Program-made: the position numbers and the translations under genes
Notes under the pieces: model-generated
What the model saw: the letters and a program-made list of their open reading frames with translations, nothing else
Database searches by the model: none
What the model was told of the DNA's origin: nothing
Assembly: GCA_017302255.1 (NCBI GenBank)
Contig: JAFLDV010000017.1
Coordinates: 30,119-94,118, forward strand
Direction: 5' to 3'
Length of the DNA stretch: 64,000 bases
Source of the DNA: Gammaproteobacteria bacterium
Lineage (GTDB): Bacteria > Pseudomonadota > Gammaproteobacteria > Enterobacterales > Alteromonadaceae
Shown here: positions 1 through 64,000 of the stretch, piece by piece
Layout of the letters: every line of letters starts with the position of its first letter
Numbering within the stretch: position 1 is the stretch's first letter

Positions 1-549
1 ATCTGCCAAGCGACTTTCGAAGTCTTGATAGCCATGATCGCCACCTTCTTGCACATCCAAATGGCAATTGGCATAAAATTCCATAGCTTGCCGATAGTCC
101 AAAACTTCGTCGCCAGTTTGCAATAACACTAAATACTGCTGCGGTTGCTGAATATGCGTGACTTGCTGCGCAGCCAAAATGGGTAAATGCGAGGCATCAA
201 CTTCGTAATGCTCAGCTCTTACCGGATGATAATAACGGCCAAGGTGTTGGCGCAACAATAAATGTGGATGCACCGCTGGATTTATTAAAACTGCTTGGCA
301 ATTAAACTGTTCAGTCAACCGTGTCGCTAAAAATCCGCCCAAACTACTACCTATCACGACATCAGGCGGCGTTTGCTTACAAATTTGCTGCAGCAAGTCA
401 TCGGCTTCTTTGGGAGTGTAGGGTAAGTCCGGTAACAACAACTGATGTTGAGGTAATTCGCGATGGAAAAAATCTCGAATAATGACTGCTTTTTCTGATT
501 GCGACGAGCTGGCAAATCCATGCAGGTATAACACTGTTTTAGCTTTCAA
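1..549 (-). CDS. yqiA: YqiA-type alpha/beta-hydrolase esterase (3' end cut by window)
   Basis: About 183 codons are visible with no stop, so only a few C-terminal residues are missing compared with the roughly 190-residue E. coli YqiA. The N-terminus reads KTVLYLHGFASSS, the oxyanion-side HGF motif of this small esterase family, and the nucleophile elbow is GSSLGG (Ser in GxSxG). A late DHGYQDFE segment supplies the catalytic His. There is no ATG in the right place. I place the start at a TTG whose last bases overlap the cpdA stop (TTGA), which would couple translation to cpdA. The order nudF-yqiB-cpdA-yqiA is that of E. coli, where parE comes next, so parE probably lies just outside the window. 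The physiological substrate is not known. Confidence 0.85.
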   Translation of the reverse strand, partial: MKAKTVLYLHGFASSSQSEKAVIIRDFFHRELPQHQLLLPDLPYTPKEADDLLQQICKQTPPDVVIGSSLGGFLATRLTEQFNCQAVLINPAVHPHLLLRQHLGRYYHPVRAEHYEVDASHLPILAAQQVTHIQQPQQYLVLLQTGDEVLDYRQAMEFYANCHLDVQEGGDHGYQDFESRLAD

Positions 550-1313
550 ACGACAACAAACTCCCATTGTGCTGGTTGGTCGAGGGCAAATTGCCACAAA
601 CATGCTTGTGGCCCCTGATCTTCCGTCAACCATTCAGCTGCCAGTTTAAACTGCACCGAGCTTGCGGGGCAACCAACTATCTGCCAACTGTCTTGAACTT
701 GATGATATGCATAGTGACAATGACCATGAGCTAAGCCTTTGACTTTCGGTCTATTATCTAGAAGCTGACAAAACTCTGCACTCTCGACTAGTCCGTGTTC
801 GTCAATTGAACTGCCAATAGGCTTTGGATGATGATGGCAGAACAACCAAGTAGGCCGACTTGGCTGCGCATCAAGACGGTTTGCCAGCTCCGCCAATTTA
901 TCTTGGCTAAAACTACCGGCCGGGCTTTCGCCTTTGGTTGATAGCAGCAGCAACTGCCAACCGGCCGCCCAAATTTCCTCAGCACTGCTAAATGGGCCTG
1001 AGCTAATTGCTGGTGCATGAAACACCTTCGCCATCATCGCAGGATCATCATGATTACCCGGCACATAGAACACCGGCGCCGGCCATTCTTTTAACAAATC
1101 AGCCAGCAACTGATAAGAAGCTTCACTATGGTCTTGGGTCAAATCGCCAGTCAAAATCAGCGGATATGGCTTTAGCCCTGCCAACAATTTTTGTAAATGT
1201 CGGTAGGGCTTAATGCCTTGATAGCTACCGTCAGCATCTGCAACTAAATGACAATCCGTAATTTGATAACAGCGCCAGAGCGAAACATCGTCACTTTGGT
1301 ATATCCGCGTCAC
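546..1313 (-). CDS. cpdA: 3',5'-cyclic-AMP phosphodiesterase CpdA
   Basis: A 255-residue calcineurin-like metallophosphoesterase of the class III cAMP phosphodiesterase family, which hydrolyses cAMP to AMP in the cytoplasm and so tunes CRP-dependent gene expression. The metal-binding blocks are in the expected order: ITDCH (D-x-H) near residue 20, GDLTQD near residue 57, VPGNHD near residue 85, FCHHHP in the middle and HGHCHY towards the end. The start is a GTG that overlaps the yqiB stop by four bases (GTGA), and its own stop overlaps the yqiA start, so the three genes are translationally chained. The synteny with E. coli yqiB-cpdA-yqiA supports the name. Confidence 0.9.
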   Translation of the reverse strand: MTRIYQSDDVSLWRCYQITDCHLVADADGSYQGIKPYRHLQKLLAGLKPYPLILTGDLTQDHSEASYQLLADLLKEWPAPVFYVPGNHDDPAMMAKVFHAPAISSGPFSSAEEIWAAGWQLLLLSTKGESPAGSFSQDKLAELANRLDAQPSRPTWLFCHHHPKPIGSSIDEHGLVESAEFCQLLDNRPKVKGLAHGHCHYAYHQVQDSWQIVGCPASSVQFKLAAEWLTEDQGPQACLWQFALDQPAQWEFVVV

Positions 1314-1756
1314 GGTTTCACCTCAACTCGCGAGTACCCCTGTTTTTGGCAGAGAATCAGCCAATCCCTTAGCAACGCATTGATTTGCCGTTTTTCATCG
1401 GGCTGCAGCATCTCAGTGTTAGGGTAACTGTACACGGCTTTAAATTGGCGGATCTGTTGGCATGCCGTTACTTCAGCTAGACGAGCATCGTGATAAAGTC
1501 GAACTTCAAATTGCGGTTTCAGCCATGCATGCACACTTTCGCTCATGTGGGCGATACGCACAGTTGTGGTAAATGGCGCTTCCGCCAGCACAGTAATTCG
1601 ATAGGCTTCAAGCGCATTGATTTGAATGCTTTGGGTGGCGTTCACCACTGAAGGCTGCGGCAGGAAAAAGCGCAGCTGTGCATAATTGCGTTCGCACAAA
1701 CTTAAAAAATCCGGCACATAAGGCCGATACTGCTGTTTTAGCGCAAACGACGCCAT
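1310..1756 (-). CDS. yqiB: DUF1249 family protein YqiB
   Basis: A 148-residue soluble protein with the YqiB/DUF1249 look: a basic N-terminus with the pattern YRPYVPDF followed by LCERNYAQL, then a mixed alpha/beta body and a C-terminal RDWL. There is no signal peptide or membrane segment. The function of the family is not established. An AGGAG ribosome-binding site sits seven bases ahead of the ATG. It lies between nudF and cpdA as in E. coli and overlaps the cpdA start by four bases, so it is almost certainly part of the nudF-yqiB-cpdA-yqiA transcript. Confidence 0.85.
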   Translation of the reverse strand: MASFALKQQYRPYVPDFLSLCERNYAQLRFFLPQPSVVNATQSIQINALEAYRITVLAEAPFTTTVRIAHMSESVHAWLKPQFEVRLYHDARLAEVTACQQIRQFKAVYSYPNTEMLQPDEKRQINALLRDWLILCQKQGYSRVEVKP

Positions 1757-1824
1757 AGTTTTCTCCTAGCTACCAAAGGCGGTAGTTTTGGCTTTTACGA
1801 AATAACATCTGCCTTGGGCCACGC

Positions 1825-2496
1825 TTAATCACTAGACTGTGCAATAGACGGTGCACTAGACAGTGCAGCCCACTGCTGACGAACTTGCGCTTTATGTAAG
1901 GCCAACCATTGCAAGGCAATCACAGTTGCGGAATTGTCGATTGCACCTGCTTGCAATAATTGCTGCGCAGTCTGTTCACTCACCACATGCACCTTAATAT
2001 CTTCGTGTTCTTCCGCTAAACCATAGACCCCAGTCGTTACTGAATGTGTCAGCTCGCCTAAAAAAATATGGATGCGTTCAGTGGTGCCACCGGGACTGCT
2101 CAGGTAGCTGAGCATAGGCCATAATCGGCCAAGCTCAAGTCCGGCCTCTTCCATGGCTTCACGACGTGCAACAGTTTCATTGCTCTCGCCTTCGTCAATC
2201 ATGCCCGCCACGGCTTCAAGCAACCACGGCGTACGACTAGTGGCCAAAGCGCCTAATCGGAACTGCTCGATAAGCACGATTTCATCAGTGTTCGGGTTGT
2301 AGGGAAGTACCACCACAGCATGGCCACGCTCGAACATTTCGCGGCTTACAACCTCACTCCAGCCACCGTTATATAAGCGATGCCTAAATTTATAGGTATT
2401 TATCCGAAAAAAGCCTTGAAAAACGGTAGATTGGTCGACAATCTGTACATCATCAACTTGAAAAGATGGATAATTAATCCCCTTGAAATCAGACAT
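1825..2496 (-). CDS. nudF: ADP-ribose pyrophosphatase NudF
   Basis: A 223-residue Nudix hydrolase that splits ADP-ribose into AMP and ribose 5-phosphate. The Nudix box is complete (G-x5-E-x7-REAMEEAG) near residue 100, and downstream the SSPGGTTER and HEDIKVH segments match the ADP-ribose pyrophosphatase subgroup rather than a generic Nudix protein. I place the start at the ATG at 2496 (MSDFKG); a GTG four codons upstream is also open. The gene diverges from tolC across about 115 bases and heads the yqiB-cpdA-yqiA run, the same arrangement as in E. coli. The C-terminal tail is longer and Ser/Ala rich compared with the E. coli enzyme. Confidence 0.9.
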   Translation of the reverse strand: MSDFKGINYPSFQVDDVQIVDQSTVFQGFFRINTYKFRHRLYNGGWSEVVSREMFERGHAVVVLPYNPNTDEIVLIEQFRLGALATSRTPWLLEAVAGMIDEGESNETVARREAMEEAGLELGRLWPMLSYLSSPGGTTERIHIFLGELTHSVTTGVYGLAEEHEDIKVHVVSEQTAQQLLQAGAIDNSATVIALQWLALHKAQVRQQWAALSSAPSIAQSSD

Positions 2497-2611
2497 ATTT
2501 GGACTCACATTCTGTTACACTTGTGCGGACAACTTTTACGCATTCGGTTCGACTTAGTCTACGCTAACACGGTATTATTCGGTCAATTTTGTTTTCCCAT
2601 GGGATCTGGTT

Positions 2612-3913
2612 ATGAAAAAAACTGTTTTAAGTTCATTGGTGTGCGCTGCACTGGGTTTGTTTAGCCTTCAAGCCAGTGCGGAAAACCTGCAAAACATTTA
2701 TCAACTGGCATTAAAGAAAGACCCTGCTGTTTTAAAATCTGCAGCGCAACGTGACGTCAGTACTGCAAGCGTAGATATCAGCAAAGCTAATTTTTTACCG
2801 ACCGTTGCCTTCTCGTCAACGATTGGCAAAAGCCGTGAAACTGTTGCTGGCGTAACCTCGCCAACTGGCACTGGCTACACCAACCAAATCACTGTTAGAC
2901 AAACCATTTTTGACTGGGGTGATTGGAGCCGTTTATCAACCGCGGAAAAACAAGCGCTGCAAGGTCAAACTTATTACAACGCTTCTTTACAGGCGTTAAT
3001 AGTCCGGGTTTCTCAAGCTTATTTTGCGGTGTTAAGTGCAAACGACGATTTAACCTTCGTGGTTGCAGAAAAACGTGCAGTAGAGCGTCAACTTGAGCAA
3101 ACCAGAGAGCGTTATCAAGTAGGCTTAACTGCTATCACCGATTTACACGAAGCCCAAGCGCAGTTTGATGCGGTGGTTGCGCGCGAAATCAGTGCAACTA
3201 ATCTGCTAGAAAACGCTAAAGAAGCTTTACAAGAAATCACTGGTGAATATCACTCAACGCTTGAACCATTGAACACTGTGCGTTTCAAACCAACAGCACC
3301 ACAGCCTAGCAATGCTGCTGATTGGGTTGCTATCGCGGAAGAAAACAACTTAGATTTAAAAGCGCGCAAATTAGCCGTTGAAATTGCACAGAACGATATC
3401 GACTTGGCACAGTCAGGTCATTATCCAACTTTGGGTTTAAATGCTAGCAAAACGCTGAACGATTCAAGCCGGTCATTTCAACGCAACGAAGATTCAGTTG
3501 GTGTAACTTTAAGTGTGCCAATTTACTCTGGCGGTGCGACTGAAGCTGGCGTTGACGTGCAACGTGCCAACTATGTTGCAACTAGCGAAGATTTAGAATT
3601 AGGCCACCGCTCTGTGCTGCGCCAAATTCGTTCAAGCTACAACAACGTAGGCGCAGCAATTGCAGGGATTAAAGCCTTAGAGCAATCAGTAATTTCTGCG
3701 GAAAGCGCATTAAAAGCAACAGAAGCTGGCTTTGAAGTTGGAACTCGGACCATTGTTGACGTGTTAGTAAGCACCCGTAACCTGTTTGATGCTCGCCGCA
3801 ACCTGACCAAATCTCGCTACGATTACATCTTAGCGGTACTGTCGTTAAAACAAGCCGCAGGCACCTTAACTGAAGACGATTTAGGTCTGGTGAACCAAGC
3901 TTTAGGCGGTTAA
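2612..3913 (+). CDS. tolC: TolC-type outer-membrane efflux channel
   Basis: A 433-residue outer-membrane factor. A classic signal peptide (KKTVLSS then hydrophobic, ending QASA) precedes the mature start ENLQNIYQLALKKDP, typical of TolC. Two repeats of the outer-membrane efflux family follow, each with the beta-strand and long alpha-helical pattern (for example VSQAYFAVLSANDDL and IRSSYNNVGAAI). TolC forms a trimeric channel-tunnel used by RND pumps and type I secretion; the RND pump at 18-22 kb has no outer-membrane gene of its own and is a natural partner. It lacks the long C-terminal tail of E. coli TolC. It diverges from nudF as in E. coli. Confidence 0.92.
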   Translation: MKKTVLSSLVCAALGLFSLQASAENLQNIYQLALKKDPAVLKSAAQRDVSTASVDISKANFLPTVAFSSTIGKSRETVAGVTSPTGTGYTNQITVRQTIFDWGDWSRLSTAEKQALQGQTYYNASLQALIVRVSQAYFAVLSANDDLTFVVAEKRAVERQLEQTRERYQVGLTAITDLHEAQAQFDAVVAREISATNLLENAKEALQEITGEYHSTLEPLNTVRFKPTAPQPSNAADWVAIAEENNLDLKARKLAVEIAQNDIDLAQSGHYPTLGLNASKTLNDSSRSFQRNEDSVGVTLSVPIYSGGATEAGVDVQRANYVATSEDLELGHRSVLRQIRSSYNNVGAAIAGIKALEQSVISAESALKATEAGFEVGTRTIVDVLVSTRNLFDARRNLTKSRYDYILAVLSLKQAAGTLTEDDLGLVNQALGG

Positions 3914-3934
3914 TTAACTAGTTATCTCGCGCTC

Positions 3935-3962
3935 GGTCAGGGCAGTTTCCACTGCTCTGACC
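3935..3962 (+). terminator. Hairpin downstream of tolC
   Basis: A 12-base-pair stem (GGTCAGGGCAGT with ACTGCTCTGACC, one G-T pair) around a TTCC loop begins 22 bases after the tolC stop. There is no run of T after it, so it may stop transcription weakly or stabilise the tolC mRNA 3' end. Confidence 0.55.
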
Positions 3963-4029
3963 GCACTTCATCTGTTCAGATGCTGAAATTCCGTTACAAT
4001 AGCCCGTTTTTATCTGTCGAGGACTGGCT

Positions 4030-4953
4030 GTGATTGCTAACCCCCCGTTTCAATGGTCAATGTTACACCCGCGCTTTTGGTTAGTTTGGCTGGCTATTGC
4101 GCTTGCTTGGTTAACCAGTTGGTTGCCTTATTCCTGGCTCATGGCTATTGGTCGCGCGCTGGGTCGTTTGTCTTTCAAGCTACTGAAATCACGTAGAAAA
4201 ATTGCTAAACGCAATCTCGAGTTATGTTTCCCAGAAATGGACGAAGCAACTCGGAATGACTTATTGACAAAAAACGCTGAAGAAACGGGCTGTGCGGCGA
4301 TTGAAACCATGATTGCTTGGTGGTGGCCAGACTGGCGCTTTAAAAAATACTCGAGCTTTTTGGGTTACGAACATCTACAAAATGCGATTGCTGACGGCAA
4401 AGGCGTTTTGCTGTTATCACCACATATGTTGCATTTAGAAGCATCGGGGCGAATTTTCGGTCTGAATCACCCTTCGGTCGGCTTTTATCGTCCACACAAT
4501 AATCCAGTGATGGAATATTTTATGGTTCGCGGCCGCAATCGTGGCAATAAATACATGATTGGCAAACGAGATGTCAAAGCGTTAATTCATGCGCTAAACA
4601 ATCAAGAAGTTTGTTTTTATCTGCCGGATCAAGACTATGGCCGTAACCGCTCGTTATTCGTGCCATTTTTTGCAGTCCCGGATGCCGCTACCACCACTGG
4701 CACTTTGTTATTTGCCAAAGCAGCAAACTGCGTGGTAGTGCCGATTTATTCTCGACGCTTACCGAATCAACAGGGCTATCAAGTTGAAATCCTACCGCCA
4801 TTTGATAATTTCCCAAGCGGCGATGACCAAGCCGATGTAATTCGGATCAACCAATGGGTCGAGCAAGCCGTGACCCAACACCCAGAACAATACATGTGGG
4901 TCCACCGCCGCTTCAAAACGCGACCAGATCCAGACGCTCCAAGTTTGTACTAA
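4030..4953 (+). CDS. lpxL: Lipid A biosynthesis lauroyl/palmitoleoyl acyltransferase (LpxL family)
   Basis: A 307-residue inner-membrane acyltransferase that adds the first secondary acyl chain to Kdo2-lipid IVA. The catalytic HX4E box is visible as HMLHLE near residue 133, followed by GRIFG and by FYRPHNNP, and the YLPDQDYG segment further on is typical of LpxL/LpxP. One N-terminal membrane segment (FWLVWLAIALAWLTSWL) anchors it. It starts at a GTG with a GAGG ribosome-binding site seven bases ahead. A possible -10 box TACAAT lies at 3995-4000. Which acyl chain is transferred cannot be told from the sequence. Confidence 0.88.
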   Translation: MIANPPFQWSMLHPRFWLVWLAIALAWLTSWLPYSWLMAIGRALGRLSFKLLKSRRKIAKRNLELCFPEMDEATRNDLLTKNAEETGCAAIETMIAWWWPDWRFKKYSSFLGYEHLQNAIADGKGVLLLSPHMLHLEASGRIFGLNHPSVGFYRPHNNPVMEYFMVRGRNRGNKYMIGKRDVKALIHALNNQEVCFYLPDQDYGRNRSLFVPFFAVPDAATTTGTLLFAKAANCVVVPIYSRRLPNQQGYQVEILPPFDNFPSGDDQADVIRINQWVEQAVTQHPEQYMWVHRRFKTRPDPDAPSLY

Positions 4954-4963
4954 CTGCAACTAA

Positions 4964-4992
4964 TTGCAGGTCATTGTGGCAATGACCTGCAA
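4964..4992 (+). terminator. Perfect 13-bp hairpin after the lpxL gene
   Basis: TTGCAGGTCATTG and its exact complement CAATGACCTGCAA are separated by only three bases (TGG), ten bases after the lpxL stop. A stem this long and perfect will form in RNA, but the sequence after it (ATTCC) is not a T tract. It could be a terminator, an mRNA end protector or an attenuator ahead of the next gene. Confidence 0.6.
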
Positions 4993-5059
4993 ATTCCATT
5001 GGCGTTCTCAACGACTTTGGTTAGTATCAATACAGTATTGGTGGCAGGAAACGAGAATT

Positions 5060-5695
5060 ATGTGGTTTTGGATAAAGCATTTAATGGCGGCAGTCGTCTT
5101 GTTGGGACTTGCTTTTGTACTGTTGTTCAAACCCGAACTTATCAACTTCAATCCGGATGCTGCGGTCGATCCGAAAAAAACAGCAAAAACTTCAGCGGCT
5201 AAAGAGTTCACCAACTTCTATGAACAACTGCGGTATTCCTTAGATGCCACTGTTGATTCTTCAAAAGAATATGTAATCAAACTGAAAGACACCAGTGATT
5301 CTTTAACCTCAACATTAGCCAGTCGCACCAATACTGTTCCAGCCCTTGACGGCAATTGGCAAGGCAGCGAAACCAATCGACAATTCACTACCGGCTCGAA
5401 AATACGCGATCAGATGGCAGGATTTGCTACCGCAGAGGGTATTGAACTGATTTGGACTTTACCCAAGGATTATGTGGTAAAGCATTATTTTGAGAGCGGC
5501 GGCGACTATTTGAGTTCACTCAAAGACATAGTCGCAGCGATTTCTCCAGATTTCGAAACACCCTTGCTCGCATATTTTTGTCCAAAAGAGCGGGCTGCCG
5601 TGGTAACGGACAAGCCCAACCCTTTCTTGCAAGAGAATTGCAGATTAATCAATGGTGAGAAGCAACAGCTTCGAGCATTACCCTCTGCCAACTAG
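5060..5695 (+). CDS. Membrane-anchored protein with TcpQ-like C-terminal domain
   Basis: A 211-residue protein with one N-terminal membrane segment (HLMAAVVLLGLAFVLLF) and a periplasmic remainder. The C-terminal part, from GSKIRDQMAGFATAEG through ELIWTLPKDY to the end, follows the pattern of the TcpQ/secretin N-terminal type fold (a short 'inefficient helix then W..D..Y' unit) found in pilus and envelope proteins. That resemblance is by eye and moderate. I use the ATG at 5060, because the longer reading frame upstream starts inside the 4964-4992 hairpin and has no ribosome-binding site. The last 47 bases overlap the 3' end of glnE on the other strand. A function cannot be assigned. Confidence 0.6.
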   Translation: MWFWIKHLMAAVVLLGLAFVLLFKPELINFNPDAAVDPKKTAKTSAAKEFTNFYEQLRYSLDATVDSSKEYVIKLKDTSDSLTSTLASRTNTVPALDGNWQGSETNRQFTTGSKIRDQMAGFATAEGIELIWTLPKDYVVKHYFESGGDYLSSLKDIVAAISPDFETPLLAYFCPKERAAVVTDKPNPFLQENCRLINGEKQQLRALPSAN

Positions 5696-8468
5696 CTTGT
5701 ACTGCTTGCTCGGCCGCTGTTAAGTCAGGTTGCGACGAACCATCGGCCGGTTGCAAAGTTTCTCGATGACTAACCCCACGTAGCTGCTGGTAAGCCTGCT
5801 GCAGGGCATGCGCCTCAGTTTCCGACATCAAGCCACAAGCAGCGGCCGCATCGAGTATGCGAATATTGTCGCTGTAGGCATAGAGTTCTGGAAATTGTTG
5901 TCCATACGCCAGCACCAAAAACTGACTGATAAACTCCAAATCAACCACACCGCCAGATTTGTGTTTCACTTCCTGCGAATTAACCCCGTGGTGTTCTCGC
6001 AGTTTTTGCCGCATCTCCACCACTTCTTGTCGAAGTTTGGCTAGATCACGCGGTTGCCCTAAGATTTCGGCGCGAATTTGTTCGAAACGTTCGGCAATTG
6101 CACTATCACCGTAGATTAAACGAGTGCGAGCTAACGCTTGGTGCTCCCAGGTCCATGCATCTTGACGCAGGTATTCACCATAGGTTTCGATATGAACCGT
6201 CAATAAACCTGCATTACCGGATGGCCGCAAGCGCGTATCAATATCGTACAGCACACCACTGGCCGTGCGGGTTGTGCACAAATGCAAAATCCGTTGTACT
6301 AATTTTAAATAAAACTGTCGAGAATCAATGGCTCGGTCGCCGCTAGTCGACGCCAGCGAATCACATTGATGGACAAAAACTAAATCCAGATCTGAACCAT
6401 AACCAAGCTCTAAGCCACCAAGTTTGCCATAGGCAATAACGGCAAAGGCTTTAGCATCGCCCGCATTGATCCCAGCTGGATAACCATATTTCTCCACCAT
6501 TTGCTGCCAAGCGAGCTCAACAACCTTACTCATTAAGGCCTCTGCAAGCCATGTCAAATGATCGCTCACTTTCATCAACGGCAAAATGCCGGTGATATCA
6601 GCCGCCGCAATCCGCAATTGCTGCGCCTGTTTATACTGGCGCAAAGTCTCCATCAACAATTCTAAATCGTCTTCCGGCACACGCATCAGCTGCAAGCGCA
6701 AGCGGTCATGGTAATCGGCAACACTCGCGACTTGGTATAACTGCTCAGGATCAATCAACTCGTCGAGCAACATTGGATACCGAGCCAGATGCTCAGCAAG
6801 CCAGCCACTGCGACCACAAAGCTTCACTAGCTGCTGCAGTGCTCGCGGATTTTCAAACAACAGTTCCAAATAAGCGGTGCGACTAACGATTTGCCGAAAT
6901 ACACCAAAGACCCGGTTAAGCACTAACGCATTCACTTGCTCTTTAGCCACGACATGCAACAAAGAAGGCATCAACTTAGCTAAAAGCTCACGACCGCGTG
7001 GACCGACACTGCGTTTCTGGCAGTCACCTTTAAACTGTTGCAATTCAGCAACCAAAGCCTCGGCATCGGCTGGTGCCAACCATTCCACATGCTCGGCAAG
7101 CTCTGCCGGCGCAAGCTCGCTATCCCACAATAGACGACCAAGCAACAATTCATCCGCTTCGGCTTGCTCATCCTGCGCGATAACCAACTGGAATTGTTGA
7201 TGAATTCGCTGCATGGAGGCCTGAATATCTTGCTCCAAACTAGCCCAATCAACGGCTTTCATTGCTAGCACTAACCGCTCACGCGCTAGTGGCTCTGCTG
7301 GTAAAGTTTGGGTTTGCTGATCGTCGGCACCTTGCAGCCATTGCTCAATTTGCCGCAAATATTGGTAGTCCTGCTGTAATGCCGCGGCTTGTTCGTTGGT
7401 TAATAAACCTTCTTGCGACAAAGACTGGAACGCCTGAAAAATTGACGGTTGTTGCAACGAAGGAATACGCCCCCCCCTGATCAATTGCAACGTTTGGACG
7501 ATAAATTCGACTTCGCGAATACCACCAGCACCCAGCTTAATGTTATCGACACGATTGCGCCGGCGATTTTCTTGCTCAATGAGTTGCTTCATCCGGCGCA
7601 ATGATTCAATTGCCGAATAATCGATATAACGACGATAGACAAAAGGTTTCAGCATCGCGTTAAGTTCACTTGCAAACGGCTCGACTGGATTTAAGATCCG
7701 CGCCTTGAGCATCGCGTAACGCTCCCAATCCCGTCCTTGCTCTTGATAGTAATCTTCAAATGCAGCAAAACTTAGTACCAAAGGCCCGCTGTCGCCAAAT
7801 GGCCGCAGACGCATATCGACGCGGTAAACAAAACCATCACCTGTCACTTGGTGCAACAAGCTAATGATTTTTTGCCCCAATTTGGTGTAGAACTGCTGAT
7901 TTTCGCAGCTGCGACGACCGCCACTGGTATTGCCGTTCTCTGGGTAAATGAAAATTAAATCGATGTCGGAAGAAAAATTTAACTCACCACCGCCAAGCTT
8001 ACCCATGCCCAAAATCAGCATCGGCATCACGCTACCGTCAGCAGCAAGGGGCTCACCCCATTGTGCAGCGAGTTCGCGCCAAGCCCAGCCATAAGCCGCA
8101 TTAATCAGCGCATCAGCCAAAGCACTTACCCGAGCCAAGGCTGTGGCTATCGGTTGCGCTCGCAATACATCATCAGCAAGCACTCGGCAAAGCCCCGCAT
8201 TTCGATACTGGCGCAATAACCTCATAGCTTCCGCTTCGTTGACGCCCAGCAAGTCGGGAACTAGCGGCTGGCTAACATTGCCGGTGACAAAATCTTGAAT
8301 AAGCGCCGGCTGGCGAGCCACTGTACGACACAACAAAGCGCTTACCGCAAATAACTGCTTGAGTTCTGGTGCCGAGTCGACAGCAAGCTCTTGCATACTT
8401 AACTGATGTGACACCCATTGATCTAATTCAGGACTCAACTGGTCGAGCGCGGCTTTGATTTCAGTCAT
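5649..8468 (-). CDS. glnE: Bifunctional glutamine synthetase adenylyltransferase/adenylyl-removase
   Basis: A 939-residue enzyme that adds AMP to, and removes it from, glutamine synthetase in response to the PII protein. Two nucleotidyltransferase domains are clear: the N-terminal deadenylylating half with LGMGKLGGGELNFSSDIDL, and the C-terminal adenylylating half with AYGKLGGLELGYGSDLDL; each ends in the DxD-type metal site. A central helical regulatory segment links them. Full length compared with E. coli GlnE (946). The ATG lies three bases after the ygiF stop, with the ribosome-binding site GAGGAA inside the end of ygiF, so the two are translationally coupled. The same ygiF-glnE pair exists in E. 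coli. Confidence 0.95.
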   Translation of the reverse strand: MTEIKAALDQLSPELDQWVSHQLSMQELAVDSAPELKQLFAVSALLCRTVARQPALIQDFVTGNVSQPLVPDLLGVNEAEAMRLLRQYRNAGLCRVLADDVLRAQPIATALARVSALADALINAAYGWAWRELAAQWGEPLAADGSVMPMLILGMGKLGGGELNFSSDIDLIFIYPENGNTSGGRRSCENQQFYTKLGQKIISLLHQVTGDGFVYRVDMRLRPFGDSGPLVLSFAAFEDYYQEQGRDWERYAMLKARILNPVEPFASELNAMLKPFVYRRYIDYSAIESLRRMKQLIEQENRRRNRVDNIKLGAGGIREVEFIVQTLQLIRGGRIPSLQQPSIFQAFQSLSQEGLLTNEQAAALQQDYQYLRQIEQWLQGADDQQTQTLPAEPLARERLVLAMKAVDWASLEQDIQASMQRIHQQFQLVIAQDEQAEADELLLGRLLWDSELAPAELAEHVEWLAPADAEALVAELQQFKGDCQKRSVGPRGRELLAKLMPSLLHVVAKEQVNALVLNRVFGVFRQIVSRTAYLELLFENPRALQQLVKLCGRSGWLAEHLARYPMLLDELIDPEQLYQVASVADYHDRLRLQLMRVPEDDLELLMETLRQYKQAQQLRIAAADITGILPLMKVSDHLTWLAEALMSKVVELAWQQMVEKYGYPAGINAGDAKAFAVIAYGKLGGLELGYGSDLDLVFVHQCDSLASTSGDRAIDSRQFYLKLVQRILHLCTTRTASGVLYDIDTRLRPSGNAGLLTVHIETYGEYLRQDAWTWEHQALARTRLIYGDSAIAERFEQIRAEILGQPRDLAKLRQEVVEMRQKLREHHGVNSQEVKHKSGGVVDLEFISQFLVLAYGQQFPELYAYSDNIRILDAAAACGLMSETEAHALQQAYQQLRGVSHRETLQPADGSSQPDLTAAEQAVQASWQRVMLEAVASHH

Positions 8469-8471
8469 GAC

Positions 8472-9368
8472 TTATTCCTCGAGCATCCATGCAGAAAAAT
8501 CCAGCAACCATAATTGGAATTCACCAGAAATCGCGATATCAAGCTGCATGGCTCGCTGACAAAGCGCCGCAGGCACTTGCCGCGACGGCAAAGTTGTCCG
8601 AAATTGTTGCCAAAGTAGTGATAACGCAGGTGCCGACTCATCCGAAGATTGGTGTTGCAGTAACAAGTTTTGTGAGAGTGCGCGCAGCCAGACTTTTAAC
8701 TCAGCATCCACAGCAGGCGTTAGCCAAGTGAGAGGCTGCTGCTGAGCGAGTCGATAACCGCGTTCCGCTTTAGATTGAAAGCCTAAACTTACCGGCAAAC
8801 TAGCGACCATCGCTCGGGCTAGCGTAAACAAAGCGTCGACACTACCTTGTTGCAACTCTAATTCAAGTTCACAGATAGGTGCATCAGCACCACCACCGAC
8901 CACAGTGCCAATATCCAGTACAGCTTCAACTTTACTGCCATCATGCAACTGCAGAATATAAGCTTGGCGAACAAAGTCGGTGCGAAAGAGCTCTTGTAAA
9001 TCCTGCTGTAACTGCGCGACATCTGTGCCTTGTGGCCAAATCTCAGATGGGAAATCGGCAAGCACCGGCATAACACTCTGACAAGGCTGGTTGTACTCGG
9101 GGCGGATATGCGCCGCCCCCTGTTGCTGGCCAGCAAGTTTAATGGTTTGCTCGTATTGGCCCGACTTTAATCGAGTGCGTAACCCGCAGTCGTGCAGGCG
9201 AAACCACTGGTCTGCCGTTTCGAAATAGGCATTAAATAACTGCTTTTCGGCGTGTTTTGTAACAGGCTGGGCCAATAACGGTTGCCAACATGCCAGCAAC
9301 GCAGCCTCAGTTGGCACTTGTTGCCCAGAATTAATCGCCAATTTTAATTCGACTTCCAACGTCATCAA
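8472..9368 (-). CDS. ygiF: CYTH-domain inorganic triphosphatase YgiF
   Basis: A 298-residue protein starting MMTLEVELKL, the ExExK signature of CYTH tunnel-fold triphosphatases, which cleave tripolyphosphate. The following tunnel residues can be followed: YFETAD (the Y-x-D strand), LRTRL and QTIKL, and the acidic strand AVLDIG and CELELELQ. The C-terminal third is a shorter, less conserved CHAD-like helical part than in E. coli YgiF (433 residues), so the CHAD domain appears reduced here. It is the first gene of a ygiF-glnE operon and diverges from ygiM. Confidence 0.85.
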   Translation of the reverse strand: MMTLEVELKLAINSGQQVPTEAALLACWQPLLAQPVTKHAEKQLFNAYFETADQWFRLHDCGLRTRLKSGQYEQTIKLAGQQQGAAHIRPEYNQPCQSVMPVLADFPSEIWPQGTDVAQLQQDLQELFRTDFVRQAYILQLHDGSKVEAVLDIGTVVGGGADAPICELELELQQGSVDALFTLARAMVASLPVSLGFQSKAERGYRLAQQQPLTWLTPAVDAELKVWLRALSQNLLLQHQSSDESAPALSLLWQQFRTTLPSRQVPAALCQRAMQLDIAISGEFQLWLLDFSAWMLEE

Positions 9369-9441
9369 GGCATCCTTGGGTAGTCATTGATCTCTGCAGC
9401 GCAACATAGGCCATCCAAGCCATGGCGGCAAGTGTTTTTGC

Positions 9442-9470
9442 TTGTCAATCGGTTAACAACTCCCTATGAT
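9442..9470 (+). promoter_or_regulatory. Sigma-70 promoter for ygiM
   Basis: TTGTCA (9442-9447), a 17-base spacer and TATGAT (9465-9470) match the consensus at five of six positions each. Transcription would start near 9477, some 33 bases ahead of the ygiM ATG at 9510. Confidence 0.65.
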
Positions 9471-9509
9471 CAGCCCAGTCCCCCGCGCCTTAAGTTTTGT
9501 GGAAGAATT

Positions 9510-10166
9510 ATGTCAAATCTGATCCGTCCTTGGTTGCTTGTAGCTTCACTGGCCAGCGCTGTCAGCGTTGCGCAAACTAGCCCTGCAACTACGCCTGCCG
9601 GTGCTACACCGGCAAGCACTGAACCTGCGAAAGTTAGCGCAAGTTCGGAAAAACCAGCCTTTGTCATTGACGCGTTAAGCACCCCGCTGCGCTCAGGCCC
9701 AGGCAACGAATATCGCACCATTTCGACTGTTCGCGCTGGTGAAAGTGTGACCTTCATCGGCGACAACCCAGCCAATGGTTATATCAAAATTCGTGATGTG
9801 TCTGGCAATGAAGGCTGGTTAAGTGGCGAATACATCACTTATGCAGCCAGTCCAAAAGCCGATCTTTCGGCGCTGAAGCAACAACTTGGTCAACAAGAAA
9901 TGATTGCGGCACAATTTGAGCAAGAGCGGCAAAATCTGCAGCAAGCGGTCGTTGCTGCAGAAACCGAGCGCGATAACGCGAAAAAAGAAGCGGAACTGGC
10001 CAAGCAAACTGCAGCTCAATTAACTGCGCGTTTAGCCGATGAAAACCCAGACTTAATGCAAAATAAAATGGTTATTGGCGGCGGCATTTTAGCTGTAGGC
10101 TTATTTCTTGGATTAATTCTGCCGGCCATTACCCCTAAACGTCGTCGTAATGACCGTTGGATGTAA
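9510..10166 (+). CDS. ygiM: YgiM-type SH3-domain membrane protein (TIGR04211-like)
   Basis: A 218-residue envelope protein. An N-terminal signal sequence (RPWLLVASLASAVSVAQ) is followed by a Pro/Ala/Thr-rich linker, a bacterial SH3 domain (VIDALSTPLRSGPGNEYRT, then GWLSGEYI), a coiled coil of about 60 residues rich in E, Q and K, and a C-terminal membrane helix (MVIGGGILAVGLFLGLIL) ending in a basic tail PKRRRNDR. This is the architecture of E. coli YgiM, also divergent from ygiF. Its precise role is unknown. The ATG at 9510 is preferred over an upstream frame because the signal peptide and ribosome-binding site (GGAAG) fit it. Confidence 0.85.
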   Translation: MSNLIRPWLLVASLASAVSVAQTSPATTPAGATPASTEPAKVSASSEKPAFVIDALSTPLRSGPGNEYRTISTVRAGESVTFIGDNPANGYIKIRDVSGNEGWLSGEYITYAASPKADLSALKQQLGQQEMIAAQFEQERQNLQQAVVAAETERDNAKKEAELAKQTAAQLTARLADENPDLMQNKMVIGGGILAVGLFLGLILPAITPKRRRNDRWM

Positions 10167-10203
10167 ATTCTGCACTAAATTGCGTTTGATCTAACCTGCA
10201 CAA

Positions 10204-10234
10204 ACAGCAAGCCTGAAGCTAGGCTTGCTGTCTT
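10204..10234. terminator. Terminator between ygiM and the Lrp-like gene
   Basis: A perfect 11-base-pair stem, ACAGCAAGCCT with AGGCTTGCTGT around a six-base loop, followed by CTTT. It sits between two converging genes and could serve both. Confidence 0.7.
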
Positions 10235-10251
10235 TAACTCAGCAACGAGCA

Positions 10252-10737
10252 TTACCCTTCCGCTACTGGCAAACCTGTATCCTGCTTCACTTTTTCAATC
10301 ACTACATAAGTGTGGGTTTGTAAAACACCTGGTAAATCGACAATACGTCCAAGCACAGCTCGATAAGCCTCCATACTCGACAAGCGCAGCTTCAATAAAT
10401 AATCAAAGCCGCCAGCCACCATATGGCACTCCGCCACTTCGGCGATTTGCACTACCGCATCCCGAAACTCATCAAACACCGCGCCCGTGGTTCTATCTAA
10501 GGTCACTTGAATAAAAGCAGCGGTGCCCAGACCCAATTTAGACGCATTTAATTTAGCGCCATAACCTTCAATAAAACCGTCTTGCTCTAACTTTCTAACC
10601 CGGTCGATGCAGGGACTAGCACTTAAATTGACCCGCTTTGCGAGTTCAACATTCGAAATTCGGCCGTCTTTTTGCAAAGTGTCTAATATTGTTCTGTCGA
10701 TCCTATCTAAGCCACGAGTTTTTGCTGATGAGGTCAT
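10252..10737 (-). CDS. Lrp/AsnC-family regulator, probable regulator of putA
   Basis: A 161-residue regulator very close in layout to E. coli Lrp: an N-terminal winged HTH (LDRIDRTILDTLQKDGRISNVELAKRV, then SASPCIDRVRKLE) and a C-terminal RAM ligand-binding domain (ECHMVAGGFDYLLKLR, LPGVLQTHTYVVIEKVK). The start is the ATG at 10737; a TTG two codons upstream is also open. It diverges from putA across about 130 bases. Lrp-family PutR proteins activate putA in response to proline in other bacteria, and the PutA here lacks its own DNA-binding domain, so this gene is the best candidate for its regulator. The alternative is the global Lrp itself. Confidence 0.8.
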   Translation of the reverse strand: MTSSAKTRGLDRIDRTILDTLQKDGRISNVELAKRVNLSASPCIDRVRKLEQDGFIEGYGAKLNASKLGLGTAAFIQVTLDRTTGAVFDEFRDAVVQIAEVAECHMVAGGFDYLLKLRLSSMEAYRAVLGRIVDLPGVLQTHTYVVIEKVKQDTGLPVAEG

Positions 10738-10867
10738 TTCCAAACATTTTCTGGTTAATTGGCAACTAAACCAGATTATATACGGTTAAATGACAAAAAT
10801 AACCACCAAATACTGTAGTGATTTCTCTAAAATGCAGCATTTATTTTAATTCAACTGGGATAAAAAC

Positions 10868-13800
10868 ATGCTATTTCACGGCGACCTGACGACGACGGAT
10901 CCAATCCGCCAGACCATCCGCAAATTTTACCGTGCAGACGAAACCGAAGTTTTAGAATATTTACTGCCGCTGGCTGATATCGGCGTGCAAGCTCGTTCTC
11001 GTGCATGGGAAAAAGCCCGTCAGTTAGTGGTGAATATCCGCAAAGCCCAAATCGGCAAAGGCGGTGTTGATGCCCTGTTAAACGAATTCTCACTATCGAC
11101 CGAAGAAGGTCTGGTGCTGATGTGTCTTGCTGAAGCCTTATTGCGCGTGCCAGACAAACACACTGCTGACCGTTTGATCCGCGATAAGTTATCGAATGGC
11201 GACTGGAGCTCACACTTAGGCAATAGTGAATCGTTATTCGTCAACGCCTCAGCCTGGGGCTTGTTGTTCACGGGCAAACTGGTGAACTACAGCGATGATG
11301 AGAAAAAAAATCAATTTGGTTTGTTAAAACGCACTTGTGGTCGTTTAGGTGAGCCAGTGATCCGCCAAGCTGTGCGTTACGCGATGCAAATTATGGGCAC
11401 TCAGTTTGTTATGGGTACCACTATTGATAAAGCAGTTGAACGCGCTGTTGAATTAGAAAACAAAGGTTTCACCTACTCATACGACATGCTCGGTGAAGGC
11501 GCCCGGACTATGGAAGACGCAGATCGCTACTTCCAAAGTTACATGATGGCCATCAAGGTCATTGGTGAAGCAGCGAAAAACCGCGGCCCATTCAAAAGCC
11601 CAGGCATTTCCGTAAAACTATCTGCAATCCACCCACGTTACCGGTTCTCACATCGCGACCGCGTGATGAATGAATTAGTGCCACGGTTAAAAACCTTAGC
11701 TATCGCGGCGAAGAGCTACAACATTAGCTTCACCGTCGATGCCGAAGAAGCAGACCGCTTAGAGCTATCAATGGATGTCATTGAAGCAGTATTCGCCGAT
11801 GCAGAATTAGCGGGCTGGGAAGGTTTCGGCTTGGCAATCCAAGCCTATTCAAAGCGTTGCATTCACTTAATCGAATGGTTACGCGCGCTCACTGTGCGTG
11901 TTGGCCGTAAATTAATGGTGCGTTTGGTTAAAGGCGCATATTGGGATAGCGAAGTTAAAATTAGCCAAATCGAAGGCCACGCTGACTTCCCGGTGTTTAG
12001 TCGCAAGCCGTCAACCGATGTCTCATACCAAGCTTGTGCAGCAAAATTACTGTCCTACCGTGATAGCATTTACCCAATGTTCGCCACACACAACGCCTAT
12101 ACCGTTGCCACTATTTTAGAAATGGCACCTGACCGCAGCGGTTATGAATTCCAACGCCTCCATGGCATGGGTGACGCGCTTTATGACCAAGTGGTCGCCG
12201 ACGACAAAGTGCCATGTCGCATCTATGCGCCAGTCGGTGAGCATTCTGATTTGCTAGCTTATTTGGTTCGTCGTTTATTAGAAAACGGCGCCAACAGCTC
12301 ATTCGTCAACAACATCGTTGATGAGAATATCCCTGTCGAATCCTTGTTAAAAGATCCGGTGGAAACTGTGCGCAGCTGGAAGCAAAAGCGAAATACGCAA
12401 ATTCCACTGTCCGCCAATTTGTATGGCGCAGAGCGCAAAAACTCAACTGGTATCGATTTAACTGAAATTGATGCCATCACGCCAGTGCGTGCGGCAATGC
12501 AACAATGGTTGGAGCGGACCGCAGCTATCGCACCAGTTGATGAAGCTAAAGTTGTCAGAAACCCGGCGAACCATAGCCAAGTGATTGGCTACACAGTGCA
12601 TCATACGCCAGAGCAAATGCTGGCAAGTATCGCCAAAGCAGATGCAGCATTCCCAGCTTGGTCAGCAACACCAGTGCAAGAGCGCGCGCGTTTATTAGGT
12701 GCACTCGCTGATGCTTTAGAAGCCAATCGTGATGAGCTTTTAGCGATTTGTGTGAAAGAAGCCGGTAAAACAGTGCCTGATAGCGTGGCGGAAGTGCGTG
12801 AAGCTGTTGATTTCTGCCGTTATTATGCAGCTCGCGCTGAAGTGATGTTTAAAGACCATGCAGCAGATAGCCGTGGTGTGGTTTTGTGTATTAGCCCGTG
12901 GAACTTCCCATTAGCTATCTTCTTAGGCCAAGTGACCGCCGCTGTTGCTGCGGGTAACACAGTGATTGCTAAACCTGCTGAACAAACCAGCTTAATCGCA
13001 ATTCGCGCCATTGAGCTCTGGCGCGAAGCGGGTTTACCTGCGGGTGTTGTCGAATTAGCCGTAGCGCCAGGCCGTGTGATCGGTGAGCACGTGGTGCCAG
13101 ATCTTCGTATTCAAGCAGTGATGTTTACTGGTTCAACTGAGACTGGTAGCTGGATCGCACGTAAGCTTGCGGAACGCGGCGGCGAACCTGTGCCACTAAT
13201 TGCAGAAACTGGCGGTCAAAACTGTATGATCGTTGACTCAACAGCATTACCAGAACAAGTGGTTGATGATGTGGTGTCTTCTGGTTTTCAAAGCGCGGGT
13301 CAACGCTGTTCAGCACTTCGCGTGTTGTTCCTGCAAGAAGATGTTGCCGATAAAATCATTACCATGATCAAAGGCGCCATGATGGAACTGCATGTAGGCG
13401 ACCCGGCGTATCTGTCGACCGATGTTGGTCCAGTCATCGACCAAAAAGCCTTAACTGGCTTGCAAAACCATGTGAAATATTTAGAAGGCAAAGCGACCTT
13501 ACATTACGCTTGCCCAATTCCAAGTGGCGATGGTCATTTCTTCTTTGCACCACGTTTATACGAAATCAAAGACTTGTCAGTACTAGAGCGCGAAGTATTT
13601 GGTCCAGTGGTCCATATCATTCGCTTTAAAGCAGATGAGCTGAACAAAGTTATCAACCAAATCAATGCCACTGGCTATGGTTTAACCATGGGCGTCCACA
13701 GCCGGATCGCGCAAGTGACCGCACAAGTCGCCCGTGAAGTGAAAGCCGGTAACATTTACGTCAACCGAAACATGATTGGCGCAGTCGTTGGCGTACAACC

Positions 13801-14650
13801 ATTTGGTGGTCGTGGTTTATCGGGGACTGGTCCAAAAGCTGGTGGTCCATTCTACTTAACTCGTTTAGTCAAAGACCAAACGGCGGTCGTGGAAGCGAAT
13901 TTACCAGAAGCAAAACAACAAGCCTTGTTATCGGCACCAGCGACCGACCATAACATCGATTTGTTCTTGCAACAGGCGCTGAAAGCTCAGCCAGCTTGGC
14001 AGGCACAAGACATCACTGCTCGCTCGTCTGTGATTCGCCAATTCTTAGCGCAAATCGCCGCTGATGCCTTGGTGGTGAAACAAGAATCTGATTTAGAAGA
14101 AGTCATTACCACTGCCCGTCAGTTGCTGGCAGGAATTGAAAAAGAATTAGCTGCGCCAATTCAGTTGCCGGGACCTACTGGTGAATCAAACCAATTACAC
14201 CTTGAAGCTCGCGGCATTGTTGCTGCAGTTCGCGACGAAAGTGCCTGCTTCAAATATTGGTTATTGAGCATGCTAACGGCACTGGCTGCGGGTAATGGCG
14301 TGGTTGCTGTGGTTGAAGATAAAGACTTGGCAGAAGCTGATGTCATTCGTAAAGTGTTACTAAATGCCGGCTTGGCGCCTGCTTTGTTCAACGTGGTGAA
14401 ATTAACTCAATTAAAAGCGTTGATTAACCATCAAGGCATTGCTGCGGCAATTATCGAAGCTGGCAGTGCAGTGAAAGCACTGACTGGTGAATTAATTGCG
14501 GCGCGTGATGGCGCGATTTCCCCACTGATTACCACGCCAGCCGATGAACGTTTACTCCACCGCTTAGTGACCGAGAAAACGGTAACTATTAACACTACTG
14601 CGGCTGGTGGTAACGCATCGTTGATGACCATGAGTGATAACGTCGGTTAA
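10868..14650 (+). CDS. putA: Bifunctional proline dehydrogenase/L-glutamate-gamma-semialdehyde dehydrogenase
   Basis: A 1260-residue enzyme that oxidises proline to glutamate in two steps with FAD and NAD. The proline dehydrogenase barrel spans roughly residues 150-470 (VRLVKGAYWDSEVK, FATHNAYTV, YAPVGEHSDLLAYL). The aldehyde dehydrogenase domain follows, with catalytic Glu near 780 (AETGGQN) and Cys near 814 (SAGQRCSA). The last 240 residues form the ALDH-like C-terminal domain of long PutAs. The E. coli ribbon-helix-helix N-terminus is absent: the protein starts directly in the alpha domain, so it cannot repress its own gene. It is the only gene of its transcript, with a strong terminator after it, and faces an Lrp-type regulator. 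Confidence 0.95.
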   Translation: MLFHGDLTTTDPIRQTIRKFYRADETEVLEYLLPLADIGVQARSRAWEKARQLVVNIRKAQIGKGGVDALLNEFSLSTEEGLVLMCLAEALLRVPDKHTADRLIRDKLSNGDWSSHLGNSESLFVNASAWGLLFTGKLVNYSDDEKKNQFGLLKRTCGRLGEPVIRQAVRYAMQIMGTQFVMGTTIDKAVERAVELENKGFTYSYDMLGEGARTMEDADRYFQSYMMAIKVIGEAAKNRGPFKSPGISVKLSAIHPRYRFSHRDRVMNELVPRLKTLAIAAKSYNISFTVDAEEADRLELSMDVIEAVFADAELAGWEGFGLAIQAYSKRCIHLIEWLRALTVRVGRKLMVRLVKGAYWDSEVKISQIEGHADFPVFSRKPSTDVSYQACAAKLLSYRDSIYPMFATHNAYTVATILEMAPDRSGYEFQRLHGMGDALYDQVVADDKVPCRIYAPVGEHSDLLAYLVRRLLENGANSSFVNNIVDENIPVESLLKDPVETVRSWKQKRNTQIPLSANLYGAERKNSTGIDLTEIDAITPVRAAMQQWLERTAAIAPVDEAKVVRNPANHSQVIGYTVHHTPEQMLASIAKADAAFPAWSATPVQERARLLGALADALEANRDELLAICVKEAGKTVPDSVAEVREAVDFCRYYAARAEVMFKDHAADSRGVVLCISPWNFPLAIFLGQVTAAVAAGNTVIAKPAEQTSLIAIRAIELWREAGLPAGVVELAVAPGRVIGEHVVPDLRIQAVMFTGSTETGSWIARKLAERGGEPVPLIAETGGQNCMIVDSTALPEQVVDDVVSSGFQSAGQRCSALRVLFLQEDVADKIITMIKGAMMELHVGDPAYLSTDVGPVIDQKALTGLQNHVKYLEGKATLHYACPIPSGDGHFFFAPRLYEIKDLSVLEREVFGPVVHIIRFKADELNKVINQINATGYGLTMGVHSRIAQVTAQVAREVKAGNIYVNRNMIGAVVGVQPFGGRGLSGTGPKAGGPFYLTRLVKDQTAVVEANLPEAKQQALLSAPATDHNIDLFLQQALKAQPAWQAQDITARSSVIRQFLAQIAADALVVKQESDLEEVITTARQLLAGIEKELAAPIQLPGPTGESNQLHLEARGIVAAVRDESACFKYWLLSMLTALAAGNGVVAVVEDKDLAEADVIRKVLLNAGLAPALFNVVKLTQLKALINHQGIAAAIIEAGSAVKALTGELIAARDGAISPLITTPADERLLHRLVTEKTVTINTTAAGGNASLMTMSDNVG

Positions 14651-14695
14651 TTCCGACGTTTAAACTAGAAAGGGAATTTGCCCGGGGGGGCAATA

Positions 14696-14733
14696 GGGGC
14701 GGATCGGCAATTTGCGATCCGCCCCGCTTTTTT
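14696..14733 (+). terminator. Rho-independent terminator of putA
   Basis: GGGGCGGATCG pairs perfectly with CGATCCGCCCC around an eight-base loop, followed by GC and a run of six T. A run of seven G just before it (14684-14690) is an unusual homopolymer. Confidence 0.9.
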
Positions 14734-14755
14734 CGGCGAGTTATCTATTATTTGC

Positions 14756-15565
14756 TTATCGCTTCAACCGATAAGACCATTCACTAAGTGCTTCCATACT
14801 GAACATCTGACGACCAGTTTGCATCAGTACATAATTCGGTGTGATTTCTTTAATTTGAATATCTGCAGTTACCCACTGACCTTCTTGCAAATCTTTGCCA
14901 TTCACTTTAACCCAGCGTTGTTTTGGCTCAGTTGCAAATACATGGGCTTCAAAACGGATCGGTGGAATTTGGCGCTGCAATAAATCGTCAAGGCTACGTA
15001 CATCACGAGCCGGTGCCGCAGATTCGCGAACGCCTGATTTTGGCGTTTCACCTGAACTAGATTCCATGGCGAATTTAAATTTATCTTTAAGTTCTTGCGA
15101 GACTTCATCGGCCGACATTTCTGCTGGCGTTTCCACGACAGGTTCTGAAACATCTGCCTCGACCATCGGCGGCTGCTCGTCAAAGGATTCAATGGCAGCA
15201 ACTTGCTCATCCAAGCTATCCCCGGCTGACGATTGCGCGTCTGCAGAAACCACTAATTGTTCATCTTCGACTGGCACAGCCAATAGATCACTGAGAATTA
15301 AACCAGGCGTTGCCACTAGCGGCGTTGCAGTTGCCGTCACCGGTTGCGCAACTATCGGGCTTGGCGTTGCAACAGTAACTGGCGGTGTTGGCTCAGACCG
15401 ACTTTGCAACCACTGGGCCAAAACAACGCCGAAAACAATGCCAATCACCACCAATAATACCAGTGCGAGCCATTGCCAAAAATTACTGGAGGATGCCACA
15501 GGAACTACTGCAGGCTGCGCTGCGCCCTGATTTTGTTGTTTAAGTGCATCCATTAATAACGACAT
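14756..15565 (-). CDS. gspB: GspB-like general secretion pathway protein
   Basis: A 269-residue inner-membrane protein. The N-terminus MSLLMDALKQQ and a membrane helix near residue 32 (FWQWLALVLLVVIGIVFGVVLAQWL) are followed by a long Pro/Val/Glu-rich periplasmic linker and a compact C-terminal domain (PPIRFEAHVFATEP, VKVNGKDLQEGQ, MFSMEALSEW). This is the layout of PulB/ExeB/GspB, which works with the ATPase GspA to insert the type II secretin through peptidoglycan. It follows gspA by 26 bases. No other type II secretion gene is in the window. It converges on putA. Confidence 0.8.
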   Translation of the reverse strand: MSLLMDALKQQNQGAAQPAVVPVASSSNFWQWLALVLLVVIGIVFGVVLAQWLQSRSEPTPPVTVATPSPIVAQPVTATATPLVATPGLILSDLLAVPVEDEQLVVSADAQSSAGDSLDEQVAAIESFDEQPPMVEADVSEPVVETPAEMSADEVSQELKDKFKFAMESSSGETPKSGVRESAAPARDVRSLDDLLQRQIPPIRFEAHVFATEPKQRWVKVNGKDLQEGQWVTADIQIKEITPNYVLMQTGRQMFSMEALSEWSYRLKR

Positions 15566-15591
15566 TTCAAATCCTACTCCGGTAAAAACAA

Positions 15592-16503
15592 CTACTTAGT
15601 CAAGAATAAAGTGGCTAACACGCCAATCACAACACATAACAGAAACAGCACTGGGAAGACCCAAACTGGCAATGCCGCCTTAAGTTCCGGCTGTTTGATG
15701 GCTAAAATTTCTCGTCCTGCTTGTTCGACCAATTTGGCGTCGATAAGTGCTTTCTGTTGACTATATCCACCTAATAAAGCTCGATCACAGAGCAAATTCA
15801 GCAATCTCGGAATACCACCAGACAGTTGGAACAATTTATTAATTGCGCCTTGGTTAAACACTGGCCGCGAACAGCCGGCAACAGCTAAGCGATGCTGCAC
15901 ATAATACGCCACTTCTGCCAACGTCAGTGGCATTAAATGATAACGGGCGGTAATGCGCTGGGCTAATTGGCGCAAATCCTGACGCTGCAATAACTGCTGC
16001 AATTCAGGTTGGCCAATTAAAATCACTTGCAGCAGCTTTTTAGTGTTGGTTTCGAGATTGGTTAACAAGCGAAGCTGCTCAAGCACCGCCGGCTGCAGAT
16101 GTTGCGCTTCGTCGATAATTAAAATGGTGTTGATGCCGGCCTCATGGTTTTTCAGCAATTTTGCCGTAATTTTATCCGTCAGCATTTTTAAGCTGGCATC
16201 AGTTTTTTTGTAGCGAATTTTTAATTCATCGCAGATCGCGGCCAGCAACTCGAGTTCAGATAAGGTCGGATTTAAAATAAACGCGACCTGCGTATTGCTC
16301 GGTAATTCAGCTAACAAACACCGAGAAACCGTTGTCTTGCCGGTTCCGACCTCGCCGGTTAGCAGCACAAATCCGCCCGCTTCTCCTAAGCCATAGCGTA
16401 GATGCGCCAAAGCCTCGGTATGTCGAGCGCCGAGATACATGAAATCCGGGTTCGGAGCTATCGAAAATGGCTGACTGGTGAGACCAAAAAATCCGGTGTA
16501 CAT
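15592..16503 (-). CDS. gspA: ExeA/GspA-like AAA ATPase
   Basis: A 303-residue ATPase beginning MYTGFFGLTSQPFSIAPNPDF, the ExeA/GspA start. Walker A is GEVGTGKTT near residue 55, Walker B is ILIIDEAQHL, and the AAA_22-type sensor region follows (GIPRLLNLLCDRAL). A membrane helix at the very end (VWVFPVLFLLCVVIGVLATLFL) leaves only LTK outside. Aeromonas ExeA is about 550 residues with a periplasmic peptidoglycan-binding domain after this helix; that domain is missing here. The missing part may be lost or replaced by another protein. It is upstream of gspB and diverges from cca. Confidence 0.8.
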   Translation of the reverse strand: MYTGFFGLTSQPFSIAPNPDFMYLGARHTEALAHLRYGLGEAGGFVLLTGEVGTGKTTVSRCLLAELPSNTQVAFILNPTLSELELLAAICDELKIRYKKTDASLKMLTDKITAKLLKNHEAGINTILIIDEAQHLQPAVLEQLRLLTNLETNTKKLLQVILIGQPELQQLLQRQDLRQLAQRITARYHLMPLTLAEVAYYVQHRLAVAGCSRPVFNQGAINKLFQLSGGIPRLLNLLCDRALLGGYSQQKALIDAKLVEQAGREILAIKQPELKAALPVWVFPVLFLLCVVIGVLATLFLTK

Positions 16504-16580
16504 AAAGTCCTGATGCTGAACTTGCGCGCAATTGTTGCTGGAGCGTTATAATGGCAAAAAATCAGCGTTCAGGAAAGCAT

Positions 16581-17819
16581 GTGAAGATATATCTTGTTGG
16601 TGGCGCAGTCCGAGATCAATTATTGGGACTGGCAATTAAAGACAAAGACTACTTAGTCGTTGGGGCAACCCCTGCCCAATTGTTAGCCCAGGGATATCAG
16701 GCTGTTGGCAAAGACTTTCCAGTATTCTTGCACCCGAAAAGCAAAAACGAGTATGCCTTAGCTCGCACCGAACGTAAACAAGGCCAAGGCTACACTGGTT
16801 TTGCCTGTTACTTCGCCGAAGATGTCACTTTAGAACAAGATTTGCTGCGCCGAGATCTCACCATCAACGCCATCGCAATGGATGAACAAACTGGCGAAAT
16901 ATTTGATCCCTACCATGGTCAACGTGATTTGCAACAACGGCTATTGCGTCATGTCTCGGACGCCTTTGTTGAAGATCCACTGCGGGTGCTGCGTGTCGCT
17001 AGGTTTTATGCCAGATTCTATCCGCTTGGTTTTCAGGTCGCGCCAGAAACTTTGGCGCTAATGCGCCAGTTAGTCGACTCGGGCGAATTGCAACACCTAA
17101 CCGCCGAGCGAGTTTGGCAAGAAACCGAACGAGCGCTACTAGAAAAAACACCACAGGCCTATTTCGAGCTGCTGCATCAAGTTGGCGCCCTGGCTAAGTT
17201 GATGCCAGAAATCGATCAACTGTGGGGTGTGCCCAACCCACCAAAATGGCATCCTGAAATCGACAGCGGTATTCATACCATGATGGTGCTGGAACAGGCA
17301 GCTTTGTTGACAGATCGGCTTGACGTTCGTTTTGCGGCGTTATGCCATGACTTGGGCAAAGGCGTTACGCCTGAGCATGAATGGCCCTCCCACCATGGTC
17401 ATGAGCACACTGGCCTGCCGTTAATTAAAGAGCTCTGCCAAAGGTTGCGGGTGCCGAATGACTGCCGAGATTTGGCGCTTATCGCCTGTGAATATCATCA
17501 ACTGGTGCATAAATGCCAAGAGCTTCGCTCAACGACGGTGCAGAAGCTGTTTGATGGCATTGATTTATGGCGCCGTGCCGAACGGTTGGAGTTGTTGCTC
17601 ACCTGCTGTATCGCCGACTTGCGCGGTCGCACCGGTTTTGAACAACTACCTTATCCACAAGCTGATTATCTTCGCGCACTGGCAGCAAGCGCTCGCACGG
17701 TTGATGTCAAAGCACTAGTTGCCAAAGGCTTCCAAGGCGAAGCCATGCGTGAAGCCGTGCGTGAAGCCAGGCTAGCCGCGATCTCTGCCAGTAAAAAGCA
17801 GTTACAGCAAAATCAGTAA
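16581..17819 (+). CDS. cca: CCA-adding tRNA nucleotidyltransferase
   Basis: A 412-residue enzyme that builds or repairs the 3' CCA of tRNA. The N-terminus [15 protein letters not shown] is the class II nucleotidyltransferase signature with DKDYLVVG, then RRDLTINA and the [12 protein letters not shown] motif. A C-terminal HD domain is present ([20 protein letters not shown]), as in the multifunctional E. coli enzyme with phosphatase and phosphodiesterase activity. I choose the GTG at 16581, matching the E. coli start MKIYLVGG and preceded by AGGA six bases away, rather than an ATG ten codons upstream. Confidence 0.93.
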
Positions 17820-17860
17820 GCGCTAAACACAACGGCGGCGGCGCTTAGCCTAACTTATAG

Positions 17861-17886
17861 CTTTACTTTGTGGCTTTACTTTGTGG
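17861..17886. repeat. Exact tandem duplication of 13 bases
   Basis: CTTTACTTTGTGG occurs twice head to tail in the gap after cca. It looks like a recent slippage duplication; no function is visible. Confidence 0.8.
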
Positions 17887-17940
17887 ATTTGTTTTGTCGA
17901 TTTGGTATTAAGTCTGATTTGGCTAGATTTGAAAGTAAAA

Positions 17941-17967
17941 AAACGGCGAATATTTTCGCCGTTTTTT
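17941..17967. terminator. Bidirectional terminator between cca and the RND pump gene
   Basis: AAACGGCGAA pairs with TTCGCCGTTT around TATT; T runs follow on the plus strand and, through the A run at 17938-17943, on the minus strand too. Confidence 0.9.
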
Positions 17968-18017
17968 ATTACAGGCTCAGCGTCTAGACGCATGAGCCTT
18001 GCTGCGCTTGATTGTTA

Positions 18018-21000
18018 TTATTCTGCCTCAAGCGCCATTTGTCTGGCATGGTCAGCATGGTGATCGCGGGCTAACCAAACATAGATTGACGGCAATACGT
18101 AAAGCGTGAACACAGTACCAATTGCCATACCAAAGACTAAGACAATACCGATAGAGTTCCGGGCTTCTGCACCAGCACCTTCAGCAAATATCAGAGGAGT
18201 GTGACCAGCAATGGTAGCAATACTCGTCATCAAGACCGGACGTAAGCGCAGAATTGACTCCTGACGCACCGCATCGAGCTTATTCAAACCTTCTTCTTGC
18301 AGCTTATTTGCAAACTCAACAACTAAGATACCGTTGCGAGCAATCAACCCCACCAAGGTCACCAAACCAACCTGCGAATAAATATTCAGCGTGCTGGTAA
18401 AGGCGTCGGTAAAGTGCGGCATTGGTGCTGGGATCTTCAAGAAAGTGAAGACTAAGGCTCCAAACATTGCTAATGGCACTGAGCCAAGCAGAATTACCAA
18501 CGGGTCGCGGAAGCTATTGTATTGCGCTGCAAGCACTAAGAAAATCATGGTTAGCGCAGTTAAAAACGCAGGCAAGAAGGTATTGCCTTCACGTTTTAAC
18601 TGACGTGATTCCCCAGTGTAATCCACAGTGTAATTTGACGGCAGAATACGCTGAGCCTCTTTATCCATATAATCAAGCACAGTGCCTAGCGGCTGAATAG
18701 CAACCCCGCTAATTTTTACCGCGTTAAGTTGCTGCATGCGATTGATGCTACGTGGCACTGTGGCATGGGTCATGGTTGCAATTTGGTCTAACCGGATCAT
18801 GGTGTTATTTGGACCCGTGATGTAAAGCTTACCCAAATCATCTGGTGTCAGGCGCTCAGCGCGCTTCACTTGTGGAATAACTTTGTAACTTAAGCCATCC
18901 ATATTAAAGCGATTAACCCAACCACCGCCCAAAAGGGTCCCAAGATCACGGGTGACAGTTGCCATATCAAGACCTAAATCAGCAACTTTTTCCCGGTCGA
19001 TATCTAAACGATATTCTGGTTGGTCGACTTTGACATCTAACATCGGTGGGAAAGCAAACAGGCCACTTTTAGTAAAAATGTCTTGTAATTTCAACGCATA
19101 TTCAAATATTTCTTGGCTATTTGCGGTTGAGGCAATGACAAACTCTACCGGAAACTGACCACCACCAGGTAAAGACGGTGGGGTAATTGGCAAAATACGT
19201 ACGCCGGCAATTTCCGAAAGTCGCTGTTGCACTTCTGGCAAAATCTCAGCGGTAGTGCGATCACGCTCATCCCAAGGTTTAGTTACCATGCCGCTAAAAC
19301 CGCCGGTCGGGAAATTGATTTGGAAAGTAAAATCAGTTTCCGGCACATTCATAAACACTTGGTTGACTTGCTTACCATAAAACGACGATTGATCGATGGT
19401 AGCATTCGGCGATGAATCAACAATACCAAAGATAACGCCTTGGTCCTCAGTGGGCGCAAGTTCTGGAGCTGACTTCATGTATAGAGGTACAGTTAAACCC
19501 GCAATTGCAACCCAGAATAAGTAAACACCCCAACGATTCTTAAGCGTAACTTGCAAAGTACGATTGTAGAAATGAGTAAATCTATCAAACAGATTGGACA
19601 ACGGCGCTTTGATTTCAGAATGCGGCTTTAACATCCGTGATGCCATCATTGGCGATAAAACGATAGCGACTATTGCCGAAATCGCTACAGCCCCAGCGAG
19701 GGTGATAGCAAATTCACGGAATAAAGTCCCGGTCAAACCACCTTGTAAACCGATGGGCACATACACAGAAATCAGCGTGATGGTCATGGCGATAATTGGG
19801 CCTGCCAATTCACGAGCCGCCACAATTGCCGCTTTGTATGGTTTTAGACCTTCTTGAATGTGCCGTTCGATATTCTCAACCATGACGATGGCATCATCTA
19901 CCACCAGACCGACTGACAATACAATTGACAGTAAGGTCAGCAAATTCAATGAAAAGCCGCAGACTTTCATAATGAATAACGCACCAATCAAGGACAATGG
20001 AATTGCCACTATTGGGATAAGCACCGAACGACTAAAACCTAAGAACAAGAAAATAACCACAATAATGATGGCTAAGGTTTCCGCTAGTGTCTTAATAACA
20101 TCTTTAATTGCTGCATCAATATACTTGGTGGCATCGTAAGAAACTTCAGCAGACAATCCTGCCGGCAGCTCCGCTTTGATCGATTCCATCTCAGTCGTCA
20201 CCGCTTTGATAACTTCCAAGCTATTGGCATTAGGCGCGACAAACACCCCCATAAATACAGCGGTTTGACCGGAGTAATTCACTTCGACACTATAATCGTC
20301 AGCACCCAACACGACATCCGCAACATCTTGCAAACGAATAACGCCGTCCGTGCTATGACGAACCACCATGCGCTTGAAGTCTTCAACATTGTTCATATCA
20401 GCGTTGGCATTAAGGTTCACTTGGGTGTAAGAACCCCTCGTTTGGCCAAGAGCCGCTTGGACGTTGTTTGCGGTTAAGGCATTTCGAACGTCCATCGGCG
20501 TAACACCAAGCGCTGCCATTTTTTCAGTTTTTAACCAAATCCGCATAGCGAATGTACGACCACCTAGGATTTCCGCTTTTTGCACACCAGGGACCGCGAT
20601 TAAACGTGGCTGGACTGATCGGGTTAAAAACTCGGTGATTTGGTTTTGCTCCAAAATGTCGGAGCTGAAACTTAAGTAGGCCTGTGCAAATTGACTATCA
20701 GCTGCTTCAATGGCAATTGACGGCACTTCAGCTTCAGGCGGCAACTCACCACGAACTTGGTTCACTTTGGCAGTGATTTCGGTCATCGCTTTCAGCGGAT
20801 CGTAATTCAAGGTTAAATGTGCAGATATGGTCGAAACACCCATGGTGCTTTGAGATTCGACGTAATCAATACCGCCAGCAGAAGCGATCGCTCGCTCGAT
20901 TGGCGATGTGATAAAGCCGCGGACCAACTCAGCATTGGCGCCGACATAGACAGTGGTAATTTTGATCACCGCAATATCGCTACGCGGGTATTGTCGAACT

Positions 21001-21098
21001 GACATGTTCCCGAGCGATTGCATGCCGGCAAGCACGATCAGCAAGCTGACGACGATGGCAAGCACCGGCTTTTTAATAAAGATATCGGTAAATTTCAT
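18018..21098 (-). CDS. RND-family multidrug efflux permease (HAE1 type)
   Basis: A 1026-residue inner-membrane proton antiporter of the AcrB/MexF class. The start KFTDIFIKKPVLAIVVSLLIVLAG is the first membrane helix. The proton-relay aspartates are present in helix 4 (GLVVDDAIVMVENIERH). Two large periplasmic loops and twelve membrane helices are expected; the second helix bundle includes FLVLAAQYNSFRDP and GLIARNGILVVEFAN. It lies 59 bases after its membrane fusion protein. No outer-membrane partner is adjacent, so TolC at 2.6 kb is a likely one. The drug spectrum cannot be predicted. Confidence 0.92.
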   Translation of the reverse strand: MKFTDIFIKKPVLAIVVSLLIVLAGMQSLGNMSVRQYPRSDIAVIKITTVYVGANAELVRGFITSPIERAIASAGGIDYVESQSTMGVSTISAHLTLNYDPLKAMTEITAKVNQVRGELPPEAEVPSIAIEAADSQFAQAYLSFSSDILEQNQITEFLTRSVQPRLIAVPGVQKAEILGGRTFAMRIWLKTEKMAALGVTPMDVRNALTANNVQAALGQTRGSYTQVNLNANADMNNVEDFKRMVVRHSTDGVIRLQDVADVVLGADDYSVEVNYSGQTAVFMGVFVAPNANSLEVIKAVTTEMESIKAELPAGLSAEVSYDATKYIDAAIKDVIKTLAETLAIIIVVIFLFLGFSRSVLIPIVAIPLSLIGALFIMKVCGFSLNLLTLLSIVLSVGLVVDDAIVMVENIERHIQEGLKPYKAAIVAARELAGPIIAMTITLISVYVPIGLQGGLTGTLFREFAITLAGAVAISAIVAIVLSPMMASRMLKPHSEIKAPLSNLFDRFTHFYNRTLQVTLKNRWGVYLFWVAIAGLTVPLYMKSAPELAPTEDQGVIFGIVDSSPNATIDQSSFYGKQVNQVFMNVPETDFTFQINFPTGGFSGMVTKPWDERDRTTAEILPEVQQRLSEIAGVRILPITPPSLPGGGQFPVEFVIASTANSQEIFEYALKLQDIFTKSGLFAFPPMLDVKVDQPEYRLDIDREKVADLGLDMATVTRDLGTLLGGGWVNRFNMDGLSYKVIPQVKRAERLTPDDLGKLYITGPNNTMIRLDQIATMTHATVPRSINRMQQLNAVKISGVAIQPLGTVLDYMDKEAQRILPSNYTVDYTGESRQLKREGNTFLPAFLTALTMIFLVLAAQYNSFRDPLVILLGSVPLAMFGALVFTFLKIPAPMPHFTDAFTSTLNIYSQVGLVTLVGLIARNGILVVEFANKLQEEGLNKLDAVRQESILRLRPVLMTSIATIAGHTPLIFAEGAGAEARNSIGIVLVFGMAIGTVFTLYVLPSIYVWLARDHHADHARQMALEAE

Positions 21099-21157
21099 GG
21101 TAACCCCATTGCAAAAAATTCAACTAACCGCAAACGACAGTCATGAAAGCAGGCGAA

Positions 21158-22273
21158 TTAGCTATCGCTTGGTGTCGGTTCAGTTTTAAATTCTGGTGTC
21201 GGATTCGCCGAGATCACCACTGCTTGGTTGTTAAATAGTTTGAAAGCGCCAGCGCTAACAACTCGCTCACCTGGTTTTAAGCCCTTCAGCACCTCCACGA
21301 AGTCACCGCGAGACTTACCTAATTGCACAAACTGTTGGCGAGCAACTAATGAGCCTGAAGTTTTGCCATCATCAACCACAAACACTGTGTCACCATATGG
21401 TGCATACACCACAGCAGTTGCTGGCACTGCCAACACCGCATGAGGCTCAGTGAGTGTCACTGTCGTAGTCACTGCCATACCTGGGACTAATTTTTTATCG
21501 GCATTATCTAGTGAAGACTGCACCTGAACATTGCGGGTAGTAACGTTGATTTCTGCACCGATGGCAGTAACTAAACCATTAACCTTGATATCGGCTGCAG
21601 CAACTTCCACCGGTAAACCTGTGGTCAAGCGATTCAACCAATCCTGTGGCACCGGGAAATTCACCCGTACACGATTAGTCGCTTGCAGAGAAACAATCTC
21701 TGTACCGACTTGCAAGTCAGTCCCTAAGTCGACTTGGCGTAAACCAACACGGCCATCAAATGGCGCACGGATAAGCTTTTTCTGCAAAGTAGCGTTTAAA
21801 TCATCAACATCGCCTTGTGATGACTCTACTTGTTGCAATGCTGAATCCACTTCACTTTGAGAGGCGATTTTATTTTTGTTTAATTCGACGATGCGCTGAT
21901 AACTAGTTTTTGCCAACTTTAACCGCGCTTGTGCGGCATTCAGCTGCGCAGTTTCGTTAATCGCTTCTTGCTCAATCAACACGTCGCCAGCTTTCACTTC
22001 AGCGCCGGATTGGAAAGTAATACGTTTAACTTTGCCAGGCACTTGCGCAGAAATCATGATGCCTTCATCAGCTTCGACAGTACCAATAGCGACATACACA
22101 TTCGGCCAACTTTGCTGCTCAGCCTTAAACACACTAACGGTTTCTGGCGGTGGAAGAAAACTTTCATTACTGTCCATCATAATTGAGAATTGATCCCACT
22201 TAACTGCGAACAAAATGCCCACGATAACGACCAAGCCTGCAAAGGAGAACCCTACTGATTTAATTTGACTCAT
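21158..22273 (-). CDS. RND efflux membrane fusion protein
   Basis: A 371-residue periplasmic adaptor with an N-terminal membrane anchor (VGFSFAGLVVIVGILFAVKW). The lipoyl half-motif (ISAQVPGKVKRITFQSGAEVKAGDVL), a coiled-coil hairpin (residues 110-160) and the returning lipoyl half (KLIRAPFDGRVGLRQVDLG) are clear, then the beta-barrel and membrane-proximal domains. It links the RND permease to an outer-membrane channel. It is the first gene of the two-gene operon. There is no signal for lipid attachment, so it is anchored by its helix rather than by a lipid. Confidence 0.9.
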   Translation of the reverse strand: MSQIKSVGFSFAGLVVIVGILFAVKWDQFSIMMDSNESFLPPPETVSVFKAEQQSWPNVYVAIGTVEADEGIMISAQVPGKVKRITFQSGAEVKAGDVLIEQEAINETAQLNAAQARLKLAKTSYQRIVELNKNKIASQSEVDSALQQVESSQGDVDDLNATLQKKLIRAPFDGRVGLRQVDLGTDLQVGTEIVSLQATNRVRVNFPVPQDWLNRLTTGLPVEVAAADIKVNGLVTAIGAEINVTTRNVQVQSSLDNADKKLVPGMAVTTTVTLTEPHAVLAVPATAVVYAPYGDTVFVVDDGKTSGSLVARQQFVQLGKSRGDFVEVLKGLKPGERVVSAGAFKLFNNQAVVISANPTPEFKTEPTPSDS

Positions 22274-22703
22274 ATTCAGCGCCGTATTGATTAATTAAAT
22301 AGAAACTGTTGGAAAACCAATTCAGCATTGAAGAAAACTGCTGTGTTAACCAATTGCATTTTTGCTACAGATATCGCAAAGCGCAGTGACTTCCTTTGGC
22401 TTGCGATGAAAACACCTGTATAAAATAACACCCTTTCTTATTGCGAGCCAGTCGCATTTCGCAAAATATCATCGCCAAAGTGTAAAGACCTGTAACGACT
22501 GGTACAGAATCATACCTTGCAAACTACTAATTGGGAAGTCAGGGTTTCGATAAGACGAGATAGTTCTGCGATTTAAGGTAAAACTCAGTTACTAACTCAG
22601 CAAAAAACAGCAGGACAATACTGCGGTAATAAACCGCCACGGCTTGCATAAGGTTTTTACGAATGCTTGGCGGGACTATTCACGAATCACTTTTGGCCTG
22701 CGG
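22274..22703. other. 430-base non-coding gap upstream of the efflux operon
   Basis: Both neighbours read leftwards, so this gap holds the end of the folK transcript and the promoter of the efflux operon. No regulator gene and no convincing ORF is present. A 12-base-pair stem with a TGC loop at 22687-22713 (TCACTTTTGGCC with GGCTAAAAGTGA) covers the folK stop, but lacks a T run. I could not identify the efflux promoter with confidence. Confidence 0.5.
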
Positions 22704-23186
22704 CTAAAAGTGAAACGGAACCGGCCAAATACGTTGCTCACTTTGATATTGCGCCCAAAGCTGCGCATAAGATTGACCGGCAATTGGATGAGATAAGTCT
22801 GGTGCTATTTCAGCTAAGGGCCACAGCACAAAGGCATTATATAGAATTTCCGCCCGCGGCAACTCCACCGGACTTTGACAAACCTGATCGTCGTACGTCA
22901 ATAAATCCAAATCTAAGGTACGTCCGGAAAACTTCTCACCACCACGAACCCGACCATAGTTATCTTCAATGGCTTTAAACAAGGCTACACATTGATGGAT
23001 CGGCAATTCAGTTTGTGCGCCGATCACCATGTTATAAAACGGGTCACCCTTAAAGCCAACCGCATCACTCTCATAAACCGATGACAGCTTCAAAGCGCCA
23101 AAAGCTTCAGTAAGCGCGGCAACGGCCATTTTGATGTGATAATCACGATTACAATTGGTACCCACACTAATGTAAATTTGCGGCAT
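22704..23186 (-). CDS. folK: 6-hydroxymethyl-7,8-dihydropterin pyrophosphokinase
   Basis: A 160-residue folate pathway enzyme that transfers pyrophosphate from ATP to hydroxymethyl-dihydropterin. The family blocks are VGTNCNRD at the start, VYESDAVGF, FYNMVIGAQT, and the metal/ATP signature GRTLDLDLLTYDD. The ATG at 23186 overlaps the folB stop (TAATG), giving translational coupling; a GTG two codons upstream is less likely. The short, HPPK-only length is close to E. coli FolK (159). folB-folK adjacency means two folate steps are co-expressed. Confidence 0.9.
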   Translation of the reverse strand: MPQIYISVGTNCNRDYHIKMAVAALTEAFGALKLSSVYESDAVGFKGDPFYNMVIGAQTELPIHQCVALFKAIEDNYGRVRGGEKFSGRTLDLDLLTYDDQVCQSPVELPRAEILYNAFVLWPLAEIAPDLSHPIAGQSYAQLWAQYQSEQRIWPVPFHF

Positions 23187-23539
23187 TACCACTGGCCTCG
23201 GCGAATAGCAACGCCTACAGTTTGCGCGGCTGGCACTGCCCCGGGTTTACATACACGCACGGCGACGGCCTTAGTCGCAAATTCCGTCAACAACATTGAA
23301 GCAATACGCTCTGCAACTGTTTCAATCAACTCAATTGGCTTGGCTTGTACGAGCGCGGTGACCTGCTGGCAAATCACTGCGTAGTCTAAAGTTTGCCGAA
23401 TATCATCATCCGCAGCGGCGGCTCGGATATCTGTAGCGAGTTCTAAGTCGATTAGCAGTTTTTGTTGAATAGTTTTTTCCCATTCGTAAACGCCAATCAC
23501 GCTGCTAATTTCGAGCTGTTGTACAAAAACTATATCCAT
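23186..23539 (-). CDS. folB: Dihydroneopterin aldolase
   Basis: A 117-residue aldolase that cleaves dihydroneopterin to hydroxymethyl-dihydropterin and glycolaldehyde, the step before FolK. It reads MDIVFVQQLEISSVIGVYEWE with the family signature, then LDYAVICQQV and IETVAERIAS with the catalytic Glu/Lys area (VCKPGAVPAAQTVGV). Upstream codons are open for 19 more residues, but the ATG at 23539 matches the usual FolB start. It diverges from plsY as in E. coli and overlaps folK by one base. Confidence 0.9.
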   Translation of the reverse strand: MDIVFVQQLEISSVIGVYEWEKTIQQKLLIDLELATDIRAAAADDDIRQTLDYAVICQQVTALVQAKPIELIETVAERIASMLLTEFATKAVAVRVCKPGAVPAAQTVGVAIRRGQW

Positions 23540-23702
23540 CAAGTCGTTCCGCATTGGCGTTTGGTTGGAATTAGGGTAGTCTGGTCGGATAGGCAAAACC
23601 GATAAAAGTCTATAATCTGGCCACTTTTATTGACCGGTTTTGCATTTCGCGCCGTAGAAGCGCTGATCTTAACGCAAAACCGCTGACTGAGGAAATCCAT
23701 TC

Positions 23703-24308
23703 ATGACATTGACGATCGCCGGAATGATGCTAGTCGCATATTTATGCGGCTCGGTTTCTTCTGCCGTCATTATCTGTCAGCTGTTTCGTCTGCCCGACCC
23801 GCGTTTACATGGCTCAGGTAATCCTGGTGCCACAAACGTGCTTCGCCTTGGTGGCACTTTACCTGCAGTTTTGGTGCTTGTCGTTGATGTGCTTAAAGGC
23901 ACAATCCCCGTCTGGGCTTCTTATTTTTTAAAAATTGAGCCGTTTTATTTGGGCATGATCGCGGTTTTCGCCTGTTTAGGCCACATTTACCCAGTGTTTT
24001 TTGGTTTCAAAGGCGGAAAAGCAGTGGCAACAGCCTTTGGCACCATGCTGCCTATTGGTTTAGATTTAGCTGGTCTATTAGTTTCAACCTGGATGATGTT
24101 GGTTGGCGCTACCGGGTATTCTTCTTTCGCGGCGATAGTCACCGTGTGCTTAGCACCGATTTTCACTTGGTTTATCAAGCCTTTATACACATTTCCGGTC
24201 TTAATGATCAGTATCTTGATCGTGTTTCGGCACCGTCACAATATGCTGCGCTTATTACAAGGCAATGAAAGTAAAGTCTGGGATAAACACAAACGCCCGA
24301 AAGAATAA
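23703..24308 (+). CDS. plsY: Acyl-phosphate:glycerol-3-phosphate acyltransferase PlsY
   Basis: A 201-residue inner-membrane enzyme that acylates glycerol 3-phosphate from acyl phosphate, the first step of phospholipid synthesis. Five membrane helices can be followed, and the three PlsY motifs are present: [12 protein letters not shown] with its Ser and Arg, [18 protein letters not shown], and the late [13 protein letters not shown]. Its position opposite folB and near tsaD and rpsU is conserved in gammaproteobacteria. A TATAAT box lies at 23611-23616, without a convincing -35. Confidence 0.93.
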
Positions 24309-24421
24309 CTCACTGAATTCACTCACCTAAGCCAATCTTCGAGCATAAATTTGGCTTGGCATTCTTCCTCAGATGATTTTTGCGACAAGGCAAATCGGCT
24401 CACCTTGTCGCTGAAATTAGC

Positions 24422-25435
24422 CTAAAGCGGTGGCAGTTGATCCATAGGCCAACGCGGCGTCACGCCAATAGTCAAATCTTGGGCCTGGCCTGCTTTTAAC
24501 CGCTGCCAACCCGCGTAGGCAATCATCGCCCCGTTATCTGTGCAAAAGTCTTTACGTGGATAAAACACTTGCCCCTTCATCGAAGCCATTAATGCCGCTA
24601 ATTGCTCACGTAATGAGGTATTGGCACTAACACCACCGGCAACGACCAGTCGTTTTAAGCGTGTTTCCACCAGCGCCCTTTTACATTTGATGACCAAAGT
24701 ATCGACCACGGCTTGTTGGAAGGATGCGGCGATATTGGCTTGCACTTGCTCAGATGTGCCTTCGGCGGCAATCACATTGGCTGCGGCCGTTTTTAACCCA
24801 CTAAAACTGAAATCAAGTCCAGGCCTGTCGGTCATCGGCCGCGGAAACGCGTATTTTTTGGCATCACCTTGGGTAGCAAGTTTGGCTAAAAGCGGCCCGC
24901 CAGGATAGGCAAGCCCCATCAATTTGGCTGTTTTATCAAAAGCTTCACCAGCAGCATCGTCAATCGACTCACCCAGTAATTGATACTGGCCAATGCCATC
25001 AACTCGAACAATTTGTGTGTGACCGCCAGAGACTAACAACGCCAAAAATGGAAACTCCGGAGGTGTTTCTTCCAGCATCGGCGCCAACAAGTGTCCTTCC
25101 ATATGATGAACGGCTAATGCAGGTTTATCCCAAGCCAATGCTAAACTTCGACCTATGGCGGCGCCAACTAATAACGCTCCAGCGAGTCCCGGCCCCGCAG
25201 TGTAGGCGACGCCATCAATGCTTTGAGCGCCGCAATTGGCTTCTTTTAGCGCTTGCTGGATCAATGGCAGAGTTTTTCTGATATGATCACGGCTTGCGAG
25301 TTCTGGAACGACACCACCATAGTCGGCATGCAATGGGATTTGACTGTATAGTACATGGCTCATCAAGCCTTGTTCACTGTCGTAAATGGCTATCCCAGTT
25401 TCATCACAGGATGTTTCGATGCCTAAAACCCGCAT
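24422..25435 (-). CDS. tsaD: tRNA N6-adenosine threonylcarbamoyltransferase TsaD
   Basis: A 337-residue Kae1/TsaD protein that transfers the threonylcarbamoyl group to A37 of ANN-decoding tRNAs, working with TsaB, TsaC and TsaE. It starts [18 protein letters not shown], has the metal ligands HHMEGH near residue 111, the LVSGGHTQ motif, FSFSGLKT and the [17 protein letters not shown] site. It diverges from rpsU, the classical arrangement around the macromolecular synthesis operon. Full length. Confidence 0.95.
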
Positions 25436-25514
25436 TATTTGACCTCATTTCTCGCTTGGAAGCCGCGAATTGTAGCGGTTTCTGACAATGAGAGCCAGAG
25501 TTCTATATATTTGC

Positions 25515-25544
25515 TTTACTTTAGCGCTGGCTTTTGAGTAAAAT
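25515..25544 (+). promoter_or_regulatory. Promoter of the rpsU-yqeY-dnaG-rpoD operon
   Basis: TTTACT (25515-25520), an 18-base spacer and TAAAAT (25539-25544) form a reasonable sigma-70 promoter about 75 bases ahead of rpsU. Confidence 0.6.
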
Positions 25545-25619
25545 GCCGCACCATTTTTAAACGTATTGGTTAGCCGCTGACCGGGTCGCGGTGTCCTTAT
25601 CAACCGAGGTGAGATTTTA

Positions 25620-25835
25620 ATGCCTGTAGTGAAAGTGAAAGAAAACGAGCCATTTGACGTTGCATTACGTCGTTTCAAGCGTTCTTGCGAAAAAGCTGGT
25701 GTTCTGGCTGACGTTCGTGCAAAAGAATTCTTCGAGAAGCCAACTTGGGTTCGTAAGCGTAAAAAAGCTGCTGCTGTGAAACGTCACATGAAGAAGCTGT
25801 CACGCGAAAACGCACGTCGCATCAAACTGTACTAA
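25620..25835 (+). CDS. rpsU: 30S ribosomal protein S21
   Basis: A 71-residue, very basic ribosomal protein: [26 protein letters not shown], then the Lys/Arg-rich tail [15 protein letters not shown] ending RRIKLY. Length and sequence are those of gammaproteobacterial S21. A strong GAGGTGA ribosome-binding site precedes the ATG. First gene of the macromolecular synthesis operon that also carries primase and the major sigma factor. Confidence 0.98.
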
Positions 25836-25850
25836 TTAGTAGTCGTTTAG

Positions 25851-26294
25851 ATGTCACTGCTCGAGCAACTTCAGGAAGCGCAAAAAGACGCCATGCGAGC
25901 CAAGGATAAATTACGCCTTGGCACTATTCGTTTGGCGTTGGCGGAAGTTAAACAACGCCAAATTGATGCACAAATGATTCCTGATGATGCGAACATTCTG
26001 GCGATCCTGACCAAAATGGTTAAACAGCGTAAAGAATCTGCTAGTCAGTATTCTGCTGCAGCCAGACAGGATCTCGCCGATGTTGAGTTGGCAGAAATAA
26101 CGATTATTGAGCAGTTTTTACCGCAAGCCCTAACTCAGGCCGAGCTAGACGATTTGTTGACGCAAGCAATTGCTGAAACTGGCGCTAGCAATATGCAGGA
26201 TATGGCAAAAGTGATGGCATGGTTGAGACCGCAAGTTCAAGGCAGAACCGATATGGGCGCTTTGAGTGGTCTTGTTAAAAACCGCCTGAACTAA
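25851..26294 (+). CDS. yqeY: GatB/YqeY-domain protein
   Basis: A 147-residue helical protein with the YqeY pattern: MSLLEQLQEAQKDAMRAKDKLRLGTIR, then KQRKESASQYSAAARQDLA and the C-terminal QGRTDMGALSGLVKNRL. It resembles the tail domain of the GatB amidotransferase subunit but stands alone; its function is unsettled. It starts 15 bases after rpsU and is followed by an attenuator ahead of dnaG. This insertion between rpsU and dnaG is common outside the Enterobacteriaceae. Confidence 0.88.
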   Translation: MSLLEQLQEAQKDAMRAKDKLRLGTIRLALAEVKQRQIDAQMIPDDANILAILTKMVKQRKESASQYSAAARQDLADVELAEITIIEQFLPQALTQAELDDLLTQAIAETGASNMQDMAKVMAWLRPQVQGRTDMGALSGLVKNRLN

Positions 26295-26345
26295 CCGCTT
26301 TTTTGCGAAGCGACTGAATTAACGGCTTCCGCTGTTAAACTGCAC

Positions 26346-26374
26346 ACCGTGCCTTGCGCACGGTTTGTCTTTTT
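26346..26374 (+). terminator. Attenuator-type terminator before dnaG
   Basis: ACCGTGC and GCACGGT form a seven-base-pair stem with a CTTGC loop, followed by TTGTCTTTTT. It lies inside the operon, like the E. coli terminator that lowers primase expression relative to S21. Confidence 0.75.
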
Positions 26375-26406
26375 CTGGGTATCGCATTTTAGCTAAAAGG
26401 AAAAAG

Positions 26407-28122
26407 GTGGCAGGACAAATTCCAAGACCCTTTATTGACGATCTGTTAGCCAGAACCGACATTGTCGAGTTGATCGATCAGCGGGTACCTCTCAAAAAAG
26501 CCGGCAAGAACTACGCGGCTTGCTGCCCTTTTCATAGCGAAAAATCTCCATCATTTACCGTAAGTGCCGACAAACAGTTTTATCATTGCTTTGGTTGTGG
26601 TGCTCACGGCAATGCCATTAGTTTTATGATGGCGTTTGAACAACTTGAATTCGTCGAAGCCATCGAAGAGTTGGCGAAGATGCACCATTTGGAAATCCCA
26701 CGCGAAGCCGGACATAAGCCTTATGTGCAAGGCAGCGTTGATGACTATAACCAAATGGACAAAGCAACCAAGATTTATCAGCAACAGTTGACGTTAAGCG
26801 CCACGGCAAAAGCTTATGCAGCTAAACGCGGTTTATCAGAGAGAACAATCGATAAATACGCGATTGGTTATGCTCCTGATAGTTGGGACTTAGTATTAAA
26901 GCAGCTTGGCCAAAGTAGACCCGCTCGTGATCAGTTGTTCGAGCTCAAGCTGACCAATCGAAATGAAAATGGCCGCGAGTACGATTTTTTCCGCGACCGT
27001 TTGATGTTTCCGATCCGAGACAAACGCGGCCGAGTCATCGGTTTTGGTGGTCGCGTGCTTGGTGATGGCACACCCAAATATCTAAACTCGCCAGAAACCA
27101 GATTGTTCCATAAAGGCCGTGAACTTTATGGTCTTTTCGAAGCCAGACAACAAGAGCGCGTCTCACAACTATTAGTTGTTGAAGGATATATGGACGTGGT
27201 GATGTTGTCTGAGCACGGCATCGATTTTGCGGTGGCTTGTCTTGGCACCGCTACTAGTTCTGAACATATGCAGACGATGTTCCGCTTTTGCCCCACAATA
27301 ATTTGTTGCTATGATGGGGATAGAGCAGGTCGAGATGCTGCTTGGCGGGCGTTACAAAGTGCCCTGCCAAATTTAAAAGATGGTGTAGAACTAAAGTTCG
27401 TGTTTTTGCCTGATGGCGAAGATCCGGATTCTTTGGTCAGTAAAGAAGGCAAAGATGCATTTCTATTGCGCCTCAACGAGGCACTGCCGCTGTCGACCTA
27501 TTTATTCGATAGATTGCTCTCAGAAATGGACGTGACCAGCGATGCGGGTAAATCAGCGCTTTGGTCAAAGGCCAATGAAATGATTAGTACTATCCCAAGC
27601 GAATTCTATCGGGAAGCTTTACTGGACAAACTGGCAAATTTAGTTGGCAGACCACGCACTGTACAAACTCGCACTAAAAATGCTCGTGCGGTCGCAAATA
27701 CGCCACAAAGCACTAAGATTACACCAATGCGTCGAGCAATCGCGTTATTGCTGCAGCAGCCGTTGTTAGCAAAAGCGATGCCAGTGGCGCCAGAACTAAA
27801 TGACGCAAATATTCCAGGCGTCCAGCTGCTGTTAAGCATTCAGCAGCGATTGTTAGAGCGTCCGGAGTTAACGACGGCGCAGTTGTTAGAACATTGGCGG
27901 GATACGCCAGAGTATGGAATTTTAGCGAAATTGGCTTTATGGGACCATCAGGTCGCTGAAGAACAATTGACCCAAGAGTTTCTAGATACATTTCGTTCGA
28001 TTGAAGACCAATATTTGCAGCAACGCCTTGAATCTTTACAGCGCAAGGACCAACTTAGCAAATTATCGGTCGCCGAACGACATGAGTACGCCATGCTGTT
28101 GAAAGCGTTCAAGAGCAAATAA
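26407..28122 (+). CDS. dnaG: DNA primase
   Basis: A 571-residue primase. The zinc-binding domain has CCPFHSEKSPSF and FHCFGCG-like spacing (YHCFGCGAHGNA), the TOPRIM core has VVEGYMDVVML and YDGDRAGRDAA, and the C-terminal third is the DnaB-interacting helical domain. It makes the RNA primers for replication. I choose the GTG at 26407 (VAGQIPRPFIDDLLAR), which matches the E. coli start and has AAGG ahead, rather than an ATG 14 codons upstream. Low level is expected from the GTG start together with the upstream attenuator. Confidence 0.95.
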   Translation: MAGQIPRPFIDDLLARTDIVELIDQRVPLKKAGKNYAACCPFHSEKSPSFTVSADKQFYHCFGCGAHGNAISFMMAFEQLEFVEAIEELAKMHHLEIPREAGHKPYVQGSVDDYNQMDKATKIYQQQLTLSATAKAYAAKRGLSERTIDKYAIGYAPDSWDLVLKQLGQSRPARDQLFELKLTNRNENGREYDFFRDRLMFPIRDKRGRVIGFGGRVLGDGTPKYLNSPETRLFHKGRELYGLFEARQQERVSQLLVVEGYMDVVMLSEHGIDFAVACLGTATSSEHMQTMFRFCPTIICCYDGDRAGRDAAWRALQSALPNLKDGVELKFVFLPDGEDPDSLVSKEGKDAFLLRLNEALPLSTYLFDRLLSEMDVTSDAGKSALWSKANEMISTIPSEFYREALLDKLANLVGRPRTVQTRTKNARAVANTPQSTKITPMRRAIALLLQQPLLAKAMPVAPELNDANIPGVQLLLSIQQRLLERPELTTAQLLEHWRDTPEYGILAKLALWDHQVAEEQLTQEFLDTFRSIEDQYLQQRLESLQRKDQLSKLSVAERHEYAMLLKAFKSK

Positions 28123-28165
28123 AACGCGGATCTGCAAAGCTTAGCTGGCTAGAAAAGCTACGCTT

Positions 28166-28174
28166 TGTTATAAT
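28166..28174 (+). promoter_or_regulatory. Extended -10 promoter ahead of rpoD
   Basis: TGTTATAAT combines a perfect TATAAT (28169-28174) with the TGn extension, in the gap between dnaG and rpoD. No good -35 is present, as is usual for extended -10 promoters. It would let sigma-70 be made independently of the upstream genes. Confidence 0.65.
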
Positions 28175-28228
28175 CGTCGATTCGCATTTTTGAATTTAAC
28201 TATATATTTGGGTGGAAGAGCAGCCTCT

Positions 28229-30076
28229 ATGGAGCAGAATCCTCAGTCGCAATTAAAGCTACTTATCTTAAAAGGTAAGGAGCAGGGTTATTTAACTTTT
28301 GCCGAAGTAAACGATCACCTTCCACAAGATATCATCGACTCTGACCAGATCGAAGATATCATTCGCATGATTAACGACATGGGTATTCAGGTCTGTGAAA
28401 CAGCTCCTGATGCCGATGACTTAATCATGTCTGACGCTACACCTGATGAAGATGCTGCAGAAGAAGCTGCGCAGGCTTTAGTCAGTGTAGATAAAGAGCT
28501 GGGCCGCACCACTGACCCAGTCCGGATGTACATGCGCGAAATGGGGACCGTAGAACTGTTGACCCGCGAAGGCGAAATTGACATCGCTAAACGCATTGAA
28601 GACGGCATCAACCAGGTGCAAACGTCGGTCGCAGAATACCCTGAAGCCATTACTTACCTGTTGGAACAGTGGGACAAATTCGAAGCCGAAGAAATTCGTC
28701 TTAGCGATATTGTTACCGCTTTCGTTGATCCAAACGAAGTTGACGATTTACCGCCAACAGCTACACACATTGGTTCTGACGTGCCAGAAGAAGAACTGGC
28801 TGATGAAGACACTGATATCAGCGGCGACGACGAAGACGAAGACGCTGATGACGAAGCTGACACTGGTCCAGATCCAGAATTAGCCCGTGAAAAATTCGGC
28901 GAATTGCGTACGCAATATGAAGTGACACGTAAATCGATTATCGAAAACGGCCGCGAACATCCGCAGACCAAAGCTGAAATCGAAAAACTGTCTGAAGTAT
29001 TCCGCTGCTTCCGTTTAGTACCGAAACAATTTGACCGTTTGGTCAAAAACATGCGGGAAATGATGGACCGCGTGCGCGTGCAAGAACGTATCGTGATGAA
29101 ACATTGCGTTGAATACGCCAAAATGCCGAAGAAGAACTTCTTAAAGGCTTTTACTGGCAACGAAAACAGCAGTGCTTGGATCGACGCTGAAATCGCAGGC
29201 AACAAACCATATTCACCAAAATTGTCAGATATGCGCGAAGAACTAGTTCGCTCTACTGACAAGTTACGTAAGATTGAAGAAGAAACTGGTTTATCCATTT
29301 TCAAAATCAAAGATATCAACCGTCGGATGTCGATTGGCGAAGCGAAAGCTCGTCGGGCGAAAAAAGAAATGGTTGAAGCGAACTTACGTTTGGTTATTTC
29401 TATCGCGAAAAAATACACCAACCGTGGTCTGCAATTCCTCGATTTAATTCAGGAAGGCAACATCGGTTTGATGAAAGCGGTAGATAAATTCGAATACCGT
29501 CGTGGTTATAAGTTCTCAACTTATGCAACTTGGTGGATCCGTCAGGCTATCACCCGCTCTATCGCGGACCAGGCGCGGACAATCCGTATCCCAGTGCACA
29601 TGATTGAAACCATTAACAAACTTAACCGTATTTCTCGGCAAATGCTGCAAGAAATGGGACGCGAGCCGTCTCCGGAAGAGTTATCAGAACGGATGGCAAT
29701 GCCAGAGGATAAAATCCGTAAAGTGCTGAAAATCGCCAAAGAACCGATTTCGATGGAAACTCCAATCGGTGATGACGAAGATTCGCATTTAGGCGATTTT
29801 ATCGAAGACAGCAGTTCAGAATCTCCGCTGGATTCTGCAACCATGGAAAGCTTAAAAGCTGCAACCAACGAAGTACTTGCTGGGCTCACCGCTCGCGAAG
29901 CAAAAGTACTGCGGATGCGGTTTGGTATTGATATGAATACCGACCACACCTTAGAAGAAGTTGGTAAACAATTTGACGTAACCCGTGAGCGGATCCGTCA
30001 AATCGAAGCAAAAGCACTACGTAAACTGCGTCACCCTTCTCGTTCAGAAGTTTTAAAAAGCTTCCTCGACGAGTAG
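28229..30076 (+). CDS. rpoD: RNA polymerase sigma factor RpoD (sigma-70)
   Basis: The 615-residue housekeeping sigma factor. Region 1.1 begins [13 protein letters not shown]; a very acidic stretch near residues 190-215 (rich in Asp and Glu) marks the non-conserved region; region 2 has [27 protein letters not shown] and the -10 reading helix [12 protein letters not shown]; region 3 follows; region 4.2 ends [20 protein letters not shown]. The ATG at 28229 matches E. coli (613 residues) better than an ATG 13 codons earlier. Last gene of the operon, with its own extended -10 promoter and a strong terminator. Confidence 0.98.
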
Positions 30077-30099
30077 TCGTTACTCTGTTTTGCTCGATG

Positions 30100-30126
30100 A
30101 AAAAAGCGCCTTTACGGCGCTTTTTT
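30100..30126 (+). terminator. Terminator of the rpoD operon
   Basis: AAAAAAGCGCC pairs with GGCGCTTTTTT around TTTAC, 23 bases after rpoD. It is symmetrical enough to act on both strands. Confidence 0.92.
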
Positions 30127-30293
30127 ATTGGCTACTAGGTTCAACAGCCCGTTTTGCTATTTCTTGCACTCATTAGCAATTAGATAAAGCTGAACTCTCC
30201 TGCCATTATAACTTTGCCGCATTCATCGAAATTGTGACCATCGTCAATCGCCTAAATTTTCGGCAAACAGCTCATTCATCTGCTGAACAATCC

Positions 30294-30322
30294 GTGACAA
30301 GCTGGCGAAAAATTCATATACT
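30294..30322 (+). promoter_or_regulatory. Promoter of tRNA-Ile2
   Basis: GTGACA (30294-30299), exactly 17 bases, then TATACT (30317-30322); five of six matches in each box. The GCCTGCG stretch right after the -10 is the GC-rich discriminator typical of stringently controlled stable-RNA promoters. Confidence 0.75.
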
Positions 30323-30364
30323 GCCTGCGTTTTCCGGCAATGCGGCCTCCGCGATGCCAAACAA

Positions 30365-30441
30365 GGCCCTATAGCTCAGTTGGTTAGAGCGCTCGACTCA
30401 TAATCGATCGGTCCCTGGTTCAAGTCCAGGTGGGGCCACCA
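30365..30441 (+). tRNA. ileX: tRNA-Ile2 (CAT anticodon), CCA encoded
   Basis: A 77-base tRNA with a seven-base acceptor stem (GGCCCTA with TGGGGCC, one G-T pair), D arm GCTC/GAGC, anticodon loop CTCATAA with CAT at 30399-30401, T arm CCTGG-TTCAAGT-CCAGG and an encoded CCA. The acceptor stem and anticodon arm follow E. coli ileX rather than elongator or initiator tRNA-Met, and ileX sits close behind rpoD in E. coli as well. The C34 would be converted to lysidine by TilS so that the tRNA reads AUA. tRNA-Met is the alternative. Confidence 0.88.
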
Positions 30442-30608
30442 CTTTCAAACTTCAGCGATAAATTACCGCTTTATCAGCAAGCAAAGCACGTACCCAATAT
30501 CCCTTGTACCAATTCCCAGCAATTAACTTAAAAACCTCTAGAATAGCTAAAACAACAACAAGCGATAACTAATCTAATATATTGATTTATATGAAGTGTC
30601 ACAAAGAT

Positions 30609-30648
30609 GTCAGCTGCCAATCAGCTGACTGACGTATATTTGTCGTCA
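30609..30648. promoter_or_regulatory. Two adjacent dyads upstream of the membrane protein/XRE pair
   Basis: GTCAGCTG and CAGCTGAC flank five bases (30609-30629), and directly after it TGACG and CGTCA flank nine bases (30630-30648). They lie 55-95 bases ahead of the ATG at 30704, a good place for an operator, perhaps for the XRE protein encoded downstream. Confidence 0.5.
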
Positions 30649-30703
30649 CGTTAATCATTCGCCATTGGCTTTAATCATCAGGGTCAAGCCAAGGAGTCAT
30701 TTG

Positions 30704-31123
30704 ATGAATATAACCACTGATAGCACATTAAGTTTTTTCGATAGCGGCGAACATACCATTAAAATTGTCGCGTCATTTGTGTCTGGTCGCGAACAAGTTT
30801 ATGTCGATGAAATACTGGTTTCTGAGAAGCGTACCTTTCGCTATAGCTCAGTCCACACATTTCAAATCGACCAACAGGCCGCTGAAATTCGTGTGCGGGT
30901 AGTCAGCATATTTAAAGGTCCCTACATTATCGAGTTTTGGTTAGCCGGCGAACTCATTGATAGTGATGAATGGGATTTCCCTCGAATAATGGCGCAAATG
31001 AAAAATGCGCAGCAACAAATGCCGCTGTGGAAAAAACTCAGAATGTTTTTTGTCTTTGGTATCTGTGGCGGTGTCGTTGGCGCTCTCGTTGGTTTTGCTA
31101 CTGCAACACTATTCAAGGGGTAA
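30704..31123 (+). CDS. Small membrane protein of unknown function, paired with an XRE regulator
   Basis: A 139-residue protein I do not recognise. Residues 1-90 look like a beta-rich soluble domain (TIKIVASFVSG, YVDEILVSEKRTF, AEIRVRVVSIFKGPYIIEFWLAGELI), followed by a short amphipathic part with MPLWKKLRMF and one C-terminal membrane helix with glycine packing (FVFGICGGVVGALVGFATATLF). The ATG at 30704 has AAGGAG seven bases ahead; the frame is open further upstream but lacks a ribosome-binding site. The next gene begins three bases after the stop, so the two are co-translated. The paired membrane regulator suggests a shared membrane complex. Confidence 0.75.
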   Translation: MNITTDSTLSFFDSGEHTIKIVASFVSGREQVYVDEILVSEKRTFRYSSVHTFQIDQQAAEIRVRVVSIFKGPYIIEFWLAGELIDSDEWDFPRIMAQMKNAQQQMPLWKKLRMFFVFGICGGVVGALVGFATATLFKG

Positions 31124-31126
31124 TCC

Positions 31127-31438
31127 ATGCAATTGAATGCTATGAAAATCCGGCAATTGCGCATGGAAAAAGCATGGACTCAGCAGCAACTCGCGGAAAT
31201 ATGTGGACTGAGCTTAAGAACTATCCAACGTGTCGAAGTCCACGGTATTGCTTCGCTTGAAACCAGTAAAGCCTTAGCAGCCGCGTTTAATATTGAACGG
31301 ACGGAAATTGCAGAAGAGTACGATGCAACAGCACAAACCAATGCGCCAAGAATTGGTAGTACTTTACTGCCGGTTATCACCTTCATTGCCGGAGTTGTTG
31401 TTGGCGTATTGCTCCTAAAGCTAGTCAATTTGCTTTAA
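31127..31438 (+). CDS. Membrane-tethered XRE-family HTH regulator
   Basis: A 103-residue protein: an N-terminal XRE/Cro helix-turn-helix (KIRQLRMEKAWTQQQLAEICGLSLRTIQRVE, then LETSKALAAAFNI) and a C-terminal membrane helix (LLPVITFIAGVVVGVLLLKLVNLL). A DNA-binding protein held at the membrane could respond to the state of a membrane partner, most simply the protein encoded just upstream. The ATG follows GGGG by a few bases. The nearest palindromes are at 30609-30648. The ligand or signal is unknown. Confidence 0.8.
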   Translation: MQLNAMKIRQLRMEKAWTQQQLAEICGLSLRTIQRVEVHGIASLETSKALAAAFNIERTEIAEEYDATAQTNAPRIGSTLLPVITFIAGVVVGVLLLKLVNLL

Positions 31439-31790
31439 CCCCTTATCACCATACTGCGGTTTCTATTTCATAACTGCAGTGTGGCCCATACTTCGACCTC
31501 CAAATACCTCCAAATTGATCATGTCACCAAACTAACCGAACGAACGCCAACGATTTTAAAAACAATTAATATCAGTTACTTAACCGGGAAAATTCGGGCA
31601 ATTTTGCTTCACCCCAACTTTGCCCTGAGTTTTGCTTTGAGAAAACTCCTTAACGGCCTAGGTTGAAGACAGACCTAAGTGTTCTTCGGCAGAACCCAAG
31701 AGCACATTGTCCACAACCACTCAGTCGCCTGTCGCTTGACACTTATCCGCCACAGGCAAGCTGAGTCAAACCAGCATAAAGGAACATATC
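31439..31790. other. 352-base gap with no supported gene
   Basis: A 61-codon frame at 31481-31666 has no ribosome-binding site and no recognisable content, so I do not call it. The region should contain the promoter of the secreted protein gene at 31791, which has an AAGGAA site close ahead of its ATG. Nothing else was seen. Confidence 0.5.
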
Positions 31791-32318
31791 ATGCGTAAAC
31801 TTGTAATTGCACTGACTGCAGCGACCGCCCTACTTTCACTATCTGCTCATGCTGTGCCTTGGTGTCACGGCGGCACTATTGTGCACATTCAAACTGCGAG
31901 CTGGACTGGTCCGCAAATTCTCGCAAACTTCTATGGCGCAGTGCCAGCTGGCGTCGCAGATCCGGAAGTTTATAAAGCATTCACAGCAACTTCGAACTAT
32001 GCCTCAACCTTCTCAGGCGGTGGCGGTGGTTTTGGCGGTTACAGTGTGCCAGGCTCAGGCACAGTGCGCGTCACCCAAACTGGACCGTATACACTAACTA
32101 ATATGGTCGGCCCTGGTTATTATTACGTGAACCAAGGCGTGCAATTTAAATTGCACAAATGCTATACCATCCCTCCATTAGTTGGGGTCAAGGAAGTGGT
32201 GCGGATGTCTCCTGACTCTCCGGGCAGTAATACCCCTTTTGAACCGTTACCAGAAGTTGAAGCAGTTAAACAATACTGGTCTGTGGCGGAAAAAGAAGTG
32301 CTAGAACTTAAAAAGTAA
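31791..32318 (+). CDS. Small secreted protein with WCxGG and VNQG signatures
   Basis: A 175-residue exported protein of unknown function. The signal peptide (RKLVIALTAATALLSLSAHA) is followed by VPWCHGGTI; a glycine-rich middle (FSGGGGGFGGYSVPG) and a segment YYYVNQGVQFKLHKCY come next, then a Pro/Glu-rich tail. Only two Cys remain in the mature protein (in WCHGG and HKC), placed to form one disulfide. The same two signatures, WC-x-GG near the mature start and Y-x-VNQG-x2-F ending at a Cys, occur in the secreted protein at 34651-35112. A perfect ten-base-pair hairpin follows the stop. Confidence 0.75.
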   Translation: MRKLVIALTAATALLSLSAHAVPWCHGGTIVHIQTASWTGPQILANFYGAVPAGVADPEVYKAFTATSNYASTFSGGGGGFGGYSVPGSGTVRVTQTGPYTLTNMVGPGYYYVNQGVQFKLHKCYTIPPLVGVKEVVRMSPDSPGSNTPFEPLPEVEAVKQYWSVAEKEVLELKK

Positions 32319-32329
32319 GTTCATGGCAA

Positions 32330-32359
32330 TCCGCAGTAGGCGATGAGGTCTACTGCGGA
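32330..32359 (+). terminator. Perfect 10-bp hairpin after the secreted protein gene
   Basis: TCCGCAGTAG and CTACTGCGGA flank a ten-base loop, 11 bases after the stop. No T run follows. The next 217 bases up to 32577 hold the start region of the TPR protein and nothing else I can name. Confidence 0.55.
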
Positions 32360-32576
32360 AATTACATCAGTTTATCGCCGATATTGCGGCGTCTTAGAAA
32401 ATTCTCGGCAAATACCGGAACCAAAACGTACGGAGCTCAATCAAGCAACAGCCCTGTGTCGATTGAACAACAAAATGAGACGCTAAAATGGCGTAGCAAA
32501 ATGTAAATATCAAGTGATTGAATTCAGCTGCTCGCTTGTGTACTGTGAATCGCTGTGAAATTGCGGTTCAGAAGTA

Positions 32577-34634
32577 ATGATCTCTATTTTGAAAAGAATG
32601 CCGTTGTTGCTAATGCTGCTGCTAACCACGCCGCTGCATGCCCAGTCTTGTTTTGAAGAAAAGCTGCCTATATCAGAACAGAGAAGCTCGTGCGAAGCAC
32701 TAGTTGCCATCGACCTCAGCCAACCAGCAACAGAAACACAAGTAAAAGCCACCTTAAAACTGCTCGAAATATTAACCCAACAAGCAAATTTTGACCAAGC
32801 ACTCAGCCTTGCCAAGCAGCTACAGAATCAGAATTTAACCGGTGAACAACAGTTCCAATTTTATCGTCGTCTCGGCATTGTTCATTACCGTCTTGGCAAT
32901 AGATTATTGGCATTGCAGTGGTTTCAGCAAGCGCAAAAACAGGCCGATGTATTGGCTTCCGACCAGTTCAGGGCCATCTCATTGGCTGATCTCGGTACCA
33001 CTCATTCGGCGATGATGCAGTATCCTGAAGCTTTACGGTACTTTCGACAAAGCCTCTCGCTAAAGCAACAAGGTAGCAACGAGCTAAGCCAAGCAGTAAC
33101 CCTGAATAACATCGGCAGCCTTTACCGTAAAATGGCCGACTTTTCCGCAGCCATCCCCTACTTTGAACAAGCCATTGCGATCTATCGGCAAAAAAACAAA
33201 CCTGAACGCGTGAGCCACACCCAAGAGGAACTCGGTTTGGTTTACTTAGAACAAGGAAATGGCAAACAAGCACTAGCGATATTCCAACAAGTGTTACAAG
33301 ACTATCAAAGCCATCTTGATGCGGCAGGACAATTGCGCGCGGAACTGTTATGCGCTCGAGCCGCACTTGCACTGAATGAACTCGTCAGTGCCGAGCGTCA
33401 CCTCAGTATTGCATCAGCACTTGATTTGCAGCTTGGAAGCAGTGCACAGACGGTATTATTAAAGCTCTATTCCGGCAATTTACTCAGCCAGCAAGATCGC
33501 TATCAACAAGCCGATGCCATGCTGCTCACCGGCTTGCAACTTGCCAATCAACAAGCAGATCCGGAGCATCAACAAGCCTTTTTACATGCACTTATCGACA
33601 ATTCGCGAAAATTTTTGCAATGGCAAGCTGTCGCGGATTATCAAAGGCAACTGAATGATTTCCAACAAAAGAGATTCAAAACTGAGTTAGCGCAACACCT
33701 TGCTGAGCAACGCAGTTTATTGGATTTTGAACAACAACAAAAACAGCTACTGGACCTAAGCAAAGATAATCAAATTAAGAAGTTACAGATTGATGTACAA
33801 CGCCATCAACTTGGCTTAGTCCTGCTTGCTTCTGCTGTTTTTTTGCTATTTGCTGGCGCATTTAGTTGGCGGCAGCGTCAACAAAGGCTAATGGCACGAC
33901 AACAGTTACAAGATGAAATAGCCTTCCATCGCCAGCAAGTACAACAACTAGGCGCAGATCACGATTCGTTAAAAGCAGCCTTCGGCCAATTGGACATGCC
34001 GCTGCTGATATTTGGTAACCATCAACAGCTTATGTTTAGTAATGATGCCTGTGCCAAGTTGTTAGGCACCGAACAATCGGTACTCGCAAACTTAAGACTC
34101 GATCAGCTGGTTGCGCCAGAACATGCAGAGTTTTGGCAGGCCTGGCAGCAAGAAATGCCTATTGAACACTGCCAAATCGAGTTAGCGGACTGGCAATTCC
34201 TCGGCAACAACTACCAGCTGTCATTAGAGATTAATGCGCTACAGCGTGAAGAGCAGCTTATCGTCGTCGTCTTTAATCCACAAAAACCGCAGCTTCCGGC
34301 ATTAGCCACTGATAATCAAAGTTTCGCCCAGCAATTGGTCGATTTGATGTTAAGTAGTTTGGCCGGCTGGGAGGAAAGTACGCAAAGTACCCGCATCGAA
34401 TTAGCCGAACAAAGCGGGATTTGGCGGGTTTCTGTAGATGACGGTCGAATCCGGACACGTTCCTTGGACCGCTATTTGTCGATGAAAACTTTGCCGAAAA
34501 ATCCGCGCTGGCGAGAAGTCTTGCGAACTGCCCATTTTGTCTTGGCCAGTTGCCCGCTCAGCACGGGACGAAAAGAGGAGATCAGTGAAAAACTAGCGCG
34601 GCTTACCCAAGAAATCCGCGCTAACTCACTGTAA
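32577..34634 (+). CDS. Periplasmic TPR / membrane / PAS-like signalling protein
   Basis: A 685-residue protein. A signal peptide (ending LHAQS) precedes about 350 residues of TPR-type helical pairs (for example ISLADLGTTHSAMMQYPEALRYFRQ and TLNNIGSLYRKMADFSAAIPYFEQA). A coiled coil leads to a single membrane helix near residue 415 (LGLVLLASAVFLLFAGAFSW). The cytoplasmic part has a second coiled coil, a PAS-like domain (LIFGNHQQLMFSNDACAKLLG) and an unrecognised C-terminal domain with LAEQSGIWRV and RTRSLDRYLSM. There is no kinase, GGDEF or known DNA-binding motif, so the output is unknown. The N-terminal design resembles the TPR-GGDEF protein at 61617. Confidence 0.75.
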   Translation: MISILKRMPLLLMLLLTTPLHAQSCFEEKLPISEQRSSCEALVAIDLSQPATETQVKATLKLLEILTQQANFDQALSLAKQLQNQNLTGEQQFQFYRRLGIVHYRLGNRLLALQWFQQAQKQADVLASDQFRAISLADLGTTHSAMMQYPEALRYFRQSLSLKQQGSNELSQAVTLNNIGSLYRKMADFSAAIPYFEQAIAIYRQKNKPERVSHTQEELGLVYLEQGNGKQALAIFQQVLQDYQSHLDAAGQLRAELLCARAALALNELVSAERHLSIASALDLQLGSSAQTVLLKLYSGNLLSQQDRYQQADAMLLTGLQLANQQADPEHQQAFLHALIDNSRKFLQWQAVADYQRQLNDFQQKRFKTELAQHLAEQRSLLDFEQQQKQLLDLSKDNQIKKLQIDVQRHQLGLVLLASAVFLLFAGAFSWRQRQQRLMARQQLQDEIAFHRQQVQQLGADHDSLKAAFGQLDMPLLIFGNHQQLMFSNDACAKLLGTEQSVLANLRLDQLVAPEHAEFWQAWQQEMPIEHCQIELADWQFLGNNYQLSLEINALQREEQLIVVVFNPQKPQLPALATDNQSFAQQLVDLMLSSLAGWEESTQSTRIELAEQSGIWRVSVDDGRIRTRSLDRYLSMKTLPKNPRWREVLRTAHFVLASCPLSTGRKEEISEKLARLTQEIRANSL

Positions 34635-34650
34635 TCAATTACTTTGATGT

Positions 34651-35112
34651 TTATTTTGTGACTTGCACTGGCGTTGCAACAACCCGTAAACGACAGACAC
34701 CACAAGAAAAGCTCAGGCCTTGGTTTACCGAATATAGTTCGTGGTGCTGTAATTCTGCGTGTTTGACTACCGCTGGCGCATGGAAAATTGGCCGTACGGT
34801 ACCGTTGTCACTGGTGGTTTTGCTGCTTGCTAGCTCTACTTCACTGAGTTGATGACAAAACGCATCAGCGGCGCGGCGCGCGGCGGTGTAGTCGTCGTCA
34901 TCAAATTGACCACAACTTTTTAATTGATTACATACAGCGTTGTCAGCACCTTTGAACTTGCTGAGCACAGGCGCGGTCAGGCTAAACTGGCCTAACACTG
35001 TAACCTGACCACCGGCACACCAGCCATTATCCAGCGCTTCTTCATGTGCTGATAAAGTGAAAGGTAATAATAAACACAGAGCGCTAATACTTAGTTTTCT
35101 TAAATTACGCAT
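34651..35112 (-). CDS. Small secreted Cys-rich protein with WCxGG and VNQG signatures
   Basis: A 153-residue exported protein. The signal peptide (RNLRKLSISALCLLLPFTLSAHE) leads to NGWCAGGQVTVLGQF, a helical middle with Cys (CNQLKSCGQFDDDDY) and a final block YSVNQGLSFSCGVCRLRV. Seven Cys in the mature part suggest several disulfides or a metal site. The start at 35112 is supported by AAGGA ahead of it and by the signal peptide; the frame stays open for 26 more codons without support. It converges on the TPR protein and shares two signatures with the secreted protein at 31791. Function unknown. Confidence 0.75.
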   Translation of the reverse strand: MRNLRKLSISALCLLLPFTLSAHEEALDNGWCAGGQVTVLGQFSLTAPVLSKFKGADNAVCNQLKSCGQFDDDDYTAARRAADAFCHQLSEVELASSKTTSDNGTVRPIFHAPAVVKHAELQHHELYSVNQGLSFSCGVCRLRVVATPVQVTK

Positions 35113-35240
35113 CAAGCCAATCCTTTTCCAAACAATCCAAAGGTAACTTAGCGTAATTTGGCTCAACTCCGCGACAAAAACCCCGGGCAAAATCGGGCAA
35201 AATCAAAAAGCACAACTTAAGCTATTGATATTTAAACGAG

Positions 35241-36371
35241 TTAATCCGAAACCACTAAAGTACAGGCTTGTGCCCACATCGACCAATAACTTGATTTTTG
35301 TAACTGAGTCCATAACCGCTGGCCCAAAATATTGGCGCCGGTTTGTGGCAACCAAGCCGCAAGTAATAGCGAATCTGCGACTAAACTGCCTTGTTCAGGT
35401 AAATCCTGCAATTGCGTTGCCATTAATGGATCGGTGAATCTGTTGCTAAAGCCCCATAAAGTTAGAATAAAAGCAGCGACTAATCGTGCTTCTGGTTCTT
35501 CTTCTGGCGCAGCCTCATGCCATTGTCGACTTGGATAGCCGTTACATTCCAACACCAAATGGCCAAAGCCGGTGAACATACTGCAAATTACCACTTCTTC
35601 TTGCTGCTCATGATCTCCACCCGCCAATGCACAAAACTTGCGAGCTAATCTTGCTTGTTGCAGACTTTGCGCCAAAATCTGCTGTCCACGCTCGGCTGAA
35701 CAACGCGATGTCGCCTCAGGCTCAAGCGTCAAAGCAACAACTAATCCATATAACAAATTCAGTCCCATGCGACTAATGGCGACCGACACTGAACTTGTGT
35801 CTTTGGAAAAACCCATATAGGGCGAATTTGCTAACTGCAATAAACGTGATGTGAGGGTCGTGTCTTGTTCAATAATTCTGGATAGTGCGTCGATGTCAGC
35901 ATCCGGATCATCGAGCATACTTTTCACCTCAGAGGCGATTTTCGGCACCAATGGTAAATCTTGTAACGAGAATAATTGACGTCTTAAGGCTGGGTCAAAC
36001 GTCAGCCATTGCAAGGCCTGTACCCGCTGCAATAGAGCTCTAAAGCCAGTGCCACTGAGCTGACGACTACTAAAGCTATGAAACTGCTGTAAATACTGTA
36101 GGACTATTTCATCTTGGCAATCTGGTACCAACATGATTCTGACCGCCATCGGCAACAATAAAGTCAGATTGCGGATCTCTGCCATAGTTAGATCCTGCAG
36201 CATGGCTTGATCCATGATTAATAGATCTTCTTCGCCCTCTGATTCATGCTGCCCGAGGTAAGCCGCCACTGAGGAATAACTTTTAAGCTGCCACTGTTCC
36301 GGGCAGAACGGCTGTAACTGTTCAGCCAGTTGCTGATCGCTGCTGAGCAATAACACATACTGCATTGGCAT
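35241..36371 (-). CDS. HDOD-domain protein with degenerate receiver
   Basis: A 376-residue signalling protein. Residues 1-120 have the size and pattern of a receiver (YVLLLSSDQQLAEQL, DLLIMDQAML) but lack the conserved acidic pair and the KP near the end (SSRQLSG), so it probably cannot be phosphorylated normally. The HDOD domain follows (LVPKIASEVKSMLDDPDADIDALSRIIEQD, SRLLQLANSPYMGFSKD). HDOD proteins act as non-catalytic signalling modules. It lies 24 bases after the histidine kinase gene as the last gene of the leftward operon. The second ATG (36365) fits the ribosome-binding site slightly better. Its partner with an intact receiver is at 43060. Confidence 0.8.
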   Translation of the reverse strand: MPMQYVLLLSSDQQLAEQLQPFCPEQWQLKSYSSVAAYLGQHESEGEEDLLIMDQAMLQDLTMAEIRNLTLLLPMAVRIMLVPDCQDEIVLQYLQQFHSFSSRQLSGTGFRALLQRVQALQWLTFDPALRRQLFSLQDLPLVPKIASEVKSMLDDPDADIDALSRIIEQDTTLTSRLLQLANSPYMGFSKDTSSVSVAISRMGLNLLYGLVVALTLEPEATSRCSAERGQQILAQSLQQARLARKFCALAGGDHEQQEEVVICSMFTGFGHLVLECNGYPSRQWHEAAPEEEPEARLVAAFILTLWGFSNRFTDPLMATQLQDLPEQGSLVADSLLLAAWLPQTGANILGQRLWTQLQKSSYWSMWAQACTLVVSD

Positions 36372-36395
36372 TATCCTATTGGTTAGCTAAACCTG

Positions 36396-37787
36396 TTACT
36401 GCGATTGTTGCAAAGGTAATCGGATCTCAAAAGTTGTCCCGACTGCTATTTTGCTACTCACGCTGACTGTCCCATGGTGTTGATCAATAATAGCCTTGCT
36501 GAGCGATAAGCCAAGTCCAGTCCCCTTTCCAACATCTTTTGTGGTGAAAAATGGATCAAAAATCCGGTTGATTATTTCCTCAGGAATGCCTTGGCCGTTG
36601 TCTGATATTCTTATAACCGCTTGGTCTGCATCAACAAAAGTCGCAAGCTCGATCTTCCCCTGCACTCCGGACATCGCTTGCGCGGCATTCATCACCATGT
36701 TCAGAAATACTTGGCTCAGTTGTGATGGATTAGCAAGTACCAACAATGGTTCTGTCGCCAGCGCATAACGCACTGTGGTTTTAGTTTTGATTTCGCTCCA
36801 GATAATTTTGACGGTACTTTCCAGAATTTCGTTAACGGAAACGATTTCTAACTGCCCGCGATCCGGATGCGAAAAGCGGCGCAAGCTGTTGATGATGTCC
36901 CGCAACCTTATCGCTCCTTCCATCGAATCATTGACTAACTCAACAGAGTCCTGAAGCATATAACCAATATCTTCTGACTTATAAATTTGTTTTAATTCAG
37001 TCTGTTGCAATCGATACTCTTCAGAATCAACCGGCATACTACTGAGATTTTGATAGCATTTAATTAATCGTTGATAGGTGGTGACATACGACTTGAAGGT
37101 AGTGATATTACTTAGAATATAACCAAGTGGATTGTTAAGCTCATGGGCAACCCCGGCCGCTAATTGGCCAAGCGATGCCATTTTCTCCGACTTCATTAAT
37201 GAAGCTTCCATCTGCAATTGTCGTGCTTTGAGTAACTCGGTTTCTTGCAGTAAATTTTTCGCTTCGATCCTATCTAAGGTATTGGCGGCAAAAGCAACAA
37301 ACTCTTCAACCAGGGACGCATGATTGGAACCAAAAGCGGCAGATTCGCGATGACCTAATAACAGATAATAGTGATGTGACTCAGTTTGAAAAGGTTGCAC
37401 TAACATCGAAGTCATACCCTGGCAGCTGCCGCCAGAATAAGAAGGCCAGCCCTTTATCGTGGTTAAATCGGCAACGTTCATTTGTACTTTGGGCAATAAG
37501 GCTAATAGTTGCTGCTGCTGCGCCAGCGGAACTTTTTCACAGAAATCAGTGCATGCGAGTAACTCAACAGAATCATCTTTGAGCAGCAAAATGCTCGCAC
37601 GATGGAACGGAATAACTTCGGCGAGCAATTCAAAAAAACGGATAAACATGTCATGGGGAGATTGCAGCGACAGCATTACATGCAGACCTCGCTGCATTAA
37701 TTGATTCATCTGCTTATAAACTTCCAGACGCTGTTTTTCTTGCGTCAACAATCGAACACTGGTACGTAGTAAATCAATTTCGCTCAT
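36396..37787 (-). CDS. Soluble histidine kinase, NahK-like partner of the FIST protein
   Basis: A 463-residue kinase with no membrane segment. An N-terminal coiled coil and a GAF-like domain (residues 45-190) precede a dimerisation helix with the phospho-acceptor His near 215 (LAAGVAHELNNPLGY) and an HATPase domain with NMVMNAAQAM, DNGQGIP and GKGTGLGLS. There is no receiver. The start (ATG, 37787) has GGGAG ahead and overlaps the FIST gene by 14 bases. FIST-type NO sensors (NosP) are commonly encoded beside the kinase they inhibit, so this is the likely NahK. The GAF domain could bind a second ligand. Confidence 0.82.
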   Translation of the reverse strand: MSEIDLLRTSVRLLTQEKQRLEVYKQMNQLMQRGLHVMLSLQSPHDMFIRFFELLAEVIPFHRASILLLKDDSVELLACTDFCEKVPLAQQQQLLALLPKVQMNVADLTTIKGWPSYSGGSCQGMTSMLVQPFQTESHHYYLLLGHRESAAFGSNHASLVEEFVAFAANTLDRIEAKNLLQETELLKARQLQMEASLMKSEKMASLGQLAAGVAHELNNPLGYILSNITTFKSYVTTYQRLIKCYQNLSSMPVDSEEYRLQQTELKQIYKSEDIGYMLQDSVELVNDSMEGAIRLRDIINSLRRFSHPDRGQLEIVSVNEILESTVKIIWSEIKTKTTVRYALATEPLLVLANPSQLSQVFLNMVMNAAQAMSGVQGKIELATFVDADQAVIRISDNGQGIPEEIINRIFDPFFTTKDVGKGTGLGLSLSKAIIDQHHGTVSVSSKIAVGTTFEIRLPLQQSQ

Positions 37788-38976
37788 TCTCACTCCCAAA
37801 CACTACGGCAGAAACCATTAGGTTGCCATGCCGGTTAGTGCCATCAGCGAAGAAGCCTTGCTCACCAAAGGTAAATGTCACGACAAAGGGTAACTCTGGT
37901 AATTGCCTGCGGATCCCTTGTAACACCTCAGCCATTTTTTCGGGAATGGCGAGCATACAACCGCCACAAAATACGATGACTGCCGCGCTTGGTAATTGGC
38001 CCTGCGCAATAATCTGGCGTGCGGCAACAGCCACAACTTCACCGGCTTTTTCCGCTAACTCCGTTGGATTGCCCGCCAGCAAATATACGCGTTCCCCCTC
38101 TTGGACTGTAGAAAATAGCCCCATCCGCTGATCGGCTTCGACATAGGCCGGGTGGCTTAGCAAAGTAACCGGACTTTCGTCCAAGCCACTAATGATTCGA
38201 CCTATCGGGTGAAATGAGCTTTGCGACAACACATTCGTGCGCATAAATGGACTAAATGGCGGTAGCCCCTGCCAACGCCGATAAACGTCTGCGGCAGGCA
38301 TTTGATCAAGTTCAATAATTTCACGATCAATCGCTTTTGACACTAATGCGGTGTCGCCAGTTAACCGATAGCCAGAACCAAAATGCCCAGATATCAAGAC
38401 TGATGGATATAACACCGCGACCACTAAAAGCTCGCTGCCATATTGATCCTGACTAAATTGGGTCCAATTGCCACTGATGTCGTTATCAGCACTGCTACCA
38501 CCAAATACCGGTATACCTGTGCCCACCGCATCTGCAAATCCAGCGAGGATAGACTCTTCATGCCCAGGAGCCTGATAACACCAAATCATGCTAGGTGCCC
38601 TACCTTCGACTTGCGCATTGCTTATGGCTTGTTGCAGGACTTGTTTGGCATGCTGGCGTACATCACCGGTCGTTAAAACACAGCTTGCGACGCCATAATG
38701 ACCTTTGGCATCAAAAATCTGCATGACTGCTAAAGTATCTGGATATAAGTCAATCGTTTGCTCACTAAGTGCACCACGACACGAACTACCACCTATCCAT
38801 AACTTCGATAAGGCTTTGACTTGAGATAAACCTGAAAACCGCGCAATTTGGCGAGGGCTGCCAAATACAAAGCTTAAATCAGCCTGTTGCTGATTTTGCA
38901 GTTGCAGTAGCAAATCCTGCTCTAATTCCGACGCTGGATCTGCGGCAGAGATAGCGGTACGGACTTTAAATCTCAT
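37774..38976 (-). CDS. FIST-domain sensor protein, NosP-like
   Basis: A 400-residue cytoplasmic protein with an N-terminal FIST domain (SKLWIGGSSCRGALSEQTIDL, AVGTGIPVFGGSSADND) and a C-terminal FIST_C domain (GDTALVSKAIDREIIELDQMPAADVYRRW, AVIVFCGGCML, VVTFTFGEQGFF). FIST proteins of this size include NosP, a haem protein that senses nitric oxide and controls a co-encoded histidine kinase. Whether this one binds haem cannot be told from the sequence, as FIST proteins may also bind small metabolites. It overlaps the HnoD-like gene by four bases (ATGA) and the kinase by 14, so all three are translated together. Confidence 0.8.
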   Translation of the reverse strand: MRFKVRTAISAADPASELEQDLLLQLQNQQQADLSFVFGSPRQIARFSGLSQVKALSKLWIGGSSCRGALSEQTIDLYPDTLAVMQIFDAKGHYGVASCVLTTGDVRQHAKQVLQQAISNAQVEGRAPSMIWCYQAPGHEESILAGFADAVGTGIPVFGGSSADNDISGNWTQFSQDQYGSELLVVAVLYPSVLISGHFGSGYRLTGDTALVSKAIDREIIELDQMPAADVYRRWQGLPPFSPFMRTNVLSQSSFHPIGRIISGLDESPVTLLSHPAYVEADQRMGLFSTVQEGERVYLLAGNPTELAEKAGEVVAVAARQIIAQGQLPSAAVIVFCGGCMLAIPEKMAEVLQGIRRQLPELPFVVTFTFGEQGFFADGTNRHGNLMVSAVVFGSENERN

Positions 38977-40328
38977 TCAACCGTCTCCTTAGCATCGTCA
39001 ACGACTTCAGGTTGTTCGACTAAAAACAACAATTCAGCATGACTGCCGGACAATAATCGACGCAATTTAGACAATACGGCCTCAGTCAAAATCTGGCCTT
39101 CTGGTAACAACAACATATTCTTTTGATTGTAGACGTTGGCTTTGAGTTTCATACCAGGCTGTAACTGATCAAGCGGTAAACTGCCGTTTTGTGACGGTGA
39201 ACGTATTGATTCAGGGGCTGGCGCACCTGCACTCACCTCTGATAAAGCCATTAATACCAAGGGGTCATACATGGCGCCTTGCTGTTGGCGCATCATGCGC
39301 AGCGCGTTATTGGCATCAATACGTCGAGGCAACATCCGTCCGTTTAAGTAGCCATAATAGTCACGAGCCACAGCGAGTATGCGTGAGCCTAGCGGAATGT
39401 GCTCAGCGTTCAATTGATCCGGATAACCACTGCCGTTAAATAATTCGTATTGATGTCGAATTATTTCCGCCACAGGCGCCATTGCTGTAGCTGGTGACAA
39501 TATTTCTTCGGCAAATCTGGTATGTTCGCGATACCGTTGCCACTCATTTTCATCCAAAGTCCGCGTCGGTTTACTCAGTAAGGTTGGTGGTAATCCAGAT
39601 AATCCAATTTCCGACAGCATTCCAGCCAGAGCCAAATGCTCTTGTTGCTGTGGCGAAAGCCCCATGTGCCGCGCTAAGTTCCTGCTGAGGTAACTCAGGC
39701 GCAGCGCAAATTGGCCATCAATCAGTGGATTCACGTTTATTTGGTTGTAGAGCACCTTCATTAGTGACTGGTTTTGGTTCTCCACCTGCTTCATGCTGTA
39801 TTTGAGTTGGGTCAGAATTTGTTTGAGTTGCGTTGTGCGAAGTTCCACCCGATTTTCTAAATCTTGGTTCAGTAACTTTAACTGACGGTTTTGTTCCAAC
39901 ACTTGTTGTTGTAATGCGTGGTTATGCTTTTGCAACTGAACGAGTTTAAGGCCATCAGTCACCGCGTTAATCAGCTCCTGATTATTCCAAGGCTTTGAAA
40001 TGTAACGGCTAATTTTACCGCTATTAACCGCAGCGACTGTCGATTGGATGTCGGCATAGCCAGTCATCAGGATCCGATAACCATCCGGCTGTAGTTTATA
40101 GGCACGCGTCAGAAATTCAGCGCCATCCATCGACGGCATACGCATATCGCTGATAATCACGTCGAACTGATGCTGTTTCATCAGTTCTAGCGCCTCAGCG
40201 CCGCTATTTGCCGCCATTAACTCCAATGGTTCAGAGACAAAAAGCCGCCGCAAGGACTTGAGGATATTCACCTCGTCGTCAACACATAGCACTTTTTGCT
40301 TGGCCGCAATTACGGTTTCACTAGTCAT
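38973..40328 (-). CDS. Receiver/degenerate HD-GYP protein, HnoD-like
   Basis: A 451-residue response regulator. The receiver is intact (VDDE, phospho-acceptor Asp 61 in IISDMRMP, SKPW). A coiled coil (130-195) joins it to an HD-GYP domain whose catalytic HD pair is replaced by Ser239-Glu240 (GMLSEIGLSGLP instead of LLHDIGKxGxP), while the GYP is kept at 301-303. It cannot be an active c-di-GMP phosphodiesterase by this motif. Shewanella HnoD is such a degenerate protein and acts as an allosteric inhibitor of the EAL protein HnoB. It is the first gene of the leftward operon; the SD lies beside a 14-base palindrome. Confidence 0.85.
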   Translation of the reverse strand: MTSETVIAAKQKVLCVDDEVNILKSLRRLFVSEPLELMAANSGAEALELMKQHQFDVIISDMRMPSMDGAEFLTRAYKLQPDGYRILMTGYADIQSTVAAVNSGKISRYISKPWNNQELINAVTDGLKLVQLQKHNHALQQQVLEQNRQLKLLNQDLENRVELRTTQLKQILTQLKYSMKQVENQNQSLMKVLYNQINVNPLIDGQFALRLSYLSRNLARHMGLSPQQQEHLALAGMLSEIGLSGLPPTLLSKPTRTLDENEWQRYREHTRFAEEILSPATAMAPVAEIIRHQYELFNGSGYPDQLNAEHIPLGSRILAVARDYYGYLNGRMLPRRIDANNALRMMRQQQGAMYDPLVLMALSEVSAGAPAPESIRSPSQNGSLPLDQLQPGMKLKANVYNQKNMLLLPEGQILTEAVLSKLRRLLSGSHAELLFLVEQPEVVDDAKETVE

Positions 40329-40338
40329 CGACTGCTCC

Positions 40339-40352
40339 TTAGAGCGCTCTAA
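40339..40352. promoter_or_regulatory. Perfect 14-base palindrome upstream of the HnoD-like gene
   Basis: TTAGAGCGCTCTAA is a perfect palindrome ending at the SD (AAGGAG) of the gene that starts at 40328. It can be an operator, or an RNA stem that hides the ribosome-binding site. Confidence 0.6.
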
Positions 40353-40365
40353 CGCTTTGACGAAG

Positions 40366-40400
40366 AAAAGACAAACACTGTCTTTTTTGTCCTATTTGTC
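40366..40400. promoter_or_regulatory. Inverted repeat and TTTGTC repeats in the divergent promoter region
   Basis: AAAAGACA and TGTCTTTT flank AACAC exactly (40366-40386), and TTTGTC is repeated at 40386-40391 and 40395-40400, with GACAAA at 40370-40375. Spacing of about nine bases puts the copies on nearly the same face of the helix. It lies between the two regulatory operons and is the best candidate operator of the HTH-receiver protein at 40463. Confidence 0.6.
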
Positions 40401-40462
40401 TTCCAATATATTTATGCTAGAGTATTGGATAATAGTCGTCAATTTTAAAAGGTCTATCTTTG

Positions 40463-41026
40463 ATGAAAACTTTAAAACCCAGTGAGATAGCTGCCTATTG
40501 TGATGTCCACCAAAGAACGGTGAGTCGCTGGATCGCTAATGGCCAGTTAAAAGGGCATAAACTACCTGGCCGTGGTAATTATCGAGTTGTGTTAGACGAC
40601 TTCTTGGTCTTTCTGAAAAAATTCCAAATCCCGGTTCCAGCAGATTTTCAGGCATTGTCGCTGCCGAAAATTTTAGTCATCGACGATGAAGAAGGTTATC
40701 TAAAATCGCTAAAGCGGCTATTTATCAATTATGGTTATCAAGTCGCGACGGCCAAAGATGGTTTCGCGGCAGGTGTCAGTTTGATGAGCGAAGATCCTGC
40801 GCTTGTTACACTGGACATCAATATGCCAGGGCTTAATGGTTTTGAGGTCTTACAATTTATTCGCCAGCGCGCAGAACTCGCGGACTTAAAAGTGATCGTA
40901 ATTTCCGGTCTTGATGATGTGGATTTGCAACATGCAATGAACTTAGGCGCTGATGCTTACTTGAAAAAACCTTTTGATAATCAAGAGCTCATAGCGTTAG
41001 CAGCACGGCTTCTAGCCGACAGATAA
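40463..41026 (+). CDS. HTH-receiver transcription regulator, HnoC-like
   Basis: A 187-residue protein with an unusual order: a DNA-binding HTH of the excisionase/MerR type at the N-terminus (LKPSEIAAYCDVHQRTVSRWIANGQLKGHKLPGRGNYRV) and a receiver at the C-terminus (IDDEE near 73, phospho-acceptor Asp 118 in TLDINMPG, LKKPF). The ATG at 40463 has AAGG ten bases ahead. This is the layout of HnoC, the transcription repressor of the Shewanella NO network that is released when phosphorylated. It heads the rightward operon and faces the HnoD-like gene; the inverted repeats at 40366-40400 are its likely target. Confidence 0.8.
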   Translation: MKTLKPSEIAAYCDVHQRTVSRWIANGQLKGHKLPGRGNYRVVLDDFLVFLKKFQIPVPADFQALSLPKILVIDDEEGYLKSLKRLFINYGYQVATAKDGFAAGVSLMSEDPALVTLDINMPGLNGFEVLQFIRQRAELADLKVIVISGLDDVDLQHAMNLGADAYLKKPFDNQELIALAARLLADR

Positions 41027-41057
41027 ACCTTTCGTCCAGCTCTGCGGGAGTTCGCTT

Positions 41058-43067
41058 ATGAAGTCCGGAATACTGTTAGTCGACGATGAGTTAAATATTT
41101 TACGCGCACTGGAGCGTATGCTGCGACGCGCTGGCTATGAAGTCTTCTGCGCCAATGGTGCTAAAGAAGGGCTTGTTGTCTTTGAGCAACAAGATATCAA
41201 CGTAATCATTACCGACTTTCGTATGCCAGAAATCAATGGCGCCGAGTTTTTGAAACTCGCCAAGCGACAGTCCCCGCACACAGTGGCAATGATTTTAAGT
41301 GCATACGCAGATTTTAATTCCGTAGTTGAGGTGCTCAACAGTGGACTTGCGTTTAAATTTCTGCAAAAACCTTGGCTAGAAACACAGTTGCTCGAAGATA
41401 TAGAAGCTGCTCTGGAAAAATATGATAACGAGCGTCAACAATATCTTCGAACCCAATTATTGATTGGTAGCCAAGATGCATTGTTGGAATTTGACCGTCG
41501 AGGTCAATTAATACGCTTTAACGCCGCAGGCCAAAAGCTGCTTGGCTTGTCCGCCATGGAAATGCAGCAAGCCGCTTTAAGCACTTTATTTCACAATATT
41601 CAGGTTGAACAGTTAGTCGCATTTTTGCAAAAACAAAGCCTTAGTGTTTCTGTGACTACCCAAAAAGGGATCCCGCTGGAATTAATCCACCAACTCAGTG
41701 ACGACGATCATTATTTGCTGCGGGTCGAAGCTGTGCAGTCCGTATCGCATGTCACCGAACAATTTGCTGACATGCCAGAAGTTCTGGATCAGCTGCATCT
41801 GCTACAAGAAATTGACTTGTTGCTTGCGGTGGATGCTCGACCTTTAGCTGTGATTTATTTAGATATTCGCAATTTTAGTGATGTCCACCACTCACTTGGT
41901 TTTCAAGGTGCCGACCAGTTGGTCGCCATGCTTGGCACCCACTTACTTCATCAAGTCAAAGACCGCGGTAAACTCGCGTACTTATTTGCCGATCAATTCG
42001 TGATTGTGATCCAAAAATGGCGGCATGAAGCGCAATTACAGGACATTGTGCACAATGCGGTTCAAGAGTTCGACAAGCCACAGGTTATCTTAGGTAAAGC
42101 CTTACACGTGCGCTTTAATGTCGGTTATACCATAGCCCCAGATGACGGCGCAGACGCTAAAACGCTCATTCATCAAGCCAGACAAGCCGCACGCAGTCCT
42201 CATCGACCTGAAAGCAATTTTATGCTTCGGTATGACCGTCGTTACATCGAATCCAGAAAACTACAATACGAAATCAGCAATGCTTTATATGAGGCTGTTA
42301 GTCAGGATGAATTGCAGCTGGCGTACCAATGCAAGGTCGATCTACAAAGCCACAAAATCGCTTCAGCCGAAGTGTTATTGCGTTGGACACACCCTGAGCT
42401 TGGCTCGGTATCACCGGCGATTTTTATCCCCATCGCAGAAAGAGACGGACAAATTCACGAATTAGGGGTTTGGGTTATCCGGCACACGCTGATGCAGTTG
42501 GTGAAGTGGCGAGATGCTGGTTTAGATCTCCCGCAAATGGCTGTGAACATTTCACCCATTCAATTACAACAGCGTGACTTTATTCAAAATTTACTGGCTC
42601 TAGTGCGTGAGTTTTCGGTTCATCCTTCGCATCTGCAGCTGGAGCTTACGGAAACGGCAGTCATGGAGCATTTGGATTTTGGCCTAAGTCAATTGCAACT
42701 GTTGCGCGAAGCCGGCTTTTCCATAGCCATTGACGACTTTGGCACTGGCTACTCGTCATTGTCTTACCTAACAAAATTACCGGTCGATGTGGTAAAACTT
42801 GATCGCAGCATCATCAACGATATTGAGCATTCACTAGCTACTCAAAGCATGGTCCGCAATATTATTCGAATGAGTCATGAGCTTGGTATTTCGCTAGTCG
42901 CTGAAGGCATTGAAACTAAAGAACAACATGATTTGCTAACTCAGATGAATTGCAACTATGCTCAAGGTTATCTATACAGTAAACCGGTTGATGCGGGACG
43001 ATTTTTGCAATTGGCATTGCAACAACCACTAGCCGCGATGTTAAGCGGGGACCAAACTAATGCATGA
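41058..43067 (+). CDS. Receiver-PAS-GGDEF-EAL c-di-GMP phosphodiesterase, HnoB-like
   Basis: A 669-residue response regulator. The receiver has VDDE and phospho-acceptor Asp 53 (IITDFRMP) with KPW. A PAS domain (residues 135-230) follows. The GGDEF domain is degenerate, with FADQF at about 311-314 where GGDEF is expected, so it should not make c-di-GMP. The EAL domain keeps its catalytic set: E438 (EVL form), N in AVNIS, E in LTETAVM, the DD of IDDFGTGYSS, K in VVKLDRS and E in VAEGIE. It should break down c-di-GMP. It is the effector that would be phosphorylated by the kinases here; Shewanella HnoB is the model. Overlaps the next gene by eight bases. Confidence 0.82.
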   Translation: MKSGILLVDDELNILRALERMLRRAGYEVFCANGAKEGLVVFEQQDINVIITDFRMPEINGAEFLKLAKRQSPHTVAMILSAYADFNSVVEVLNSGLAFKFLQKPWLETQLLEDIEAALEKYDNERQQYLRTQLLIGSQDALLEFDRRGQLIRFNAAGQKLLGLSAMEMQQAALSTLFHNIQVEQLVAFLQKQSLSVSVTTQKGIPLELIHQLSDDDHYLLRVEAVQSVSHVTEQFADMPEVLDQLHLLQEIDLLLAVDARPLAVIYLDIRNFSDVHHSLGFQGADQLVAMLGTHLLHQVKDRGKLAYLFADQFVIVIQKWRHEAQLQDIVHNAVQEFDKPQVILGKALHVRFNVGYTIAPDDGADAKTLIHQARQAARSPHRPESNFMLRYDRRYIESRKLQYEISNALYEAVSQDELQLAYQCKVDLQSHKIASAEVLLRWTHPELGSVSPAIFIPIAERDGQIHELGVWVIRHTLMQLVKWRDAGLDLPQMAVNISPIQLQQRDFIQNLLALVREFSVHPSHLQLELTETAVMEHLDFGLSQLQLLREAGFSIAIDDFGTGYSSLSYLTKLPVDVVKLDRSIINDIEHSLATQSMVRNIIRMSHELGISLVAEGIETKEQHDLLTQMNCNYAQGYLYSKPVDAGRFLQLALQQPLAAMLSGDQTNA

Positions 43068-44217
43068 ATTTACCGCCTACATCGTTGATGACGACGAATT
43101 CATTGTTCGCGCGTTACAACGTACTCTTAAGCGATTGGTACCACATTGGCAAATCCACTATTTTGTCGATCCTAGCCTCTTAGTTGCGCAATTACCCAGC
43201 ATAACTAACGCCCATCTGGTAATTTCCGATCGTATGATGCCTGTCATTCACGGCGAGGCAGTGCTTGGAGCGGTAAAACAACATATCCCATCAGCCATTC
43301 GGGTATTGCTCACTGCGGATACTTCCGCTGAAGTGATAGTACAAGACTGTTCGCTGATCCATCATTTTTTAGCAAAACCATTTACTGATGCCGATTTTGT
43401 TCGAGTCTTCCAATGCGCTGAGCGGCTTGCCACTATGCCAATCGATGCCAAGACCCGCAATACTCTCGGAAGCATGTCGGAATTACCCATTCTACCGGCG
43501 CATTTTTATCAGCTACAGCAACTTTGCCATGATCCCGCGTCGGAGCTGAATCAACTGGGTGTTGTCGTGGGCAGAGACCCCGTGTTGGTCGGCCGGATCT
43601 TGCAGCTCGCTAATTCTCCATTTATGGGATACAGCCGTGCCACCAACGCAATTGACGAAGCTTTACTGCGGCTTGGCTTTGATTTGGTTTTGGGGCTAGC
43701 GGCGAATTTATATTCGCATCAGCAAATGAGCGGTAAAGTGACTGAACAAGTCCACCAGCAAATATTGACTCAAGCATGGCAGCAGGCAACTATCGCCAAA
43801 GTGTTAGCCCGCCAAAGCGAACTATCAACAAAACTACAGGACCAAATATTCATGGGCGCCCTATTATGCGCGCTCGGTCAATTGGTGTTGATTGCGCAAC
43901 CCAATACCTTTGCGAACAATGAAAAGGCAGTAGGCGATTTTTGGCCTAACGGCGATTTAATTACTGCGTACTTATTAACTTTGTGGGGCTTTGAACCTGC
44001 GATCTGTCATGCGGTCCTCACCCAGCAACAACTCAGGGACTTACCAGACGACAGTAGCCTTATCGCCGCTTGTTTACACAGCAGCCGTGTGCTTTGGCAG
44101 CGACTAAATTCGCGAGATCCGATGCAGGTTGCCCCTGAAGTCCCACAATTCCTACACCGCGAATTCGAGTTGCTGTGGCACCAAGCGGTAACTGGCCAAT
44201 TACGCGCCTTGTGGTAG
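43060..44217 (+). CDS. Receiver-HDOD signalling protein
   Basis: A 385-residue protein with an intact receiver (VDDDE, phospho-acceptor Asp 57 in ISDRMMP, AKPF) and an HDOD domain (LPILPAHFYQLQQLCHDPASELNQLGVVVGRDPVLVGRILQLANSPFMGYS). It resembles the HDOD protein at 35241 in the LQLANSP segment and in overall layout, but here the receiver is complete. The gene overlaps the EAL gene by eight bases and is followed five bases after its stop by the hybrid kinase ATG. A possible reading is a phosphorylatable HDOD arm of the same network. No enzyme activity is expected of HDOD. Confidence 0.82.
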   Translation: MHEFTAYIVDDDEFIVRALQRTLKRLVPHWQIHYFVDPSLLVAQLPSITNAHLVISDRMMPVIHGEAVLGAVKQHIPSAIRVLLTADTSAEVIVQDCSLIHHFLAKPFTDADFVRVFQCAERLATMPIDAKTRNTLGSMSELPILPAHFYQLQQLCHDPASELNQLGVVVGRDPVLVGRILQLANSPFMGYSRATNAIDEALLRLGFDLVLGLAANLYSHQQMSGKVTEQVHQQILTQAWQQATIAKVLARQSELSTKLQDQIFMGALLCALGQLVLIAQPNTFANNEKAVGDFWPNGDLITAYLLTLWGFEPAICHAVLTQQQLRDLPDDSSLIAACLHSSRVLWQRLNSRDPMQVAPEVPQFLHREFELLWHQAVTGQLRALW

Positions 44218-44222
44218 CGCCT

Positions 44223-47200
44223 ATGACAGAGCAAGCGTTGTTCAAACGCACGGTGTTTTTTGTCGGCGTTACTCTGGCCGGTTACATTGCTAATAACATG
44301 GCGCTGCAATTAAGCGATGTCACGCCACTATTGCTCGGCCTTATCGCGCCAATGTTATTGCTGCTCCGACTCGGATTTTTAGTTGGCCTGATCAGTTTGT
44401 TAGTCGTGCTTTTACCCTTAGCTCCAGGTCCACTTTGGGTCTTGGCTGCTGCTCAGTTTTTTTTACTGTGGCCAGCGCGGCGTTTCCATTCTTTGTCTCT
44501 TGTGCTGGTGTCAGGCGCCTACTTGTTGTTAGCAATCGGCGTATTGGATCACACCTCACCCCATCAGGATCCGATGTATTTAAGCTTCTCCGCGCTACTC
44601 TATTGCATTAATTTTTTGCTGAATTGCGCCGGGAGTAAGATGTTGTTTGACGTCACAGCTGCTCGCACTGAACGGCGTCGACAGACCTTACAACATCAAC
44701 TGGCTTCGCGGATTGCCGTATATTCGGCAATACCGGTCTCATTTTTAACTATGATGGCGTTATTCGGGGCGACGGTTCTCGATTTATCAAAAAACAATGC
44801 CAAACATCTACAATTAAACCAACATGTTAGCTCAGAACTTACCAGTCAATTGACAGGTTATATCAAACAGCTAGAACTCACTCGGCAACATCTTGATAAA
44901 GTGCCGCAAGATGAACTATTACGCGAATTAGTGAAATCAAACCCAGCATTCATCTCCGCACTTCGCACTGACGCTCAAGGCATTGTGCAGGGGTTTTATA
45001 AAGAATTTATCGCCGCAGATATTCGGAATTCTTCGGTAGCGCATCGGGAGTACTTCAGCGTGCCAAAAGCCACGCTCAAACCGATGGTCAGCAATATTTT
45101 CCGAGGGCAACAACTTGGGCATGACTTATTGTTTGCCGTTGCCGTACCGTTGTTTTCCAATGAACAATTTGCTGGGGTATTAGAGGTATCAGTTTCTTTG
45201 GAGCGTTTAACCAGCCAATTTCCTGCCCCACATCCAAGTTCTAATTATCAATTTTTATTACTAGATGGCGCTCAATTAAAGTTATGGGGTCAAGACCAGT
45301 TACAGACCCCACTTGGGCAATTTGTTAATCTTGAGGCGAATGAACTAGTCAGTAAGTTCCAACTATTTTCCCGCTCTTGGTTTAATCCAGTTCACTCAGT
45401 GCAACTGAGTGAGAATGGCGAGCATATGCTGCAAAAAACCGCAATCAGTCAGACCAACTGGCAACTATTGCAATATAGCGAAATGGCAAGCCTCTACTTT
45501 CGCTATGATTTGTTTCTCGCAGTCGCCCAACTTGGACTCGCATTTTTAGTAATTTTAATGCGTTATTCAAGTCGTCAGTTTGTCAGTGGCTATACCGAAA
45601 CGCTTGGCCATGTGATCCATTCTTTAGAGCGTTTAGAGCCTGATCAAGAGCATGTCACTAGCGTGGGGCACAGAGCTACCGCCATTGAATTTGACGAATT
45701 GCAAAGCAGTTTTGACCGCATGCAACGTCGTATTGCGCAAGCGCATCGGCAACTCCAACAAGTATTATTAGAAAAAACCCAACTATCGGACGAATTGGAA
45801 CAGCGGGTACAGACCCGCACTCGAGAATTAGCCAGCGAACGCGATAAGGCCAATGAACTTGCGGCAATTAAAAGTCGGTTTTTGGCGAACATGAGCCATG
45901 AACTACGCACGCCGCTAAGCATCATTCAAGGTTATGCAAGCCAAATGCAGGCTGAAACCTTACCACCCGCCGCACAAGCTGAGCTAAAAGCGATTCGGGA
46001 ACACAGTATGTTCTTGCTGCATATCGTGAATGATATTTTGGATACCGCCAAAATTGATGAAGGTAAATTACGGTTAGATCCACAACCCATCAACTTGCCG
46101 GAATTATTGCAAGAACTGGCGGCAACTTTGCAGCTATTAACCCGCAATAAGGACTTAGTAGCTGATTTGCAAATTGCTGTTAATCTGCCTGCGGTTGTGA
46201 TCACCGATAGCTTTCGGCTTCGTCAAATCGTAATGAACTTAATGAGCAATGCAGTAAAATTTACCGAACATGGCTTTGTGCGTCTAAGCGCAAGTTACCA
46301 AGCACCAAACTTGGTGATTGCCGTGACCGATAGCGGCACCGGCATTAGCTTGGAACAACAACAACGGATCTTTCAAGCTTTTGAACAGGCCGATGTCAGC
46401 ACCACTCGTCAATTTGGCGGCACGGGATTGGGTCTCTATATTAGCCAACGTTTAGCAGAAATGCTGGATGCCAGATTAACCTTACAAAGTGAGATTGGAC
46501 AAGGTAGTTGTTTTACCTTAGAAATGCCTATTACCTTAGCCAACGCAGCTGTCATCGAACATGCAGAGCTCCCTTCAGCGCAAGTTCCAGAGCTACCAAA
46601 CCGAGTTATCTTAATTGTCGATGATGTCAGTGAACTGAGGCAATTATTTCAATCCATGCTCAAAGGCAGCAGTGCCAGTATTGTCCAAGCCGCAAATGGT
46701 GATGATGCCCTAGCTGAGATTGCCAAACAGCCTATCGATCTGCTGTTGTTAGATATGCACATGCCGGTACGCGATGGTTTAAGCACACTAAAAACGCTGC
46801 GCCAACAAGGTTATACAATGCCGGTGATTGCATTAACTGCCGATGTGCAATTGCATAAACACCAAGAAATACTAGATGCTGGCGGTCAGCAAGTTTTAAC
46901 AAAACCGGTCGATGCCACCAACTTAATCTCAGCAATCCAAGCGGTGTTGGGTAATCCGTCAACGACCGAAGTTATTGATAGTTCGGCACAAGCTGTAGGG
47001 ATCTTGTTAACTCAATCAGCAAACAGGGAACCGGTACCTAACGACACCGGCTGGGACGATATACAGTTGAGTTTTGTCGAAAGCTTGCCACCACAACTGA
47101 CACAGTTACAACAAGCGGATAATGAGCTTATGCATCAACTGCTGCACAAACTCAAAGGGACAGCAGCTTGCTTGGATTTCGGCACGCTAAGCCAGTTGGC

Positions 47201-47312
47201 CTTACTTGCCGAAACCCAACTGAAAGAACATCAAGAATGCGCGCATGAACTAATTGCGCTGACAGACCACATTAATGAGTTAATTCAAAAACTCCACACT
47301 AAGGAAACTTAA
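44223..47312 (+). CDS. Membrane hybrid histidine kinase with receiver and HPt
   Basis: A 1029-residue sensor kinase. Six or so N-terminal membrane helices (residues 8-155) lead to another helix near 185, then a periplasmic Cache-like sensor (SNPAFISALRTDAQG, FAVAVPLFSNEQFAGVLEVSVS) and a helix near 450. In the cytoplasm: a HisKA with His559 (ANMSHELRTPLS), an HATPase (NLMSNAVKFTEH, GTGLGLYIS), a receiver with Asp844 (LLLLDMHMP) and an HPt with His975 (LLHKLKGTAA). This phosphorelay could hand phosphate to the receivers of the cluster. The ATG at 44223 follows the previous stop by five bases; a longer frame overlaps that gene. Confidence 0.85.
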   Translation: MTEQALFKRTVFFVGVTLAGYIANNMALQLSDVTPLLLGLIAPMLLLLRLGFLVGLISLLVVLLPLAPGPLWVLAAAQFFLLWPARRFHSLSLVLVSGAYLLLAIGVLDHTSPHQDPMYLSFSALLYCINFLLNCAGSKMLFDVTAARTERRRQTLQHQLASRIAVYSAIPVSFLTMMALFGATVLDLSKNNAKHLQLNQHVSSELTSQLTGYIKQLELTRQHLDKVPQDELLRELVKSNPAFISALRTDAQGIVQGFYKEFIAADIRNSSVAHREYFSVPKATLKPMVSNIFRGQQLGHDLLFAVAVPLFSNEQFAGVLEVSVSLERLTSQFPAPHPSSNYQFLLLDGAQLKLWGQDQLQTPLGQFVNLEANELVSKFQLFSRSWFNPVHSVQLSENGEHMLQKTAISQTNWQLLQYSEMASLYFRYDLFLAVAQLGLAFLVILMRYSSRQFVSGYTETLGHVIHSLERLEPDQEHVTSVGHRATAIEFDELQSSFDRMQRRIAQAHRQLQQVLLEKTQLSDELEQRVQTRTRELASERDKANELAAIKSRFLANMSHELRTPLSIIQGYASQMQAETLPPAAQAELKAIREHSMFLLHIVNDILDTAKIDEGKLRLDPQPINLPELLQELAATLQLLTRNKDLVADLQIAVNLPAVVITDSFRLRQIVMNLMSNAVKFTEHGFVRLSASYQAPNLVIAVTDSGTGISLEQQQRIFQAFEQADVSTTRQFGGTGLGLYISQRLAEMLDARLTLQSEIGQGSCFTLEMPITLANAAVIEHAELPSAQVPELPNRVILIVDDVSELRQLFQSMLKGSSASIVQAANGDDALAEIAKQPIDLLLLDMHMPVRDGLSTLKTLRQQGYTMPVIALTADVQLHKHQEILDAGGQQVLTKPVDATNLISAIQAVLGNPSTTEVIDSSAQAVGILLTQSANREPVPNDTGWDDIQLSFVESLPPQLTQLQQADNELMHQLLHKLKGTAACLDFGTLSQLALLAETQLKEHQECAHELIALTDHINELIQKLHTKET

Positions 47313-47353
47313 GCTTTTAGTCATTAGGCAGGGCTTTTTCCGGCAAAGGATGG

Positions 47354-47884
47354 TTAATTGCCTTTGGTGTTATTCCCATGCGCAACCATGATCCAGCTGT
47401 CTAAGCTAATGCCTAACTCGGTGGCAGTCTGTTGAAAGCTCTTCAACATTTCGGCGCTAGGATTTGGGCTACGCGCCAATATCCAACCATAACTAAGATC
47501 TGGGCCTACCACTAACGCCATGGAATAATCAGGTGACAACCGCGCAATGTTATAGGCGCCGTAAAATGGACCAAAAAACGACACTTTTAAGCGACCAACA
47601 GTTGGCTCATCAACAAAATATGCCTTGCCCTCTGCGTCTTGCCATGCGCCTTCCTCGGCATCATAACCGCGATTAAGCACACGCACACCGCCATCGTCTC
47701 TCAGACTGTAATTGGCGGTAACTTCAGTTAAACCACGTTCGAAACTATGATCGAGGCGGGCAATTTCATACCAAGTTCCCAGGTAGTTTGGTAATGAAAA
47801 CTGCTGAACTGGAGTTACCCCTGGTGACACACCGGTGCAGCTAACAACCAGCAACAACATGACTAATAAATAAATTTTCCGCAC
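47354..47884 (-). CDS. blc: Bacterial lipocalin (Blc-like lipoprotein)
   Basis: A 176-residue outer-membrane lipocalin closely following E. coli Blc: LGTWYEIARLDHSFERGLTEVTANYSLRDDGG, then GKAYF, LKVSFFGPFYGAYNI and YGWILARSP. The GxW motif and the calyx strands are complete. A short signal ends with LLVVSC, a lipobox with Ser at -1, an acceptable but less common form. I take the GTG at 47884 as start, which gives the usual Blc length; a longer frame reaches 47935. It may bind lysophospholipids or fatty acids in stress. It converges with the hybrid kinase. Confidence 0.88.
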   Translation of the reverse strand: MRKIYLLVMLLLVVSCTGVSPGVTPVQQFSLPNYLGTWYEIARLDHSFERGLTEVTANYSLRDDGGVRVLNRGYDAEEGAWQDAEGKAYFVDEPTVGRLKVSFFGPFYGAYNIARLSPDYSMALVVGPDLSYGWILARSPNPSAEMLKSFQQTATELGISLDSWIMVAHGNNTKGN

Positions 47885-48098
47885 GAACAACCCCAGGGCA
47901 ACACATAAAAAGATGTTAAAGCTACGCCCCAACACTCAGAGTGGTTCACCAGTGACAGCAATTAAATTTAAACGCCAAGCCTTAGAAATCATCGCTATCT
48001 AAGCTTTTGCTTCAAAATCAATTGTTCATTGAGCTGCGTCGTCAGCAGCCGCTCAGAATTTTAGCGGATATGTTAGCGATCTTCAGCCAACCAACCAC

Positions 48099-51000
48099 CT
48101 ATTGCATTTGCCATTCGCTAGGTAATGCTGCACTAAATGCCTGCAACGCATCTACGCTGGCTTGGACAAACCGACTGAGACTTAACAACTCATCTTCGGT
48201 CATTTTTTGCTGATCTTTCAGATGCTGCTCGTACTTCCCTGCTTGATCTGCGAGTTGCTGTAAGCCCATTTGCGCCGAGCTACCTTTTAATTTATGGCAA
48301 ATCTGCTGCAAGCTTTTGCTATCTTCTGGGCGACTTTGCCCTAACTCCCGCGACATCTGCTCTAAACTGCGGATAAAAACCGGCAGCATTTTTAAATAAA
48401 ACACTAACTGGCCATCCAGCCTTTGTTGGGTTAAATCCCAATCTATCCCAGCAATTTCGGCAAGTTGACGCAATCGCTCCTCAGATGAGAAATGCTTCTG
48501 CTGCCCTGTGGCTTTGGTGCGCTTTGCTACTGACTTTTTCGGCTTTACTGCTTGCGGAATAAATGGCTTTAACAAGGCAACCAATTCAGCAAACTCAAAA
48601 GGCTTTCCGATGTGTCCGACCATGCCCGCAGCTAAACAATGTTGTCGGTCTTCATCTGAAGCGTTCGCGGTCATCGCGATAACCGGGATGCTGGCCAACC
48701 GCAAATTGCTTTTTATGTGCGCAGTTGTGGCATACCCATCCATTTTCGGCATCTGCAGATCCATTAAAATCACATGGGGCAATTCGCTAAGTTCTGCCAA
48801 CTCAAGCGAGGCTTGTTCACCATCGTTACAACAATGCAATACACAACCTTCAGACTGCAGAAGCTCAGAAGCGACCTTTTGATTGACCAAATTATCTTCA
48901 ACTAGCATCACTCGAAGCCCTGCCAACGCATCGGACGTTGTGGAGAAATCGTGGTCTCGCGCTGTCAGCTCGCTTTGATAACAGCGAGCAATTGCATCGG
49001 CCAACATGCCGTAAGTAAAAGGCTGGACTAAACAGGCATCGATGTTCTGAATACCCACCAATTCCTCACGTTGAACTATTGAAGTCAGTGCGAGCCAGCG
49101 CGATGCAGGAAACTCATACTTGAGCCGACTCACGGCCTCTTCTTGTTCTACCCCCCATTCAAACATCACCACAGCTGCTGGCGATGCTTGTAACAATTGC
49201 CGAAGTGCCGGTAAATGCAAGCAGGTTTGTAATTTGGGTTTTAAGTCCACTAAAACATGTTGCAGATGGTCACGGTGAGAATCGTCAGGACACAACAAAA
49301 TTAATTGGGGTAATTGCAGATCACTGATGACGGTGGCTCCTTCGCTCGATGCCGCATTCAGCGTTATTTCAAATGAAAATACACTGCCCTTTCCGAGCGA
49401 ACTTTGCACTTCGAGTTCGCCGCCCATCATGCGGACAAAACGCTGGCTGATGGCAACTCCAAGTCCAGATCCACCAAATCGCCGCGAAATCGAATTATCA
49501 GCTTGAGTGAAACCACTAAATATCGCTTTGCGACGCTGTGGATCTATCCCAATCCCAGAGTCTTTGACAGCAAAAGCAATTTTAATTTGTGGCCATTGGC
49601 TCTTTAACCGCTTCACTTGCAAGATCACATCACCTTGCTCAGTAAATTTCACCGCGTTACCCGTCAAGTTGATAAAAATCTGACGTAAACGGAGCGCATC
49701 ACCCACCAACTTTTGTGGCAAATTGGGATCAATTTCACACCACAGGTGAATTGGCTTTTTCTTAACATTTGCCGCCATAATCAAGCAAACGTCTTGCAAC
49801 AAAGGATCAAGCTCAAACGGCAACTGCTCCAGTTCCATTTTACCAGCTTCAATTTTCGAGAAATCCAGAATGTCGTCTAAAACGCCCAATAAGGAACGAG
49901 CCGCAGTGTCACTTTCATGAACATAATCTAATTGTTGATGTGTGAGTGAGGTCCGTCTCAGTAATGCCATCATGCCAAGCAGCGCATTCATAGGGGTGCG
50001 CAGTTCATGGCTCATATTGGCCAAAAATTCTGATTTGGCTTTATTAGCATTATCGGCGGCTAATTTGGCCTGCAACAACAACTCTTCAGCCTGTTTATCT
50101 AGCGTGATGTCCCTATTAATGCCATGCATGCTGAGCACTTTGCCACTAAGATCGCGCTCGACCTGCGCAGCCGCTTGGATATATCGAATATTGCCTCCTT
50201 GATCGAAAATACGAAACGCCGGATGGAAGGTCGATTGGCCTTGAAGTGCTTGGTGCAATTGGCGTTCAACCTCCGGCAGATCATCTGGATGTAACCGGCT
50301 TCGCCAGGTGCGATACAACAAAGGTTGCGAACGTTCTTCATCATTGATGGCATAAAGGCGATACATTCGTTCGTCCCAATGCAAGCTATCATCACCGAGA
50401 TCCCAGCGCCAGGTCGCTAAATCAGCAATTTCTATGGCCTTCTTCAATTGATCTTTTGCATGTTGCAAATTGTATTGCTGAAGCTTACTTTGCGTAATAT
50501 CGCGACTAATCGCGATATATTTAACGATTTTTCCTGCCTTATCGGTGAAAGGTGCAATTGTAGTATCCAGCCAAAATAGCTCCCCAGCTTTGTTGCGATT
50601 GCAGATTTCACTGTGCCACGGACTCCCTGACGAAATTTGTTGCCACATCTCATGCCAGAACTCAGCATGATGCAATCCCGAGCCAAACATGCTGTGATTT
50701 TTGCCCAACAATTCAGCTCTGCTATAGCCTGTCAATTCGCAGAAAGCTTCATTCACATCAAGCATTAATGCCTGCTCATCGGTTACTGCGACAATAGAAT
50801 GCAAATGCAAAGTGGTTAATAAAGCTTGGTTATCACGAAGTGCAGTTTCCAAGCGTTGTTGTACCAACTTGCGCTCGGTTACATCGGTTTCAATTGCCAT
50901 AAAACCGACCAATTCCGTTGAGTCTTTGAGGATTGGTTGAATTTCAAGATCTATCCAATATTCTTGGCCAGATTTGGCTTGATTCAATAATTCGCCCCGA

Positions 51001-52256
51001 TAAGGCACACCAGCACTTAGATGATCACTTAACCGCTTAACTTCAGCTATATCCGTTTTTGCAGTCTGTAAAAATGCTGGACTTCGCCCAATAACTTCTT
51101 GCTCTGTGTAGCCAGTGAGTCGCTCGAACGCCGGGTTCACCCATGAGATATTACGATAGACGTCGGTAATCACTACGGCATTGGCTGTGCTCTTAACAAC
51201 TAACGCTAAGCGTTCAATCTCGGAGGTCATACTTTCAGCGAGCCTTTCCGCTCTTGCTCTGCGCTCCATTTGCTGCCAAAGAAGCATACTAAGCGCCAGA
51301 GAAAGCACCCAGCCAATAATGCCTAAAGCCCAAGGCGTAGATGTGTCGAGTGATTTTTCAAATGCAGGCATACTGCTAAATTGAATTTTAGCCATACGGC
51401 CTGGTAGCTGCAGTGGTTGTTCGCGGACAAATGCGGGGTTTGCATGCTGTTTGAGCGCGTGGAGCTCCAAATTGTCGTAAAAGTCGGCTCCAACTTCATC
51501 ATCGACTAATTTAAAATGGACCAACTGCTCAATACCCGGCTGAATCCCGTCTAAAAGCTCCCGGACCACCAAAGGTGCATATAACAATCCGACAAGAGTC
51601 TCGCGACTTCTGCTATGCAGGCCTGCAATGTCTGGATATTGGTAAATAGGCACATAAAGCAGTACACCTGCAGTTTTCAGATTATCTTGCAAAAGTACTA
51701 TTGGCCCTGTCACTGTGGGCTTACCGGACAATATGGCTTGCTCTGCAGCGGCTCGGCGTTGCTGCTCAGAGGCAACATCTAAGCCAACTGCTTGTAGGTT
51801 TTTTAATAACGGCTCGATGAACTTAATGACCAGCAATTCGGCATCGCCCCGATTGCTCAATTGCCGGATTTGAAAATCAGGGGCACCATCGGCCCTAGTT
51901 TCACTCAAAAATTTGCTTAAATTGGCGTATGGGACACGCTCAATAAAGCCAAATCCGCGCACTCCCGGAAATTCGACCTTCATATTGCGAGAGGCAACGT
52001 ATCGACGAAAATCATCGCGGGTCACTTGTTCACTCGCCGCATAGACGCCGCGAGCACCATTTAACCCATAGATTGGTAAACGAAAACGCTGCTCAACCTC
52101 ACTACTAATTTGATCGGTCAGTCGGTTAAATTCTGCGGTATTTTCAGATTGAAACTCTCGGTATAGCCAATAGCTTGCCCAGGACGACATCGCCGCGCCT
52201 AGCAAAAATACCAACAGTGGAAGACCCCATACTCCCAATCGACTACGAGCTGCCAT
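48099..52256 (-). CDS. CHASE-PAS hybrid histidine kinase with two receivers and HPt
   Basis: A 1385-residue sensor kinase. An N-terminal helix (GVWGLPLLVFLLGAAMSSWASYWLY) and a helix near 320 frame a periplasmic CHASE domain (VRGFGFIERV). Three PAS domains follow (with VVITDVYRNISWVNPAFERLTG, DVNEAFCELTGYS and WRWDLGDDSL), then HisKA (ANMSHELRTPMNALLG) and HATPase (NLTGNAVKFTEQ, GGSGLGVAIS). Receiver 1 is degenerate (CPDDS but MFEWGVE at the acceptor site). Receiver 2 is complete (VEDN, LMDLQMPKMDG). An HPt ends the protein (CHKLKGSSAQMG). The ATG at 52256 has AGGA ahead; one twelve codons earlier is possible. The signal is unknown and no dedicated receiver follows it. Confidence 0.85.
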   Translation of the reverse strand: MAARSRLGVWGLPLLVFLLGAAMSSWASYWLYREFQSENTAEFNRLTDQISSEVEQRFRLPIYGLNGARGVYAASEQVTRDDFRRYVASRNMKVEFPGVRGFGFIERVPYANLSKFLSETRADGAPDFQIRQLSNRGDAELLVIKFIEPLLKNLQAVGLDVASEQQRRAAAEQAILSGKPTVTGPIVLLQDNLKTAGVLLYVPIYQYPDIAGLHSRSRETLVGLLYAPLVVRELLDGIQPGIEQLVHFKLVDDEVGADFYDNLELHALKQHANPAFVREQPLQLPGRMAKIQFSSMPAFEKSLDTSTPWALGIIGWVLSLALSMLLWQQMERRARAERLAESMTSEIERLALVVKSTANAVVITDVYRNISWVNPAFERLTGYTEQEVIGRSPAFLQTAKTDIAEVKRLSDHLSAGVPYRGELLNQAKSGQEYWIDLEIQPILKDSTELVGFMAIETDVTERKLVQQRLETALRDNQALLTTLHLHSIVAVTDEQALMLDVNEAFCELTGYSRAELLGKNHSMFGSGLHHAEFWHEMWQQISSGSPWHSEICNRNKAGELFWLDTTIAPFTDKAGKIVKYIAISRDITQSKLQQYNLQHAKDQLKKAIEIADLATWRWDLGDDSLHWDERMYRLYAINDEERSQPLLYRTWRSRLHPDDLPEVERQLHQALQGQSTFHPAFRIFDQGGNIRYIQAAAQVERDLSGKVLSMHGINRDITLDKQAEELLLQAKLAADNANKAKSEFLANMSHELRTPMNALLGMMALLRRTSLTHQQLDYVHESDTAARSLLGVLDDILDFSKIEAGKMELEQLPFELDPLLQDVCLIMAANVKKKPIHLWCEIDPNLPQKLVGDALRLRQIFINLTGNAVKFTEQGDVILQVKRLKSQWPQIKIAFAVKDSGIGIDPQRRKAIFSGFTQADNSISRRFGGSGLGVAISQRFVRMMGGELEVQSSLGKGSVFSFEITLNAASSEGATVISDLQLPQLILLCPDDSHRDHLQHVLVDLKPKLQTCLHLPALRQLLQASPAAVVMFEWGVEQEEAVSRLKYEFPASRWLALTSIVQREELVGIQNIDACLVQPFTYGMLADAIARCYQSELTARDHDFSTTSDALAGLRVMLVEDNLVNQKVASELLQSEGCVLHCCNDGEQASLELAELSELPHVILMDLQMPKMDGYATTAHIKSNLRLASIPVIAMTANASDEDRQHCLAAGMVGHIGKPFEFAELVALLKPFIPQAVKPKKSVAKRTKATGQQKHFSSEERLRQLAEIAGIDWDLTQQRLDGQLVFYLKMLPVFIRSLEQMSRELGQSRPEDSKSLQQICHKLKGSSAQMGLQQLADQAGKYEQHLKDQQKMTEDELLSLSRFVQASVDALQAFSAALPSEWQMQ

Positions 52257-52441
52257 GCTTTTTTGTCCTGCAATAAATCCTACGACGATCATCGAATCCG
52301 ATGATCACTCAAAGTATTTTTCTTGCACAAAGAATGGCCACAAATTGCACATTTGTCATGGCGTTCGAGGAATTTTTTCTAAATTAGAGCCAAACAGACG
52401 AATAGCATAGATAGTTTACTGCGCAAATAAATACGAGAGTT

Positions 52442-53413
52442 TTAGATACTCTGTGTTGATGACGCCAAATGCTGCATCGCGATAAGCGCCGCACCGCGTC
52501 CGCCACTGGTAGCGCCGTATTCAGCGCTGACAATTTTGGGGAGGTGCACGCCAGCAAATAAATGTCGGGCAAGCGCTGTAGGGATTGCAGTGGTGATTTC
52601 ACTGATTTCTGACAGACCGCCACCTACCACAATAAGCTCCGGCTCATACGCCAACACTTGGGCTGCTAGGGCTGCCCCCAAAGCATCGATGAAACAATCA
52701 AAAGCACGCACTGCAGCCACTTGCTTTAAGCGAAACGCGTCTAGCCATTGATGGCTGCAAGCCACAACACCACCAAAATGTTGATACAACCGTGCCAAGC
52801 CAGCCCCAGAAGCATAACTTTCGGCACAACCGACTAAGCCACAACCACATTGAAACAACGGCACTTGATGTTTGGCAATGACTCTTGCGGCAACTGATTG
52901 ATGGCCAAATTCACCAGCTAACCCTTGAGCACCGCTGATGAGGCGGCCATCCACGCAAAAGCCAGCGCCAGCTCCAGTACCAAGCACCACACCAAGCACT
53001 CGCGAAGCATGTTGACCAGCACCCAGTTGCGCTTCTGATAACGCAAACAACCGGCAGTCATTGCCTACAGCTACGGGTCGTTGCAGCAGTCGAATTAAAT
53101 CGAGCATCACCGCTTTATGATTGAGGTAGAGGATATTTGACGAAACCAATAAACCGCTGTCCAGTTGCACACCAGGCAAGGCAATTCCAAGTGGGCTTTT
53201 AACCGGGTTTTGTTCAGATAAACTGTGATGATGACCATGAATAGCTTGAGCGACGAACAGATCGGCAACTTGAATTTGCTGCTTAATCGCCTGCAAAAAC
53301 TCTGCGTATCCAGATGTTGGTGTGTTCATCCGCCAGCGCTGTAGCAACGTTAGATCTGCATCGAATATCGACAGCTCCATCTTACTGCCACCGATATCAA
53401 GACCATACACCAT
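52442..53413 (-). CDS. ROK-family amino-sugar kinase, AgaK/NagK-like
   Basis: A 323-residue ROK kinase: DIGGSKMELSIFD (ATP site) at the start, GNDCRLFALSEA with the catalytic Asp, GTGAGAGFCVDG, EFGHQS, and the ROK zinc motif CGCGLVGCAE, then GGGLSEI. The sequence follows E. coli NagK (N-acetylglucosamine kinase) but the neighbours, an AgaR-like repressor and a GH31 enzyme of the GalNAc-releasing type, make N-acetylgalactosamine kinase (AgaK) at least as likely. The product would be the 6-phosphate. The rest of the pathway (deacetylase, isomerase, aldolase) is not in the window. Confidence 0.8.
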   Translation of the reverse strand: MVYGLDIGGSKMELSIFDADLTLLQRWRMNTPTSGYAEFLQAIKQQIQVADLFVAQAIHGHHHSLSEQNPVKSPLGIALPGVQLDSGLLVSSNILYLNHKAVMLDLIRLLQRPVAVGNDCRLFALSEAQLGAGQHASRVLGVVLGTGAGAGFCVDGRLISGAQGLAGEFGHQSVAARVIAKHQVPLFQCGCGLVGCAESYASGAGLARLYQHFGGVVACSHQWLDAFRLKQVAAVRAFDCFIDALGAALAAQVLAYEPELIVVGGGLSEISEITTAIPTALARHLFAGVHLPKIVSAEYGATSGGRGAALIAMQHLASSTQSI

Positions 53414-53596
53414 TGTGAGCGCTCCTCGTCATGCCATGCTGGCTGTTTGACCACCGCCGACAATATACCTGAAGAAGCGCTTTGGCTAAAGACTAGCCAT
53501 CCTGACGTCTAAACATCGAGTGTCAAGCTGGCAACACGGTGTAAAGAATTTAGCACATACTAATTAAGGTTTAGCGAAACCGCCAAATCAAGTGTA

Positions 53597-53619
53597 AAAC
53601 GGCGCCAACAGCACCGTTT
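53597..53619 (-). terminator. Probable terminator of the AgaR-like gene
   Basis: AAACGGTGC and GCGCCGTTT (minus strand) with one mismatch and a TGTTG loop, then TTTT, 19 bases after the repressor stop. It separates the repressor from the kinase gene transcript. Confidence 0.6.
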
Positions 53620-53637
53620 CATATAAGTAATCAATGT

Positions 53638-54423
53638 TTAGCGGTTTTCGAGCGGTATAGTGATAACACGAACTCCCATGTTCACCAGCTGTTCGGCATA
53701 CTCCTTCGGAATACCGGAATCGGTGACTAAGGTATGGACCTGCGATGGCTGACAAACTAAATGAAAGCAACGGCGATTAAATTTGGAAGAGTCTGTGACA
53801 ACAATCACCTCGCGGGCAGCGGCACACATTAGACGGTTTAAGTTTGCCTCGGCTTCAAAGTGAGTTGATAAACCAGTATCAATATCAAAACCGTCAGCAC
53901 CTAACACCAACTTATCAAATTGATAATGTCGTAAAGATTGCTCAGCTTGAGCCCCATAAAACGACATCGATTTTTTCCTCAGGGTTCCCCCGGTCATTAA
54001 CACTTCCACTTTGTCTAACTGCGACAACTCTACAGCAATATTCAAACCGTTGGTCATAACCACTAAATTTTTGTGCTCTCGTAAATTCGCCGCAACTTCT
54101 TCTGTGGTGGTGCCGGAATCAATAATGATTCGCTCGTCATCCCGAATCAACGCAGCCACCGCTATGCCTAGGCGTTGCTTCAACTCAGAGTTCTTCTGCT
54201 TTTTTTCTTTAAGAGATAGTTCCCGACTTAAATCATCGTTCACCATAGCTCCGCCGCGGGAGCGGATCAGTAATTTCTTAGCGTCTAATACCGCGAGATC
54301 ACTACGAATGGTAACTTCAGAAACGCCAAAACGTTGCGCAAGCTCGATAACCGCAACTTTCCCTTTGGTATTGGTCAAGCGGACAATCTCATGCTGCCTT
54401 TCAATGGTATTTAATAAATCCAA
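53638..54423 (-). CDS. AgaR-like DeoR-family transcription repressor
   Basis: A 261-residue DeoR-family regulator. The N-terminal HTH (KGKVAVIELAQRFGVSEVTIRSDLAVLDAK) and the phosphosugar-binding domain (DSGTTTEEVA, MTNGLNIAVEL) match the family. The block MTGGTLRKKSMSFYGAQAEQSL, then STHFEAEANLNRLMC and VVTDSSKFNRRCFH, is close to E. coli AgaR, the repressor of N-acetylgalactosamine catabolism, more than to GlpR or FruR. It sits between the sugar kinase and the GH31 gene and diverges from the latter. Candidate operators with TTTC/GAAA repeats lie in the gap upstream. Its ligand is probably a phosphorylated amino sugar. Confidence 0.85.
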   Translation of the reverse strand: MDLLNTIERQHEIVRLTNTKGKVAVIELAQRFGVSEVTIRSDLAVLDAKKLLIRSRGGAMVNDDLSRELSLKEKKQKNSELKQRLGIAVAALIRDDERIIIDSGTTTEEVAANLREHKNLVVMTNGLNIAVELSQLDKVEVLMTGGTLRKKSMSFYGAQAEQSLRHYQFDKLVLGADGFDIDTGLSTHFEAEANLNRLMCAAAREVIVVTDSSKFNRRCFHLVCQPSQVHTLVTDSGIPKEYAEQLVNMGVRVITIPLENR

Positions 54424-54934
54424 AATCTACTCCCCGCCTTAAATCGGTGCTTTTAGTATCACCTTTTATATTCTTTCAATTACAACTATTCGAAAGCCTT
54501 TAAAACCTACAATACAGATCCAATACCGTCGAAATTGTAATTTATTGTGATTAACTAATAACTGATTGCTTGCTTGATGGCAACCATTGCCTAACACAAT
54601 ACCGACAATCGAAACAGCTAACTGCGGCAAACTTCCGCGGAAAATAAAAACAAACATAGCATTTCAAAACGATTCGAAATAACTTTATACTGAAAAAATG
54701 CGGTTAAAATTGAATTTACCGGCATTTTAATGCCAAAAAAATCCATTTATTACGCTTATAAGTGCTTAATTTTTGAAATTGAAAGAAAACGAAACAATGC
54801 GATTTATAGTGGGTGAATGACCAAGCAGACGCGGCAAATGCCGATGACTGCCCCAATTATCACTGAGTTGTGCTAAACCCTAGAGGCTAGAACTTTCAAA
54901 ACAAATGCCGCTAATTAATTGTTGAGACGCTGTT
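54424..54934. promoter_or_regulatory. Divergent regulatory gap between the AgaR-like and GH31 genes
   Basis: No gene is seen in these 511 bases, which are rich in A and T. Several GAAA/TTTC half-sites are spread over it: CTTTCAATT...ATTCGAAAG at 54473-54496, TTTC...TTCGAAA at 54662-54679, and the cluster at 54773-54795. This is the usual operator style of DeoR-family AgaR proteins. A possible -10 box TATAGT lies at 54805-54810, just after the last cluster. Confidence 0.55.
54773..54795. promoter_or_regulatory. Candidate AgaR-type operator ahead of the GH31 gene
   Basis: TTGAAATTGAAAGAAAACGAAAC carries four GAAA units at five- to seven-base spacing, i.e. repeated TTTC on the other strand. It sits next to a possible -10 (TATAGT, 54805), where a bound repressor would block transcription. 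Confidence 0.5.
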
Positions 54935-57900
54935 ATGCCGAATTATTCATTAAAATCTGCAAAATTTATGCTTTTCTGCGGTTTGTCATTGCTCAGCATT
55001 TCGACTTATGCAGAGCCAATCGGTAATTTAAAAAGTCTCAAAGCAGCTGAAACTGAACTGCAAATAACTACAGATCAGGAAGTTAGCGTCAAACTTTCCT
55101 TGATCTCGCCACAAGTGTTCCGTCTCGAAGCTCATGCAGTCGGGGTATCGCCAGAGGCGAATAACACAGAGGCGCCGATAGTGCTGGAGCAACCGCAACA
55201 GCAGCTAAATTTTCAACTCGAAGAACAAGCTGATTTTTACCTACTCAAAACGCAATCTTATGTGGTCAAAATCAACAAATCACCGCTGTTATTTTCTCTC
55301 TACCAGAGTGACGCTAAACAACTAATTTGGCGCGAAATTCAACCACTCAATCTAACAGCTACCACCGCCACGCAAACTCTCAGCAGCGACCCACAGGAAC
55401 AGTTTTTTGGCGGCGGTCAGCAAAATGGTCAATTTGCCTTTAAAGGCCAATCCCTCGAAATATCCTATTCCGGTGGTTGGGAAGAAGGCGATAGACCAAG
55501 TCCTGCGCCGTTTTTCATGTCAAACCGTGGCTACGGTGTAGTTCGAAATACTTGGAGTAATGGCAGCTACGATTTTCGGGCAGACGACTACAGCAGTTTA
55601 AGTCATCAATTTGGCTATTTTGACGCCTATTATTTGGTCGACAAAGATGTTCCTAAAGTACTAGATGCTTACACAGCACTTACTGGGCGAGCTCGACTAT
55701 TGCCACGTTGGGCTTTCGAATATGGCGATGCCGATTGTTATAACGACGCCGACAACAGCAGAAAACCAGGCACAGTGCCAACGGGATGGCATGACGGGCC
55801 TACGGGAACGACCCCTGACGTCATCGAATCAGTTGCGAAGAAATATCGCGAACACGATATGCCCGGCGGCTGGATTTTACCGAACGACGGTTATGGCTGT
55901 GGCTACACCAAGTTACCCGAGGTTGTTGCAGGCCTCGCCAAATATGGCTTCAAAACTGGGCTTTGGACCGAAAATGGCGTCGATAAAATTGCTTGGGAAG
56001 TTGGCACCGCTGGCACCAGAGCACAGAAACTAGATGTCGCTTGGACCGGTCAAGGTTATCAATTTGCCATGAATGCAAATGCCGCTGCCGCTGCCGGGAT
56101 CTGGCAAAACTCGCCAGCACGGCCGTTTATTTGGACCGTGATGGGCTGGGCCGGTATTCAACGTTATGCGGTCACTTGGACGGGCGATCAATCGGGTAGT
56201 TGGGACTACATCCGTTGGCATATCCCCACATTGATTGGCTCTGGCTTATCTGGACAGGCTTATGCCACCGGCGATGTCGACGGCATTTTTGGCGGCAGTC
56301 CAGAGACTTTCACCAGGGATTTGCAGTGGAAATCATTCACGCCCGTTTTAATGGGCATGTCAGGGTGGTCTAAAGCTACTCGCAAGCATCCATGGTGGTT
56401 TGATGAACCCTATCGCAGCATCAACCGAAAATATTTAAAGCTGAAAATGCGTTTGATGCCATACATGTACACTTTGGCGTATCAGACCGAACAGACCGGC
56501 GCCCCGATGGTGCGGGGCTTGATGTGGGACTATCCGAATGATCCAAATGCGACGCAATATCCTGACCAATTTTGGTTGGGCCGAGACTTACTGATAGCGC
56601 CAATTTATCGCTCCATGGCCGCCAGTAAAGGTTGGCGACAAAACATCTATTTACCCAAGGGACAATGGCATGACTATTGGGATGGTCGAGTGATCAATGC
56701 ACCAAGCAGCGGCATTACTATCGATACCCAAGTAGATCTTGAAACAACGCCAGTTTTCGTGCGCGCAGGGGCAATTATCCCAATGTACCCCAGCTCACTT
56801 TTTGACGGTGAAAAGCCAAAAGATCACATCACTTTTGATATCTACCCTGCAGGTGATACGGAGTTTACTTGGTACGAAGACGATGGCCAAAGCCGGGCTT
56901 ATCAAACTGGTGCATTTAGTCAGCAGCGAATTGCTGTCAAAGCCCCAACGAATTCTGCAGGAGCTGTCACCATCGATTTGCAACCTGTTGAAGGCAGTTA
57001 CCAAGGCCAAGAAACGACCCGTAGTTATGAATTCTGGGTACATAGCAGAGCCAAGCCAATTCAAGTCATGCAAGATGGTCAGTTGCTCAACGAATTGAAA
57101 AACGCGAACGAATTTGCCACCAGCTCCAATGGCTGGTTCTTCGATACTGCGCAATATGGCGTGGTTCGCATCAAAACTGCTAGTCAGAGCATTCGCCAAG
57201 CAAGTTCGCTCAATCTCGACATCGACAAAACTGTCGAGCTCACCGCGACATCTGGATATGGCAAGGCTCCAGCTCTTGGTGATGCAATTGCCGCAGATAG
57301 CTTGTTAGTCCTTGGTCGGCCAGCAGAAGAACCGGGACATCCTTTAGAGAATGCTTTTGATGACAATCCAGATACTTGGTTTCGCACCAAACGTGACCAA
57401 TCACTGAAAACTGGCGCCCATGAATTCGTCATTGCACTTGGCGAGCGGCGCATGGTTGCCGGTTTTGAACTGGCACCTCGCAACGACAAACATTGGCAAG
57501 CCGGACAAGTCCGTGATGTCGAAGTTTACCTTGCCGACAATAACGGTGAATGGGGTCCAGCCATTTATCGTGGACGATTGGCAATGAACCAACATAACCA
57601 ACAAATCAAATTTAAGGCCCGGCCTGGATCGTTATTTCGTTTTCGCGTGTTATCAACCCAAGACCAAGCGGAAGACAGCAACTTGCAAGATCCAATGGTC
57701 ACGGCGAACAATGGTAAATCACGAGCACAAGCGTTTAATGCACTAATTCCCAAGCAAGTGAATCCAATTAGTATTTCCGAATTCAAAATTTTGACTCAAC
57801 CTTTACCGACCACTCCGCGGCAACAGCTGTTTTTGGCCGAAGTGCAGCCGATTCTGGCAGAGAATAGTAAAGCAGCGTTCAAGCGAAACTTGGCAAATCC

Positions 57901-58267
57901 TGGGTCTGCGATGCAAATGAACGGCTTACAATTCTCCAAGGGGCTTGGTGTAGGAGCCAATAGTCAGCTGGATTATGCGCTGACTGGCAACTGGCAATTG
58001 TTCCGAGCAGATCTTGGGATCGATGATAGTTGTAAAGCTGCGGGGTCAGTACAGTTCCAAATATACGGAGACGGCAAGTTGCTCTTTGATTCAGGAACAC
58101 TCGAAGCGCCAGCTGTGGTGAAACCTGAACTGGATATCCGCGATATCCGGCGACTCAGTTTAAGAACCGTCGCCGGCAGCGCTGGCATTTGTGCGAACTG
58201 GGCGAATGCGTCGTTAATTGGCTTTGCTGGCGATAAAGCTGGTCAACCGGTCGAAGCAGCGAACTAA
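54935..58267 (+). CDS. Secreted GH31 glycosidase, probable alpha-N-acetylgalactosaminidase
   Basis: A 1110-residue exported enzyme with a signal peptide ending STYAEP. The N-terminal beta-sandwich and the GH31 barrel (about 240-620) carry LPNDGYGCGYT, then LWTENGVDKIAWEVGTAGTR, the likely nucleophile Asp367 (KLDVAWTGQGY) and the likely acid/base Asp418 (WTGDQSGSWDY). These words, including GSGLSGQAYATGDVDGIFGG, are those of the GH31 subgroup that removes terminal alpha-GalNAc, not of ordinary alpha-glucosidases. After the barrel come a DUF5110-like strand domain, an F5/8 (discoidin-like) sugar-binding domain near 800-920 and an NPCBM domain at the end. The neighbouring AgaR-like repressor and ROK kinase agree. 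It could still be another alpha-glycosidase. Confidence 0.82.
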   Translation: MPNYSLKSAKFMLFCGLSLLSISTYAEPIGNLKSLKAAETELQITTDQEVSVKLSLISPQVFRLEAHAVGVSPEANNTEAPIVLEQPQQQLNFQLEEQADFYLLKTQSYVVKINKSPLLFSLYQSDAKQLIWREIQPLNLTATTATQTLSSDPQEQFFGGGQQNGQFAFKGQSLEISYSGGWEEGDRPSPAPFFMSNRGYGVVRNTWSNGSYDFRADDYSSLSHQFGYFDAYYLVDKDVPKVLDAYTALTGRARLLPRWAFEYGDADCYNDADNSRKPGTVPTGWHDGPTGTTPDVIESVAKKYREHDMPGGWILPNDGYGCGYTKLPEVVAGLAKYGFKTGLWTENGVDKIAWEVGTAGTRAQKLDVAWTGQGYQFAMNANAAAAAGIWQNSPARPFIWTVMGWAGIQRYAVTWTGDQSGSWDYIRWHIPTLIGSGLSGQAYATGDVDGIFGGSPETFTRDLQWKSFTPVLMGMSGWSKATRKHPWWFDEPYRSINRKYLKLKMRLMPYMYTLAYQTEQTGAPMVRGLMWDYPNDPNATQYPDQFWLGRDLLIAPIYRSMAASKGWRQNIYLPKGQWHDYWDGRVINAPSSGITIDTQVDLETTPVFVRAGAIIPMYPSSLFDGEKPKDHITFDIYPAGDTEFTWYEDDGQSRAYQTGAFSQQRIAVKAPTNSAGAVTIDLQPVEGSYQGQETTRSYEFWVHSRAKPIQVMQDGQLLNELKNANEFATSSNGWFFDTAQYGVVRIKTASQSIRQASSLNLDIDKTVELTATSGYGKAPALGDAIAADSLLVLGRPAEEPGHPLENAFDDNPDTWFRTKRDQSLKTGAHEFVIALGERRMVAGFELAPRNDKHWQAGQVRDVEVYLADNNGEWGPAIYRGRLAMNQHNQQIKFKARPGSLFRFRVLSTQDQAEDSNLQDPMVTANNGKSRAQAFNALIPKQVNPISISEFKILTQPLPTTPRQQLFLAEVQPILAENSKAAFKRNLANPGSAMQMNGLQFSKGLGVGANSQLDYALTGNWQLFRADLGIDDSCKAAGSVQFQIYGDGKLLFDSGTLEAPAVVKPELDIRDIRRLSLRTVAGSAGICANWANASLIGFAGDKAGQPVEAAN

Positions 58268-58280
58268 AGTTGCATCCCAT

Positions 58281-58306
58281 GCAGCGAGCAGTAACAGGCT
58301 CGCTGC
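58281..58306 (+). terminator. Hairpin after the GH31 gene
   Basis: GCAGCGAGC and GCTCGCTGC flank eight bases; stem perfect, then TTGCTCCT. A moderate terminator 14 bases after the stop. Confidence 0.65.
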
Positions 58307-58368
58307 TTGCTCCTGCCGATACAATCTGCCAGAATCGTTGAAGGTAGATACCAAAGAGATTATTAACA

Positions 58369-58821
58369 ATGCCTAGTCTGGCGTTAAAAATACCCCCAGT
58401 AATTCAATTAGTTATTACACTTATTTTGGCTTATCTGTTAGCTAAATTTTATCATGGCCCGGTCTGGCCGTTAGCAATAGCCGCATTGCCATTGACTGTT
58501 GCTGCCCTATTTTTCATGCTCGGTGGGGTCATCGCTTGTCGACGTGCGCAAACCACAGTAGACCCTAGAGATCCAAGCAAAGCCCAATGCCTAGTTCGTC
58601 GGGGCGTTTTTAAATATAGCCGTAATCCGATGTACCTTGGCATGCTGTTATTGCAAACAGCATTTTGCTGCTATCTGCATGAAATACATGCCTTTGTTAC
58701 TGTGCCATTGCTCTGGTTTAGCCTTCGTGAATTGCAAATAAAAAGCGAAGAACAAAGCCTAAAAGAGTTATTTGGCGAAAGCTACCTGCAATATTGCCAA
58801 CAAGTACGGCGTTGGCTTTAA
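58369..58821 (+). CDS. ICMT/PEMT-like membrane methyltransferase family protein
   Basis: A 150-residue membrane protein with about four hydrophobic segments. The key family piece is RRGVFKYSRNPMYLGMLLLQ, the SAM-binding and Arg-Asn-Pro motif of isoprenylcysteine carboxyl methyltransferase-like and phospholipid methyltransferase-like proteins, followed by LKELFGESYLQYCQQVRRWL with its Glu and Arg. Bacterial members methylate unknown substrates, so no reaction is claimed. The next gene starts 106 bases later. Confidence 0.8.
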   Translation: MPSLALKIPPVIQLVITLILAYLLAKFYHGPVWPLAIAALPLTVAALFFMLGGVIACRRAQTTVDPRDPSKAQCLVRRGVFKYSRNPMYLGMLLLQTAFCCYLHEIHAFVTVPLLWFSLRELQIKSEEQSLKELFGESYLQYCQQVRRWL

Positions 58822-58927
58822 TCAACTCGGATTCACTGCGGCAAATTGCCGCAGTTTGCCAATCAAAGCTTTGCGCCGAGTCCTTAGCCATTTACTATCG
58901 AGCGCTTTAACTTCGAGGATTTTCAGC

Positions 58928-59650
58928 GTGTTACAGTGGTTGCGACGTGACTATTTTTGGCGCCAGCTTCACCTATGGAGTAGCTTGCTGCTTGGCATTC
59001 AATTAATTGCTTGGTTCGCCAGCGGTTTAGTGATGTCGGTCCTACCTATTGAGGAAGTTCGCGGTCAGCATTTACGAAAGGCGCTGCCGCCAGTCAATTG
59101 GCAGCAAGTACAACTGCCCCCACAACAAATACTGGCTAAGTATTCAGTCGACAGCACTTTCAGCCTGAGCCAGCGAGGCAGCGATCCGGTTTATCTGGTG
59201 ACCACTGGCGAGCAAATTACCGCAATTAGTGCGCTTACCGGACAAGCGTTAACCGCATTGTCGACAAATGACATTACGACCTTTGCCAGAGCACAATACC
59301 AAGGCAGCGCCGAGTTATTGACCCCAGAATTTTTAACAGAAATCCCTAATGAAGTGCGGGGTTTAGCTCCGCCAATATGGCGGGTTAACATTGCGGACGC
59401 TGAACACAGCAGTTTGTATCTAGATCCAATGACCGGTTTAGTGCAACGGGTTCGCACCGACACCTGGCGAACCTACGATTTTTTCTGGATGTTGCATATC
59501 ATGGACTATCAAAATCGCGAAGACTTTAATCACCCGTTGCTTATTATCAGTACTGGGAGTGCCCTAGCATTTAGCCTCAGTGGTGTGGTTTTGTTGTTGA
59601 TGGTGTTACGCCGAAAATGGCGACATTCTGCCGCAGATAGCAAAAATTAG
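58928..59650 (+). CDS. PepSY-domain membrane protein
   Basis: A 240-residue protein with an N-terminal membrane helix (LWSSLLLGIQLIAWFASGLVMSVLP), a periplasmic PepSY-type part (ITAISALTGQALTA, WRVNIADAEHSSLYLDPMTGLVQRVR) and a C-terminal helix (LLIISTGSALAFSLSGVVLLLMVL) with a basic tail. Conserved His residues (FWRQLHLWSS, MLHIMDY) are placed as in PepSY-associated membrane proteins, which may carry haem or handle metals. The GTG at 58928 has GAGGA eight bases ahead; a longer frame overlapping the methyltransferase gene is unsupported. Function uncertain. Confidence 0.78.
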   Translation: MLQWLRRDYFWRQLHLWSSLLLGIQLIAWFASGLVMSVLPIEEVRGQHLRKALPPVNWQQVQLPPQQILAKYSVDSTFSLSQRGSDPVYLVTTGEQITAISALTGQALTALSTNDITTFARAQYQGSAELLTPEFLTEIPNEVRGLAPPIWRVNIADAEHSSLYLDPMTGLVQRVRTDTWRTYDFFWMLHIMDYQNREDFNHPLLIISTGSALAFSLSGVVLLLMVLRRKWRHSAADSKN

Positions 59651-59747
59651 TCTAAAAAAGCAGCAGCTCCATCCTATTGTTTGCAACTTGCTTGCCTATA
59701 CTGAACATTCCAACATCGGAACTGACTGCATAGGCTAGGAGCTGCAC

Positions 59748-59975
59748 ATGGACACCAGCAAACACAATCTCTATACCCTATTTGAACAATTGGGTTTACC
59801 AAGCGACGATGCCAGTATCGAGCGGTTTGCAAGACACTACCGCTTGCAGAATGGTCAGAATTTATATCAAGCGCAGTTTTGGACCGAAGCACAGGCCAGC
59901 TTTTTGCGGGATGCCTACGAGCAAGATGCTGAATGGTCAAATGCACTGGATGAACTGAACAGTTTAATTCGCTGA
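59748..59975 (+). CDS. DUF2789 family protein
   Basis: A 75-residue soluble protein, MDTSKHNLYTLFEQLGLPSDDASIERF, then ARHYRL, AQFWTEAQASFLRDAYEQDAEW and LNSLIR. This is the DUF2789 pattern, found in many gammaproteobacteria without a known role. An AGGAG ribosome-binding site lies in front of the ATG. It is convergent with the next gene. Confidence 0.85.
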   Translation: MDTSKHNLYTLFEQLGLPSDDASIERFARHYRLQNGQNLYQAQFWTEAQASFLRDAYEQDAEWSNALDELNSLIR

Positions 59976-59992
59976 TTTAACAGGCATTAATT

Positions 59993-61312
59993 CTAGCGAC
60001 CTATTTGATACAGCGGTAAGGCATTGAGGCGTCTGTCAATTTCGTTGACCATTTGCTGATAATCAGCGGAATTAACCGACTTAAATTTTTCTTCAAATAA
60101 TGCCTGAGGGATCCCCTCAGGCAAACGCGCTTTACTAGGAAAAATGTCGAGTTCAACTCGGTCTTGTGCCATAAAAAACTCCTGCAAAGCCTTTGCAGAA
60201 GCGACATCGCCGGTCGCAATTCTGGCAAATCGAATACCCGCACGATCGGCCAGCAAATCGACAAAACTGAAGCCACTGCCCCCACCAGTTGAATCTAATA
60301 GTTCCTTCGCCTCGCCAACCGTGGCACTAATTTTCTGACTGCCTAACAAATGGATTGCTGCTGAGTAGATAAAATGTTGCTGCAAATCAGCGCGCCGGGC
60401 TAAGGTCACTTTCGGTGGGCGAATTCCTTCATTGCGTTTTACCTCATTCACTAGCAGCTGTAGGTTTTTCCCGCCGAGCAATTGAGCAAGTGCCAATAAT
60501 ACCGCTTGGTTTTCGCGAATAACGCGTTCTGGATCTTCCGGATAAACGGCAGTCCTGGTATGGGCTTGGCGAAATAACAACTGCAAATAAGCGACTAGAC
60601 TGGCGTCTGGGTTGGCTTTGCTGTAGTTGAACGCAACTTTATAATAGAACTCAATGTCAGCACGCTGCTCGTCTGAGCTAAACAATGCTTTATACATTGA
60701 AAGACCCGACTGTTTAAGCTGACCCAAACTAAATCCTTCCGGCCTTTGTAGCTCAACCGTGACGGCATTTGGCTGCAAAGTAACCGAGCGCACATTGGCC
60801 AAAAGCGCAGCACCAGCCCCACTGCCCCAGACTTGATCAGCCACTTTCTCGACAAGGGAGAGCGCCAACTTACCCGGCAAATTCAAACTGCCAATTCTGA
60901 CCTGCCTGATGATTAATGGGCCATCGGATGGCTCAACAACGATTTGGGTATTTAAATAGGCATCGCCCCAAAAACCATTGATCGGCATAGTGAGTAACAC
61001 ACTTAACCCGTTATCGCCGATTAGTGCCTGACCGTGAAAACCCGGCAAGGTTCGACTGGCCAAAACAAAGGCGCTATTTAATTCTTCTAGATTGGCAGCG
61101 AACACCAACGGCTTGCCGCCGGAGGATTGAATAGATTGATGCAGGTTGTTGATAAGCTTCTGGCTATGCTTAACTGCGGTCGCATTCAACACAGGCTCTG
61201 CAGTCAGCAACGGCTGGCGATCGAGCAATAACCAAGCAGCCAGCAGCGACAAGGTCAGGATCACCAGCAACAGCGTCAATAACTGACGGATTAAATGCTT
61301 TACGGCCTGCAT
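59993..61312 (-). CDS. Unrecognised membrane-anchored periplasmic protein
   Basis: A 439-residue protein that I do not recognise. An N-terminal membrane helix (LIRQLLTLLLVILTLSLLAAWLLL) anchors it; the rest should be periplasmic. The middle contains strand-rich sequence (FHGQALIGDNGLSVLLTMPI, IVVEPSDGPLIIRQVRIGSLNLPG) that could form a lipid-carrying or barrel-like domain, while the C-terminal half is helical with SAAIHLLGSQKISATVGEAKELLDSTGGGSGFSFVDLLADRAG, a segment of the kind found in peptidase-like or repeat proteins. No catalytic motif is certain. It is monocistronic and converges with the DUF2789 gene. Confidence 0.7.
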   Translation of the reverse strand: MQAVKHLIRQLLTLLLVILTLSLLAAWLLLDRQPLLTAEPVLNATAVKHSQKLINNLHQSIQSSGGKPLVFAANLEELNSAFVLASRTLPGFHGQALIGDNGLSVLLTMPINGFWGDAYLNTQIVVEPSDGPLIIRQVRIGSLNLPGKLALSLVEKVADQVWGSGAGAALLANVRSVTLQPNAVTVELQRPEGFSLGQLKQSGLSMYKALFSSDEQRADIEFYYKVAFNYSKANPDASLVAYLQLLFRQAHTRTAVYPEDPERVIRENQAVLLALAQLLGGKNLQLLVNEVKRNEGIRPPKVTLARRADLQQHFIYSAAIHLLGSQKISATVGEAKELLDSTGGGSGFSFVDLLADRAGIRFARIATGDVASAKALQEFFMAQDRVELDIFPSKARLPEGIPQALFEEKFKSVNSADYQQMVNEIDRRLNALPLYQIGR

Positions 61313-61616
61313 GGCAAGAATCCAAAAGAGTAACTATCCATTATCTTACCAGAGCTCAGGCGAGCAAGTTAATATTCGACAATAAAATCAATTCGCTGCG
61401 GAGGTTGTACACATTCAAAGCGTATTGATTATTTTTCAAACTGAGAACGAATCATCAACAGATGATTAGCGAGTTGTAAATGTCATCAATTCTTTGCAGT
61501 CCAGCCAGCTTTTTTATCGGTTTGTTTTGAAACAAAGCTCACTTTGAGTTAGTTTTATCAAAGGTTTAACTGAAATATTCAAATGCACTGATACAGGTGC
61601 GCCACAGGAGCTGTAG
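61313..61616. other. 304-base gap upstream of the TPR-GGDEF gene
   Basis: This divergent gap must hold the start signals of both flanking genes. A TTGAAA at 61527-61532 could be a -35 box, but no good -10 is found at the right distance. No dyad, RNA gene or small ORF stands out. Confidence 0.4.
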
Positions 61617-63698
61617 ATGACCTTTGCCTTTGAAGCGGCAACACCTCGTCGGTTGTCTTGGTGGCATCTATTTTATAGCTTGCTGTTAATGATTAACTTC
61701 CAAGTTATGGCGGTAGATACCGATGCCGAGCTTGAGGCTAAACTTGACAATTATCTATTCCTGCCAGATAACGACTTGCCCGGTGCAGAGCGCTATCTAC
61801 TGGCTCTTGAAACGACATTGCAGCCGCAAACATCATTGTTCAGCCGCACCCGCCTTTATATCTATATCTCGTCGTTATACAACGCACAGAAGCAGCAAGG
61901 GAAAGCGGATGAATATTTGGCCAAGGTGAATGATATAGCTGCAGAATTGCAACATCCTGATATTTATGCGGAACTGTATGCAGAGAAACTAAGCCAGCAC
62001 TGGGCCAATAATGAAAATAGTAAGGCCTCAGAATTAGTCCCGCTGGTTTTGCAATTTTCAGCACGAGCAGATCAATTCCGCGTTCGTTATTACGGATTTA
62101 ATACCGCTGGGCGCTTCTTAAATTGGCAAGGTAATTATAAAGACGCACTTTCAGCGCTGCATCAGGCGCTAAATGCAGTAAGTGATTCAGATACCATGCG
62201 CGATAAACGCCGACAAATCTTTTTGAAGCTGCAAATCGCCAATCTCAATCAAAGTTTACGCAATTTCGATGCTGGCCTGAAAATAGTTCGAGACGCCACT
62301 ACACTGGCTTTGACTGATAAAGAACTTCACTCAATGTTGACGGACTTGTACATCACTGAAGGTTCTTTGCTCGTTGAAATTGCGCAGTACCCTGCAGCTG
62401 GGGAGGCTTATCGCAAAGCAGAACTATGGGGCGAAAAGCTTGGAGACCAAGCCGCTATCAGCACCGCCATCAATAACTTAGGTGATATGTACTTACGCAT
62501 CGGTGACTTTGATAAAGCGATGCCATATTTTCAAAAAGCCTATCAACTTGCAGAACAGCAACAAGACCAATATGGCATGGATACAGCAATTTTTAACCAA
62601 GGCGCTATTTTGGTTAGAAAAGGTGCGCATGACGATGGTCTTGCCATGATGCAAGAAACCGTTCGCAAAACTAGAGAAGAAGATTCAATCAATGAGTTAT
62701 TGCCGCTCTTGGAGGAATTGGCTGAAGCACTGCACATTGCAGGGCGCTTCGAGTTGGAAGCTGCGACCTTACGCGAATTTAATGTGCTTAATAAAAAACT
62801 GTTTCAAATGGAGCGCGACAAACAGCTAACACAACTTCAGGAAGAGTTTTCGGCCAAAGAGCAGGCAAAGCAAATTGAAGTACTAGAGCAGCAGAATCTG
62901 GTCAAAGCTGCGGAACTTGATAAAAAGCATTTACAACAAAAAGTCCTGATTTTAGTGGCGTTAGTGGTGTTGTTAGCAACCATCATGCTATTTCAGCTCT
63001 ATCGTCGGGTTCGTAATACCAACAACAAACTACGTGTGGCAAACGATCAGTTAGCCTATCACTCATTACACGACCCACTGACTGGTTTACTGAACAGACG
63101 GTCTTTGCACGACCACATGCAGCGCAAACAACAATTAGGCGAACGAAGACTTGTGCAACAGGCTGAACACGATGGCTTCATCTTGTTAGATGTCGATTTT
63201 TTCAAACACATCAACGACAGATTTGGCCATGCGGCTGGGGATGTTGTGTTAATTGAAATCGGCAAGCGGCTGAATGCTCTCACTCGAAACGAAGATATGG
63301 TTTTACGCTGGGGTGGTGAAGAGTTTTTAATTGTGCTGCGTCGCATCGACCAAGCTGCGCTTAGTCAGTTCACCCAACGCGTGCTTGATGTAATTGGCAG
63401 CCAACCTGTGGAATATCAGGGACAAAGTATTCCTATCACTATTAGTGCTGGTTTTATTACCCTGCCTTTTGCCGATTTATCTGATCATCAATTCAACTGG
63501 GAGAAAGCGCTAAAACTTGCAGATATGGCGTTATACCTTGGTAAAGTTCATGGCAGAAACCGTGGTTATGGTCTGGTCAAACTCAATCAGCCTTATGCTG
63601 AAATTCAGCAGCTATTGGAAACAGACCTAAGCAAAGCTATCGATGATGGTGTTGTGGAAATCAGTTTATTACACGGCCCAGCAACCAATCAGCACTAA
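61617..63698 (+). CDS. TPR-GGDEF diguanylate cyclase
   Basis: A 693-residue membrane protein. An N-terminal hydrophobic signal (WHLFYSLLLMINFQVMAV) exports about 380 residues of TPR helices (for example AISTAINNLGDMYLRIGDFDKAMPYFQKAYQLA). A coiled coil and one membrane helix near 445 (VLILVALVVLLATIMLFQLY) lead to a cytoplasmic GGDEF domain: DPLTGLLNRRS, DVDFFKHINDRFGHAAGD and an intact WGGEEF signature, so c-di-GMP synthesis is expected. No inhibitory RxxD site is evident directly upstream of the motif. The ribosome-binding site CAGGAG is six bases ahead of the ATG. It is the only intact GGDEF in the window. Confidence 0.88.
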   Translation: MTFAFEAATPRRLSWWHLFYSLLLMINFQVMAVDTDAELEAKLDNYLFLPDNDLPGAERYLLALETTLQPQTSLFSRTRLYIYISSLYNAQKQQGKADEYLAKVNDIAAELQHPDIYAELYAEKLSQHWANNENSKASELVPLVLQFSARADQFRVRYYGFNTAGRFLNWQGNYKDALSALHQALNAVSDSDTMRDKRRQIFLKLQIANLNQSLRNFDAGLKIVRDATTLALTDKELHSMLTDLYITEGSLLVEIAQYPAAGEAYRKAELWGEKLGDQAAISTAINNLGDMYLRIGDFDKAMPYFQKAYQLAEQQQDQYGMDTAIFNQGAILVRKGAHDDGLAMMQETVRKTREEDSINELLPLLEELAEALHIAGRFELEAATLREFNVLNKKLFQMERDKQLTQLQEEFSAKEQAKQIEVLEQQNLVKAAELDKKHLQQKVLILVALVVLLATIMLFQLYRRVRNTNNKLRVANDQLAYHSLHDPLTGLLNRRSLHDHMQRKQQLGERRLVQQAEHDGFILLDVDFFKHINDRFGHAAGDVVLIEIGKRLNALTRNEDMVLRWGGEEFLIVLRRIDQAALSQFTQRVLDVIGSQPVEYQGQSIPITISAGFITLPFADLSDHQFNWEKALKLADMALYLGKVHGRNRGYGLVKLNQPYAEIQQLLETDLSKAIDDGVVEISLLHGPATNQH

Positions 63699-63750
63699 AT
63701 GCGCTTGTTCACCACAAGTGCACCCCGCCGATTTTGCTAATCACGCAAAA

Positions 63751-63785
63751 AAAAACGCCAGCAGCCTTAAGGCTCTGGCGTTTTT
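63751..63785. terminator. Bidirectional terminator between the GGDEF gene and tdh
   Basis: AACGCCAG and CTGGCGTT form the lower stem, AGCC and GGCT the upper one with a bulged C, loop TTAA. A run of A before and T after serve both converging genes. Confidence 0.9.
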
Positions 63786-63805
63786 ATCAAACCGTTCTAA
63801 CGGCT

Positions 63806-64000
63806 TTATTCCCAGTTAAGGACTACTTTACCAGACTGGCCTGAGCACATAATGTCAAAGCCCGCTTGGAATTGGTCAACCGGCATTTCGTGTGTCACGA
63901 TCGGTGATAAATCTAAGCCTGATTGGATTAAGCTCGCCATCTTGTACCAAGTCTCGAACATCTCACGACCGTAAATGCCTTTGATCACTAAGCCTTTGAA
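63806..64000 (-). CDS. tdh: L-threonine 3-dehydrogenase, C-terminal end only
   Basis: The last 64 residues of a zinc-dependent threonine dehydrogenase; the rest lies outside the window. [40 protein letters not shown] and [16 protein letters not shown] match the E. coli Tdh end nearly word for word. Tdh oxidises threonine to 2-amino-3-ketobutyrate, usually with kbl next to it. It converges with the GGDEF gene and shares the terminator at 63751-63785. Confidence 0.92.

Follow-up and report, generated by a model that had tools for sequence, protein, structure and literature searches.

An eight-gene cluster of two tightly packed divergent operons in a Rheinheimera genome (35241..47312 of the window, the whole stretch of 64,000 nucleotides analysed) raises the question of whether it corresponds to the nitric oxide (NO)/c-di-GMP network of Shewanella oneidensis, and which of its genes are additions to that network. 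The locus is very probably the Rheinheimera version of the S. oneidensis hno/NosP two-component network, with a FIST protein as its predicted haem/NO sensor, and this network likely tunes biofilm formation.

Gene organisation and predicted regulation

Domains were assigned by Pfam profile search of the eight ORFs, all of which lie at the coordinates and strands given in the first-pass annotation, in the two divergent operons it had described. Genes within an operon are separated by -14 to +31 bp. In the left operon the genes follow the nosR-nosP-nosK order, and the right operon is composed of hnoC, hnoB, a receiver/HDOD gene and a hybrid kinase gene. Three starts were corrected to a likelier ATG: 37787 for the soluble kinase, whose ORF extends to TTG 37799, 40463 for the HTH-receiver protein (ORF opening at TTG 40460), and 44223 for the hybrid kinase (GTG 44175). 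Most of these genes recur together at 18 other loci, so the gene set is beyond chance; these loci and the window form the set of 19 clusters compared here.

HnoD (38973..40328, minus strand) comprises a receiver (86.6 bits) and an HD_5 domain (121.7 bits), and the profile check proposed for it gave a match to the NosR model NF053512 (473 bits, cut-off 400). As the first-pass annotation had noted, its HD-GYP domain is degenerate: SE replaces the HD metal-site pair of active HD-GYP phosphodiesterases, while GYP is retained. HnoC (40463..41026, plus strand), a predicted repressor with HTH_17 (33.3 bits) and receiver (86.8 bits) domains, shares 53-61% identity with seven relatives in the genus. 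HnoB (41058..43067, plus strand) contains a receiver (76.9 bits), a weak PAS domain below the Pfam cut-off, a GGDEF domain (60.4 bits) with a degenerate motif, and an EAL domain (248.6 bits) in which all motifs searched are intact. We take these motifs to mean a dead HD-GYP in HnoD, and a degenerate GGDEF and an intact EAL in HnoB.

The predicted hnoC promoter (40396..40423, plus strand) consists of a -35 element TTGTCT (40396-40401) and a -10 region spanning TATGCTA (40413-40419) to TAGAGT (40418-40423); TATGCTA lies upstream of hnoC in all 19 loci. Three TGTC half-sites in 9-bp steps (40379, 40388 and 40397; 40379..40400, plus strand) overlie the -35 region, and this tandem repeat is predicted, from the 19-locus comparison and the window sequence, to be the HnoC operator. 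Counting against this reading, the exact tandem occurs at the locus in only four of the eight HnoC genomes of the genus, and no exact TTTGTC tandem was found beside the genus's three H-NOX genes. Elsewhere in the window genome, a single additional exact operator-like site lies near a chemoreceptor gene. A regulon of HnoC beyond the locus was rejected as chance, since exact sites outside the locus in 22 genomes of the genus numbered 5, against 19 in a reversed control.

Conserved members and the additional HDOD protein

The closest reference is a Shewanella genome that is presumably S. oneidensis MR-1, which it fits. In it, one divergent cluster (L144) accounts for seven of the eight kinds of gene, one receiver-HDOD gene and the hybrid kinase gene among them, and the order HnoD-FIST-kinase divergent from HnoC-HnoB-HDOD is common to both loci. 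Across the 19 clusters the receiver-HDOD gene is present in 18 and the hybrid kinase gene in 17, and every miss falls on a short contig ending there. Since both occur in L144 and in nearly all clusters, they are core members and not additions of the Rheinheimera genome. The first-pass annotation had seen the whole network in one locus, enlarged by two HDOD proteins and a membrane kinase. The first part stood, the HnoB, HnoC, HnoD, FIST and kinase orthologues being clustered in an MR-1-like layout; of the supposed additions only one HDOD protein, HDOD1 (1/19), is left, and it is the one gene missing when the set of eight is sought in relatives. The literature searched yielded no study of the receiver-HDOD protein or the hybrid kinase at an hno locus, and two conserved parts are now named for a model NO/c-di-GMP network.

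HDOD2 (43060..44217, plus strand), the conserved member, has an intact receiver (34.9 bits) and an HDOD domain (91.5 bits). The cluster's own novelty in this Rheinheimera is HDOD1 (35241..36371, minus strand; HDOD 85.6 bits), which belongs to a rare family. In alignment its N-terminal receiver is missing the conserved Thr and Lys, along with some of the acidic pair, and is likely phosphate-blind. HDOD1 likely arose by duplication: BLASTP gave 143 bits against HDOD2 of the window, and the best noted score against a relative's HDOD protein was 129 bits (L053, in a run with another database size), while in a tree of HDOD proteins HDOD1 is unplaced, with long branches. Its degenerate receiver and narrow distribution would also suit a decaying duplicate without function, but this is unlikely, as three homologues, 81-86% identical to it, keep the full length of 374-375 aa and the N-terminus is still predicted to take a receiver fold.

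Predicted sensor proteins and their possible exchange

The FIST protein (37774..38976, minus strand; FIST 64.9 and FIST_C 58.7 bits) is of the Shewanella hno-cluster type, with 40% identity to the FIST protein of L144. The latter should be the published S. oneidensis NosP, because its genome has a single FIST gene. A structure model of the window protein (pLDDT 89.7) matched FBXO22 FIST chains in a fold search (E 4.4e-08); at the level of the model this confirms the FIST fold and is silent on haem. The FIST profile found nothing credible among the sequences of solved structures (best E 0.019).

The neighbouring kinase (36396..37787, minus strand), in the NosK/NahK position, has HATPase_c (97.1 bits), a HisKA score just under the cut-off (26.1 against 26.9 bits), phospho-acceptor and ATP-site motifs, and no hydrophobic segment, in agreement with its earlier description as soluble. 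The profile checks against NosP and NahK proposed in the first-pass annotation fell short of the model cut-offs. The FIST protein scored 22.4 bits against the NCBI NosP equivalog NF041558 (cut-off 450), and the kinase fell below the cut-offs of the NahK/ErcS models NF041831/NF041832, with no NahK among the best 25 of 83 profile matches. Its only match at E<=1e-60 was T2SS_HK (245 bits, cut-off 450).

These scores bear on a rival explanation, in which the ligand of the FIST protein would not be NO but haem itself, an amino acid or a different gas, and the cluster would be a general switch for c-di-GMP that has no more than parts in common with the NO network. Such a switch would accord with the failure in NF041558, with a canonical NosP encoded elsewhere in the window genome beside a NahK-like kinase (L148), and with FIST genes of the window type that, in five genomes of other genera (L034-L038), stand apart from any hno cluster and have just a kinase or a receiver protein next to them. 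It is nevertheless improbable. The MR-1-like genome encodes a single FIST protein, which belongs to this type, and a close relative of that protein, the Shewanella L049 FIST protein, also scores low in NF041558 (28.8 bits). In a weak alignment, which omitted the FIST loci L138 and L142 that gave no ORF there, His383 and Cys340 align between the window type and canonical NosP, and two other FIST proteins lack them; they are candidate residues common to both types. In addition, four clusters without a FIST gene hold H-NOX-HnoK. NF041558 misses the FIST type of the Shewanella hno locus, so surveys using it would undercount likely NO sensors.

The sensors of the 19 clusters are FIST in 14, H-NOX-HnoK in four, neither in one and both in none, so that four of the five clusters without a FIST gene carry H-NOX-HnoK. 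H-NOX is encoded by genes of ~180 aa in L042, L053, L145 and L146; a ~192-aa gene beside a second kinase in genus relatives was rejected as H-NOX, being CheC/CheX by Pfam. The H-NOX clusters form one clade of the cluster tree, in which Shewanella is intermixed with Rheinheimera-type hosts, and this mixing suggests that whole clusters were transferred between hosts.

All eight HnoC-bearing genomes among 22 Rheinheimera carry the window-type FIST (hypergeometric 2.8e-5, relatedness ignored). Among 129 Shewanella genomes, six have HnoC; these include both FIST genomes (1.8e-3, relatedness ignored), and all six have H-NOX (7.9e-4, relatedness ignored). Two observations count against the network explanation: within Rheinheimera no association of H-NOX with HnoC was seen (2/8 vs 3/22, p 0.29, relatedness ignored), and an HnoC-like protein can occur without a linked FIST gene, as in one genome (G045) that has both far apart. 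Eight genomes outside the genus and Shewanella have other strong HnoC-like matches at unmapped loci. In the window genome (G000, 99.89% complete) no match to H-NOX (PF07700) was found. As H-NOX with HnoK is absent, only the NosP arm is claimed for this genome, and of the two known haem sensors the NosP type alone would feed its network.

A broader picture is offered tentatively, at somewhat less than even confidence: the hno cluster may be a portable NO hub that crosses bacterial families, in which the outputs (HnoB, HnoC and receiver-HDOD) and a periplasm-facing hybrid kinase are constant and NosP-NahK and H-NOX-HnoK cassettes interchange. Here it would combine NosP-type sensing alone with a duplicated, dead-receiver HDOD protein as a phosphate-blind output arm.

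Proposed signalling and comparison with known systems

The hybrid kinase (44223..47312, plus strand) has HisKA (61.4 bits), HATPase (89.1 bits), receiver (91.0 bits) and Hpt (27.5 bits) domains, N-terminal membrane segments and a predicted extracytoplasmic region, so the earlier call of a membrane kinase with HPt holds. A relative has a sub-threshold dCache_1 match (38.2 bits against 45), and no haem c motif (CxxCH) was found in the window protein. Compared with the window's four stand-alone receivers that are intact, its receiver gives scores of 42-110; those four score 50-224 with one another, so it is not singled out as their relative. That this kinase is the main driver, with NO as an auxiliary input, is improbable: it is kept in more clusters than the FIST gene (17/19 against 14/19) and sits in the window's hnoC operon, but its receiver scores do not favour it, and the published work in PMC6335343 names HnoK and HnoS as the kinases feeding the three regulators.

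In the hno/NosP network proposed here, the FIST protein would bind haem and NO and set the activity of the soluble kinase, which would phosphorylate HnoB, HnoC and HnoD. Phosphorylated HnoB would degrade c-di-GMP through its EAL domain, and HnoD, with its dead HD-GYP, may restrain HnoB until HnoD is itself phosphorylated. As long as it is unphosphorylated, HnoC would act at the TGTC repeats as a repressor of both operons. A further, extracytoplasmic signal likely enters through the receiver and HPt of the hybrid kinase. HDOD2 is likely a fourth output, perhaps a SadB-like adaptor, and HDOD1 likely its phosphate-independent partner or competitor.

SadB, a Pseudomonas HDOD protein, resembles the HDOD proteins of the window in fold (the HDOD1 model matches 9qzk, E 1.2e-4) and in its biofilm setting. 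It differs in having, according to PMC6543031, a YbaK-like domain in place of the receiver; on its binding of c-di-GMP published reports disagree. The canonical NosP-NahK pair (NF041558/NF041831) likewise places a FIST protein beside a kinase, but the window FIST protein is far below the NosP cut-off, and at E<=1e-60 the adjacent kinase matches no NahK model.

The published nosR-nosP-nosK operon of the Burkholderia type, as described in PMC12570481, has a degenerate HD-GYP receiver protein and a soluble kinase. In the window, NosR, a putative NosP assigned by position and FIST domains only, and NosK follow one another in the same order; the locus differs from the operon so described by adding hnoC, hnoB, the HDOD proteins and the hybrid kinase.

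The S. oneidensis hno/NosP network, with NosP-NahK/HnoS and H-NOX-HnoK as its sensor pairs, differs in its H-NOX, in having a neighbouring kinase/CheC/receiver unit, which was not found in the 33 kb surveyed around the window cluster, in carrying the hybrid kinase gene in the hnoD operon and not the hnoC operon, and in lacking HDOD1. Common to it and the window is a single divergent cluster that unites orthologues of HnoB, HnoC and HnoD with a FIST protein and its kinase, together with the receiver-HDOD protein and the hybrid kinase. With no H-NOX of its own, the Rheinheimera genome provides a clean setting for separating NosP input from H-NOX input.

Genes of the divergent operons

The eight genes of a NosP-type network proposed in the first-pass annotation are all present at the locus, on the evidence of open reading frames and domains. 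With the likelier ATG starts, the gaps are +24, -14 and -4 bp in the left operon (HDOD1 to HnoD) and +31, -8 and +5 bp in the right one (HnoC onward), and the intergenic region between them is 134 bp long. HnoD falls within the NCBI NosR family (473 bits, cut-off 400) and its HD pair reads SE; HnoB has a degenerate GGDEF and all searched EAL motifs intact. Raw receiver-receiver scores in the window were 224 for HnoD and HnoB, 128 for HnoD and HnoC, 101 for HDOD2 and HnoB, and 76 for HDOD1 and HDOD2; the best for the hybrid-kinase receiver was 110, with HnoB. A 179-aa ORF without a family match over cut-off adjoins the cluster (34651-35190), and just past the cluster, after a Blc-type lipocalin gene (47354-47935), lies a large CHASE-PAS hybrid histidine kinase (48099-52292). 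The window also encodes a TPR-GGDEF diguanylate cyclase (61617-63698).

HDOD1 has a predicted receiver fold (mean pLDDT 80.1), and its fold matches include HDOD-type structures, MmoQ and SadB. In the alignment the phosphoacceptor Asp54 is kept, but other residues stand in place of the conserved Thr and Lys and of part of the acidic pair. At least 7,991 candidates were scored in a protein search, and the ten matches returned comprised the protein itself (99%), three full-length proteins (81-86%), one fragment, one protein at 32% and four remote ones. HDOD proteins elsewhere have been found to serve as adaptors or to bind c-di-GMP, and for SadB the reports conflict (PMC6543031, PMC13104612). Open-licence literature listings yielded no paper on the HDOD proteins or hybrid kinase of this locus.

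The window FIST protein scored 22.4 bits against the NosP equivalog model (cut-off 450); its predicted structure (pLDDT 89.7) matches FIST chains of FBXO22 in a fold search. The host genome, G000 (4.03 Mb, 99.89% complete), also encodes a canonical NosP of 502 bits adjoining a 788-aa NahK-like hybrid kinase (L148:8303-11822, contig C10), which scored 562 bits, under the cut-off of 1500 for that model. This pair is a second NosP system of the genome; a gene for an ErdR-like receiver protein, below its model's cut-off, is nearby. A third FIST protein (L002:1315-2622, contig C12) had no NCBIfam hit at E<=1 and lacks the His and Cys common to both NosP types. A search of G000 for H-NOX domains gave none.

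Sensor genes are exchanged among conserved clusters

Nineteen clusters, namely 33 kb of the window, 14 mapped loci, L032, L144, L145 and L146, were compared by tblastn (E<=1e-15, assignment by best score). HnoC is present in all by selection, and HnoB also in 19 of 19. HnoD is absent only from S. basaltis (L042; 18/19), HDOD2 only from L052, a 10-kb contig ending inside HnoB (18/19), and the hybrid kinase only from L043 and L052, contigs of 9.6 and 10 kb (17/19). HDOD1 occurs in one of the 19, that of the window. A kinase-CheC/CheX-receiver unit, seen adjoining the cluster at L028:14790-17035, occurs in at least 13 of the 19, several stretches being short, and was not found in the 33 kb around the window cluster.

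The sensors vary: FIST is found in 14 clusters and its kinase in 15, H-NOX with HnoK in four (L042, L053, L145, L146), and both sensors together in none of the 19. The remaining cluster, of S. decolorationis (L044), has neither sensor gene, FIST being absent and the kinase kept; H-NOX is located elsewhere in that genome. In this strain, S12, about 300 bp (L044:8291-8589) occupy the expected place of FIST, with kinase and HnoD kept. The FIST-kinase pair of L144 lies between HnoD and the hybrid kinase, and H-NOX-HnoK of L145 and L146 at the far cluster end, so the sensors are exchanged inside the cluster but at different positions.

A tree of HnoC, HnoB and HDOD2 from 18 clusters (L052, ending inside HnoB, left out) united the four H-NOX clusters, three from Shewanella and one from R. 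baltica, in one clade (100/100), and placed the MR-1-type clusters L144, L049 and L044 as sister to those of R. lutimaris, Arsukibacterium and a metagenome bin (100/100). One sensor exchange, in either direction on this midpoint-rooted tree, and one FIST loss, in L044, explain the pattern. Host families are mixed in the tree, which points to transfer of whole clusters between them.

Co-occurrence of HnoC with sensors and its putative operator

Among 22 Rheinheimera genomes HnoC was found in 8, FIST in 9 and H-NOX in 3; in the ninth FIST genome (G018) the FIST contig is broken within the HD-GYP gene. The figures for 129 Shewanella genomes are 6 for HnoC, 41 for H-NOX and 2 for window-type FIST, and all 14 HnoC genomes of the two genera have FIST or H-NOX. 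Hypergeometric values, which ignore kinship, were 2.8e-5 for HnoC and FIST in Rheinheimera, and 7.9e-4 for HnoC and H-NOX and 1.8e-3 for HnoC and FIST in Shewanella; HnoC and H-NOX showed no association in Rheinheimera (0.29). A wider sample covered 394 genomes of the order and gave HnoC-like matches scoring above 190 bits in 12. Besides the window, G003 of the same genus and one Shewanella, these comprise nine others; in one of the nine, G045, the FIST gene shares a contig with the HnoC-like gene but lies about 2.2 Mb from it.

In all 19 loci TATGCTA stands 46-50 bp upstream of the start of hnoC. It is preceded in 11 of them by TTTGTC pairs at a spacing of exactly 9 bp; by our reading of the alignment TGTC-N5-TGTC is kept in six more, and one half is degraded in L041 and L047. 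The window has TGTC at 40379, 40388 and 40397; the -35 and -10 elements were placed by our own reading rather than by a tool. HnoC would bind these repeats as its operator. Exact sites away from the locus were at chance level in the genus. One such operator-like repeat, just upstream of a chemoreceptor gene apparently in two pieces of 82 and 562 aa (L085:1-1515, contig C19 of G000), is likely due to chance.

The network interpretation is partly supported at the window locus. Against it, FIST and HnoC are found apart, and only four of the eight HnoC genomes of the genus carry the exact tandem at this locus. Against a tight FIST-hno link, FIST relatives (E<1e-40) in five genomes outside the genus (L034-L038) have a kinase or receiver protein as neighbour, and the sequence retrieved around them contains no hno genes. 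Window-type FIST-kinase pairs outside hno clusters were seen in other genera of the family at L034:7788-10390 and L035:9143-11700.

Comparison with the Shewanella network

L144 is the cluster of genome G492, which we take to be S. oneidensis MR-1. It encodes HDOD, EAL and HTH/receiver proteins on one strand, and HD-GYP, FIST, kinase and hybrid kinase on the other; the kinase/CheC/receiver unit follows. The first reading of the locus as an NO/c-di-GMP network was therefore right, but one HDOD protein and the hybrid kinase are not additions, because the Shewanella cluster has both. Since G492 carries a single FIST gene, the FIST protein of L144 should be the NosP published for S. oneidensis. It shares 40% identity with the window FIST and has no match to the NCBI NosP model at E<=1e-30; its close relative in L049 scored 28.8 bits.

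Nisbett et al. (2019) reportedly found that in S. oneidensis the pair NosP/NahK, its kinase once named HnoS, acts on HnoB, HnoC and HnoD. In the window, FIST may bind haem and NO, phosphotransfer would link the kinases and receivers, and the HDOD proteins may have roles in the same network. According to published accounts, HnoK and HnoS both feed the three regulators, HnoD inhibits HnoB, and HnoS possibly senses another stimulus (PMC6335343); phosphorylation lifts HnoC repression (PMC8738867). Other sources describe a nosP-nahK-narR operon in Legionella (PMC11237717), review the HnoX-HnoK-HnoB and NosP-NahK-NarR systems (PMC8846402), and report that NO relieves the inhibition of the kinase by NosP in S. 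oneidensis, whereas it strengthens this inhibition in some other species (PMC12570481).
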